Below are positions 1 through 64,000 of a stretch of DNA of 64,000 bases, in pieces. Position 1 is the first letter of the stretch. Every line of letters starts with the position of its first letter. Under the pieces are notes generated by a model. That model had not been told where the DNA came from, made no database searches, and saw only the letters and a list, made by a program, of their open reading frames with translations. The position numbers were made by a program, and so were the translations under genes. Origin of the DNA: Lepisosteus oculatus (lineage: Eukaryota; Chordata; Actinopteri; Semionotiformes; Lepisosteidae); contig NC_090707.1 of the NCBI RefSeq assembly GCF_040954835.1, forward strand, positions 20,726,570-20,790,569, read 5' to 3'.

Positions 1-2934
1 AAAGCCAGCAGACAATCACATCATTTCCTTCAAAGCCGAAGTATTCATTTTGAGGCAGACCTAAATATGTTGGAGTGAAAATTGACCCTGCTGACCACAC
101 AAAGCACTCTAAAAGATAACAAGGTTGTGCAGTGTTCTGAAACGTGTAATGAAAAACCACTTACTATTAATAGCATGATGGAAGCACCCTAGTCTGGCTT
201 GGTCTGGAATATATTGTTAGTAATATTCCAAACATTACAGTGTATTTGGGTTAGTTCACAGTATGGAATCACCTGCATGTCACATCAGCACCTTCGAGTA
301 GGTAAACAAAAAGGACAACATGAATGACTTCTGTGTCTGCTTTTCATCGTGAGAATGGTTCCACCTGCTATTCATATTTTAAAAATACAGTAACTACAAT
401 ACTTGTCTGGGCACTTGAAATAGGCCAAACATCTATTCTTTGGATCTTTAGTAAAGAAGGGCATAGGTGTTGCAATGCGAAGTGATTAAGACAGATAAAT
501 GCACAGTGGTCAAATTGATTCTAATTCTGACTTCTATGTAAGGTGTAAAAACAGTTATTTCATTAATTATTTGTGTTTATAGGATTGGATTTATATTACA
601 TTACATATATAGTCCTTTAAATACTATTTTGAAAGAATTCTGCTTATACCATGTCCTGAGAGAGATGCATTTTCATTAAAAATCCTATTTTAAAGTAAAA
701 TGTTGTGTGGATACTACATCTTATTTGGAGAATCTGAAAACAAATGTCCAGCTTCTCTTTTCACTGGTTTGTAAAAAAATATTTCTTCATTTTTGACTCC
801 CTTGGACACAGAAATTAATTTCAGTTCTTTTTAATATTTGCATCGGCCAAAATATCAGAGCACATGCAGATTCACGGGAAACGCTTTTAAATTTCCTAAA
901 CAAGGCTGGTTCAACTGAACATTATGTAGACTAATTTTGTTTGAAGGCCCTTTTACATATGTTTGTTGCAGCTGATAGTTGTTGCCCATAAGCTGCTCCA
1001 TAAGCATGTACAAAATGTACTCACATTTACATTTACTCAAGTAAACCATTCAGAAGCCATTGATGCAACTCTTCCAGCAATCCTGAGCATCTACTCCACT
1101 GAGCACGGGCTTACCTCAGCCTACTTCTGCAAATCCCTAAATATACCTCATTATAATTTAAGAGGTTAAGAAGAAGAGCACCTCCACACAGAATGTTTTA
1201 AAGTTTGTTCTTGTCTTTTATATTAAAAAACACATGATATGATATGATATGATATGATATGATATGATATGATATGATATTAGGGCTTGTTATTTTGCTT
1301 GTGGTATGTGTGGTCCAATAATATACAGGACTTTGAATTTTATTCAATTGAAATCGAAATACTTGATTCGTTCCTCAGTGGTTAAATGAATGACTTTATT
1401 AGCCTCAGAACTTTATTGAATTGTTAAAACCAGTCCTTTAAGTATGTAATTGCAGTAGTGTGTAGCAATCTGAAATTTATACTTACACATAACACAGAGG
1501 TGAATTGAAAGAACAGCCTTTGAAATTTGGTGTAAACAATTTTAATTGGACACAAACAAAAATGTGGTGGTTTTGCTTAATGAGGCAATGTATGTGTAGT
1601 AAAGAGCTTGACAAAGAGTTCAAATATTTATGTAGAAGGGCATTATGGGTTGTGCTTTAGTTATTGTGTTCTTGGCAAGAAAGCTTTGGAAGTACGTTGC
1701 AAGTGGACCTGTCATAAAAGAAAGGCCTGTACTGTATGTGCATTGTGCTGCAAAAAAAAATTAAATGGCAAAAATCTCCATGGTTCCATAAGTTAAAGGT
1801 CCCCTGTATCACATTATGTAACCTTTATTCCAAACAAAAAAATCTACATTATTCTTTGATCAAACCATACACACATCACTTGATGTTCAAATTCACTTGA
1901 AAATTCAAATGCGCCAATTATAAAACACAATATGTTGCCAGTATATGGGAAGATTAGTCATCTCATAAACATTAGTCTTTGAACCTCAAGCCTGAAAAAT
2001 CTATTCATAAAATAGCTTCTTGCAGTGTAGTGTTCAAATGCTGTTTTGTCACTGACAAAGAATTTGTTCTACTGTAATATTTCAAGAGTTAGAATGACAA
2101 CATTACCTCTCCCAGTTCTGCCATAAAAACACCAACAATAGCTGGAACATGACAAATGTCCACGATCTGTTTCCTATTGTTCTTGATCTGCAGATTAAAT
2201 TTAAACCCATAATTACAGGTATTCATTGAACTCTGAAATCAGTCACTGTACTTTTTAGACCTCTTAGCACGGGATAATAAAGTAGGTTTAAATGGGAACA
2301 TTTTCATATTTATATTTGACACCTCTAAATCTGTAAGAAGCCAGTTAATTGTCCACATGCATTAACAATAGGGCTTGTTGGTAATTTTACACCCAATTGG
2401 AAAACATTTTAAGACACAGGATTTGCAAACCTCAAACCACATTTTACAGCAGTGACAAATGCTGTAATTTGTTTTTGCTCACAAGGAGGTTCTCTGTGCA
2501 TATGATACAGGCTGTTGAGAAAACGACAAAGATATTTAATGTCTTCTCTTTCCATTTTGTTTCTTGCATCCAAGTTTTTTTATGTACACAGACCTACAGT
2601 AAAACACACACTGTTAGGCTACACACACTGTATATAGGTCACACAAAAAGTCACCTTAAAGATTTCTATTGTAGATCTGTCAAGGTCTAGTCATTACTTA
2701 TTATTTTCATTTGTAAAAGAAATTTTTGTTTTAAAAAATAGGATACTAGTAGAACAATTGTTTTCAGTCTCATAAAGTTGTCTTAATGTTTTTTTTTTTG
2801 CCAAGCAACAACGTTTTTCGTGTAGTTTACACTACAATGATAAATATTCACTTCTTGTTTCTCTTACTTTCAGATGGCTAACCAAATATTGTTTTATAAT
2901 TTTATTTATTGTATCACTTTAAAAATATCACATT
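1..2934. other. Intergenic, AT-rich, no gene seen
   Basis: No open frame longer than about 100 codons and no recognisable exon on either strand. In other vertebrates SLC40A1 lies on this side of ASNSD1, but I could not recognise any of its exons here, so this is either distal intergenic sequence or a different neighbour. The only clear structure is a pentanucleotide microsatellite near 1235. Confidence 0.6.
1235..1280. repeat. (GATAT)n microsatellite
   Basis: About nine perfect tandem copies of the pentamer GATAT, ending abruptly in TAGGGC. Confidence 0.95.
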
Positions 2935-3052
2935 CAAGGCCTATCCAATTTAGGCTCAATGTGGCCCATGATCCTGGACAGAAAACCAGTCCATCACAGG
3001 ACACACACAGACACAAACATATTTACCTAGGGCCAATTTTACTCACGATTTT
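2935..3052 (-). mobile_element. tRNA-derived SINE, 3' fragment
   Basis: Read on the minus strand, this matches the body of the SINE family found whole at 15352 and 62990: a GTGTGTCCTGTGATGGACTGG block, then a TGTCCAGGAT block. The tRNA-like head is absent and the copy is diverged. Confidence 0.7.
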
Positions 3053-3084
3053 TTAATCTTTTAGTCAATTTTAATCTCACGATC

Positions 3085-3350
3085 GTAACCCCTCCTCTTA
3101 AGGATACTCCAGCCCTTTCTTGTTTTGTTCCCCTCCACCTGCCTCCTGTTCCTACCCCCCCGTGCTATAAAAGCCAGACGTTCCTGGCAATCTGGGCTCA
3201 GCTTTGGAAGATGGCCGACCGGAAGCCAGCCTACCCGCGAGTCCAGGAGCGACTCAACAGTGTAGGCTTCACAAAGGCGTCCTGAGCATCTGGGTCCAGG
3301 ACTGGAGCGTCTGCTCTAGTTATCCCCCCTTTTGTTCCCCCGACCCTTTG
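3085..3350 (+). other. GC-rich island with TATA box, possible promoter or LTR-type remnant
   Basis: A sharply bounded GC-rich block inside AT-rich DNA. It has a C-rich upstream part, a good TATA box (GTGCTATAAAAGCC, about 3163-3176), then roughly 170 bases containing CTTTGGAAGATGGCCGACC and ending in a run of C. The layout resembles a polymerase II core promoter. It could be the promoter of a noncoding RNA or an old solo LTR-like remnant. No long open frame follows it. The assignment is inference. Confidence 0.35.
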
Positions 3351-3845
3351 CCATCCTCATTTTAACAATATATATATTAAAGAAAGATAGTAGTAGTACA
3401 TAAATAAAAGTATACATTTTTGAAGACAAACATTTTACAGTTGCATACACATTATCAAAAAAGTAACCCAAAAAAACAATACTCAGAAAACAAATGCCCA
3501 TTCTGTTATGATTTATCAATGTTGTCCCGAAATGTTCTTCAAAAAATAATTCCTTCTGTTAGGCCTTATTAATTGATTCTAACCACACATTAAGGACTCT
3601 GCTTTAATTTAGGCAAAACAAAGTTTCAATTTGTTTTCAGTTTGTTGGATCAACTGTTTATTTGAGATTAACGCCTCTTCCCCTTTGCTATCATTGCCTC
3701 TATTAAGGACTTCCTTAAAAAGACAAAATCATTGATGTACAAAGGGAATGACATGTTAGTGAAAATGTAACAATATAATAATAACAACACTCTTCCACTC
3801 TTCTTTTTGTGTGCTCTCGCATCAGATTCTGAACTAGTTTAGAGA

Positions 3846-4141
3846 TAAAGAGAAAGATCACTTTATTAGCCATATACAACTTCTTGCATTAGGAATTTGT
3901 CTTTTCACATACAGTACCCCAGTTTGCTCTCCAGGAGGCACACAGGCACACAGACAGGGAGAGAGAAGCTTGGGTTCAGAGTGCAGGGTCAGCCATTCAT
4001 ACAGCACCCCTGGAGCAGTTGGGGTTAAGGGCCTTGCTCAGAGGCCCAATGGAGTAGGATTCCTCTGCTGGCTGCAGGATTTGAACTGGCAACCTGCCAG
4101 CCACAGGTGCAGATCTTTAGCCACAGTGCCACTGCCCCGCC
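3846..4141 (-). mobile_element. Dispersed repeat, LINE 3'-end-like
   Basis: Begins with ATCACTTTATTAGCC and carries the phrases GGGGTTAAGGGCCTTGCTCA and GGATTTGAACTGGCAACC, followed by GCCACTGCCCCGCC. I recognise these phrases from a common fish interspersed repeat, usually the 3' end of an L2-like LINE. The orientation is inferred from that family. Confidence 0.5.
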
Positions 4142-7100
4142 ATTTAAAATGCAATCAACTAAATTTATGTACAGTAGGTATATTAATTATGTTTCAAATG
4201 AGGGAGGGGCTTTAGTAGTTGTTCTTGAAGATATATTCAAACAGTCACTTAAGTGTCATCACACTTGAAACTTTTTATTGTTTTCACATCAGTCATCTAT
4301 GACTTTGAACAAAGGACAAGCCACTATGCAAGAGGCCTCCACAGAGCATATCATTAGAGTATTAGAAGCATGTCAATAGTTTCCCTTTTCTGATATGCAA
4401 TATTTCTTTTTCCTTTTATATAATTGTCACATTAAAAATGTACAAATAGATTCAAACTTATCTATAATATTTGATTACACTCTACCATAATAAATAAACT
4501 TAGATTGATCTGAATTTTTGAAGCTGGAATAATTTTATTGCATATTATTCCTACCCAAAAGCAATGTGTTTTAATTTGCTATAGCCCGTATCAATGGTTT
4601 ATATGGAATGGCTGGTTAGTTGTGTGGAATGGAATCACATATTCAGCAACAGAATTGCTCTTTATCAGATGTTCTGTAACCGGATATTCTACAATTGTTT
4701 TTCCCTACAAATTCTGTGAAGGTGAAACTAACACTCCATTCAAACATGTCAAGAAGAAACAAGGGTTTTTTAGGAAAGGTATATATAGTAATATTCAATT
4801 GTGTAATGTTATAGTCCATGAAAGCACATGAAAAGTATTCCAGCAGCCACTGTAATACAACAAATTTAATGCCAGTGCACTTTGTCTTCTTCCACAGGAA
4901 CCAGATTTATCCTGTTTGCAGGATAGGAAGTGGAGCATGCCTGATAACCTTTACCACAGACACCATGAAAGTACATTTAGCACATGATGGTATATAAATA
5001 TTACATAAATACAATATGTAGAAAATATAAGATATGAGAAATATGAATATAAGAACTCAAGAAATGTTCCTATTTAGCTCCTGAATTCCAAATTGATCCA
5101 ACCATTCCCTTAAGGAGTCTGAAAGAGACAGCTTTACCAGTGTGGGCAGGTTGTTTGATCCAGACCTCCACAACTCTTTATAGAAATGAAAGTACTGTTT
5201 TCCTTCTGGAAAACTTCTACTTTTAATTAATATTTGTGTCCTGAGGTTCTGCTTTCGCCTTTGAGCCACAAGCATTAAATATTTTATTTAAATGTTTTAT
5301 TCAGTATTTGTCTAACTCACTAGGACCAAAACAATCCATCTAAAAGCATTTAATACTTTCTGTGCTGTTTTCAAAACAATTCCAGCCTGAAGCCCTTTGG
5401 AAAGATTCAATGAGGAAAAAAAAGCTTACAATGGTCTGTTCTGTGAAATGGGATCAGGCTTTATACATGCAAGCTGGTATGTAACTTGATTGACTTTGAT
5501 AACTCCAAATGGCATTGAATAACAAAGCACCATTAAAAGGCAATAACACTTATGTTCTTTTTCATTGTGTTTACTTTACAGACATGAGTGTTTGTTCAGG
5601 TATCACATAAATACACATTGAAACCATTACTTAAGCAATCAGTCTTGCTTTTTGTTTGAAACCATATAAGCCCACTCCTATAGTTTCTCTATCTGGGCTG
5701 AAGCCAAAGGATCCAGCCCTAGATAAATATCTAATTGTTTTGCAAACATTTGCTTTTTATTACAATCATACTACCCAAGCTTTAGCCATCTATGATTAAA
5801 AATGGTTAATCAAGATTAAATAAGCATTCTTGGCTTCAAAAATGCACTCTTGCATAACACAACTGGGTCTCTTGCATAATCAGGGCTTTCTGTTGTTTCA
5901 TGTTAAGAGACTGGAACACTGCCACTAATATGTAGAGAGTACACAATGCTGCCCAGAGAAATATTATTTTCCTTAGTGTCTCACAGGTCAATTTCATAGT
6001 CTTTAGACAACATTTAGTCTTTTATTTTGTAGCAAGACCATAAGGAAATTCTAGACTCAGACTGTCAGGACTCACACAATAGCAATTTATTGATCTCCAA
6101 GGAGATTTTGCAAGACTAAATCAAGAGGGAGCAGTACTAAACATCCATCCATTTTTACTGACTGTTTTCTACTTGGAAGGTTGCAGTGAGCAAATATCTC
6201 ACACAGCAGAACTAGTTCAGCACCAAACCGGCCCAAGAGCTATAGTGACACCAACCACTACCGCAACCACTACTGTGGGCACTGTGCTGCCCACAGTTTT
6301 GAAACATGCTTTATTGCCCTGAAAAAAGATGAAAAGAAAAATGAGGGGAGGAAAAAAAGGAAATGCTTGTTCACTTGGAATTAGTTATTTTGGAACACGG
6401 TTATTCTTCACGTGAGGTCTGGTTGAAAATCAATGTGTATGTTTATTCTGTGTGTAGAAGCAGTACAATACTGCACTGTTTGCATGAAACCAGGCCTTTG
6501 ACCAAATGTGCCTTTGCATATGATAATGTGGACCTCTCTCTCTTTCAAAGAAGAATCTTATTTTTTGTAAGCAAACACATCTACATAAGCTTCTTTACTA
6601 ATGGTAGAGATTGCCTATTGATTTTTAGCTACAGCAGTGTAAGTTTATTGTCGTGAGTTTTTTTTGGTTAATTAATTATAATTATTTTCTTCATAAGTAA
6701 ATTCTTTGGGGGGAAGTGACACAATATTTACTGAAAGTGCATTCTTACACATCATGAGTGTGATTCCAAAGCAACCCACTGTTGTCAACACTAAATTCTA
6801 AAACTCGAACTAGATTCCAATCAAATGTATACATTAATTTTAAATAATAGCTCCAAAAATAAATTTAGCACACCTCATAGATGAATATTTAATTACCTAA
6901 CCCTGGTTTTTGTTTGTTTTTTCTCTCTGGGAGATATTTACCAGAGATTTCAAACAAATTAGAGAATGACCACAAAGCTCCTTTAGAGTCAGTGATCTAA
7001 TATTACATAAAAACAAGCAAGCTTAACTTAAACATTACATTGAGAATACCAGACTGATGAAACTGCACAACTACAGGTTTGTATTTAACATTCTGTTTGT

Positions 7101-8926
7101 GAGCAATTACCCTTTTTACTGTTGCATGACTGTGAGCTTCTCTGAAATGTTTTTTTTCATTCAAAACCTACCTCAAATTACAGTTGCTAAAGTATCCTAC
7201 AGGTTTGCCTTGGTCTAATCCTGCATTTATGTGAGTGTTAAAAACACATTTTCTTCAACCCCTTGTGGCTTGTTTTTGGAATGATAAAGCTTTAGTTTTA
7301 GTGGGTGATGTCATGACATGTGATCATGCTCTTATCTAGATCATGCTGTGTCATGTCTCTTATCACATGACCCACAGGGAACTTCATGTTTCTCAGATGA
7401 TATTGTCCAGTAGACAAACAGACCAATTTTAGGCCTAAATTTAGTATCATAAATAGAAGAATTTTCCATTATAATTATTTTTTTAAATTAAGAAAAACAT
7501 GTCATGTTATATTGCACGCAGTTGTCTGTCAGCTTTAAATATTGTAAAAAACTATCTGTGCCTAGTTTATCATATTGGCCAGATTATGAGATTACTTTTA
7601 TTTGAAGAATTCCTGTAGCTGATGAAGAGGAGAAAGGAAATACCCAAGGAATTCCAGTATGTTTTGTTGGAACACGTTCTTGCCATTACAAAGTCCATAG
7701 ATTTTTAAATGTGGCTGTAATATTACAGTACTTGCATGCGACTCAGAAAATGACATAAGGCAGTGTTTTTACTTGCTCATCTGAAAGAAAGCATTGTTAT
7801 GCGTGTCTCTGTTAAGCACTAGTGGTTCACAGAAGAGGAGTTATTAGTAGAAAATTCTGGAGCTAAACAGATGAGCCATGTTGCCTAATGCACAGCTTTT
7901 GGCAGCCTAATGTTTGTTGAGGACAGAGCACAAAACACCTAACAGCTGTATGAATTAAGAAAGACCTTCAGGCTTTATCTGACCCTTAACATCTGGTGGT
8001 GTGTTTGTCACATTTATTTGAACAGGAATCAGAGTAAAAGTTCATGAGCTGTGTGAATGACCAGTTTGCTGAAGTTGGTATCAGTTGTGCTCGTCAGGTT
8101 TCCAACAAAACATTTTAACATTTTGCTTAAGCATAGGATCAGAATACAAATTGAAGAAAATAAAAAATATTTTAACAAAGAAACAATACCAAGTTTACTT
8201 AACATTTTACATTGAACAAAATAAATCATTTGAGACTATTTCCTTTTTTACTCTGTTTTTATTCCAGTACAAAAAATGGCTTCCACTAATCTTCCTACAC
8301 TGGGAGAAATTTCATTTCAATATAATTCTATATTACAGAATTTTATTGTTCCACCCACTTTATTGTTAACCTCAGACTTTTAAATGACAGATGAAGTCTT
8401 AAGCTGTCTTCAGAAAAGATTTTTCCTTTTAGATACAGACAATCCCTGATAACCGACAAGTAGAAATAAAAGATTTAGGGAGAACAGAATAAACATCTTC
8501 CAACTCTAATCTCAGCAAAGCAAACTGTACATATTTATTTTGCTGTTTGTTAAGTGGCAGTTTGTCAAATACACTTCCTTTTATTTAATTTTTCACTACT
8601 GCACTGTCCCAAGATAAGATGGTAGTGACATGCACAAATGTTTGGTCATGCTCAATTAATATGCACAAAATGGTTTTAATGAAAACCATATTTAATTATC
8701 ACAACAAGTAACTAAGTTTGTCAGTCACCCTCTAAACACTAAAAGTATCCCTACAAATGCCAAAGAGGCACTGTCAGCTTTTCGTCAGAGAAAAATATTG
8801 TTTTGTAGCACTGTGAATACATTTAGTCATTAGTTATTAGTTATTTGTTGCTTTTTCTACCTACATTCAATTTGTAAACATATCTCTGAAAACTCTTCTC
8901 TTTACTTGATGGTCAGGACCAAAAGC
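4142..8926. other. Intergenic, no gene seen
   Basis: AT-rich and without recognisable exons. A worn SINE tail (CATCCATCCATTTTT) lies near 6137. A short cluster of E-box and GATA motifs at 7309-7380 is reported under findings. Confidence 0.55.
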
Positions 8927-8927
8927 A

Positions 8928-9122
8928 GAGCTGTCCAATCTCTGTCCAGGATGTCAAGTGTGTCTGCAGATTTTCATTCCAACTCATCATCTAACTAGCT
9001 AAACCAGCTGCTTATTTGCTTAATTGGACCACAAGAATTTCACCCAACCGTTTTGCTTTAAAGAGACATACAATAATTACACAAAATCCAGCCATCTAGG
9101 TCCAAAAATGGACACCCCTGGC
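8928..9122. mobile_element. hAT-like MITE
   Basis: A short non-coding element with imperfect inverted ends: it starts near CAGAGCTGTCCAATC and ends near TTGGACACCCCTGG-type sequence (observed AATGGACACCCCTGGC). Internally it has the phrase GTCTGCAGATTTTCATTCCAAC, typical of a widespread fish MITE. Related copies lie at 19652, 24822 and 25160. Confidence 0.6.
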
Positions 9123-12100
9123 ATAAGATTTTAACAAAAGGCTTGTATCATACAAATTTGCTTCTAAATTACTGTATATTTCCTGCCAGTTTTGATAAAC
9201 CTGTTACTTTTTGCTATCTGAAATGGTAATAATAAAGGTCACATACAAATATGTAAAAAGAATATGAAACAACTGAGACATATTGTAAATTATCAAGATA
9301 CCGAGCTTAAGATAAACCCTTCCTTTATTGTACAATTATGGAATCACATGAAATATATGTGATATAGTAAATTGAAACATTTTCAATTTTTTTGCAGTGA
9401 ATAGAAAGAACCGTACACATAAAACGCATCAGCAACACAAGCTTAGAAATGCATCATAATTATAAAAAATACACTTCAGAAAAAGATACATTTATGCATG
9501 TAATGTGTGTAGTTGCAAAGAAGAGAAAAAGACAAGGTTAAGTAAACAGTTCTAATTGCATTCCCAGAGGCAAAGTCCTGCAATGTTGCAGTGTTGCAAT
9601 ATGGTGATTTTTGACCTCTCAAACTAAGCCATGTACTCTGTCACACCTGCACACACAGAAACAGATCCCTGGGATATTTGTGGCTTTTTTGCTGCTATTT
9701 ACCAATAACGACAAGCCAAGAAATACTGGATGTTTTACTCACAGTGATGTTTTAAAGCTGTAATTATTTTTATATTTTTTTTTTATTTTATCTACATATT
9801 TTCCAGATTATATGTTTTGCTTAGTATGTATATTACTAATCAACCACATGCTATAGTAATGAGTAAAATTGTATGGCACACATTGTTTTACAGATGTATG
9901 AACCATGCTTCTCTGATAAATAGAATCCTTGTTGTCACGATTATGTATTTTTTACCATTTTATTTTTACGTACACTGATGATATGTTCCTTGTCCTGAAC
10001 ATACATTTAAGCTGTGGTATATTCATTGATAGAAAACGACATCATTTCTCTTTTGGTCTGGGATCACAAAATATTAACAATTCAAAACATAAAACCACAA
10101 GAAAGCCTTTGTATTATAATGACCTTAAATTGTAGCAGACTTTTTGATTTTTTTTACTGCTTGCTTCTAAAATTCACATTTTTTAAATAACATGATTAAT
10201 TACACATTTTTAATAATTATGTATTTTTTTATTATTTGTGCCGTTACCGGTTATTTTATCTGCATCTTGTTTCCTTTTCCTTTAATTCTGTATTACTTTG
10301 AAATATTGTGATGTAGGAGGCACTGTATAAAATATAATTATTATTGCTATGGTACCATTTAGTTGACTTTTACACGCTTTCAAAATGACCAGTATAAAAC
10401 TCTATCCCTTTATATTCTGCAATTTGAAAGTTCTTAAGGGTGATTTTAAATTCTTCAACGCTAAATTTGTAAGCATTGTAAATTAATGGTTATATATGGT
10501 GAGTATAAAATCTTGCAGTCACAACTCTGAAAAAGGTATCCCTGTATTTTTTTTTCTTGCAATGTCTGGTCATTTTTTCCATTATATTCACATGCTTATG
10601 ATTTCATCAGCACAGAAGCCTTTGCAGAGTGGAAAAAGGGTGAAGAATAGGTTTCTCAACAGCTCAACGCCTGCTGAGACCTTTTTGTGGGCTTATTGTT
10701 CTAAAAGAAATGTTAACTTCTTCTAACAAAGTTATTCAGATGATCTCTGGATCGGCACCTACTGTATGTTGGTAAGAATTCACTCTGAATGGAACTTTCC
10801 CCAAATACTTCCATTATGTATAGTACTGTTTTCACAAATCCCTCTCAAATTCTAACATACAGTACAGTACTGTGTGAAATACGAAATTGGGCTGCAATTT
10901 ATCAACAGTATTAGATTGAGACAAATTTCTTTTAAGGGTTTCTGTGCACTTGTCGTTTGAGATTTCCCTTCCAGGAGCCCCAGTGTTCACTACATGTTTA
11001 AATCTCTACAATGGTATCAATTGTATGCTTGTATACATCTTGTGTTGCATTGCCTGGCAACTATGACATTACAACATGTCAATATACTATTGTATAAGGT
11101 AAGATTTCTTTTTTACATAAAATATATTATTTAATAATGAATAACTTTCATTGTATACCTACTTTTCCCTCAATTATCATAATTAGTTTCAGTTCTAGAC
11201 ATACAAATTTGTATTTAGGCCTTGCTTTATAAATATACAGGTCCATTTATTTAAATTATATATGTAACAAATATTACAGTATGTGTAATCTGCAAACCTG
11301 ACTTTCCCCCTTTAAAAATATTTTCAGTTGTTTCTTCTCAACACTTAGCATGTTTTTAACACGTGCAACCTTTATCAAATTGTGTTTTGCCAGAAAAAGC
11401 AAACCAGGACAGAGAAAGTTGTAGTCGTCTGTTTGCACTTGAGATAAAATGTCCTCAATGTTTAATCAAATGTGCTCTTGCAAGCTATCATCTTACTGTT
11501 TACATTATTTACATAAAACCTGAACAGTGTTCAATGGCTACTAGGTTTTCTTATAGACTAGGTCTAGACTGTTCACCAAAGATCAACAAACCTTGCATTT
11601 TTTATTTCCTACTAATACTTAGTATGCATAGAGAAATCAAATCATTCTCTCAAGGCAATAAAGTGATAAAAAATGTTTATCAGTGTTTCAGATTGATTGT
11701 AATTTCCTCATTGTATGATGGGTATTATGTGATCATTAACATTTTTAAAGGGCCATACCTTGAATTTTGCCTGTGGTGCACTTTCCTTTCCTTAAAAAGA
11801 AAACATTGTTTACCACCTTTATTATCATATGTGACTTACTCATCCTGCTCATTCAAGTTTAGAAGTATGTCAAGTCACTGTCAGGTATCTTATTAAACCC
11901 AGAAGGCCAATTTCACAATGCATTGACATTGTAATTAGAAAATCGATCAGTATATAAAGCTATATTGGCATTATTATTTTCAGCACTGTATATATTGTCT
12001 TTCTATGTCACACTATGTTCCTCCAGTTTAGTGTAAAAAAATTACTTAGGAATTAAATCAATTTTTGCAATGTAATTAATTTGAACACAACAGCTATATC

Positions 12101-12540
12101 AAACAATTACCTCACACATCAAGTTTTTAAAGATCTATTATTTTATTTTGACCAAACTGTTCTCAGGTTCACTGTGGTAGACTGCTTTATTAATCTAAAT
12201 ACTCTCAATCGGTGCACAATAATTACAGCTGGAGATAAGCAGAAGGCCAGTTATAATCGCCGACTGACATGACCACCCCTTGCACAGTAAATTTGAGGTC
12301 CTTCTACCTCAAATCTGTTGATTCAGACAGCCCAATAAGTAACTGATAAGTTATTTTCATACTGTATTTATCTAGCTCACTGACAACCCAACTTCTTTAT
12401 TTATCTTTGGATTGTGAGGATTATTTAAAACTTCTGACTTGTATTTAATCTTATGCATGTCAGTTTTTAATTCGTTAATGGATTCATTTTGTCTTAAATG
12501 TATTATGTATTGTGTAACGTCTTTTACTCACCTGAAGTAA
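9123..12540. other. Intergenic, no gene seen
   Basis: AT-rich with several long T and A runs. One 177-codon open frame (11363-11896) has ordinary composition and no recognisable domain, so I treat it as chance. Confidence 0.5.
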
Positions 12541-12786
12541 TAAGTTTATTCGAAATTGCACAGAACGTGTGTTTTGAGTGGATTGGAGCGCCATACAGTG
12601 GTGAAAATTATTTCACCCTCCGGCCACTAGAGGGAGACCTTCTTAGATGATTTATGGATTTAAAAAAAACATTCTCTTGTTATCAGACTCTAACACAACG
12701 TCCAGTGAATATGTCGTCTCCCGTTGCAGAGGGTCACTTGTGCGTGTGTTGTATGCGGTTGTATTATATCGATTAAGATAGCCAAA
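12540..12786 (+). promoter_or_regulatory. ASDURF/ASNSD1 promoter and 5' leader (putative)
   Basis: This is the interval just upstream of the ASDURF start, and CpG frequency rises compared with the flank. It holds GTGGATTGGAGCG (a reverse CCAAT box near 12580), a CTCF-like site at 12621-12637 and a short upstream open frame at 12711-12776 (22 codons including stop). The transcription start is not visible, so the boundary is inferred. Confidence 0.4.
12621..12637 (+). promoter_or_regulatory. CTCF-like motif
   Basis: CGGCCACTAGAGGGAGA matches the CTCF core CCASYAGRKGGC at 11 of 12 positions, with A in place of the last C. It lies about 160 bases upstream of the ASDURF start codon. Confidence 0.4.
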
Positions 12787-13824
12787 ATGTCAAATAAAAA
12801 TCAAGTGAAAGATGATGTTGTACAAGCAAAAGCGAAACAGAAAGAAGAATTAAATAAAAAGGTGAGTTACACAGACAGCTATTTTTAAAAATTGTGAATG
12901 AAACTTCAGAGAATATTCTTCTCTGTTGTGTATGTTTTATGTTTCTTATAGATCTGTTCGTGTTTTGATCATGATTAATGTTTTTAATTTGGGTATTTAT
13001 AAGGGTGAAATGTATATAAACTGTAGCCAGTATGTAGCCAGACAAGGTTTTGGAATTGTGGCTACCGATTAAAAAGAGCGAACCATGCACACTTTCACTT
13101 GAACCGTTAAGATGACTCTTTAAGTTGGATCGTAAAGAAATTCTAGTAATTTCTTATTTTGCAGATAAGAGAACAAAAAATTGTGATTGATGAGCTCTCC
13201 AATCTTAAGAAAACCAGGGTAAGGAACTATTTTTTCATGAGAGTATTTTATCTTTTAATAGTTTTCATTAATGTTTTGCCTTACATGTTTATGTACGAGA
13301 CTGTTTATGTATTGAAACATTATGATCAAAGCGATGCAAACCATGCTTTTCTTACAGACGAAAGAATAGCAATATTCTGTGTTGTGCTTTTCTATCATTT
13401 TAACAGAGGGTGTATGTGCAGCAGCCCAACAGCCACATCTTCTTTTTGGCAAACAAAGCTGAGACACTGAGTGCTTCTAAAAGTAAGCGAGAAAGCCCGA
13501 GATCTTGTCAGGGGGACTTATCAGGGAGAACATTGATCATTGAAACAAACTGTAATGCTTGGAGATTGATTAAAATCAATACTTGGCTAAAGAAACCTCA
13601 TTTATCAATAAGCAATAGACTTATTTCTGTTCGAAGTAGTGGTTGTTCTCATCTTAAAATATCCAGCCATGCTTAGCCTTAAATTTCTGTCAATTATAAT
13701 TTTTTCCTTTAATTAAGATAGATTTATGGTGATCATGAAATGTCCGTATTAGGTTTTCATTTGATACTTTTTTTTTCTTGCAGATTCACTGGAAAACATG
13801 AAGAAGGAGTATCAGGATGTGTAG
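12787..13824 (+). CDS. ASDURF: ASDURF, prefoldin-like microprotein from the ASNSD1 upstream ORF
   Basis: Four coding exons: 12787-12861, 13165-13218, 13407-13482 and 13784-13824, together 81 aa plus stop. The protein starts MSNKNQVKDD, continues IREQKIVIDELSNLKKTR, then QQPNSHIFFLANKAE, and ends MKKEYQDV. This follows human ASDURF closely (IKEQKIV.DELSNLKK, then NIFFL), though the C-terminus is shorter. It is rich in charged residues and built as two helical arms, the pattern of a beta-type prefoldin subunit. In human cells ASDURF is a subunit of the prefoldin-like module of the PAQosome chaperone complex (established). Its stop lies 70 bases before the ASNSD1 start on what must be the same mRNA, so ASNSD1 translation needs reinitiation, leaky scanning or alternative splicing. 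Introns are GT-AG and phases 0, 0 and 1 fit. Confidence 0.93.
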
Positions 13825-13894
13825 AAACAAAACAGGATTCTTTTAATTTGGGAGACAGAAAAAATGAGTAAAACTGGATGAATTGCAAACTAAG

Positions 13895-16800
13895 ATGTGC
13901 GGTATATGTTGTGTTGTGAGCTTCTCCTCTTTGCCTTCAGAATTGTCAAAGTTTGTGATTAAAAATCTGAAGAACCGAGGACCCAGCTTTAGTCAAGAAA
14001 TAACAAAGACGGTGAGGGATGTCAACGCTCTGTGCTTTTTCTCTGGCCACGTCCTTCATATGAGAGGAGTCCTGACCCCTCAGCCAGTGCAAGATGAAGA
14101 TGGAAATGTCTTCCTATGGAATGGGGAGGTCTTTGGTGGTCTGACAGTGGGAACTGAAGAAAACGATACACAGGTCGTTTTCCGCCATCTTACTAAATGC
14201 TGCAGCGATGCAGAGATCCTGTCTGCTTTGTCATCTATTCAAGGACCATGGGCTTTCCTGTATTACCAGGCAGACAGACATAGCCTGTGGTTTGGCAGAG
14301 ACTTTTTTGGTCGACGAAGTCTTCTCTGGCGATACAGCAGTGAAGGGAAATCGATTGCTGTGTCGTCTGTGTCCTCAGATCCTGGTACCGGGCATGAACA
14401 GTGGGAGGAGGTGCCAGCTTGCGGAGTTTATAGGATTGATTTAAAGGCATCTTCTTGTTCAGGTTTCTTGGTTCTAGAGTTTTATCCTTGGGCTTATTCT
14501 TGTGACATCCAGTTACCTGTAAATCATGAAGTGAAACGAGAGGACTTACCTTCCTTTGTCTCTTTAGTAATGAATGAAAATGGACTCTTCCTGCACGCTC
14601 CGGTTGTTCCCCTAAATAGTGTCATCCCTGAGAGTCTGCCAGTTGCAGAGCACATATTTGGCTCTCAGCCATCTTTTAAAGACCTTGATGTCTTTTTGGA
14701 GGATGTCAAGAAGAAGAAACTTGCTCAGCAGCTTATAGATGTTTTAAGTGAGGCAGTGAGGCGGAGGGTCCAGTCTCTTCCTAAAGAAAGCCAGGCAGAG
14801 TCTCCTCTTGATGACAAAGCTGATATTGCCATCCTTTTTTCTGGTGGGATTGACTCTATGATTCTTGCTGCCCTAGCAGACCGTCATGTTCCTTTAGAAA
14901 AGCCAATTGATCTTTTGAATGTGGCCTTCCAGTTGCAGGAACCAAAGAAGCCGAAAGGATCTACCAGAAACCAAAAGCACAAGCACATTTCAGAAGCAGT
15001 TCCCCATTTGGAAGCAACCAGGACAGGTTGTGGGATATCCAAAGAATCTGGCTGTTTTGATGTGCCTGATAGAATTACTGGCAGAGCTGGTGTGCAGGAG
15101 CTACAGGCAGTAAGCCCAAAACGAAAATGGAATTTTGTGGAAATTAATATCTCAAAGGAGGAACTTCAAGAAACGAGACAAAAGCGCATCACTCATTTGT
15201 TGTATCCATTAGATACGGTCCTGGATGACAGCATTGGTTGTGCAGTTTGGTTTGCTTCCAGAGGAACTGGTTTTGCAGCAGGAGGCAAGGAACAGCAACC
15301 ATATACCTCAACTGCAAAGGTGCATAATCTTAATATACATTTGTATATAATCATGGTAGCATAGTAGTTAGCATTGCTGCCTCTCAGCACTGGGATTCTC
15401 GGTCCACTTCCGGACCCGGAGTGCTATCTGCGTGCATATTGTACTTGTATATTGTCCCTGTGTTTGTGTGGGCTTCCTCTGGGTGCTTTCCCACAGTCCA
15501 AAAACACATTGGTAGGTTAATTGGCTTCTGGGAAGATTGAGTGTGTATGTTTGTGTTTGTCCTGCGATGGACTGGTGGCCTGTCCAGGGTGTACCCCACC
15601 TTGTGCCCATTACTTGCTGGGATAGGCTCCAGCACCCCTGGACCCTGAATCAAAAGAAGCTGTTAGAAAATGGATGGATTGGAAAGCAAATTTGTAGAAA
15701 GTGTGACAAATGTTTTAGGATAAGGTTATTTTTCTGACGCGAATCGCCTAATTAGGATTCTGTTGACTCCTGGGCTCTCTGTGACTGTTTAGGTCGTGCT
15801 CACTGGAATTGGTGCGGATGAGCAGCTGGCTGGGTACTCCCGCCACCGCCTTCGCTTTAAAACCTCAGGACTGCAGGGTCTTGTCCAAGAGCTAGAGATG
15901 GAACTGGGCAGGATCTCTTCACGGAACCTCGGCAGGGACGACAGAATTATTGGAGATCATGGGAAGGAAGCCAGGCAAGTGTTCTCCTTGTGAAATATGA
16001 TCTTCTATCCATGTTCTGCTTAAAGGCGAGATAGAGATTTGTAGAAGTGGATAATCCTGGGACATCTGGAAAATCATTTTTTAAAACGTAATGTTATAGT
16101 CCTCTATCACTGGAAGAAACTGTATAGATTCCAGTTATATTTTACTGAAAGTATGAGAATATTTTTAAAAAAGATAATTTATAATAGTTTCCTGCAACCT
16201 TCATTGCAGTACTCCTCTCAATTAAATAATTGAACACGTTTTTGGCTTGATTAGAGCAGTTTAAGTGATTTTGAGGTCGGCTGATTTAACGCTTCATGGC
16301 TTGAATTTTTGATTTTATGTAAAAAAAAAAGAACTGCACATATATGTAGGAATTCCTCCTTTAATAGAAAAATTGCTGTACACTTGTTCACAGGATGCGG
16401 GACTTACAAATCCCAATAAGTCTCTGCAACCAAGCTGAATGTACCCATGCTGAATATTCTGATGTTATTAGTGTCATGATAATTTTATACAAATGCATGA
16501 GATGCACAAAAATCATTTTTTTACATTTTTCAATGATGAGGTCCATTAGTAGAATAATGATTCAGCTACAATGACTGAATAGTTCAATAAAAAACATTTA
16601 CATGTGATGAAACTCAACAAAGCAGTTCTTTTTTTCACAAAAAGAAAAGGCGTCCAGACTGTGCACCTGGATTATAGTCAAGGTTTAATTTTTTCTACAG
16701 TCTAACGTGAAAAAACATTACAGTCCTGTCCTGCCAGACAAAAAGCCCGGATTCAGAATTCATACATTTTCTACTGTCAGGACCTTCAAGTCTTTTAACC

Positions 16801-17732
16801 CTCCATGTTAAAGAGACCTATAAAACATGCTGATCTTAATTCTCTTCTCTGCCTATTGATAGGGACAGTCGGGAAGTAGGATGTCAAAATTCCCAACTGG
16901 AATTATTTTATTGCCTTTTGGTTTGTTTTATTTTAAGGATTTTAACAAGCGTAGCGAATGGAAGCTAACGAGCTAATGAAGTTATGTGGCCATCAAGGAG
17001 AGCAGTTGGGAACACCTGCTCTGTAACAGTTCAAGGATCTGTCTCATCTGGCTTTCGTTACAACTGAGCTCTTCATCGCTCCATCCATTCACAACTTAAC
17101 CTTACTTATTAAGTGGTTGCCGCCTTATTATCATCTCCTCTTAATAGGCAACCGATTGCTAATGTCCAGAAACAGGTGGGAATGATGCTGTCTCAGGCTC
17201 TCCCACTGTAAAAAGCAACTGCTGTTCTGCGGAGGCTCTGTTATGAATATTCCAAACACCTGACTGGTGATTTTTTTTAGTGTCGATGCTCATTATTACC
17301 TCCATTAATGATGCCGGAAAGTATATTTAAGAACCGGTTATTGTAGGACAATTAGCGTTGTAAGAGAAATTCCTCTGTAGGAATGAATGCTCAAAAACAT
17401 CCTGGAGTAACACGACTGAGAAACTAGACATCGCCTACCTCAACACAGACGAGGAATAAAGATGGAATATTGTGTTCCCTTTCAGGTTTCCCTTCCTGGA
17501 TGAAGAGGTGGTTAGCTTTCTGAATGCTGTGCCGGTGTGGGACAAGGCCGACCTGTCCCTGCCCCGCGGACTGGGAGAGAAGCTGCTCTTGCGCCTGGCT
17601 GCCAGGGAGCTGAACCTCACAGCCTCCGCAGCGCTGCCAAAGAGAGCCATGCAGTTCGGCTCCAGAATAGCCAAGATGGAGAACAGCACCGAAAAGGCCT
17701 CTGACAAATGCAGCAGACTCCACATGACATAA
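13895..17732 (+). CDS. ASNSD1: Asparagine synthetase domain-containing protein 1
   Basis: Three coding exons: 13895-15319 (475 codons), 15793-15974 and 17486-17732, giving 617 aa; human is about 643. The start is fixed by MCGICC: the class II glutamine amidotransferase (Ntn) fold needs Cys at residue 2. The C-terminal half is the asparagine synthetase ATP-pyrophosphatase domain, with the PP-loop SGGIDS at 316-321 and the strongly conserved [19 protein letters not shown] and [16 protein letters not shown]. It ends RLHMT. The family role is poorly defined; a glutamine-dependent amide transfer is inferred from the domains. Intron 1 has a weak GTGCAT donor and holds a SINE. Intron 2 can only be spliced in frame with a GC donor (AG|GCAAGT at 15975). 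Translated downstream of ASDURF. Confidence 0.96.
15352..15686 (+). mobile_element. tRNA-derived SINE in ASNSD1 intron 1
   Basis: A near full-length copy. It has a box A-like head (TAGCATAGTAGTTAGCATTG), a degraded box B region, the conserved middle GTGGGCTTCCTCTGGGTGC and CACAGTCCAAAAACACATTGG, then CCTGCGATGGACTGGTGGCC, a GGGATAGGCTCCAG block and an ATGGATGGATTGG tail. It inserted in sense orientation about 30 bases after the exon 1 donor and fills most of the 473-base intron. Confidence 0.85.
15975..17485 (+). other. ASNSD1 intron 2 with a candidate conserved noncoding block
   Basis: A 1.5-kb GC-AG intron. The part from about 16900 to 17350 is less AT-rich than the rest of the intron, contains no repeat family I recognise, and has several homeodomain-type cores (CTAATGA, CATTAATGATG, TTATTAAG). 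It could be a regulatory element, but nothing in the sequence proves it. Confidence 0.3.
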
Positions 17733-17878
17733 ATCTCGCCGTTTTATTGTCAGGATGAAAGTGTAGCTTTGTAACTAAAACACAATCTTTGTTTTAAAAA
17801 TATTAAAATATATTGTCCATAAATTTCTTTATCTCCATATTGGTACATTCCTTAACTCTCCTAAATGACATCTGTTTT

Positions 17879-17928
17879 AATAAAACTTGTACATTATTCA
17901 CACTATGAAACCCATTATCTTTAATAAA
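17879..17928 (+). terminator. ASNSD1 polyadenylation signals
   Basis: Two AATAAA hexamers at 17879-17884 and 17923-17928, about 150-190 bases after the ASNSD1 stop. Both are plausible cleavage signals. Confidence 0.6.
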
Positions 17929-18294
17929 GTTTAGGCCATGAAGATTCTTTGATCGTATATTCCTATATTAAAAAAGGTTAAATAATACTTTACTTGTTCA
18001 CAATGGTAAGTGTATTTTGAACACTAAATGCTAGTGAGAGATAATATCGTTGCTGAAGAAATTTTATCACCAATGTCCTGGAGCAGTTATCAGTTTAACG
18101 TCAGATAGTGTAGTCTCGCACCTACTTAAGGTATATTTAGGTGCTGTAATTTCCGGATTAATTCTTCACTGTTTTATTTAATTTTTGTATCCATTCATTT
18201 TGTGGTGAGGGTTCAAAACATTTGATTTGGTTGTTGAATTTTCAGACTGTAGCCATTCACAAAGAATACAGCTAAACACTTATGTTTTACACTA

Positions 18295-21200
18295 CTACTT
18301 CAAATAGGTCTTAGTGTTTTTTAATGTTTTTTGAAAGTAGGCATCACATTCTATATAGGATTGCAAGTTTCCAACGTCGAATCGGCCAGAGATCTCATGA
18401 ATGTAAACCGGCTTCCTAAAATAAAGCAATACAATTTAAAACATAAGAATGTATTATATAAAGTGGTGGTATTGGCTTATTAAAGTAGTGATAACATTTT
18501 GAGCACATGAAAGATATGCCTTTTCTCTATTTAATTTACATAAAGTAGACAGATGGCAAGATTAAGAATTTTTTAATTTATCTGCTGTTCATAAAAAGAA
18601 AAACGACTCTACTCAAAGCCAAGATGCAATATTGAAATATTTTGGATTTGGAAGCCTTTGGAATTGTTTCAGAATGCTCACTCAGCCATACTACTTAACA
18701 CAGTGAAGTTAAAAATGTAAGTTCTGTTCACATCAATTTAAGATAAAATGTAGATTGATACCTCTGTATGAGCCATGATAAAAAGTTTCCTGGAGCATCT
18801 CTCTCTTCTATTGGTACTGTCTGCAAAACAATGTAATGCATTATACTGTATATCACAAAGGAACTTTAAATAGCTAACACAACAGTTAACATGTTTTACC
18901 TTCTTTTCTTCGAGAAATTTCTCCAAAAGGGGAAGAGTTTTCTTGGAGAACAAGTAGCAGCAAGGGCACTGCAAGAATAGAATTAAAAAGTATGCAAATG
19001 CAAACTTTGGAAAAGTATTTTGTTGTAGACACCTGTATTTAAAACAGCATAGCACTCTCCTATGAGAAAGATGAGAGACAAGCAATATATCAAAGAGCTA
19101 CAACCCTATTACTGGAGAACCAAATTCCAGCAGGATTTGTACTTTAATATAAATAAGAGCAAGAAAAAGTCCATACCAGAGCTTATCTTGTTTTCCATAG
19201 GGTTAAGTGAAGTAGAGAGCACATTGACTCTCCCCCTGGATGAGACACTGGTGGTCCCCACTCCTACAGCAAGATCTGTTCATAAATATACTTTTAAGAC
19301 TTTCTAGACAGGTTAGGTTTATATAGTATTATAAAGTTAAGGTCGCTCACAGCTCTTCTTGAGTTTGTGTCAGCAGGGGAGGGTTTCTCTTTCATACAGC
19401 AGACCTTCATTTCACTGTCCACTTCAAGAATGCCGTATTTCGAGGTCTCTGTGAATTGATTACAAAACAAGTATTGTTGTGCAGAAGGATTCAAGAAGTC
19501 AGCAAGGTTTATATGCACTTAAATGATAGCAGTATACAAACTCTCAAGCAGTGGTTAGCAACTCTGATCCTGAAGAACCATGGTCTTGCATGTTTTATAG
19601 GTAACCTTAAATGGTAAACAAGCAGAAAAGAGTGTGCTGACTCCCTAATTCAGGGGTCTCAAACTCCATTCCTGGTGGGCCTTGTGTCTTCCGGTTTCTG
19701 TATCAATATGAGTAGTTATTTCAGCAATAAACAAACTTATTTTTTAAATAAGACAGGTATAGGATTTTTCCTGGGGTCTTTTACAATTGATTACACAAGA
19801 CATTCACTTTATTTAAGGTACAATTATCTATAAACTACTGTGAGGCTGTTCAATATTACAAGTTTACAGACCAACTGAATCTGAGTTGATGACACAAATG
19901 CCCGAAGAAACTAGGCCCTGCAGGAACTGCATTTTAAGTTTATCTCCCTAAGACTAGTACTACAAGGCCTTGCTGTGCAGCAGAGATCTCCAGTCTTTAA
20001 AGCACAAGCTGGTTAACTCATCAAATTAAGTCAATAATGAGCTGATTCATGTTATTACAAACTGTTGGATGTAAAATCTGTAGACACACTGGCCTCTCTA
20101 AGACTGGGATTGAGGATCCCTGCTTTATTGGGAGAAAAGGGATACTCTTGGCAACTGGCAAAACTGCTGCAAGCTTATGCAGGATAATTTGAACTTTTGC
20201 TAAATTATATGTCGTAATGTTCTAGTCTGACATACTAAAACTTCATGCAGCTTTTTTCCAGTCATTATTAGATTCAGGGACAATTTCCCAAATAAGTAAA
20301 CTTTGAGCACTCAGATTGTTATCAAGACACTGTATACTGTAGCTAGTCCTTATTTCTTGCAAAAAAATAAGTTAATGAAGTACTATATCAGTTTATGCCC
20401 TCAGTACCTGGTTTCTATTTTTGCTCACCTTCATCTTTACACTGGTAGGACAAAACCAGATTACATTCATCACATTTTCTTTGTAGATCAAAAAATACAT
20501 CCAGGAATCTGGAGAGACTGAAGTCCTCCTTAAACAAGGTGTCCCTGTGGAGATAAGCAATTCACTTTTAATTCTACGCAAATTCCAGTTCTGGTATGTT
20601 TTACTCCGCTTATATTATAACATTACGTACAAACTGGTAAAAACACATTTGAAGAAAACAAAGGAAATGTCACTTAACTTGGATTGCAAAGTTTAGTTTA
20701 ACACTGGAAAGTCTTACCCCCCAATAACTAAAACATGGTCCTCTGTAGTGAAATGTTTAATTGCAAGCTGAAGACAAGCAACAGCTCCAAGTCTTTCCTA
20801 AAACAAAAAATGAAATACAGAAACAAGTGTAAAAATATGTAATTGATAGATTTCATGTTTCCTAATAAAATGAGAATATAAATATTGAGTATTGGGGTTT
20901 CTGTTGTTATTATTATGAGATTACTGCAGAAACTCATTCAAATCGGCACTGACCTCATTGCATCTGGTCCCATCGTTAATTATTATAACACCTGGAAACT
21001 GCTGTCCCCATTCCTCGAAGTGTTTGAAGTACAACTCATTGGTCTGTTGAAAGGAAGTGAAATTTCTGTGTTCTATCAGTCAGAAAACTCTTATTTCTCA
21101 TTTCATTGCCACCTATAACTGGGGTCTGTAATTGGTCCTGAAGGTTTTCAAAGCTTAAATGATCTTAAATGATCGATGAGCCGCGAGCTGGAAAGCACAT

Positions 21201-21936
21201 GTAGTTCTAATTAAGCAAATGATTAAAGTCTGAGCACAGCTACAAGAATAACCTGGGTAGCACACCTTTAACCTTAAGTGGTTTCTTTTTAGTGCAGCTG
21301 CAATTATATTTTAGGGGCCTACAGTAAATGGCCAAATTCTAGATTTATGTTGGACTACAACCACAACTATACAATACAATGCAATACAAATGCTTCATTT
21401 TATGTTTGATTAAAAGCTGACATAATATTTTTGTTCAAAATAAAAATGCATATACATTACTTCTGTTTTTCTTAAGAATGTGTGTTGTTGGTGTAGTTAA
21501 CTGCAGTGCTAGAGGACCAAAGACTGGTTAGTTTTCATTCTAGCTTTTATTTAAAACCTAATAGTTCCACTGAGCAACTTATATGTTTCCTTTTTTAAAG
21601 AGTTGGTCCATTTTTAATTATACCTTAAAGCCCTTTGGAATTCCAGACCACAAGGCCTATAACTGACTTGCCCATGTATGAACATAATACACTATCTAAT
21701 GAATAATGGAAGCTTGCAAAAGATGTTACAATGTATATACATACAACAACAAAAATCGCATCCACACAGTCAGAACTGTTTAACGCCTCTATCCAGTGCG
21801 AAATCAGAGGGCACCCTCCAACGGGGATCAGGGGTTTCGGGGTGCCGATGAGGCACTTGAACTTCCCCGTTGAGTTGCTCTGGAGATCTCTGTGCAATCT
21901 TGTGCCATATCCCGCAGCCAGAATCACAGCCTTCAT
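18295..21936 (-). CDS. Sugar nucleotidyltransferase-like protein (NTP_transferase fold)
   Basis: Eight minus-strand coding exons join in frame to 274 aa: 21745-21936, 20954-21043, 20718-20797, 20429-20544, 19351-19448, 18900-18968, 18762-18820 and 18295-18415. The motifs are those of glucose-1-phosphate thymidylyltransferase/NDP-sugar pyrophosphorylase enzymes: LAAGYGTRL at 6-14 (nucleotide-binding G-x-G-T-R), PKPLIPVGG at 33-41, VIGGDTLF around 117-125 with the metal-binding Asp, YGILEVDSE then MKEKPS around 164-183, and GRFDVGNLQSY around 245-255. All introns are GT-AG. The predicted reaction is NTP plus sugar-1-phosphate to NDP-sugar plus pyrophosphate; the substrate is unknown. There is no signal peptide, so it is probably cytosolic. 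The length fits a minimal catalytic domain without a left-handed beta-helix. The multi-exon structure rules out bacterial contamination. I know of no human gene here. A possible 5'-UTR acceptor lies just upstream of the ATG. Confidence 0.9.
19555..20125. mobile_element. MITE-like fragments in an intron of the nucleotidyltransferase gene
   Basis: Two or more worn copies of the MITE family seen at 8928. The phrases ACTCTGATCCTGAAGAACC (near 19560), CAGGGGTCTCAAACTCC (near 19652) and ATTGAGGATCCCTGC (near 20110) are terminal-type sequences in opposite orientations. The stretch between them has no coding signal. Confidence 0.45.
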
Positions 21937-21959
21937 GTTACCGTGTATGCAACTGCAAC

Positions 21960-23475
21960 AGAATAAAAATACGTTTTACTTTTTAAAGACGTAATTTATA
22001 ATAACAATGTGGTTATAACTAATGGTTTTTATTTTTGCATAGTCTACAGCTGAAAAAGTAATTAACTTTTTTATGTGAAATCCATGTGTGGACGTACAAA
22101 TGAGTGTACAGTCTTACCCCTAATTTCGTTCTTTTCTGAAACCCTAAATCCAACCGTATGAGTTTTCCTGTTTTAATATTGCCATTTGGCTAAGAGATGC
22201 ATCTGCAACAATTGTTAACTACAATTACACAGCAGTTCACCACAACTGTCCCTTTCCTTGCACAGCGCTTTCCATGGTGTAAGCGAAGTCCATATCCTGC
22301 ACAAGCATTTGTCAACAAACAATATACATTTTCTCTAAATAAAAAAGTTATTAGCAGTAACAGACATGCCTAGTAATACAACAAATCGCATTTAACCTAC
22401 TAAGTGATCGTATTTATATCCACAGTGAAAAGCGAAGTGGAAAAACAGAGCCTCGAAAATGTAAAACTTATCTACAAAGGCTCTCTGCAGCATTTTTTGC
22501 AGGAACCAACACGTCAGCCTCCAGTGTCACAGACCACGAAATAAAAACAGCGCCCCTATCTGCCATTACCGTAAACTACTGCTATATGACACATTCAATA
22601 GGAAAGACGCGCCCCCTGCTGTCGTGTTCAAAAGACTGACGCGTTTAGACAACGTAATTTAGCGTCCTTGGTTGCTAAGATCTACATTGAAATTCCTCGA
22701 CGTGACACGTTGATCGTAAGATATACTTTATTTGAATTCCACAAGTAAATGCTTAATAAATAGAACTCTTTGCTGCACAAAATTGTCCCAAATGCACACT
22801 AACATTTTATTTGTCTTGTTTAAACCAAGAGAACACCTGAGATTTACCAACGGTACTTTCCATTCAGCAAAAGTAAGTCAGTGTTTACTTTTTATTTCAA
22901 TACAAAATTGGTAAAAAACAGAAATAAATTGTTTAGTTTAAACGCAGTTTTTATTTTGTATTTTATATAGCACAAGCAAATTCTGAATATTTGTGTGATT
23001 TTCATCGTATTTGGTGTCTAGCTTTGCTTGATGAGTATTTAAATAATGGACGTGTGATGATAATACCTAATCTTCAATTAAACGTCTGTGATTTAGCTAG
23101 ACGACCTGTGGAAGGAATGCAATGCACTAAACTTCAGTATGGTGATAATCAACTTTATTATTTTGTTATTAGATTAATTCAAATTATTGCATAATAGACT
23201 TTTTTTTACTATACCGCTTTATATGATATATCTTGTAAAATATGTGTATTATTTGCAGGCGTTTTTAATATTAAGCGCCAGTGATAAAGGCAGCAGTTAA
23301 ATTATTACAACGTTGACGGATTTCAGTGTCCCTGCGTTCTCTGCCCAGACACATTCTTCAAAAGCACCTTTATGACCTTCTAAAATTGAAAGATAGGGAA
23401 ACAGTACGAATTCAGTTTCATGGTGATAGGTTGGATGTGATTGTTGTTTAAATTTCAGCAGGAACTGATTGCTAC
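21960..23475. promoter_or_regulatory. Divergent intergenic region, nucleotidyltransferase gene / ANKAR
   Basis: These 1.5 kb separate the head-to-head start codons of the minus-strand nucleotidyltransferase gene and ANKAR. CpG dinucleotides concentrate at about 22420-22710 against an AT-rich background. That block has a CTCF-like site at 22609-22622 and CTTGGTTGCTAAG near 22668, an RFX-type half site. The 22730-23440 part is AT-rich and I see nothing in it beyond a probable ANKAR 5' leader at its end. Promoter function is inferred from position. Confidence 0.4.
22609..22622 (-). promoter_or_regulatory. CTCF-like motif
   Basis: GCGCCCCCTGCTGT; on the minus strand ACAGCAGGGGGCGC, a good match to the CTCF core CCASYAGRKGGC with one mismatch. 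It sits inside the CpG-enriched block between two divergent genes. Confidence 0.45.
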
Positions 23476-26400
23476 ATGGCACAGTCGGTAGCCTCCAGTT
23501 CTTCATCCAAATCTTTCCAAGCCAGCGGTGGTGAAAGGGATGACGAGGCTTACCTTGCCGGGTTAGCGGCCCAGAGAAACGCAAACGCCTTCTTTGAGAA
23601 ATATGACAGAAGAGACCTACAGGAGTTGCTGAGCTTGACGTCTTGCAGCTGGCTACTGTGCTGTGAAGACAACAACCTGCCTGCTGAGCTTCCTACCGGA
23701 ATCATAAAGCAAATGAAAAACTTCAGCTTCCCCAATGCAGTCATTCTTGCACCTGTTGACCCTCGGGTGTCTTTGGACTATAAAGACGTCCATCAGATTG
23801 TGAGGGAGCTTGTGATTGGTATCTACTGCTTCAACCAAATCCCGTTTCTCAGCCTTGAACCCAACTATGACCAAAGCACCTCATGTCAGCTGACCCCTGC
23901 CTACTATGACACAAAGGTGGGACAGATTCTGATCAGTGTTGATTACATGGTTAAAGCCCTTTGGCATGGAGCTCTCATTCCAAAGGAGAAACGAGTCAGG
24001 TTTTCTGAACTGTGGCGATCCAGCATGGACGTTGATGCCAGTGGAGTACCTCATACAAAGAAAGATATCTATGCAGAATTTCTTACTGCAGGTAAGAAGC
24101 ACCATTACAATAATTCTGTACACCATAATTATTAGCTTTAATGGATACTTTGTAATGGCTGCCCTCCTCACGTTGTTCTATCCTTATTGTCTTTATTCAA
24201 TTGTCAATTGTTCCTGCAAATACTGATTTTCTTTTTCTTCTGTCTGGCCCACTTTCTCTCTCCCTCCTTCAGTTATGTCCCAAAGACTTGTTTGCACTAC
24301 AACTCCTTAGTTTCTCTTTTTTTTCCATCTCTCTCGGTTGTGAAGCAATATTCCCAGGTGAATTTTCCAAGTTTGGGATAATAAGTCTTCTAATCTAATC
24401 TGCCTCTTTGGATGTCCCGTAGTTCAGATTTCAAAGTTCAGATTTCATATCCAAATGCTATAATAATAATGCAAATTACAAAGTCTGGATCTTAATGGCA
24501 CAAAGTCAGATTCATTAGAATCATTAGAATTACAGATTTTTACTCTGCTTTCTTATCTGGGACATTTTGGTTTATGGCTAATGAGATTTATTCACACAAA
24601 TACATATAATGACCAGTTTCTTCTAGCTTTATGTAATTTGTTTTATTGTTACTGGGAAAGGCAGACTCATTAGTAAAACACTTTCATTTTCTGTAAGTTA
24701 TTTCTCAGTCTTACTTTGATGCTAACTTGTTTTAGATTTTTATTTGAATTGTAATTCTGCTGGGTTCAGTGTACATGTATGGCCCCATATTTGGTGTACT
24801 GCATAAGCTAAACAAGAGTTGTCTAATCCTGATCCTGGAGGGCCAGTATATCTGCAGGTTTCCATTCTAACTCAGCTATTAATGAGCTAAATTAACTGGG
24901 TTTGACCAGTTTAACAATTTAACCTACTGTAGCTATTCAAGTGCTGTTAATTAAAGAGAACTAAAAAAAAACCTGCAGACATGCCAGTCCTCCAGAATCT
25001 GTTGCGACATGTTGAGCAAAAAAAGCCACAGTCTTAGATAAAGATCCTAGATAATCCATTTCTGTTGATCCAACACTGCATCAGTATTTTGGCCAGCAAA
25101 ATGTACATCACAGTGAGGCAGTGCTAGAGACCATGGGATATTGTTAACCTAACATAATTATTGCCAGCCCTGATCCTGGACAGCCAAATGCTTTGTGGCC
25201 TTAAATGATCGGTTTTGTTACACTGTGAACAATTTCATTTTCACAATTTAATCTGGCGATGTTTTTAGTTAGTCATTTAGAGATCACTACAAATGGAAAT
25301 GAGCACCTTACAGCTGTCAAGGATAATTTCATAAGGATTAAACAACAACTACTGCTGCTAATAATAATGCAATGGCAGCCATAGTGCACCGGTATACTCA
25401 CCACACATCAGGTATTAATGGGGAGGAGAACAGAGTGATGAAGCCAGTTCATAGATGGGGGATTATTAGGAAACCATGACTGGTAAAGGCCAATGAGAAA
25501 TTTGGTAAGGACACAAGGGTAACACCCCTACTCTTTCCAAGAAACACCCTGTGATTTTTAATGACCGTAGAGAGTCAGTTTTATGTCTCATCCAAAGGAG
25601 GGCACCTTTTTACAGTATAGTGTCCCCCTCACAATATATACAGTATAGGACCCACACAGATCACAGGGTGAGCGCCCCATACGCCAAATACCTCTTTGAG
25701 CAGCAACCTTAGTTTTTCCCAGGAGGCCTCTCAACCAGGTACTTTAGTGGGTGGCCAGTTACGAGTTGCAGGGTCATATGCTTAACTGGCTTCCTTGGTT
25801 AGTGGAGCAAGTAAACTTGCTAAATTGATGAAGATGTTGTAAGTGTTTCAGGACTTTATAAATTGATGAATTAATGGTGTCCTGTAGGACCTGGTGTAGT
25901 GTGGCTCTCTAGACCAGAGGTGGCTATCCCCTGCTTAACATGTTGAAGGTGTGTGGTGCATTTATTCTTTCACAACTGCAATTGTAAAAAAATGCAGTTT
26001 ATCTTTTTGCTAATGTGCTTTTCTTCATGAAAGTGTGGTGTTGCTTTTCACAATGGAGCTGTTTCCTCTTTGTCAGGTTTAATGGATATTTCAGAAGATG
26101 CTTCCTATCAAGGCATATATAGTGAAGTGATCAACGTGGACCCAACCTATGATCCCAATAGTCCTGAAGAGGAGAAACTCTTTTCACAGCATTCAGAAAG
26201 TATCCTTCTAAAGCTCTCTCCCTATCTCTGTTCTGTGAAACAGCATGAGAATCTGTTTGTGTTTGAAGGAACATACAACCTGTCGAATGTGGTGAGGCTT
26301 GCAGAGGATAAAGTGGATCTCTCCACCTATCAAAGGCTCGAGCAGAGACTGAGGCTTCATGAAAGACTCGTTGGAAATTGCTTGGAAAGGAAAATGGAGA

Positions 26401-29400
26401 TGCGTAAAAACATGGCTTATCTAAAGCTAATTGCTTTCTTAGTGCCTTTTCTTATTGGATTGAAGAAAAAAATGAAGATCCCTGATCTAGCTAAGTTGCT
26501 TCCTTCTTTTTCTGGTAAGTGCTTCTGGTTCCATTGTCTCTCGTCGCGTAGGTGATGCATACATGCGTACAACAGTTTGCAATCTTGCCCCCTGGGGGAG
26601 AATGTTGTAAAGATCCATGGAAAACAGTTAACTTCTAGACACACTTTCAGATATTCCAGACTTGCAGAATGTTTCTTCATGTGCTTTATGATTAGATTAG
26701 AAAATCAAACATAATAAAATAAAAAAAATGTTACCTCAAAGAAAGAGGTTGATATATTAATATACGTTTATAAGACGATCAGTTTCATTTTTAACTGAGC
26801 AGTTCACTTGTTCTTAGATGATAAACTGAAGACAGAAAGAGAATTGCCTCCACTCCTGCTGGGTCCTGACTTTACCTGTAAGCACTTCAAGTACAAGCAG
26901 AACGAGTACTTTCACCTCCATGGCAGTATAGAGTTTGATATTGGAACCCCTGGTGTGGAGGACATTCCTAGTGAGATAAAGGTGAGCAAAGTGCTTAAAT
27001 TCACAGTGTTTAAGAGTTGTCCTTGATTGCTTTTTCAGTCGAGCAATGCTTATTTTATTTGCACAAAATATTGTTTTTACAGTAGTTCAGTTGCTTTTGC
27101 TTCTTTCTTTACAATAGGATGCATTTGAAGATCTACAGAGCTCTGCATCTGATCATTTAAGTGGATTGCTTGCTCACGGCGTGCCTTACAGAGAACATTA
27201 CCCCTTGCCCGTAAGGCAATTTGAAGGAAGAAGGCAAGCATAAGTATTAAGAACAAATCAGTTAAAAAATACTTTATGTGATGGCCACTTGCATTGTATG
27301 GGATTACCCTGAAATGTTCTTTTCATTGCAGCTATTATGTAATTTCCATTGAGATTGGGATGTTGTATCAGCAGTTAGGCAGGATTCAGTGGTGGGAGGC
27401 CATGAATGATTCCATCAAAGCTCTAAAGGCCAAAAGACTGCCATTGAATGACACCCAGCTGCATGAACAATTCAAGAAAACATTTGGCTACAAAAAAGCC
27501 ATTAAATGCAAGGTAGACATCTGCATTTTCATACTGTGTTATACTCCGTGTGACAGTTCATTAGGATTGAGTCTTAGGCATTTTTATTACAGATTTTAAA
27601 TTGTGGATCATTTATTTTACAAGTATGTGGGAAATATGTTCAATGACCAACTTCTAAGCTTGTGAACGAAACTATTACGTTAAAATCAGAATGGCGTATT
27701 GTAAAATATTATTTTTTTTCATGACATAGTTCCAGACATATTAAAGTGTTAGAAGATGACATTTTAAAATTATTTTAAAATAAAAAATATGCAAACGGAG
27801 AAATGAACCAAGAGCATTCCAGACACCCTGGGACTGCCTCAGCCTGTAAAACTGAAGCCGTTTTGAAAATAGCAAATGTGAGTTCAGTAATTGTTTTACA
27901 GACACTAAATATTCTATTTAATCTTGTTGCGACCGGGCACTGCTTCAGAGTTTACCGCTTGGTCTGAAAGCTGCTGCAGAGAGGGGTCTTGTTGCTGTGT
28001 TTCAAACCCTGTGCCGCCGCAACCCTGTGTCCCGACTGAGGTTCCTGGACGAGCAGGGCTACTCCCTTCTGCACCACGCCGCCCTGCACAACCAGGCGCC
28101 CATCATCTGCCAGCTGGCCATGGCAGGACTCAGCCTCAACCAGAGGCGAAGTGATCGGTTCATTCGGGCAGGTCAGTGTACCCCCTCTGCATACCCACGT
28201 TCTCTCATGCAAACAGGTACATCTCTGCCAATGCGCACTCACCCAGAGTCAGGCAGAACAAATCTGGGAATCTGGTTTTATCTGTCTTATCTTAAAAACA
28301 TATATAATGGTAATCTGGTTTTATCTATCTTATCTTAAAAAATATTTTTTAAAAAATAATTTGTCCTATTTATGAGAAAATATGCAGTGATATCTGTGTG
28401 TGGTTGTTTTTTGTGTTTCTTATCAAACAATTGTATTTTTTTTTGTATGGCCCTCCATACCTGCTGACATAGTATAAATAGTTCATTTTATATATACAAT
28501 GTAACAGAAATGTATGATGAAGGCAAATGTTTATTCTGCTGTTTTGGTTATGTTCTGCTTGTAAATCCTTTCATCACTAAATAAAAAGTTTTTAAAGATC
28601 ATTTGTCCTTATAGCAATACCTATTGTCTCTTGACCTACTGAAAACAATAGTGCAGTTTTTAAATAAGATGAGTGTTACACCCCTGTAATTAAATATTTT
28701 AATTGTTTCTTATTTGTCTTCTTCTTCTTCTTCTTCTTCTTCTTTTTCACAGCCTTAGTCCCAGACTGTCCTGGGGTCAGCTGCTTTGGTTGCTCTTCTC
28801 CATTTGTCTCTGTCGAGCACATCTTCCTCACTCACTTCACATACCTCCATATCTTTTCTCACACAATCTATCCATCTCTTTCTAGGCCTGCCTCTTCCTC
28901 TGTTACCTTCCACCTCAAATTCCATTACCCTCTTTGTTACTTCCTCAACGTCCCTCCTCATGATATGTCCATACCACCGTAACCTCGCCTCTCGCATCTT
29001 CTCAACCACATCCACCACCCTACATCGTCTACGGATTTCTTCATTTCTGATCTTATCCTTCATTGAAATCTGCAGAATCCATCTCAACATCCTCATTTCA
29101 GTTCTTCTCATCAAGTTCTCTTCCCTCTTTCCAACTGCCAAGCATTCAGCTCCATATAGTAGTACAGTATAATTGTTTCTTATTTGTCTTTTTAGTAAAA
29201 TCACTGACTATTGGAGAACCCTTAAGGGAGAGAACAGGTTAGTTTTCACAATTAATTTTTATAAACATAGTTTTCTTTCTATGTTTCACTGATTTGCCAT
29301 TATCCAGGATGGCACAGTGACATAGTGGTTAGCATTGCTGCTTTATAGTGTTGGGGCCCAGGGTTCAATTTCAGTCCTGGAGTTTGTACAGTATGTCCTC

Positions 29401-32400
29401 CCTGTATTGTGTGGGTTTCCTCTGGGAGATCTGGTTTCCTTCTACAGTCCAAGAGACAAACTGGTAGGCTAAATGGCATCTAGGAAAATTGGCGATTTGA
29501 GTGTGTGTCTGTGTTTGTGTCTTCCCTACGATAGACAGGCATCCCATCCAGTGTCCTGCTTTGTGCTTGTTTCCTGCTGGGATAAGCTCTGCCTACCCTG
29601 CAACTGAACAGAAGTAATAGTTAGAAAATTGATGGATTGACTCATTTTGACTAGTATTGTTGACAATTGGACAGCCCATAGGGAAAATTCATATTTAACA
29701 ATCCTGACAGCTTTTGAGTCTCCATGTTGAAGAGAACCTGAAGTGAACTCATAATCCTCTGAAAAAATGAATAGTCGTTAGACTGCATTTCTTAGTATTT
29801 TTGTGTGTTTTTTAGGTCCCACTCCTCTGCATTTGGCTGCACAATGCGGTTCTCTGGATGCACTAAACTGCCTACTGGCTCTTCAGGCAGATTATAAACT
29901 GGTGGACAGGAGGGGTTGGGCTGCAGTTCATTTTGCGGCCTTCTATGGCAATGTTACTTGTGTCCAAGCTCTGTACAGAAAAGACCCTGCAGTTTTGGAG
30001 CTAGAGACCACCGCTGAGTAAGTTTATTATAAGACCATATGTGAGTCTGTGGGCATCTGAATGATTTTGTTGGGTCTAAATATGCAACAGCTTAACTTCT
30101 ATTACACATGAAAAGATAAATATAGTGTAGTGACATTTATTATAAACAATCTTTCTCTACACGAAGTTTAGCTTTTGTGAAAAAGGAAAAATGAGAAGAA
30201 ATTAAATTGATAATGGGAAGTCTTATATTTGCATCCTTAAAAGTTGAAGGTAACAGTTGACAGCTCTGCTATGTTATGTTATGTTATGTTCTGAGAGTGT
30301 GAATGAGTGCACCAGACGTGCACCAGGGGCAGGACAATTAAAGATGGCTGACATGAATCCTGGAAGTGCATTTGTAGTATAGCTCTGCAGCCATGTAGAG
30401 GGTTAAACAACTGTCTAGTGTGGATGGGCTGGGCAAACCCTGTTTGTAAATCAAACGGCAGTGAATTACAGACAATATTGTATTGTCTGTAATGACTGTT
30501 ATTTTATTTATTTTTAGCCGTGCATTGGTGGTAGGCTTTTCAGTAGATCCAGAAAGTAATCACTCTCGAATGTAATTGCGGCTTCAGCTGCTGAAACGAC
30601 ATTCCGTTATGTTTGCCAGGTATCGTTGTACCCCTCTGCTGCTGGTGGCCACATCAGGGTCAGTGGAAGCTCTGAACTATCTCCTGTCCATTGGGGCTAA
30701 CTGGAAGAGGAAAGACAGCCAGGGAAATAATGTGGTCCAGCTGGCAGCATTGTATTTTCACACAGAAAGCCTTCGGCATCTCATTGAACTGAACTTAGAG
30801 GAGCTTCCAGTCTGGAAACTTCTTGTGGGTATGCAGAACTTCTAAATCAAAGTGGCGTGGAATGGAATGGGAATACTGATTTATTACGTTTTGCTAAGCT
30901 TGTCAGTTTTAGTATTTTCAGGTTGTTTTCCAGGTTATTGATCTCTTTCAGGTGTGTTTCCCTTTTATCCAAGGCAGGTGCCCTTTGAATGCTGGGTAAT
31001 TCAAAACTCGCAAGACAGTTATAGAATTGTAGAGGAAAAGTAGCACATGCTGCGACACGCACATTAGCACCTGCACAGAAGACAAGATTCAAAGAACCCT
31101 GGCAAAAGAGTGACACTAGATATAGTGAGCATTGAAAAACCTATCACTCTGTTTAATTGTTTAAGTTTTAGAAACTATTAGACCCTAATTTTGAAACATA
31201 AGAAAGGTTACAAAAGAGAGGAGACTGTTCGGATCATCAAGCCCATTTGATAGTTAATAGTTAACTTTTCCATGCAGCTACAAGCCTTTGGGTAAGGACG
31301 TGCCACTTGTTCATGCTTGAAAATGCATTCCCACATAGCTTCTCCACTTTTTCTGTCTGGTTGCAGATGTACAACTTGTATTACTTCCAGTAGTGGCCAC
31401 TGAGTTTCACAGTGGATTCTATATCGATCAACCCTGTTGATGACAAATATTAATCAGCATGTTGAATTTACCTGTCATGTCTATTCAGTTGTTGTAGTTT
31501 TAGGTGATATGTGTCTTTGTGTTCAGTTGAGATCAGCAATTGTGGTTCTTTATTCTGAACACTTTAAAACTATATTTTACTGGTGAGGTATCTTTTAATT
31601 CTTGTGAACTGAAAAGATTAATTCAAGCAGGTAACAAATAAATAGCTACTTCATATGTGTTAGACATTACTGTGTTCTAAAAAGATTTAAATGACAACTA
31701 ACTCTTAAGTAAACTGCTACTCAGTTTTTCGCCATGAATTTAAAATCTGCTGAGTGCTGTATAATATTAAAGACGTGTCTAATTTTCTAAATATAACTCT
31801 TGCCCTTTGCAGGCTATAATTACCCGTTTTATACTTTATGTTTATATTGTTACTAGTATTACTAGATATGAGCTAAACTTGAAACATTATTTTTAATAGC
31901 ATTGTCTCAGCATTGTATCTCTTCCAAAGATTCCATAGTGTAGTGTGATATAGTAAACCCCAATGGAATTCACAGTAAGGATAACTTTTGTGGCTGCTGT
32001 TAGAGATGCTGCAGAGTGAGGAATACGCTAAGAAGGAGATGGCTGCCAGGTGTCTGGAGGTCCTCTGTGTTGCCACAGACTCATTCTGGAAGGACATTAT
32101 GGATGCAGGTGACAACACAGTGAAATTGCAAGCATCTGTCCCAGTGTAGTGATCTTGAATGCACTGTGTGTTACAGAATCACATTTACACTCTTGGAAAT
32201 ATTCTACAAATAGATTTGCAAACACAGGATGACAAAGCCTTTATTTGAAACAAAATATACATTTAGTTCTGTAGAGGGGCGGGGGGGGGGATTCCAAACT
32301 ATTTGATTGTCAGACAAAGCATGAAAATAAACTTAATACTATTTTGCCTCCCATTTAAGATCACCAAACTGACATGGGGAGCATGAAAATGAATAAAGAG

Positions 32401-35400
32401 ATACAAATGACACACGAATGATGTTTTGGACCCCACAAATTCTTCATAGACCTATACTTGTGATAACGGAGTCTTACAGATTTTAATTAGTGTTTACCTC
32501 CTCACCACCTTATCATGGATGCGGTGATAGGATCTAGTTCAAAAGAGCAAGGCAAATCAGTTTTGTGGAGCTTTCCTGCTGTCTGTCAAATATGTCCTTA
32601 GCACTTTCTTACACAGACAAGGTAGAGCTACAGTATGCTCCACCTCGCAGTCCTGTGTTTCACAGTATTGCCATTGTGCCATTTGCCACCAGGGGGCATC
32701 CCCGCTCTGATGGCCTTGCTGTGCAGTGGGCGGCAGACCCTCCAGTGTGTGGCGGCAGCTGTGGTGTGCAACATGTCTGAGAGGGAGGCAGTGAGCAGAG
32801 GCCTGGTGGAGTGCGGGGCAGTGCCCGTGTTGGTGCAGCTCCTGCACAGTCCACTGCCAGAGCTCCAGTCTCGCTGTACCGTCATCCTGGCGGACCTGGC
32901 CTTGTGCAGCAGCGAATACCAGGCCCTCATTGCACAGCTGGTGAGCCTCAGGACCGCTAGAACTGTCTTCGGTGCAGCTCTGAAGTAGCCTTAGTGAAAA
33001 GGGAAATGGAGTGGAGGAAGGGATCCAGTCAGGAAAAAGTTTCAAACCAGTGAGCACAAAGCGTGATGTTCATACGCAGATAGGCAGAAGTGGGCGAGAT
33101 TAGGGTTCGACCTCCTGAACGTCTGGTTACAACTCCATTTTTACTATTTATTTTTCTCTAATTAGGAAAATAAACCATACCATTAAACTGCTATTGATGC
33201 CTCTAATAATATGAATGATAAATTTAATACCATTGACAGACACCCTCTATATTTTGTAGTTTTTTTTTCTGAATAATGTACTAAAGGTGAATACGTTTCA
33301 GATTCAGGGTGCCAGTACCAAGTTCTCAAATATTTACCAGTATTTAGCTGAAGGAACATTTTGACTGAACTAAAAGAGTTTCCCTAGGGAGAAGTTTTGT
33401 TTGGAACAGGGTTAAGTTATGTGCTGGTCCTCTCCCAGGGTGGGATTGTCCCCGTGGTGCAGCTTCTGGGATCAGACCTCGAGGACGTGCTGATCAGCGT
33501 GGTGAACTGTGTCCGAGCCCTGTGTCTCCACAGCACAGCTAATCAGAGTGCAGTGGTAAAAGAGGGAGGGATTCCACCACTTGTGGAGTTCTTGACTATT
33601 AAATCAGGTAATGACTGATTCTGCGTGCGTGTATTTTAGCTCTTGTCTTCAAATGATACTGTAGGTAGTATCGGTATCTCAAACCTTACTTTACCTGGCC
33701 CTTGATCTAATGTTAAGTGTGCAAAATAATATCCTGATTAGCCGCAGAGCAGGTTTCTTGATGGCTTCAAGAGAATAACTTTGTTAACAGGCAATCACAG
33801 CTCAGTTATACAATCCATTATCTTTTTTTCGTTGGCTCGGTTTATTTGAACATGGTTTAATGCATGTGAAAACACCCCATACAGATACACGGTGACAAAA
33901 GATCAAATTAGTGGAATATGCACACGATGTTTAGATTGCATTTTTCTCAGTTACCTGAAAGCGATACTTTTTACATTCCTCCTCTCAATTTCTTTACACA
34001 GTTATTTAGTATGTCCATTTGAGCATGGAATCAGGCTGCATAAACAGTATAGTAAAATATTTTTCTGAACTTAAGCTTGAGCTTAAGGAACTTAATTATA
34101 CAATTTCCACTGCAGAATTTGTATAACTAAATGTGAATATATACCAAATATGATATAGACTTGGGTGTCACAGTAGCATGGTGGTTTACACAGCTACCTC
34201 ACTGTTTTTGATTCCAGCCTACTTCCTTTAGTTTAATTGGCATCTGTCATTGCACCCTGTGTATGTATAATGCCATGGATTGGTCCAGGATGTAGTCTAA
34301 CCTTGTGCTCTATGCCTGTTGGCATAGGGTGCAGCTCCAAAATCCGCTTTCAGAACAAACAGAAATGGAGTTTGAATAGGTCATTTATAGTATTTTAAAC
34401 CAAACAGCCTTCGAGGAGGACGAAAAAACAAGACAGCGTACTGAGCACTTTGGGGTTTGTTGGCTCTATGGTTGCATTTCAGCTTGAGATGTTTTGGAAG
34501 TGCAGCCCTTGTTTGGAAGTCGTCATTTTTTAAGAATAAATTCTAAAATGAGTATGATGTTCCACCTCCTAAGCCCACTGCAGGCTGTTTTGGGTTTCAG
34601 ATGTGCTGCAGGCTGCTTCTTCTGCCGCCCTGGCCGAGCTGGCCAGAGGCCACAGGCAGAACCAGGATGCCATCTGCGCGGCAGGAGCCATCGGGCCTCT
34701 TGTCAACATCATCCGTGGACGGAAAATGGCAGTGCAGGTGAAAGCAGCCGTGGCTTTGGAGGCTTTGGCTGACCACAATGCTGCCATCCAGGCTGAGTTT
34801 CTCAAGAAGTCAGTCTCGAAACACCTTCTACGCCTTTTAAAGGTAAGTATTTAAAAGCTATTTTGACACGGTGTCATATATGAAGATTGGTTTGGTGGCA
34901 GGTAGATCTATAGGCTGTCTGCATCTGTAGACACAGTGCTTTCATTCATAACGTACCTTGAAGGCAACGAAAACTCAGCTTTCATTCTGGGTACGTCCTA
35001 TACATGTGCAGTAACAACATTAATAATAATAATAATCCCTTTCACATTGGTGGTAGTTTTGTTAAATTCAGGCAGTTAGTATGTTAAGGACTGTAAAGGT
35101 TTTGCTATCAGCCAATAGCAAATTTCATAGAAACAAAAGAATATGTATTTGCATTTTAAATTAACTTCTGTGCTGTGTTCAGGTTTTTCAGCTGGAGGTG
35201 AGGGAACAGGGAGCAGTGTCTATATGGGCTTTGGCAGGACAGACTCTAAAACAGCAGAAAATGATTGCAGATCTGATTGGATATCATTTTATTTTAGACC
35301 TCCTTTATTCTTCATCTGACAAAATGCAGTTCGTTGGTAAGTTAATGCTTGAAATCATGATATTTTCACGTTGTTTTTATGCAGTTCAATTACAATGCAG

Positions 35401-38400
35401 TATCAGTCTATTCAGTAATAATGTTTTGTTTTTTTTACTGAAGACATCTGTCCTAATTGAACAGTAGTTTTAGAGTGGACAGCTGATGGCTGGTCAGTTC
35501 TGTATTGGAAGAAGAAAAACAGGCATCTTGGACATAAGAAACTAGTCTTAGTTTCTTTTAAAAATGACAATACCAGCATCTTGCAGCACAGGCCCAACAG
35601 CTTTGAAATTGTTTAATGTATGCACTGACCTCCAAAACCAAGTCCTCAAAATCAAGAGTATATCCTTCATGCATCATTGGCAGCCAAACCCAGCCCATGG
35701 AACATCAATCTCACAAATACAGTAATTTTCTTCCCCTTCCAATCTGAACTCTTAACAACCCATTCCCAAAGTTATCAAACAAATCTTTGTTTGAACCCTT
35801 TTTAATTATTCAAAACCCCTTTAATTTAATTATCCTATACATTACGGAGCGAGCTTGTTCACAGTTCCCTTAACTGCCCACTGTCTCCCATCTACACCAG
35901 ACACTTTATACTAAATTAGCCTGCCAATACATGCCCAACAGCATGCATGTACATGGCCATGTCAAGCACATTATGTTTGTCCAGCAGTCTCATTTACTGC
36001 CTCTCTTACGGACAGTTAACCATTATTTAAATTGGCAAGCCAGGAAGATGCCTGGCCAAATGTTTCAGGGAATATATTGAAGCCATTAGGATCAAAGATC
36101 TTCCCAGGCCAATAGTTTCCCATTTTACCTATGCACCCCTTCTGCATGTACAGTATCAATTCCAAGACTCCTATACCAAAAAGATATCAGAAGTAAAAAA
36201 TATCCTTAAACTTGGTTCACAAATTCCCTCCAGCAGTCAACGATCGAAAAACTTCTATTTAAATTCCCTCCATTAAATTAAAATTACTGCCTTCCGTAAT
36301 TTCCCTGGAATGTATGAGCCAATTTCCATTTCTTTTATACCCTGTTCATCTCCCCCTGTTCCTTCCCGTGTTTTCTTTCTGTGCTCTATCTACCCCACTC
36401 CACCTCTTTATCTCATATTTCTGCTCTCTCCCTCATTCCCCCACTTGTGAGGCATTATTTGCAGCAAAAGCTGTTTACTAACATAGTGTCTGTGTTTACA
36501 GTATTGTAGATAGAACAAGATTGCTCTACAGGCATTTATTTTCAGTTTTATAGCTGGACATGTTAAATAGACGTGGCTACCTCTATACATGCAGTACTTT
36601 TAAATGTCATAGTAAGAACGTTATATTTATACTTTATACTTTTGACATGAATTGAAAATTATGAACTAAAATGTTCACATTGCTTGTTTAATGAGTGACA
36701 GGGCAATCTTCGCTGTTGTAGAAAAGTTATATTTAATTTGGAAACTCAGTTTAGCAGGCTACTCCTGGGACTAATAAGATGATGCACGGAAGACCTGCTG
36801 TGGTGAAATGTGTTGCTGTAATTCATGGTTAGCTATGTTAACCTAATTTATTATACTGTGGAAAAGGGCACCCTGCTGTTGGACTCCTTTCTGCCACTAG
36901 AAGTGTATTCCAGGTGGAGAAAGGAAGGCTGGCGAGCTTTTTCTCGAGTGTGGTTGCAGTGATCTGCTAGACTCATTATAAAATAAGGCATGCAGTCTGG
37001 AATGCTGGCCTCCACTGGGATTCCAACCACATACCTTCCTTTCCTTACAAGAGATACGACCTGACATCCTGAAGTGTTCTTACAAAGCTGTGTTTTTTTA
37101 GAAGGCTGACACTACGGCCAGCCTGATGTGTTCCGATAAGCCTGCCCAGGAACATGTCAGAGACCTCCATCCACACCAGGCCGCACCTGTCTCTCCAGTC
37201 AACACCCTGCGCCTCAGCAGGAGTGTATGTCTGCAAGGCGCACTCATCCGAAACGAGACCGCAACCTTGTTTTAAGTGACAAAACTTTAATGAGATGGTT
37301 TGGTATTAGGTTGCCAGGCAGTGATTGCGTTGAGCCGGGACAGCAGAGCACACCAGAATGGGATCTGCGACGAGAATGGAGTGTCTCCTCTGGTGCGGCT
37401 GTTGCGGAACCCCAGAACCACAGAATGCACCCTCCTGAGTGTCATTCAGGCCCTGGGCACCATGTGCATCGGTGTGTACAACGTCCAGCCAAGCGTTCCA
37501 GGAATTTTATGAATCTAACTAAAAAATGATCCATTTTCGATGGTAAAATGATGTATTTGATTGTTTTATTTAATTTTATTGGTTAATCTTTTTTTGTGTG
37601 TGTGTGTGGGGGGTTGTTTCAGGAGTAGCACATACAAACAACCCTTACAGTCAGAAGACAATTGCAGAGGAGAAAGCCATTCCCATCCTGACTGAATTAT
37701 TGAAACAACACAGATCTCTTCAAGTCAAGGTAATACCTGCAGTAATAATGGTATGTGTCAGGGGACATCAAAGGTTTGCAGTTTTAACATAGAATATCCA
37801 TCATTGTATTTAAACAGATATGAAAAGAATGTGAAGAAACGTATTTCTTGAGCAGTAAAAAAACATAAAACCAGGAATGGCGGTAATATTTCAGAATCCT
37901 GATCTGTGTAGATTTTTCTGTTGCATTGATCACTTTTGATTCTGTCAGAATGGACATCTCTAAAAAAGGTTTGGGTGAGAGGATAAACCCCTCAAAAATG
38001 GCCAACAAATGTAAATATGAGCAAGACCATTTTCCCATTATCCAACATATTATATTCCCCACACCACCCACAACTGTTCTGCAGTCCTTGTGCTGACTCC
38101 ATGCAATGGAGATGATCCCAAACCCTTATCCTCATGGCCTGGTTGTCTTTTCCTCAGCCAAGCATGAAACTCGGACTGCTCAACCGGCAGAAATACTTCA
38201 TGCTGTGGGTGCAATCAAAAGCTGAGTTTAATTACAAAATCCAAAAACCAAGGATTGTTACTTAGTCTTTAAATATGGGTTGGCCTTTTTGGTAAGTGGT
38301 CCAAAAAAGAGATGAAGATGTTTGGAAGTAAATAAATCTGATAGAGGATTTCCTAGTCAAGAGAACTGTGCCTCATGATTTGTTTCAGGTCCGGGTGGCT

Positions 38401-41400
38401 CAGACTCTAGCCTGCGTGGTGCTGGGGAACACGGAACTACAGACAGCCCTCTGGAATGAGGGAACATTCACTTACAGCATTGTCTTGGAGATGCTTCACA
38501 GTCAAGATCAAGTACATTATAGCAGTATTCCTTTCATTTATACTGGCAATGTACACAGGCTTTAGATACATTAAAACGTCCATTCATCCATCTGTTTTCA
38601 GTCTGGGCTATAGGCTAGTTTGTGATTTCCTAATGTTTGTTTTCAATCATTAATGATCAAAACCATTATTACAAACAGAACAAAAAGCCCTATCACAAAT
38701 ACAGTAGGGCCACACCTGTTGTTATGTTTCTTTTATTTTTATAATAAGACAAAGTAATGTATTGTAGAACTTTTCAGTTGTGTTAAACAGGGGATTTCAG
38801 TAATCGTAGCGATTTCTGCTGAAATTATAGGAATGCTAGTCCAAACTATGTACTGCTAGCATCATGTTGATCAATTTAAATATGAAAATGCTTCTCTAAC
38901 TAAATCTTTTGCTTTTTAGAAGATCTGCCTTGAAGCTGGATATGCTTTATCTCTCTTTGCATTCAACAACACAGTACAGCAATTCATGATTCTGCAAAAA
39001 GGAGGTATTGAAATGGCGATTTATGAACCCTTTTTGCAGTCTGAGGATGAGTTTGAAAGAGCGAAGGCTGCATTTCAGGTATTTATGAACATATCATTAG
39101 GCAGAGTGCTTATTACACTCTTCATCTTGATCTATGACCATGTTGTGGTGAGGCTTTTGTTCCTGTACCAACAGGACTTTGGCCCTTGAAAGGTTTTACC
39201 AGATATCAGGTGAGGGATCAGATTAAAACAGCAGCTGGTCATCTAGGTTGGGGGTTGAGCGTGGTCCTAGTGATTCCACCTGTAACATGGGCATCTAGTT
39301 ACAGAAACTGCAAAAAAATCTACAATATCATCCAGAGGTCTAACTATGATCTCCAGTTGATGTACTGGTAATCGGTAATATATAGTTCGAGTAGGTAGCT
39401 GTGTCAGCATGAGTAGGCTGCAAATGAACAAGTAAAGGTTTACTCCATTCTAAAAAGAGAAGAAAAGAAACACAAGGTTTAGACTGTGGAGCCTTCTTCG
39501 GGTGTGTCACAGCCAAAAGCTCCACAGCCAAAACATTGTTTCTTTTCTTCTCTTTTCACAATGGAATAAACCTTTACATGTTCCTTTGCATACTGGTAAT
39601 ATGACAGCTTCAGATGAAAGCCCTGCCAGTTTAGAGTTAGGAGTTTATAGAGCTTATGAAATGTCCGCACAATGCATGACACATTCAAGCCAGAACAAAT
39701 TATCCAAGAGAAAATACAAATTTCTTTGTATCAGCGACTGTGGATGGCAACTTGAGTCAGGATACAACATAATAGGTGATGGCTTAACCATCCTTTTCGC
39801 TGGGAAAGGCTACACAGGTGTGGTGTAGCCAGCGTAGTGCGCAAGAACAATGGTATTTCTCTCATAGATTGGGAACCCATCAGTGATCTAATCACTTGCA
39901 AACATTGGAGTAGATAACAGTGACTGAGAAAGAGCTGTGGAGCAACATGGTCAATGACAAAACAGGAGAAATACTTGTCGGCTTCTGCCTTAATAATGAC
40001 TACATCATTGGAGAGACAACTTCTTTCTCAAAGACACGGCCTAGCTGACATGGTCTGTCATTGTGAACAGTGACCACTGCCTGGTTTGATAAGTAGAAAT
40101 TAAAGTTTTTGGTTAGCCATACCAGACTCAGAGTAATAAGTCTTAGACACTACCAAGATGAGAGTGAAGAAAGTTTTTATCAATGAGCTCAATATATTGG
40201 TCAACGTAGAAGATCAAGACAGTTTAAAGTAAGTTAAGACAGTTAAAATGTTCAGACAAAAAGAAGACATTTAAAAAGACACATACACCAAAACAACCTA
40301 CAAAGACATTGAATATAGAAGGACAAGCAGTGATTAACAACAGAGATGTGGAAGGAGATAGAAGAAAGAAGGCATGAGGAAAAGCTGATGAATGATAAGT
40401 TACCCAGGCTGACTGAAAAACAGCTGAATAACTATAAAAGATCAAAGACAAAGATGTAAACAAGAGGCCTAGAAGAGATAAGAGATCCTTTGTCAAAGAA
40501 CTGGCAGAACTGGCTGCAGCAAGGGGAAAATTGAACTGTTTTTAAAATCAGTTAACAGCTCTGGAGACAATCATACCATTCTAGTCAAGGACAATCAAGG
40601 AAGGGTAATACCAGACAACAAGCTGGAACATGGGTCCAGCACTTTGAAGAGGTTCTAAATCGGCCTCATACTGATTATCCACCTAATTCACTCCCCTTCG
40701 GACAGTGTTGGCATTGACTTACATGGAAGCAGAAGTGAGCACAGCCAACAAAAACATTTTTCTAGCAAAGCCCCTGGACTTCATACTTTCTAGGCACAGC
40801 TATTCAAAGCAGGTGCAAACATGGCTTCCAGGGAGCATACCAGCCTCTTCATAATACACAGAATACAAAAATGAAATCATATCAGAAGATTTGTTTCTAG
40901 ACTGCCAACAAAATGGGGCCTGTACAACTGTGAGGTGGAATGCTAATGTCATTAATGACAAGCTTAAACAAGAGCATGCAGAGCTCTGCAAGGACAGATA
41001 TTTGATCTGCACAGCAACACAGAGCAATGTAATGGAGTGCACCCCCCCAACATCAACTTCTCAGACTTTGTGGCAATCACGACAGAGTAACAATGTTCAC
41101 CATGAAAGCTTGAGTAATTATTAATTATTTATTATCCCCTGGGGATAATAAAGACACTCACTCAAATTCTCAGAGCCTATGGAATTCCAACTCACATTAT
41201 CAACATTATTGGGAAGGTCCTTGAGCACTTGAAATGTAGTATATAAGACTATGCACTGTCTGGTTTGAAATTAAATCTGGAGTCTGGCAAGATTGCATCC
41301 TATCTCTATATTTCTTTTTACTGTCGATTGGGTTATGTATCAAACAAGAAATTAAAACACATTTCACATTTAGAAGACCTTGACTTCGCTGATTATCTCA

Positions 41401-44400
41401 TTGCATTCTCTTCAAATCATCCCCATCTTTAAAGTCAGACTGATTCATACTGTCAGACTGATGCATGTACTGTGTAAAACAAGGTTGTCTGCATATTAAC
41501 AAGCAAAAATCATAAGTATCAATACACCAAAATCACCTCAAATTACCACCAACTCAGACGTGCTAGAGTATGTTGAAGATTCAGAAGTTGAGTGCATTCA
41601 GAAGACTTCAAACCATCTAGAGATCTAAAGAATACAATACTAAGATGAAAATCAGACTGTACAGCAGTAGTGTAAAATCAGATCTTATGGTATGGATCTA
41701 GTTGAAGGATTGTGAAAACAGACAATGGCAAGGTCAACTACTGTACCTTTGTAATACTTGACTATATAAGATCTGCAACCTTGCCTTTGCGAAGAACATT
41801 TTTTAAAGAGGACCTGTACAAGAAGACTTGTTGCTATAGATTGAGATCCAGAAGCACCAGATAAGATCAATCAGGCTTGTGCTAGGAGAGCAAATATCAA
41901 AGTTTGCTCTAAGATGGGAAACGTCAATTGGAGCAGGACTGAAACAACATAGTAATTGAACTGGGGCTTACATGGGGTGAGGCACAAGACAAAGGGTTGG
42001 TTGGAAAAAATAAGGATGTTACACCTTATGGGACATGGGACCACAAGGATAGGTAAGTACGGTAATTATAAGTACAGTATGTGTCATACACTTTGATTCT
42101 TCATGAAAAACGTTTTACCTAGATTGCACATTTGTTGCTGTAAAGCTTTTTCCAATGAATCTGATAAAAAGGGAAAATAAGCATCAGAAAACGTTGATCT
42201 TAACGTCTGTTTTCTGTTTCAGATTGTTATATTGGCCAAAGTTATTACAGGCATAGACCAAGTTACTTTGTCTGCCAGAGGGATCGGCCTACTTGTACAG
42301 GTGCTTCAGTCACAGAACTCCAGGGCAGTCATTCTTACAGGTAACCAAGTCTGTATGCCACATTCATTATCACAGAATGGGGATAACAGAGGCCACTGTC
42401 ATAATGAGTTCATGTGGATATCTGACAGTGTGTACTACACATATACTGTAGAACAACAAGAGTGTCTTCCTGGCATGGCTGCATTTGAATCCATTGGTAA
42501 TGTAGTTTGAAAGAAAGTTTTTCTTCCAATAAGGAGCTTGCAAGTACTATTTTATGACAAATATTATGCTTAATCGGTATGGGTCTAGAAGAACTTTGTA
42601 CTAACACTTAACTGGTGAAAAATCTTTAACATTTAAAAAAACTGTATTGAAAAAATATTTTCAAAGCAACAACCCAAAAATGCTCATTTTTTTCTTTAGC
42701 CTGTCACAGCAATGTCACTTGAATGTCTTAACCTTTGGTCTTAGATGTGATATAATACATTCAGAATAGCAATGTGAAAGTGTGCTAATAGGTTCTGACA
42801 TTGTCAATGGTATATTTCCTTTTGATTCAGCACAGCTGCTCGCCAGCTTGGCTCACACTCGGGCGGGCATTCCTGATGCCATAGTCACGATGGGAGCTAT
42901 AAACCACTTATGTACCCACTTATATTCCAATGAAGAAGAGGTAACAGCATTTAAAAAAACATTAGTTTTTTCTAAAGCTGTTTATAATGAAGATGTGGTA
43001 CTTCATCTCTGTTGATATTTTAAAACGTTTCCTTTCACTGATTCATTGACAAAAACTGATGCATTGATGTATGAAGCAGAATCAGCATGCAATTCCTTGC
43101 ATTCATTTTGCACTTTTCATTTAGAAGGATCCCAAAGTATTAAGTCCTTAATGTAGAGGAGGGGGCCCCACTAAGGTTCAGCTCCCACCTGACATAGAGA
43201 TTATGCACCCACAGCTTCACTACACAGCAGATCAAGTGGAAAAGTAAGAAAATACTTTACTGGTTGAATGAAGGGGGTACTAGGCTGGATTGTGCAAGCC
43301 CAAAGTGGTGTATAGCAAGGATACCATGGATAACACCCTTGAAAATGCCATATTAAGAGTACTGTTTAATGTTGTAGTTGGGATCTCATTTTAACATCTC
43401 ATCCAAAGGAAAGCACCTCCTCCAATTCCCTACTCCAATTCTGCACCAGAGGGAAGAGTGCCATCTACTGGTCCACCAACATCACTACATTTTTCTTTGA
43501 CCCAGTACTGACCAGGTCCAGCCTTGGTTAGGTTCTGAAATCGGATAAAACCAGACTGCAATTTAGTAATGCTGCTGTAATTTTAAAACAATATACTGTT
43601 TCAGTCAGTTATTAAATGTACTTAAATGCAAGTGTTCTTGTATTTTGTACTTTACAGGTTCGAATAGGTTGTGCAATTGCTCTAGGCTACCTCACGTTTA
43701 ATCGCCCTGCACACCGCATCCTCCTGGTGGAATGCCGCAACACACCAGGATTATATGACCTCTTGATCGAGCACCTCAGTAAAGATGCCAAGATATCCCA
43801 AGTTTTTACAGCCGAATTCGAAAGACAGAAATTAGTTGGGCTTCCTTCGTTAAGGTAAACAGAGGATCACAGAGCATTATAGTTCAAGAAATGCAAATCA
43901 CATTGTTTTTTATCACAACTTTAGATTAATAACTAAACTTTTTTCCACAACAGTTTGGAAATAAATGGTGGTCCAGCTGTATCACACCATAATAATAAAG
44001 GTAAGTTAAGCTATACCCATTATCTACATGATATTAATTTGGTATTTGATTGTTTAAATTTCTTCATGTCTTCATACTAAATTACTTAACAGTACTATTA
44101 AATACAACTTTGGTTAACCATAATTAAAAGCGTTAACAGTGTAATAAGTTTTAGTTTTCTTAGTTTTTATTTTTTCAGTTTTCTTGTACATAGACAATAT
44201 ACTGTGTAGAAATCAGCACTTCTTTTTTGTAAGACTAGTATAATCAAAACAAATATAGTCAGTGGCATTTGGACAATATGTTGTTCGATTTGAATATGAT
44301 CTGTAAATCTGATGAAATGTCACATTATTTCCAAACAGACAGACCAAAAACGATGAGCACCATTCGGAATTACACAGATGCTCAAAATACCCAGTGTCTG

Positions 44401-44511
44401 CGGACAAGATCGGCTCCAGTCTTGTTGGTTCATAGACGCAGGACAGCAAACACCAAGCTGAGAACTGCAGAAGTGCCCCTGCATAGGTCATTTCAGACCC
44501 TGGAGAGGTAG
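23476..44511 (+). CDS. ANKAR: Ankyrin and armadillo repeat-containing protein
   Basis: 22 coding exons assemble in frame to 1,420 aa (human about 1,434): 23476-24091, 26077-26514, 26818-26981, 27118-27233, 27332-27512, 27949-28171, 29816-30017, 30620-30828, 32004-32108, 32693-32940, 33439-33607, 34601-34842, 35183-35336, 37310-37471, 37623-37729, 38389-38511, 38920-39078, 42223-42340, 42831-42940, 43658-43854, 43954-44000 and 44339-44511. The N-terminal third carries AAQRNANAFFEKYDRRD and PAYYDTKVGQ, the ANKAR-specific region. Ankyrin repeats fall in exons 6-8 (about residues 506-716; TPLHLAAQCGSLDALNCLL). Armadillo repeats fill exons 9-20 (to about 1347; GGIPALMALL, NGVSPLVRLL). The tail is basic. 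A scaffold role is inferred; the human protein is little studied. Intron 4 needs a GC donor (AG|GCAAGC at 27234). Introns hold a young LINE, SINEs, Penelope-like ends and an RTE-like fossil. Confidence 0.95.
24822..25010. mobile_element. hAT-like MITE in ANKAR intron 1
   Basis: AGTTGTCTAATCCTGATCCTGG at one end and GACATGCCAGTCCTCCAGAAT at the other are imperfect inverted ends, and CTGCAGGTTTCCATTCTAAC is the usual internal phrase. A further worn piece follows at about 25160-25290. Confidence 0.55.
25370..25760. repeat. Dispersed fish repeat in ANKAR intron 1
   Basis: Contains GCCAATGAGAAATTTGG, AACACCCCTACTCTTTCC and ATGTCTCATCCAAAGGAGG, phrases I recognise from a common interspersed repeat of ray-finned fish. 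A second, more worn copy is at about 43130-43580. The class is not certain. Confidence 0.5.
28700..29190 (-). mobile_element. Young 5'-truncated RTE-like LINE with 21-base target duplication
   Basis: The insert at 28721-29169 (minus) lies in ANKAR intron 6. It encodes the C-terminal end of a LINE reverse transcriptase as one open frame of about 149 codons, with the typical VLLYGAECLAV, MRRTEMRMLRWIL, ARLRWYGHIMRRD, GRGRPRKRWIDCVRKDM and WRRATKAADP blocks, and ends in a (GAA)n tail at 28721-28745. It is flanked by a perfect 21-base direct repeat at 28700-28720 and 29170-29190. Lack of decay in both repeat and frame points to recent insertion. The clade call (RTE-like) rests on the C-terminal motifs. 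Confidence 0.88.
29308..29641 (+). mobile_element. tRNA-derived SINE in ANKAR intron 6
   Basis: Near full length: box A-like ATAGTGGTTAGCATTGCTGC, box B-like GGGTTCAATTTC, GTGTGGGTTTCCTCTGGGAG in the middle, a GACAGGCATCCCATCCAG block and an AAAATTGATGGATTGA tail. It lies about 120 bases downstream of the young LINE. Confidence 0.85.
31195..31430 (+). repeat. Dispersed repeat in ANKAR intron 8
   Basis: ACATAAGAAAGGTTACAAAAGAG then GAGACTGTTCGGATCATCAAG matches a repeat that I know as abundant in gar, sturgeon and eel-like fish genomes (usual form: ...GAGGCCATTCGGCCCATC...). This copy is diverged. The class is uncertain. Confidence 0.55.
32686..32697 (+). promoter_or_regulatory. CTCF consensus across the ANKAR exon 10 acceptor
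   Basis: CCACCAGGGGGC fits the CTCF core CCASYAGRKGGC at every position. It spans the 3' splice site, with the AG at 32691-32692 and exon 10 starting at 32693. Confidence 0.5.
34165..34350 (+). mobile_element. Decayed SINE in ANKAR intron 11
   Basis: GGTGTCACAGTAGCATGGTGG resembles the SINE head, followed by TTTAATTGGCATCTG and GGATTGGTCCAGGATG from its body. Strongly diverged and internally shortened. Confidence 0.55.
35460..36430. other. Unassigned block in ANKAR intron 13
   Basis: About 1 kb with no exon and no repeat family I can name. The plus strand becomes strongly pyrimidine-rich at 36300-36450 (many CTCC, CCCT and TTCC words). Read on the minus strand it has GGGTATAAAAGAAATGG, a TATA-like box. 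It could be an unrecognised transposable element or simple-sequence drift. Confidence 0.3.
36431..37309. other. Rest of ANKAR intron 13
   Basis: No exon or known repeat recognised. The part at 36900-37230 is more GC-rich than the flank and has a 63-codon minus-strand frame without a recognisable domain. Confidence 0.4.
39385..39600. mobile_element. Inverted pair of Penelope-like element ends
   Basis: The left arm (39390-39480, minus) and the right arm (39485-39600, plus) carry the same terminal sequence head to head: CACAGCC/TCTAAAC-type core, TTTCTTTTCTTCTCTTTT, then ATGGAATAAACCTTTAC and a GTTC.TTTGCA stretch. This is a fish Penelope-like terminal repeat as I know it. The core around GAAGAAGGCTCCACAG resembles a worn hammerhead ribozyme (CUGANGA...GAAAC). 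A third copy is at 46985-47045. The ribozyme link is inference. Confidence 0.55.
39601..42060 (+). mobile_element. Decayed RTE-like LINE filling ANKAR intron 17
   Basis: Broken endonuclease and reverse transcriptase pieces in order on the plus strand: an endonuclease-like DKTGEILVGFC then NNDYIIGETTSF (about 39955-40020), RWVQHFEEVLNRP (about 40625-40680), IRAYGIPTHIINIIGKVLE (about 41165-41230), CILSPLLFLLTVD (about 41297-41335) and LEDLDFADYLIAF (about 41375-41410). Stops and frame changes separate the pieces, so it is long dead. A short palindrome-bearing insert (ATTATCCCCTGGGGATAAT, near 41128) interrupts it at about 41060-41160. Confidence 0.75.
43130..43580. repeat. Dispersed fish repeat in ANKAR intron 19
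   Basis: A worn relative of the 25370 repeat: GATAACACCCTTGAAAATGCC, ACATCTCATCCAAAGGAAAG and GACCCAGTACTGACCAGG. Contains a CTCF consensus at 43460-43471. Confidence 0.45.
43460..43471 (-). promoter_or_regulatory. CTCF consensus inside a repeat
   Basis: GCCATCTACTGG; on the minus strand CCAGTAGATGGC fits CCASYAGRKGGC at every position. It lies in ANKAR intron 19 within the dispersed repeat. Confidence 0.45.
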
Positions 44512-44712
44512 CAGCTGAACAGAACCAGTGAATCAGTGCATCAGGAGCAAAATGCCTGCAGACCGGATTACGCACAATCCCTGGACCTTCTAGCACTAAT
44601 GGGTTACAATATTAAAAACCAGGACATGGACCACATATTTTTTAAGTATATATTTAGAAATATAAAAGTATTCATTGTTAACTTGAATATCAGACTGTGT
44701 AAAAAAATCTAC

Positions 44713-44718
44713 TTTATT
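44713..44718 (-). terminator. OSGEPL1 polyadenylation signal
   Basis: TTTATT on the plus strand, AATAAA on the minus strand, about 265 bases after the OSGEPL1 stop. ANKAR ends 200 bases further on from the opposite side, so the two transcripts probably nearly meet or overlap. Confidence 0.5.
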
Positions 44719-44982
44719 GTAAATAATGTCCCAAAACAGAAATGTAGTTTTAAGTACAGACATTCTATTATTAAAAAGCATTACAAAACAACCATAAACT
44801 CATCTGTATGTCTGTTTCTAGTACATGTTTCAACAATTTGTACAAATTAGAATTCATAAATTGCACATTGAAGCATTAATATACAAAATCAAGCATATTT
44901 GAAGGGCCATATAGTACAGAGTTTTGAATGCTTACAAAATCTGCCAGTGAAAAATACTTCTGATTTTTGTAAAAACAACAGC

Positions 44983-47900
44983 TCAGTCTCTTATCTTCAG
45001 TTTCAAGCGTGGAATCTTTATGGCTGCCTCCTTCACTTGTCCTGAAATGTCAGTCCCAAATGAAGCCCTGCAGCACATAAACCACAATACATTAGGCTGA
45101 TATTCTCACTTATACCTAAAGAATGACTATTTACGAGTTAAGGATATGCTTTAGATGGTCATCCGTAATAAAACAGCAAAGTATTAAACATCAAGTGTCT
45201 ATATTCTAAATATAGATTTCCTTAAACTTTATATGACAGTCTATTCTGCTCAGGAATCAGTTAGCCATGTCTTTAAACATTTGATGAAAAATGATTCTTC
45301 CATTTTCTTCAATCTGCTTTTTATTGTAATTTATGTAAAGCTTTGTGACTTACTTTGGCTCATAGCAGATGTGTTCAATATGATTTAATATTCCTTTTCC
45401 CTCTCGGAGTCTCTCTATTCCATTCCTAAAAAACAACAATATTTACTCAGGCTCTAGGTAGAGCAGTACAAAATAATTTAATCTAAAAGCCAACATTAGG
45501 AAATAATTGATATCGGAGAATATTATAGCCTCACTTCCATGTTCCACTGGCATACCTGCAGTTAGTCAGACGAAGTGATTTAGGACAGATTAAATCTGTG
45601 CTCCATTATTTCATAATCTCACTAGTTCAATTCTATATTATTTTGCCTATGGTGTTCTCATTGTGATTTACTCATATAAAACTTGTTTGGCACAATAATC
45701 CTCACAAAATGCAAACTTGCCACAGATAGGCAAACAGACCTTTTGGACTCCTCACCATGCAATCATGACACCGTTGTCTGTGCAAAATTTTGAGGGTGGA
45801 CAGAGCAAAGTCAAATCGGTTGCATCCGTAACAATTTTCAAAGTCTTTTTGATATATTGATTGCTTGCAACTCCTCCAGAGACAACCTGCAATATGAAAT
45901 GTTATGAGGAGTCAGATTCACTCTATAAACAATAGTTATCAGAGTCATTAAGACATATATTGGCCTTCATATTTGATAACCAGATATCAGATGCATTTCA
46001 AAGAGAATATTTGTTACACCTTAACAGGAATGAACAAATAATGCACATTTTTTATGAAGAGCTTTTAACTAAACACACTCATTGCTTTTAGACACCGTCT
46101 ATACAAAGTACTGCTAAGAAGACAAAATATAGTCTTCTTTGTAGGACACCTATGATTTTTTTAATTGCTGAACCCCCAATTTATTATTACTTGTTGTTCT
46201 TTGAACATACCTAGCTCTGTTCTTCTTTATAATAAATATATTCCACAAACTCACCAGAGTGGGGCTGTTTTGGGGCAACAGTCCCTTGGCTTTACAGAAC
46301 AGTATCGCACGATGGGTGCGCTTTGCGATATGGGAAGCCACAGTGTGCTGCACTGCAGCAGCAATGTCATTAGCACAGGACAACATCTGACCCATTTGTA
46401 CACCTGCAATAAAGGCACATCTGTTTAACACCCTTCAGGGACCGAAGCCTTGTTCTGCTTTTCAAATAGGATGTAGTCCACAGCAGGAGTAACCACTCCT
46501 GTTACTAATTCAACTAAGAGGTGGCATAAACTAGAAATTTTTCACAAACTGGAGAAATCTCAGGTTTACCACAAAGAAAAGCTTGCTTACCTTCCCCCTC
46601 TTCCTTTTTGATAATGACCTGAGTCACTTGGTTCCGAAGACCAGCAAAGGAAAAGTTGCAGTCCAAATGTTGGCCCATGGGTGACTTCAAGTAAAACTTT
46701 AGCCTGTCGCCTTGTTTAGCTAAATGCTCAATGGCCTGGCCACCACTTAAAGTGGAGCACTCTGGGTGTTTAATGAGGGATAGTCTTCTTGCTACCTGTC
46801 AATGACAACTGGGTTATTCAGTTTAGTGAATAATTTATGAATGTTTCAGCAATGTATATAGGAATAGAGTCAGGGTATAAACATTACCAAAACAGACAAA
46901 AGAAAAAACACATCTGAAAAAACATACAGATATTGTTCTGTGTACTTCTACTATTGTATAAATAAATATGCTCTTTTATTTTCCCTTCAGCATGGAATAA
47001 ACCTTTACCTTTTCCTTTGCAACTTGCTCATGCTGAAGCAAAATATGAATTTCTTAAGTACAAATATTTGTTCACGACAGTAATGTACAGGGGCCACCGA
47101 TGCTTCATCTTCTTTCCAATAACATAGAAAAACTGCAATGGAGAACATCCAGACAGACCCCTCACAAAGGAAAAGATGAATGTTCTTTATATTTGCCATT
47201 AATACTGCATTCTTTGGAAATATTTGAGCTGTTTATCAGTGCAGGTAAGTGGACTTACAGTTTTGAAACCACTTACACAATGCTCAAAAAATCCTCAACA
47301 GACCCTTTCTGAGAGCACATTCAAAATTTTTACGTACTTTATCTAAAGTGTCTCCTGGCGCTTCATCCAGTGATTGTCCCAGGAGAAGAAAGTCATCGAT
47401 TCCATTAGCCACTGCCAGTAGACAGTGACCCCCAGACACCAGGAGCACGAGGAATGGGAACTGGACAGAGTGAATCATTCTGACAGTCAGTGCATGGGCT
47501 TCCATGTGGTGGATTGGGATGAATGGCTTTTTATACTGCTGTACGAATTTCAGACTGTACTCCAGGCCCACCCCGAGGCTCAGTGCTAGACCCGGTTTTA
47601 CTGTGGTTGCAACAGCAGATAGCTCGTTTGGTGTAACTCCACTCATGGCCAAGGCCTGCTGGATCACTGTCGTTATGTGTTCCCTGTGCAGTCGTTGGGC
47701 CACTGTTGGAATGATCCCACCTGTTCTAAAGCAAAATATACACATGCATACAAATGACACCACTATTACTATTGCACATATTGTTACACCACAGTTTTGA
47801 CCTGTAAACCATATTTAATACAGAAAGGAAATCTGAAGTAAGAAATGAGGGGGAAGGTGAATTTGTATTTAAAAAAATTCTGATTTACAAAGTTTTGTTA

Positions 47901-50277
47901 TGGTGTATATGTAGTTACATAGTAAGAATAAAATGATATTATATAGAACCTATAAAAGTAATCATCTCAAAGCACTTTACAAAAATTGGCAAAAAAGCAT
48001 AAAACATCACAAAATGTGTTTCTATAAAAGTTGGTTTTCAGGCTGGATTAAAAAGCACCCAATGTGGGACAGTCACTGATGTCTTTTAAGATAGTGGTCC
48101 AGAGCTTAGGAGCCATAGAAGGTCCTGTCACCCACAGAGTGTAGACGAACAATAGAAACACCCAGTAAACCAGAATCTCATGAGTGAAGGTTGCGTTGAG
48201 GGGAGTGAACAGATAACATATTGGCTAGATGCTGACTAGTTATACCATGTACATCCTTGATTGTGAGTAAGAAGAATTTTACAATCATCTTGAAACCTGG
48301 ATTTTAAAACCATACTTGTGTGATGTGCACATGTGTGACATAGTTATTTCCAAATATGCTGTCATATCCTTGTAGGTATAGAGACTCTTCCGTGCAAGGC
48401 TTTGCAATACTCCAATCTTTGCATGTACAAACACATAAACCAGTTACAGACACACACAGAAAGTAGCCTGGGAATTTTTCTAAAAAAAAACAGACATTTA
48501 TACAGTATTCTGCCCATGAGGTCTCAAAGTCCATCCAGAATTAAGGATCCCCATCAAAATCTTGCGTGAAACTCAAGCACAGTGCTGTCAACTGACAATT
48601 GTTACAGCACTGGTTTTATGTACCTGATGGGAACAATGACCTCTGTCTTTTCACAATTATGATGCAAAACATTTTGTTGCATCTAAACATTTATTACAGA
48701 AATGTAATTGGAGAGTACTGAAACTTGGTATCAGGATTAGTCTGGACATAAAATGAATTATATTCTGCATAGAAATGATAATTCAAACCATGTAATTTTA
48801 ATGTTTAACTTAGAGTAAGCATATAAATATTAAACAGGAAATGGCTCATTTCTAATTCTACTTCATTTCAATTCCTGTGTAACACCAGACTAACCAACCA
48901 AACACGAGACCTAAAACCACCAAGAGAAAAATTCAAAGCTTATCAAGGAAAGAATTAATCCGCTACGTCTAAAAGAATAAAGACCATCCAAAATCAATAG
49001 CCATGAAGAAAGAATAAGAATATTTAACAAGAACAGTTTCAATGCTAGTGTATATAGTTTTTTTTAAATCCAGACTGAAACAGTTTGTAAAATGTACAGT
49101 GAGACCACCAGTTGCACTGCAAGAGCATGTTCTAATATTTCACAAGAAAAGGCAAAGCTGATGTGTGTCAGAAATTATTAAGACCACTAGGTCTGGTGGG
49201 TACAGTACCTGGTGTAACTGTAGTGCACTGGATGTCAGGAAATCATTTCTGAGGTTATTAGCAGGAAGGGTCATAGAGCAGAGAAACAGAAGTGCAATAA
49301 AACAAAGGGAATGAGTGGAGACAAGGACAACACAGTGGAGGAGAGGTTAGCATTGCTGCCTCGCAGTGCTGGGACCCTGGATCCAATTCTGGACCTGTGG
49401 TGCTATCTATGTGGAGTTTGTATGTTTCCCTGTAGGTGATCCAGTTTCCTTACAATACTGATGGGTTAATTGGATTCTGTGAATATTGACACTAATGTAC
49501 ATGTGTGTGTTTGTGTCTGTCCATTGGACTGGCATCTCGTCCAGGATGTACCATGTGTTGTGTTTGTTGCTTGCCTGGATAGGGTCAGGCTCCCCTGTGA
49601 CCCTGGATTACAAGAAGCAGTTAGAAAATGAATGTAATGGGGAACAGAAGACGGATTTTATATGTGATGCCACTTGAGTATGACGTGCAGGAAGTGAGCT
49701 GCAAAAAGTGAGAAAAAGGAGAACCAGAAAAGTTAGGCATACAAGCAAGCAGTGCTCTATGCAAGAGTTGAGAATTGGTAATGGTTTATATATAAGCTTA
49801 GTTTAAATAGAAAAACATTACATACAAATTATAGTGGAAATTATTGTTTTCATTAATATTTTATCATATTTTATGAAGAATTTTTTTGTTTTTATGTGTA
49901 ATTCTATTGGTAATAGATGGGTAAAATCCCTTCTTTAGGCAACTTTTGAAATGAGAAATTGTTCAGTTGACAGCCTGTGTCAATTGTTTCAAGGTCAGAA
50001 TAAGGTGATGCACCTACTTCAAATGCACTTCTTTCTGAGAATATAAAGATTCTCCGAGGACTGAACCGGTCTCATCCATCACGGCGGCTCCTGTGTCATC
50101 ACAGCTGGTTTCTACACCTAAAACGACTCGATGGTGGCTAACCGTACGAATACATGTAGTTCTGTATGAAGCCCAAGAAAGCACTTCTTTTAGTTTCCAT
50201 TGATGAGGTTCAGTAACAGTAGCTCTTTGAAAAGCCAAGCCACACAATCGTGCACCGAAACAAGATAACAGTGACAT
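44983..50277 (-). CDS. OSGEPL1: Mitochondrial tRNA threonylcarbamoyladenosine transferase
   Basis: Seven coding exons on the minus strand: 50018-50277, 47338-47725, 46591-46795, 46255-46403, 45756-45886, 45354-45425 and 44983-45067, giving 429 aa (human about 414). It is a Kae1/TsaD/Qri7 family ATPase with VLGVETSCDDTGAAV at about 52-66, the metal-binding HHMEAH at 159-164, LVSGGHCLLA, VSGGVASN and FCTDNGVMIAW near the C-terminus. The N-terminal 45 residues are basic and lack acids except two, as expected of a mitochondrial presequence. The enzyme transfers threonylcarbamate to A37 of mitochondrial ANN-decoding tRNAs (t6A37). All introns are GT-AG and in phase. It converges on ANKAR and is head-to-head with ADAT3. 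Intron 1 (2.3 kb) carries repeats. Confidence 0.96.
46985..47045 (+). mobile_element. Penelope-like terminal fragment in OSGEPL1 intron 2
   Basis: CAGCATGGAATAAACCTTTAC then CTTTGCAACTTGCTCATGCTGA, the same terminal sequence as the arms at 39385-39600. Confidence 0.55.
47915..48300. repeat. Dispersed repeat in OSGEPL1 intron 1
   Basis: Contains CTCAAAGCACTTTACAAA, TTGGTTTTCAGGCTGGATT, GTGGTCCAGAGCTTAGGAGCC and AAGGTCCTGTCACCC, a phrase order known from a common fish interspersed repeat. The class is not certain. The remainder of the intron to 49320 shows no exon. Confidence 0.5.
49325..49645 (+). mobile_element. tRNA-derived SINE in OSGEPL1 intron 1
   Basis: GAGAGGTTAGCATTGCTGCC head, GGATCCAATTCTGGACC box B region, GTGGAGTTTGTATGTTTCCC, GGACTGGCATCTCGTCCAGG, then AGTTAGAAAATGAATG tail. 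It lies antisense to OSGEPL1. Confidence 0.8.
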
Positions 50278-51511
50278 GAGTTATATAATATAACATACGC
50301 TACTCATTATTTTAATACGACCGTGACTATTTCTTTTCTCCGATCCTTAATTCCATTAATTCTCACAACCTCTCATGCGTCCAGCGGCAATTAGTCCCCC
50401 GTGTAAATATTTCCCATTAGAAACAAACACCGAAATGCGCGTTCCATTTGCGTTGCCTGTACTGTTTTTAGAATTTTCAAATAAATATATTGACCATCCG
50501 ACGTAATTTTATGATAGGTTCTTTTTTAACTAAAAATCATCCGAAAGTTAGGAGCGGAAAATTAATACTATACAGGAACCAAAGATGTGTACCAATTGTT
50601 GCCGGAAGGGCACATTATACACGTGCAACAGTGAGAACGTGAAAGGGATTGTAGCCATAAAATACATCTACTTTTTGAAATTATGACCTCTTTTTTTGAT
50701 TTTCTGTGTTGAATCCGTTTCGGTATTGCTTTTTGTTTTTAGGGTGTATATAGGTAAGTTAATGGTAAAACTGAAAAAAGCTTCTACAAACAATTTTTAA
50801 ACTCGTACTTCGTAGGAGCATCTGAACAGCAATTGCATATTACATTTTATTATTTAAATTGAAACTTGTTTATAACCCTTTAGACTTAATATAATGTTTG
50901 TGTTAATTGAATTTGTAATAAAAAACGTTTTAGATTTAGTTGAGATTTGAAGACGTTAAGACTAAATATTTTGTATGTGCATATTTATAAACTTATACTG
51001 GGTCTTATGGTACATTATAAGTATTTTTGTCTTACGTGAAATTATTTTATAGAAGTTTAATTTTTAGTGTCTACGTAGTACAGGAACTATATAGGAGAAA
51101 GACGGTAATGACAAAATATGAGGTTTTATTCGTTGTTAAAATAACATTTGCTGAAGTTTAGAAAAAGGATCCCGTGATTTGAACTAAACATAAATTTGTA
51201 AAATGCAGCATTTTAGATATTTTTTAGGACATCAGTATATATTACCATTTACATAAACATAAATATACAATATGATAAGCCCAGTTGTGTTGTTTTTAAA
51301 TTTAAGGCAAAAATGGGCTTTGTCCATGACTCAGTCGTGAAATTGGTCTACATGTAAAGAAAATTCCTTTGGCAGATTGTAGATATTCATATCGGGATTT
51401 TATAAAGGAAGAAAGTCAGCAAACTCTCAGCATAATGTACTGCTTCCTTGCCCAACATTTTGCATTTCTGCTTCTTAAGAGTTTAAGCATCCCTTGTTTT
51501 GACAGGTTTTA
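50278..51511. promoter_or_regulatory. Divergent promoter region OSGEPL1 / ADAT3 and ADAT3 5'-UTR intron
   Basis: Head-to-head spacing between the two start codons is 1.23 kb. A cluster at 50590-50630 has CCAAT, an ETS-type CCGGAAG (50602-50608) and an E-box CACGTG (50620-50625). ADAT3 probably has a noncoding first exon ending at 50753 (TATAG|GTAAGT) joined to an acceptor at 51504-51505 (TTTTGACAG), seven bases before its ATG. The 50760-51500 stretch would then be a 5'-UTR intron and holds nothing else recognisable. Confidence 0.45.
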
Positions 51512-52633
51512 ATGGAACCACAGTGCAAACGCAGAAAAACAGAAGGTGAAGTGATGGCCTGGGCCATCTTACCTGTTCTTTCTGATGAGCAGTCCCAAGA
51601 CATTGATTTACTGGAAGCCTATGCTGTGCCTATTCTTGATAAGAGAGAAACCTCTCGTCTTGTGAAGGAGCTGAGTGCCATATACCCCTTACAAGGCCTG
51701 AACCATATTAAGAGGGTACGTGCATGCAAAGACAAAGAAAGCCCACATCCTTTGGAAATGATTTTGTGTCTGGCGAGAGATATTGGACACAGTCGAAAAA
51801 ACCAAGAGCTGTCTATCTCTGCTCTTTTGTCTAATGCCACTGTGGACAGCAGGGGTTTAGGTGAACCATTTATAGTGAAAATACCAGCATGTCCTCCTTT
51901 GACTAGACCTCAGTTTGAAAAAGCCAGCAGGCACTGGCCCACTTCCTTCCATGAAGACAAACAGGTTACAGTGGCACTGAATGGGGAGCTGTTTACTGCT
52001 GCTCAGAAAACAAAGATGGAGACGTACATGAAGTTGGCTATTACAGCAGCAAAAATCGGACAAGGAGAAGGCATGGAAGCTGTAGGTGCTGTTGTTGTTG
52101 ATCCGGAGGAGGAGAGAGTCCTTGCTGTGGGCCATGACTGCAGGAATAGTCCTCACCCTTTGCTTCATGCTGTTATGGTATGCATTGACCTTGTGGCACA
52201 TGGCCAAGGTGGTGGGGCTTATAGTTATGATAAGTACACTGCCTGTTGTTTCTTTAAAGTAGATAACTCGAAAGATCAGGCTAAAAGTAGCTGTCTGCCC
52301 TCCAAGGACATGTATATCTCAGAGCAGTCAAAGGAGAGTGGGTTGCCATATATTTGCACTGGTTATGATCTGTATGTAACAAGAGAACCATGTGTAATGT
52401 GTGCAATGGCTCTGGTTCACTCTAGAATACAGAGGGTCTTCTATGGAACTGCATCATTAGATGGAGCGTTAGGAACCAAATACAAAATTCATACCCAGAA
52501 AGATCTGAATCACCGTTTTGAAGTTTTTAAAGGAATTATGGAACAGGATTGTGTAAAGCTCACTACATTGCATCAATTAAATCATGTTCCAGTAGACTCA
52601 CTGGATATGGATTTGGTTTTGGAGACATTGTAA
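51512..52633 (+). CDS. ADAT3: tRNA-specific adenosine deaminase-like subunit 3
   Basis: One uninterrupted coding exon of 373 aa (human about 351). It shows the ADAT3-type N-terminal domain (LPVLSDEQS, YAVPILDKRETSRLVKEL, PPLTR.QFEKA..HWPTSFHEDKQV) and a C-terminal cytidine/deoxycytidylate-deaminase fold. The zinc ligands are His219 in HAVMVCIDL and Cys294/Cys297 in PCVMCAMALVHSR. Val221 replaces the catalytic Glu of active deaminases, the known signature of this non-catalytic subunit, which pairs with ADAT2 to convert A34 to inosine in cytosolic tRNAs. A basic KRRK lies near the N-terminus. The CDS is intronless as in human, but a 5'-UTR intron is likely. Head-to-head with OSGEPL1 and convergent with ORMDL1. 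Confidence 0.96.
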   Translation: MEPQCKRRKTEGEVMAWAILPVLSDEQSQDIDLLEAYAVPILDKRETSRLVKELSAIYPLQGLNHIKRVRACKDKESPHPLEMILCLARDIGHSRKNQELSISALLSNATVDSRGLGEPFIVKIPACPPLTRPQFEKASRHWPTSFHEDKQVTVALNGELFTAAQKTKMETYMKLAITAAKIGQGEGMEAVGAVVVDPEEERVLAVGHDCRNSPHPLLHAVMVCIDLVAHGQGGGAYSYDKYTACCFFKVDNSKDQAKSSCLPSKDMYISEQSKESGLPYICTGYDLYVTREPCVMCAMALVHSRIQRVFYGTASLDGALGTKYKIHTQKDLNHRFEVFKGIMEQDCVKLTTLHQLNHVPVDSLDMDLVLETL

Positions 52634-52986
52634 CCAATTCTGTGCTAGATTTGAGTTAACAACTTTCACATTTCTGTTAAATCATATAGAGAGATGCAGA
52701 TGCACAAAAAACAGGTGTAAGTTTGCTAGGTAGGATGTGTTACTGCTGTGAAGTCACTGTATTTTTTAAAGATGAAACATTTTTTAGAAACTCATTTTTA
52801 AGCCCTTTGGTATGGACCCAATTGAAGTTATATTCTTTTTCAAATGTATGAATGTGCATGTTTCTTTTTTGTCTCTTAGAATAATGAGTTATTTAGAACT
52901 AAAATCTTTTTTTAACTGTTACTTATTTTGTTTTATCCAGTGAATAGTAAAACAGTTTGTCTATTTCTGTCTAAGTTTTCTTTTCT

Positions 52987-53110
52987 AAGTAATCTTAGAA
53001 AGAGGCTGTTCTTAAATGTATAGTGACTCTTAACAGAACAAACCAAAGTGCCTGAGACTGATGCCTCTTTACAAAAATAAAATTATTCATAACCATACTT
53101 CTTTGGATGC
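52987..53110 (+). repeat. Duplicated segment, copy A (ADAT3 3' end)
   Basis: About 125 bases that recur at 54487-54611 in the same orientation at roughly 75-80% identity by eye. Shared words include CTTAGAAAGAGGCT, GTATAGTG, AACAGAACAA and AATAAAATTATT. This copy supplies the probable ADAT3 AATAAA at 53076-53081. Confidence 0.75.
53076..53081 (+). terminator. ADAT3 polyadenylation signal
   Basis: AATAAA about 440 bases after the ADAT3 stop. The convergent ORMDL1 has its own candidate signal on the minus strand near 53193 (TTTATT on plus), so the two 3' ends lie close together or overlap. Confidence 0.55.
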
Positions 53111-54100
53111 CATATTTTATGTAATGAGTCCATATTCAGCAGAGCTTTACCATAAACAAAGAAATACACTAATTTCTTGAAGGGCACAAATGATTTTATT
53201 GTCATAAGTAAACAGGCTGTTGAAAAGCTCCAAGAACACCTTGGATGAGCAGACCTGCAAGGGCTAGCTGCCTCAGCAATAACGAAGAGCTTTAAAAAGG
53301 TCCATAAACATGTCTTACAAACATACAGCCACATAAGTTTCAAAAATACAACATTTTCAGTTAAAGTCTTCTGAAAGAACAGTGCTTTAAAAGAAATCTT
53401 GAATCCAAGTTCACCCTTAAGAATTGAAACTTATAGTCTTACACAAAACTAAAAATTTGCTTACATTGTTCTGTAGACAGAAAATGTATTTTTTTAAATT
53501 TTCTAACAATGTGTACAGACAATTCAGTCAGTGGAAAAAAAAAACATGCAAAACAAATTGTTTCCTCCATAATTTAAGCCCTAATGAGCAAAGTAACAAC
53601 ATTAAATAAAAACAGCATCATCTTAAGTTGAATCACAGGCCCTTATTCAAATGAACAAATGATCTGTAAAAAGTATATTTTCCGTGGCTTGTGGGCAGAG
53701 TGCCTCTCTCAAAGATTAATCTGAATGGACTCTTCAGTACCAGCACCATTCTGGATGCAGTGGGCAAAGACCCCAAGCAACAAACACTACACTTCATGAA
53801 AATGCTTCAAGTCTAAGAACGGGGCCTGCCCAGTTCTTTAAAGAAATCCAGCGTTAAATAGTCATTTAAGTTAGTAATGCACATGTAAGTGCAGTAATGC
53901 ATTTGCCTCTTACAAAGTCCCTGACATGTTTTTTCCAAATGCATTTAAAGAATGAAAGTGGCAAATAGACACTGTACAAAACTGCTTAGTACACACTACT
54001 GGGGTACAATGTACAGCAGGTTACCAATTCATCTCGCCATGTAAAAACAATATCTAATTGGAGCATTGGTCACAAAATGGCAACTTTTAGACACTCCAGT

Positions 54101-56934
54101 TTAATATTTGTTGATGCCAAAGATTCGGACTCCATGTAACTGCGGCAATTTTGGGATAAGCACACTTAAAAGAGAAGCTGTGTTTATAATAAAGTGTGCT
54201 GTATCATACTTTGTGTAGAAGCTGGCCAGAAAATATCTGTAAAATTAAAGAAAAGGCAAAAAGTCAGAAAAACTCATTAGTTTAAAGAAATCACTCTGAA
54301 GCCTTTTTTCTTGATTACATGATTGCATCCAGATGAAAACTATAAAATCAATTATTCTAAATAACAATGAGAAAGATCATCCGACGACAATTCTACTTTT
54401 TGTTTAGTCAATTATGTCCTCTCTTCTTTTAACAGTTACATGTAAACTATCATCTGTTAAGTCTAGGGTGAGTTAAATATGCAATAAAGTAACCTTAGAA
54501 AGAGGCTATAGTTAACTGTATAGTGGCTGCAACAGAACAAGTCCGTGCCCAAGACTGATCCCTGTTCAAAAAAATAAAATTATTTATAACCACTACTTCG
54601 TTGGGGTAACCCTACACCCTACAATTCACACAAAATGTGTCAGCCCAGCAGTGCTGGAGCCATAGTTAATACTATTTTTGTTTTGTGTATAAAAATGTAT
54701 TTGGGATTTAAAGTCAAATCAATCATTCACGAACTGGTCAGATTTAAAAAAAAAAGATTCATTCAGTTGAGATCTAATTCAAAAGCAGAAGTATGCTATG
54801 AATTAAAAACAAAACATCTTACAGTATAATTGGTGAGATGGTGAAGAACTTTCTTGAGGATGTGAACTGCACTCCATAGTCCAGCTGCTCCCAGTGTGTA
54901 AGTAACCTGGCTTTACCCTGATCTGGTGTCTCAAATGGTGTGCCTTTAACTGCATGCAGAAACACGTACATCCCCTAAGAATAAAGATTTCAAGCAGGTC
55001 AGTTACATTTTCAATCTGGAAAGAACACCACACTACAGGAAAGGGAAAGAGGGGAATACATTCAAGAAATATGGAGGAGATATAATTTCTGAACAGTTTT
55101 TCTTTTCATGTTTGACAAGTTCACTTGATTGCAGATTTCGAGGACAGCATTAGTATTCTACAAGATTATTCCTATATCCCCACTACATGTACAGTATAGC
55201 TTACTTTCTGAAAATTCTGGCATACTCTACCACCATCTCAAACATGGATTATCAAGTGGAAAGAATCAATTTCCATTCGCATTAGTCCTGAGAATCTTGT
55301 CTGCAAGTCCTCAATGGTCATGTCTTGTAAGATTGCTTGATACAGACTAACCCTGAGGTGGACTTTACAGCAACTTGACTGCCTTAGTCAAGAAAAATGT
55401 AATCTAATTTAAGAAGTTTTAAGAAAGGGGTGTTTTAAGGAAAATATGGTACTAGGTATAATCAATTTCTGTAATTAAATTTGCAAACAACTCAGAAACC
55501 AGACAAGGCTGAAAAATAACAACATTAATCTTGCATATTTCCTGAACTGTGATAAGAAAGAGAAGGAAGTTAATTAGAACTCTGCTGTAGGACAGAAATT
55601 GAAAGTGATAATTGTAGTCATCCTGATAGCCAACCAGAGATAAGGACTACGACAGAAAATCTCTCTCCTTAAGCCTCATTCCTTAGAGGAAGGGGGTCCT
55701 TTTAGGTTATTTTTTATCTCGGTTATACATTTGTAAAGTCATTTTGAACAGTATTGGTTTACGTCAAAGGAAGAGCATTCAAAATATTTTAAATATTGAG
55801 TCAACATATAAGTGGATGTTACCACAAATAAAAGCATACTGTCTGCAATACATTTTATTTGACTTTTTTCCCCAAGTAAATAATAACTAATACTGTACAT
55901 AGAGATGCTAGGCCTTTCCAGAAATATTCAGTATTTTTTTTTTTTTAAGTTTTGGTGCATTTTATGCCATTATGACAAGTTTACTAGAATTGTGTCAAGA
56001 TTCTTTTTTTTTTTGGAACATCAATACACCAGTAAATGTGTCCTTCAATTTCAGTTTTACAACACCACGTTGCACAGATCAAATTGTATTTGCCCCCGTG
56101 AGAATGAGAGTTAAATATGTTTGGTATATGTTTTTCTACTTAGTAAATGGTGCATGTCATGCAAAGTTGCAGGAGTTAACCTTGATGTTTTAAAAATGAC
56201 AGATTCCTAACAATGGTGTTAATGTATTGAGGAAATATCCTTTGTTCCACAGCAACAGCTGCACCACATTACTCTCAAGATAAAAACAACAAGGATTTCA
56301 CTTGGCATAAAATGACACAGGTTTGTAGCACATGCCCTGTAGACAGCATTAAGGTCACATAAGCAGGAAGATAAATACTAAAGGATAAGACAAAGACATC
56401 CACCTTTATATAGTCACAATTACATACTCATGTTAGTCCCAGAGGAAGTGACTTAACTTCCTACCGTTTTCTATTGAATTACTAAAAACTGGACAAATCA
56501 ACTTCATTTTAAGGACTCTTATCACATTAGGTCTTATACAATACACTACTAAACCAATACATCCATCCATCTTCAAACTGCTTCATCCAGTTCAGGGGAG
56601 CTGGCAAAACAGAGGCTGTACCAGCAAACACTACACTAATGTGCTTCCTTAAAATGAAGTAAAACTGACAATAAAACACTAAAGGGCACCATTAATTTAA
56701 TATAATCAAGTGTGTGTGTGTTAACAAACCAGAAGGTTGGAGCACTGAAGTTAGACTCACCAAATTGTGTATCACATTTGTTAGGGTCCACACTACTGGT
56801 ACACTGAAGAAAGGAATGCTGAGTAGCACAATGTGAAGCATTCCAACACCAAGGGCATATGTCAGCCAGATTCCCCGACTGTTCATCACTCTTGTGTTGG
56901 GGTTCACTTCACTGTGAGCAACGCCTACATTCAT
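54101..56934 (-). CDS. ORMDL1: ORM1-like protein 1, sphingolipid biosynthesis regulator
   Basis: Three coding exons on the minus strand: 56761-56934, 54823-54974 and 54101-54236, giving exactly 153 aa as in human. The protein starts [20 protein letters not shown] and ends VRIFGINKY, nearly identical to mammalian ORMDL1. It is an ER membrane protein with hydrophobic segments at about residues 22-46, 46-65, 98-115 and 120-140. It binds serine palmitoyltransferase and restrains its activity when ceramide is high (established for the family). The coding start lies six bases inside its exon, so at least one noncoding exon lies upstream, probably near 59-60 kb. Introns are GT-AG. Intron 3 contains duplicated segment copy B. 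Confidence 0.97.
54487..54611 (+). repeat. Duplicated segment, copy B (ORMDL1 intron 3)
   Basis: The partner of 52987-53110, 1.5 kb away in the same orientation, also with AATAAAATTATT. The two copies flank the last ORMDL1 exon. Confidence 0.75.
56560..56640 (-). mobile_element. SINE 3' fragment
   Basis: CATCCATCCATCTTCAAACTGC then CAGGGGAGCTGGCAA and GGCTGTACCAGC match the reverse complement of the SINE tail. ORMDL1 intron 2 (54975-56760) otherwise shows poly-T runs but no exon. Confidence 0.55.
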
Positions 56935-56940
56935 TTTGAT

Positions 56941-59900
56941 CTGCAAAAGGCAAAAGTCAAATAAAAGACCGCTGCAAGTTTGATTTATTAAACAGTTCTC
57001 TATAATGACTTTGGAATTCTCTGAACTCGCAAATAATAGTGAAAAGAGCTTTAGACTATAGACTAGTTGAATTTGAAGACCGTGTTGTAGACAAAAAAGC
57101 TTTTATTGTGTTAATCTTTTGTACTGCAAAATGTTGTACTGCTGCATAGTCCAGGCCATACAATATACCCTTTAGTTCACTAACCACAATGTCTGAGGGC
57201 AAGGGGCAAATGTTTTGCACCCCACAATTCTGAATACTTTCAATTATTAATACACAGAGAACCTTCTTTTGCTTTCAGATCTTTTGAACCCCCAAAATTC
57301 TTTTAGATTTAAACTTCTACCAAAACACAAACTTTTATTGACTTTCTCTTCCTTGGTTATAATAAGTGTGGCAATAATAGCATAACATACAGTACCATTA
57401 TATAACTTGGCACAATACACTTTCATTAACATTACAGTTACCTACATTGCAATGCAATATTGGAGTCTGATTTATTTAATATAGTGGCTTCAGATTCCAC
57501 GAAACATACCATAAAACTGAGGAATTAATAAATGAATATTACTAATTCCTCTGTTTCATGGTATGGTTCTAAAATTGGTGTTACAGCCTTGATATTAGTG
57601 GAAAATTGACTGCATACTTCAACCTAGACCCAAAACAAGTGTGCAGTTTGGATGTGGAAACCATTCCATTCTTTTTCTGGCCTTGAAGTATACAGATCAA
57701 TATACAACAGTAAAAGCAGCAGTGTAATATACTTGCTTGACACTTGAAATTTGGGTTAAACATTTGTAACTAGAAGACCTTAAAGATATTTCACAGTTTT
57801 TCATTACAGGGATGCTGAAAGAACTGTTTCTTTGTATGGGTAGATTTTTGCAAAGCAAAATTTAATTAAAACAGTACACCAACTGACACTAACTAAGGTT
57901 AACAGCAACATACACTTTCTTTCATTGAACTAAAGTGAAAATTGTTCATGTTAATGGTCCTTACAAACTGTTCTTATTTTTTTTCCCCACTGTACACACT
58001 GTTTTTCCTACAGGTCACTGCAGTATAATCAGCTCTCCTTCCAAATGTACAATTTTTCATCTCTTCATCCATCCATTTTCTAACCACTTCTTCCAATCCA
58101 GGGTCACGAGCAAGCCAGAGCCCGTACCAGCAAGCAAAGGCTGTAAGGCAGGGTACACCCTGGATGAGACATCAATCCATCACAGGGCACACAGAAACAA
58201 ACACAGACGCACACATTCACTCCAGGGCAAGTTTCGCCAGAAGCCAATTAATCTATTCGTATGTCTTTGATCTGCGGGAGGAAACCCCAGCAATTGGATG
58301 AAACCCACACAAACCTGGATGGAACATACAAACTCCACACAGACAACACCCCAGATCCGTAACTGGTCCCAGTGCTGTAAGGCACCAATGCCAATCACTG
58401 CGACACCATGTCACCTTCATCTCTTCAATAAAAGAGAAACAATTCTGTTGACACAAATACATGTCCCCAATCCTTTTAATTTACTATAGCATTGTGATAC
58501 TATACAATTAAAAAGACCAGTGATTAAGTTGTAGCAAATAAACGACTAACAGGTAGAATTAAGGTACAAGATTGGGTTGATTGTTCTAATAACTGGCTTT
58601 TGAAGAAACTACATCGACCTTTATATGCTGAGGGACTGAAATAATGGTTAGAAAATTAGTCTAAATTATTACACTAAATAGACTAAAAATTATTACTTAT
58701 AAAACACCTCGAAGTATAATGACAAGTATTAACATTTCCTGTACTTACTAGTTGTATAGCTATCTAACCAAGAGCTTAAGTGAAAAAAACCCCCAGCAAA
58801 GGCAATAGTCTAAACTCCGTACAGTCAAGGTTATTTTGCCATAATAAACTCATACTAGTACTTCAGCAATGCTACCGCTCATTAGGAATTTATGTTAATA
58901 AAAAACGTTTACTGAAACGTTTCTTCATTGACAAATTCCTACAGGGGAAAACAAAGCAAAGCGTGTTTAAGGAAAAGTAAGAAAGCACATATATTTGCAG
59001 TGAAAGAGTATAAACTCCTCCAAACCTTGTCCTTCGTTTAATATAACTACTATTAAGAATCCCCAATAATGGTGCGAACTCTCCCCTTGAAATCGGGTTT
59101 TGCTCGCGTTGTTTCACAATGGCAAAGCAATGGGTAATCTATCACGTGTTTTATTACACTGAAGATTTGCCAAAATGTTTAATAACTGTTTTTTTCCCCA
59201 CCTCTATCCCAATTGGAATTTATACTTGCACAAGTCAGAATGCGTTACTGATATCGTCTGGTTGTTATAAAGTTCAAGGTTGCATAACTACGCAGATTCT
59301 GCAAACTCAAGATAGCACTTTTAAATTATGTTTTTCCCATTTTTTCTCGGAGATATAAAGAGAAAGGCAACTGGCGTGCTTGTGCTCTTCAGATAATAAT
59401 CGCATTTAACTGTAAAGCTACCCGCGCACGTAAATCAGACCATAAGGCAGAGCTAGTAAAGCATCTATGCAAATCAAGCACTGGCGGCCGGTTATCTCTC
59501 GTCTTTTACTGTTGTCACACTGTATACAAAACAAAGAAAAGACACAGAACTAGAGCACCAAGACAGTGGAATTAAAGCTATCCGTTCTGAAAACCGTAGA
59601 TCACGGTAAAGAGAAGAATACAGAATGATGTTGTTGTTACCCCGTTATCACGCAGGTTACAAAATGCGTTTAGGTGGTTCAAAGTTCATGTAAGCTCTCG
59701 AAAATTTGCCCACCTTAATACCGCAGCAAACTAATATATATGTCAAACAGAACGTAGGCAACCCATTTAACAATAAGGATAGCAAGATCATTAAAACACA
59801 AGACACAAAAAACACCTAATTTTAATCTAATCTATTTGCACGTAACAGTAAACCGTTTTCAGATTGTTCCAGCGTGTCCTTCACAATAAAAACACACGCT

Positions 59901-60220
59901 TACTTGATGCAACCACATATATCTCTCCTAACCGAACAGGTCCCCGTATCGAGTTATAATCAGTTATAATTAAAGAAACATATTTCGTGACCCATTAGAC
60001 TACGTTTTCTAGGCTGCGTTTTTCCACCAAAGAGACACTTAACTGCAACACCAGTTGAATTTTACTACTCCAGAAAAATCTAGGTCACCGCTGAAAGCAC
60101 GAGTAAACTTCAAAATATATAATCGTGCACATCCCTACTTTTCTACTAAAAGTTTCTACTTACATGATCGCCTAATAAAATAACGTCTTCTTTAAGGAAA
60201 ATAATCAGTGTAGAACGTAA
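56941..60220 (-). other. ORMDL1 5' noncoding region (intron and first exon, not resolved)
   Basis: Upstream of the ORMDL1 acceptor (TTTTGCAG|ATCAAAATG on the minus strand). It is AT-rich to about 59000 and then slightly richer in CpG. No coding exon is recognised. It includes a long SINE at 58065-58420. Confidence 0.45.
58065..58420 (-). mobile_element. tRNA-derived SINE, near full length
   Basis: Reverse complement of the family: CATCCATCCATTTTCTAACC tail, GGGTACACCCTGGATGAGAC, CCATCACAGGGCACACAG, GAAGCCAATTAATC, GCGGGAGGAAACCCCAGC, and a head with CAGTGCTGTAAGGCACCAATG. It is one of the better preserved copies. Confidence 0.85.
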
Positions 60221-60600
60221 ATGAAACCACCAATCCTCCCCCACTCCAATGATGTTGTCTGTAGTTTTGCTCACTCAAAAAAAAATCTCACAACTCGGAA
60301 GTGGAGGGGCAAGATCCGAGTGACTGACATTTCCCTTTACCAATGGCAAAATAAAATACGGCGGAGGCGCACAGGCGCACATTTGGGGGCTGGGTTTCCG
60401 CTAACTTGGAGGCAGGACAATTTGAAAATGGAAGATGTCGTTTGTGTGTATGAGGCTTCTGAAGTGTTGTCTGATTATGTTAGAGCAATGTAGTAATCGA
60501 GAGTAACGAAACTCAGCTGACATTGTTGCATTGAAAGATACCGATCGTTTGATTTGATTTGTTTTGCAAAGAAGGGTTGGATTTAACAGACGTGGCTACC
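60220..60600. promoter_or_regulatory. Putative bidirectional ORMDL1 / PMS1 promoter
   Basis: GC and CpG rise here (ACGGCGGAGGCGCACAGGCG at 60358-60377). An ETS-type core CGGAAGTGG lies at about 60297 and a CCAAT box (TTACCAATGG) at about 60337. ORMDL1 runs left and PMS1 right; both genes have start codons in a later exon, so their noncoding first exons probably start here. The region from 60600 to 61030 shows nothing else. Confidence 0.45.
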
Positions 60601-61039
60601 GTATCCATCTTCCTACTAGGTGTGTGTAAATTAACTGAATAAAATATAGTTTCTAGAGCAATTAGAAAGTTATTATGTTGTAAACGCAACGTGAGGCGAT
60701 TCAGTTTGATAAAGTCAAGTGTGGTTCAGTGTAGAAGTCGATTGATAGTTCCCTATGATTAATGTCATTTGGAATTTTTGTAGCAAAAAGTATTGATGCT
60801 TCTGCAGATCCAATATCTAATCTTCGTGTTTTTGTTTTCTAGATTAGAATTAATTGATTCTACATTATCTTTAGGCTGTAGTGGTACTTTAGCTAGTCAA
60901 ATGAGCTTTTCAAAAGCATGATTTTAGTGCAGAAAAACATTTTAAAAGCAATCTGTAAGTAAAAAGACACTAAAATATATAACTGCAACAAAGCAACAAT
61001 GTTATCAGGAATTCGTTTTTTGGAGCGGGTGCACTAACA

Positions 61040-61740
61040 TTTTTATTAAACAGACATGACATGGGTAACTTTATTGTGCTGGTTAACAATTTTTATCAAC
61101 AGGGGGTCTACTGTAAAGATCAGAGGATGATAGCATGTGTTTACTGATGAAAGGAGTATGAGCTGTACAAATAAAGTTCATGATTTGCAAAAAGTTGCAG
61201 ATGCTGTCTTGTGGGATCCAGACCAATTGTTCTAGAGCCTGGATAAAGCAGCTTCTTTCAGCCTGAATCTCTGAACCTAGATGTGACGCATCATCCTGCA
61301 AATGTTCAATAGGGTTCAAGTCTGGCGAGCAAGGGTATCATGGCATGAATGTTGGACTCTCATCTTGCAAGAGAGTTGTTATATGAGCAGCATGAAGATG
61401 TGTGCTGTCCTGTTGGAATGTTAGTATGTCAAGATGTGCCCACAGGAAGGGCAGTAAGTGAGGTTCCAAGATTTAATCACAGTACTGATGGGTTGCCAAC
61501 AATTATGAGTGGAGTTCTGTGGCAACTAGGCACTACTTCCCAGGATCATCACACATGGCTGATGATGATGATGTATTGATCTTGGTGAGGTGTTGTGAAT
61601 GGAGGTCCTGCAGATCATGGCTTTGATAGACTGTGTTTGTCTATAAATGACTTAGCCAGGTTAGAAATTACTGGCTGTGAAACACTACAGACAGTGAGTG
61701 ATAGTGCACTTCCTCAAACATACTGATGGCACTGAAGCAT
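61040..61740 (-). mobile_element. Tc1-like transposon fragment, minus strand
   Basis: The minus strand reads QQDSTHLHAAHITTLLQ, then CSPDLNPIEHLQDD, then ALEQLVWIPQDSICNFLQIM, in two adjacent frames. This is the DDE-domain C-terminal half of a Tc1/mariner transposase (consensus QDNARPH..., SPDLNPIEHLWD). The first part of the gene and a clear inverted repeat are not found. It lies upstream of the first PMS1 coding exon. Confidence 0.75.
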
Positions 61741-62045
61741 TGCTTGCTTGATAAGTTGTGAATATGGTTTCATTTATGTCAAATCAACTAGATAAATCAC
61801 CTCACTGTGCCCAGTCACAGCTTTACACTTATAAGATGATGTAGAACTTATGCAGCACTCAGTGTCACCAGAATGCATCACAGTTAATCATTAATGATAA
61901 TCACAAAGACTCCAAAAACCTTAAATATGTAATATCCATTTAATTTATTTTCTAAAAGCATAAAGGCATAGGTAGCTTACGTTTCTTTTCATGCTCAGAA
62001 TGACTGTAATCCCAATATAAAATTCTCTTGTGTCTGAATTTACAG

Positions 62046-62197
62046 GAAACGGATCAAAAGTGGCCATGAAGCAGTTGCCTCCAGACACTGTCCGGCTGCT
62101 CTCCAGCTCACAGGTCATCACGTCTGTGGTGAATGTGGTGAAAGAGCTGGTGGAGAACTCTTTGGATGCCAATGCCTCAAGTATTGAAGTGAAAATG
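62046..62197 (+). CDS. PMS1: PMS1, MutL-family mismatch repair protein, first coding exon (partial gene)
   Basis: The exon runs from the acceptor at 62044-62045 to a GTAATC donor at 62198; the ATG is at 62066, giving 44 codons. [15 protein letters not shown] then [16 protein letters not shown] is the GHKL ATPase motif I of MutL proteins, with the predicted catalytic Glu27 and Mg-binding Asn31. Human PMS1 begins [16 protein letters not shown], so PMS1 rather than PMS2 or MLH1 is clear. PMS1 forms the MutL-beta dimer with MLH1 in the nucleus. The next exon (ENYGFDKIEV in human) is not visible before 64000, so the gene continues beyond the window. Confidence 0.95.
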
Positions 62198-62469
62198 GTA
62201 ATCATTTTTTTTTTCTGAGTAGGCTTTGTCAAGTAGAATTTTATGTCTTATTCCTGCAATTCATTGAAACGTTTCTCTTGTTCTTAATGGGTTTCCAAGA
62301 GTAATAGCTTTCCTTACTGTCTTAATAGAGAATGTTTCATTTAATGGTGTTGTTTTACTTTCGTGAGCATTGATCTTTATTAGAAAAAAAATCCATTCGA
62401 TAATATGGCCTAGCTAACATTTTATAAAGTTTTTGTATGAGTGAAAAACTGTCTCTCCATTTAATAACT

Positions 62470-62960
62470 ATTGAATGTCGAGCCTGGTGAAAATCAAGCA
62501 TCAGGAGAATGCTACAGTTCGTATGAGGGCCTAGACTAAGTCAGCTCAGGTGAATATGACAGCAGTGGAGCCATGTCCTCCTTAGCAAGATTTTGGGTTG
62601 ACCTCCCTGATAAATGTCAACAAGTATGATGCAGTCGTAGAACAGTACAGTAATAGTTTTACGCTATTTGACGAGGAACTTAAATTGTCATGGCTAGGCC
62701 AGGAGTGTCTAGTCACTACAGAATTCCAGCTGTCGTGATTCAAAGCAGCATGACAGCACAGTGCTACAGTGATCAGGTCCTGCAGCTTCATCTCCTGCCT
62801 TTCCTGTGGGCTCATCCAGATGTGCTAATAGCTCAGCTGGTTTGCCTTGCTGCTTGTGTAACAACAGCTTAATTGTGAGATGACAATGTGACAGTTTTTC
62901 CTGGATGCCCCGCTCACTAGACTTATTTTCCATTGAACGTCTGTGGGGTGGGATTTGTTA
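62470..62960 (+). mobile_element. Tc1-like transposon fragment, plus strand
   Basis: In the plus strand MTAQCYSDQVLQLHLLPFLWAHPD-type sequence (62750-62820), then DDNVTVFPGCPAH and a degraded PDLFSIERLWG-type end (62880-62945), match a Tc1-like transposase C-terminus. It is broken by several stops. It lies in PMS1 intron 1 in the opposite orientation to the fragment at 61040. Confidence 0.65.
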
Positions 62961-62989
62961 CTATTATAAATAACATGTATCTTTTGAAG

Positions 62990-63345
62990 GCGGAGTTGTG
63001 CCACAGTGGTTAGCATTGCTGCCTCACAGTGCTGGGGCACTGGGTTCAGTTCCTGGGGTGCTGTCTTTGTGGAGTTTGTGTGTTCTCCCTGTGTTCTCTT
63101 GGGTTTCCTCAAGGTGCTCTGGTGTCTTTTCACAGTCCAAAGACTTACTGGTAGGTTAATTGGGTTCTGGGATAATTCTGGGACCCTGGTGTGAGTGTGT
63201 ATTGGTGTGTGTGAATGCCCTGCAGTGGACTGGTGTCCCATCCAGGGTGTATTCTGCCTTGCAACCATTGCTTCCTGGAGGAGGTTCCAGCTCCCTAGCA
63301 ACCTAGTTTAAAAATAAATGGGTGTTGAAAAATATGATGGATAGT
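62990..63345 (+). mobile_element. tRNA-derived SINE, near full length, in PMS1 intron
   Basis: The best-preserved head in the window: GTGCCACAGTGGTTAGCATT (box A-like), GGGTTCAGTTCC (box B), GTTCTCCCTGTGTTCTC, CACAGTCCAAAGACTTACTGG, GGACTGGTGTCCCATCCAGG, GCTTCCTGGAGGAGGTTCCAG and a tail with ATGATGGATAG. Confidence 0.88.
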
Positions 63346-64000
63346 GAAAAAAATGTTTTTATGCTCAGTATATTATTATTAAAGCAGAGGATTACATTTA
63401 AAAAATTGTCTTTATATTAACATGTGATTGTTTTGAATTATTGTAAATTTAATGGTACAATAGTTGTGATCTCAACTAAATTAAAATAAAAACTGAGATC
63501 AGGGGTGCCTAAGTTCAATGTAACATCTTTTTTTATTTTTAATTCTCCTGTTGAATGCATCTACACTTAACAAATCTATGGTTTTGGCCTTTCTTCCATT
63601 AATTCCAGTACACAGACAAAAACTGTTTGCATTAACCCGGGGGCTCATTTATACATGACTAAAAAGTAATGTTTTACAGGAGGTCCTAATCTACTGTAAA
63701 AAAAGAGAACAGATTTTGGAGAGAACCTCTGTCAAAATTAAAATTAAATTGCTAACTCACACAAGAATGACATTTACCACTGTCTATGAATAGTATATGA
63801 TTCCATGTTCACCTGTAAACTTTAGGACTACAGATTGTGCAGAGATGAATATTGGTGCTTAATGACTGTACATATTGACACACCTGAATGATCAGTGATC
63901 AGATCAAGTGAACAGCGGATCGGTGTTACTGATTTGTTTTTGAGAGTTTTTGCCTTTACTTTTGTTTCTTATATTGCAAAAAATATCTGGAATGTCAAAT
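63346..64000 (+). other. PMS1 intron 1, right end of window
   Basis: AT-rich, with no exon, repeat or motif recognised. Confidence 0.5.

Follow-up and report, generated by a model that had tools for sequence, protein, structure and literature searches.

Glucuronate salvage and the fused enzyme GKUP

UDP-glucuronate feeds glycosaminoglycan synthesis, and glucuronate is made from myo-inositol by MIOX. What links the two in animals? The kinase of a route from free glucuronate to UDP-glucuronate is known, while a convincing pyrophosphorylase is wanting. A 2014 report, cited here from the sections available to us, published zebrafish GKUP, a protein of 619 aa in which about 260 aa at the N-terminus form a nucleotidyltransferase domain and the C-terminal part is a glucuronokinase, and the same fusion from Xenopus (PMC3938481). 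The kinase was assayed and works. Full-length zebrafish GKUP gave a small UDP-GlcA signal in 70 h, and DrGK or DrUP alone gave none; the pyrophosphorylase activity was not improved by cofactors, expression in yeast, or use of the Xenopus copy. As possible explanations the authors named a modification and a partner protein yet to be identified (PMC3938481). An available part of a paper on UGDH disease raised glucuronate supplementation, should humans turn out to have a route of this kind (PMC6992768).

In the same sections of the 2014 report, the GKUP family is described from fishes, frogs, tunicates, and others, not from mammals, and the two domains are said to lie on separate transcripts in Latimeria and sea urchin (PMC3938481). 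A BLAST search in zebrafish found no other homolog, as far as these sections state (PMC3938481). Among the literature matches listed, this report alone treats the solo animal form. The name gkup occurs once in what was available of a sea bass paper (PMC12487334).

A stand-alone nucleotidyltransferase gene in Lepisosteus oculatus

The window analyzed here is a 64,000-nucleotide stretch of the Lepisosteus oculatus genome (1.2-Gb assembly), and its last letter is base 20,790,569 of contig C12. On its minus strand, from 21936 to 18295, eight exons join into one ATG-to-TAG frame of 274 aa. The seven introns are all of the GT...AG type, with mutually compatible phases of 0, 0, 2, 1, 0, 0, and 2. Exon 1 (21745..21936) carries the start codon, GYGTRL with Arg13, and PKPLIPVGG with Lys34. 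Exon 2 (20954..21043) runs from TNELYFKHFEEW to NDGTRCNE, and exon 3 (20718..20797) runs from ERLGAV to VIGG, which is most of the GGD motif; Asp122 of this motif is in exon 4 (20429..20544). Exon 5 (19351..19448) contributes EKP, with Glu180 and Lys181, and is followed by exons 6 (18900..18968) and 7 (18762..18820). Exon 8 (18295..18415) carries FDVGN with Asp248 and the stop codon TAG, and the product ends 26 residues past Asp248. Joining the exons and checking phases, start, and stop thus confirmed that the eight-exon gene is real and intact, as an earlier sequence-only reading had proposed, and the five motifs occur in the order that it gave (GYGTRL, PKPLIPVGG, GGD, EKP, FDVGN).

To what family does the product belong? 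A Pfam search matched it to PF00483 (NTP_transferase) at 86.1 bits (E 3.8e-24, cut-off 21.2) over residues 2-260, corresponding to positions 1-240 of the 245 in the profile, and all the Pfam models that it matched are nucleotidyltransferase-type. The active-site set of PF00483 is complete (R13, K34, D122, E180, K181, and D248). NCBIfam, queried with a copy of the protein that had one wrong letter (Y for C at residue 196), yielded no specific name: the best 25 of 34 matches, against equivalogs such as RmlA, GalU, GlmU, and AglF, all lie below the curated cut-offs, the top score being 59.2 against a cut-off of 292.1. Exon structure, family match, and active-site residues together show the gene to encode a predicted stand-alone sugar-1-phosphate nucleotidyltransferase of the RmlA-like type. 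The proposal of a minimal sugar nucleotidyltransferase gene of bacterial type, complete and with introns, is thereby upheld. The claim of something undescribed in the same reading fails in part, as the animal family is known from the published zebrafish and Xenopus GKUP (PMC3938481, sections available); its suggestion of an undescribed sugar-nucleotide product lies outside that outcome. The RmlA-like domain and signature motifs are also common to GMPPB and GMPPA, which differ in having a C-terminal beta-helix domain, as the available text of a structural account states (PMC9168903), whereas the window protein stops behind its catalytic domain.

Two forms in one genome

A search of the same genome with the window protein gave nine matches, eight of them to the window gene itself and one to contig C26. 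In the stretch C26:15018001-15048000, nine nucleotidyltransferase exons begin at 15028020 (the end of the ninth was guessed) and are followed by thirteen kinase peptides in order, from 15033468 to about 15038691. Once joined, these peptides match GHMP_kinases_C, the sole Pfam family reported, with an E value of 1.7e-8. Judged from these matches, contig C26 carries a fused GKUP, and the window gene is a separate, kinase-free paralog. What is new here is a single genome with both forms, a solo nucleotidyltransferase and a fused GKUP. The first intron of the fused gene holds a 40-bp tandem repeat of 12.8 copies at 98% (C26:15029075-15029586, or L014:5075-5586).

The window protein itself has no C-terminal GHMP glucuronokinase of the GKUP type. 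Could the window gene be the front half of a second fused GKUP whose kinase was missed? This was ruled out, as the kinase peptides match nothing near the gene: a tblastn search of the window with the kinase peptides of the C26 GKUP returned one hit, at 53923-53789, with E 0.53 and with stops, and no GHMP motif was seen by eye in minus-strand frames of at least 20 aa within 15000-18300. An exon-by-exon search of the whole genome with the PF00483 profile gave three matches at E <=0.001, on contigs C4 and C9, with the window gene not among them; we take these to be GMPPB and an EIF2B subunit.

The transcripts that carry the nucleotidyltransferase domain by itself in Latimeria and sea urchin, known here by description, are likewise a stand-alone animal form and may be orthologous to the window gene (PMC3938481, sections available). 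These species aside, a goldfish paper, in the part available, enters zgc:136439 as "Novel protein" with "no homolog" (PMC3487223). The window protein was compared with the GKUP domain in sequence, tree, and intron positions. We presume that zgc:136439 is a possible fish ortholog of the window gene.

Kinship of the window protein and the GKUP domain

In a two-sequence comparison, the window protein and the GKUP N-terminal domain are 33% identical over 257 aligned positions (E 3e-40); another comparison gives 32%. The domain is homologous over its length, and both proteins carry some 11 extra residues between the signature Arg and the Lys of PKP, an insert that is absent from the 15 other aligned rows (13 plus L025 and L028). 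Against PF00483, the GKUP domain scores 38.7 bits over profile positions 19-190, compared with 86.1 bits over positions 1-240 for the window protein. In the tree the two are sisters at 94/89 with 17 rows, and at 95/92 with 16 rows when L031 is left out; the pair groups with five prokaryote-type rows at 91/88, not starred. All of these supports are fair rather than strong. Letters stand in the insert columns for 2 of the 17 rows, and the 30% rule should have dropped such columns from the tree.

The two paralogs differ in more than the kinase that GKUP carries. The signature Arg (R13) is kept in 16 of the 17 aligned rows, the sole loss being Leu in GKUP, while K34, D122, and E180 are kept in all 17 and K181 in 16 (His in L031). 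D248 is kept in 13 of 17, with Leu in GKUP, His in L031, Ser in L028, and no letters in L021, whose frame ends early. The copy of GKUP in this genome thus lacks both the signature Arg and the C-terminal Asp, and the window protein keeps both; the GKUP losses were read in this one genome, and that of the C-terminal Asp is shared with L031. The GKUP branch is also the longer, at 1.54 against 0.63.

What do these residues do in related enzymes? For Arabidopsis VTC1, the available text names Gly9, Thr12, Arg13, and Lys23 as contacts of citrate or PPi and describes Glu195-Lys196, Asp111, and Asp219 as critical for catalysis (PMC9168903). The VTC1 residues were mapped onto the alignment by motif, with Glu195-Lys196 left out. 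The 2014 report gave Gly11, Asp91, Asp118, Lys163, and Arg220 as examples of conservation with E. coli RmlA (PMC3938481, sections available). By alignment offsets, the signature Arg corresponds to Arg16 and the WLD Asp to Asp226, and both fall outside that list, which suggests that the two losses may extend to zebrafish GKUP.

None of the seven intron positions of the window gene is common to GKUP, which has eight introns in the domain; the nearest pair lies 3 alignment columns apart and differs in phase. The two genes must therefore have parted long ago or acquired their introns independently, and the split looks old. A recent duplication of GKUP as the origin of the window gene was ruled out on the same count.

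Prokaryote-type relatives and their gene context

Beyond vertebrates, the relatives include two prokaryote-type proteins, L027 (from IMG/VR) and L021 (from a Lactococcus garvieae plasmid). L027 is close to the window protein in length (253 aa), and both relatives share the motif (N/D)DG(T/S)...RLGAV and have the same active-site residues wherever letters exist. They differ in being about 32-36% identical to the window protein and in having no insert before PKP. Each has a GHMP kinase close by. For L027 it is on the same contig, with a transposase-like frame, identified by eye, in between; the L021 nucleotidyltransferase sits directly downstream of its kinase and ahead of a nucleotide sugar dehydrogenase. 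The L027 kinase resembles galactokinases by its NCBIfam matches, which are below cut-off, and the L021 kinase is 55% identical to it. Neither shows significant similarity to the GKUP kinase, so what recurs is the pairing, not the type of kinase. On the L. garvieae plasmid, which carries polysaccharide genes, the relative (L021:6001-6663) stops early, after 221 codons.

NDP-sugar synthases of haloarchaeal plasmids are more distant. They are 27-31% identical over 94-98% of the window-protein query, are about 50 residues longer, and fall outside the group formed by the window protein, GKUP, and the five rows. No GHMP kinase is listed at the four annotated haloarchaeal loci, whose gene tables are incomplete; one locus lies near a dTDP-glucose 4,6-dehydratase and another near an ADP-dependent glucokinase/phosphofructokinase. 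L031 adjoins a frame of the inositol-monophosphatase family. A scan of genome contigs recovered one distant relative, and when 395 genomes from the phylum of that relative were searched with the L027 protein, there was one match at E 1e-20. Overall, the functional clues from gene context are mixed.

What might the window enzyme make?

A solo paralog with an intact active site in a genome that also bears GKUP is a concrete candidate for the pyrophosphorylase. The main reading, to which we assign a probability of roughly 0.4, is that the window gene encodes an active solo enzyme, paralogous to the GKUP domain, that acts as a uridylyltransferase on a uronic acid 1-phosphate, likeliest glucuronate 1-phosphate, and completes glucuronate salvage. 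The enzyme would transfer UMP from UTP onto the uronic acid 1-phosphate and release pyrophosphate. Its likeliest acceptor would be the glucuronate 1-phosphate supplied by the GKUP kinase domain, giving UDP-glucuronate, and the whole route would run from myo-inositol through MIOX to glucuronate, GlcA-1-P, and UDP-GlcA, with the window enzyme at the last step. A search for MIOX, of a kind that ignores introns, gave five matches on contig C7, four of them crossing stop codons, and none in the 14 control genomes.

The near-absent activity of GKUP fits with the active-site residues lost from its copy here, so that the stand-alone gene may be the working partner wanting in the 2014 study (PMC3938481, sections available). 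The GHMP kinases near L027 and L021 also speak for salvage. Counting against it are the galactokinase-like type of these kinases, the haloarchaeal loci with no GHMP kinase listed, the stop codons in four of the five MIOX matches, and the absence of Asp248 from L031 as well as from GKUP. On the same side, the small UDP-GlcA signal means that the fused domain may keep some activity (PMC3938481, sections available), and zebrafish, if it has no solo gene, must run the pathway without an enzyme of the window type.

A tenable, if tentative, alternative is that the window enzyme is an active nucleotidyltransferase that makes some other UDP-, dTDP-, or GDP-sugar, with a kinship to GKUP that is historical and carries no link to glucuronate salvage. 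The old split, with none of seven intron positions in common, agrees with this, as does an identity to GKUP (32%) no higher than that to prokaryote relatives (32-34%). The NCBIfam matches range over archaeal GlmU, AglF, GlgC, GalU, and RmlA, the best 25 of 34 being far below cut-off, and one of the haloarchaeal relatives has the dTDP-glucose 4,6-dehydratase nearby. Against this alternative, the window protein falls in one group with the GKUP domain and several prokaryote-type proteins, two of which have GHMP kinases close at hand.

If the window enzyme does complete glucuronate salvage, how far might the arrangement extend? A broader proposal, rather unlikely as it stands, is that non-mammal vertebrates divide salvage over two genes, GKUP with its kinase and a dead domain, and the solo gene between ASNSD1 and ANKAR with the active uridylyltransferase, perhaps in a hetero-complex like that of GMPPA and GMPPB. 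Such a division, if true, would explain why GKUP alone was near-inactive in 2014. A rival reading, in which the window protein is the catalytic partner in a GKUP complex and the degenerate GKUP domain has a regulatory or scaffold role, as GMPPA has for GMPPB, is improbable. One intact and one degenerate paralog do occur in the same genome, GMPPA is said to lack the catalytic activity that GMPPB has (PMC9168903, available text), and an unidentified protein partner was among the proposals of the 2014 authors (PMC3938481, sections available), but the window protein does not have the beta-helix, which is the main domain of GMPPA-GMPPB assembly (PMC9168903, available text). That the window gene is decaying or functionless in L. 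oculatus is hardly credible, given its eight intact exons, GT-AG splice sites, retained active-site residues, and branch shorter than that of GKUP (0.63 versus 1.54).

The genomic neighborhood

The gene had been placed between ASNSD1 and ANKAR, and the domains of its neighbors agree. A large open frame on the plus strand at 13868..15364, which we take to be ASNSD1, has a glutamine amidotransferase domain; the part tested, 13898-15361, scores 20.8 against the Pfam asparagine synthase model, narrowly below the cut-off of 21. On the other side of the gene, an armadillo-repeat frame with a Pfam match lies at 32665-32985. The plus-strand open frame at 23452..24135, presumably ANKAR, has no Pfam match over 23476-24132, and the frame at 26070-26552 has none either. 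Introns, vertebrate-type gene neighbors, and a large contig rule out a bacterial contaminant, a possibility against which the gene had been flagged for checking.

Further along the window, a 150-aa minus-strand frame at 28755-29207 without a Pfam match resembles by eye the end of a LINE reverse transcriptase, and a long inverted repeat of 172 bases at 39419-39590 is an 84% match to its own reverse complement. A minus-strand open frame of the TsaD family (Pfam) at 47284-47814 is presumably OSGEPL1, which fits a gene order like that of human 2q32. A 376-aa plus-strand frame at 51503-52633, apparently a single exon, has a cytidine deaminase zinc-binding domain (Pfam), and we take it to be ADAT3-like.
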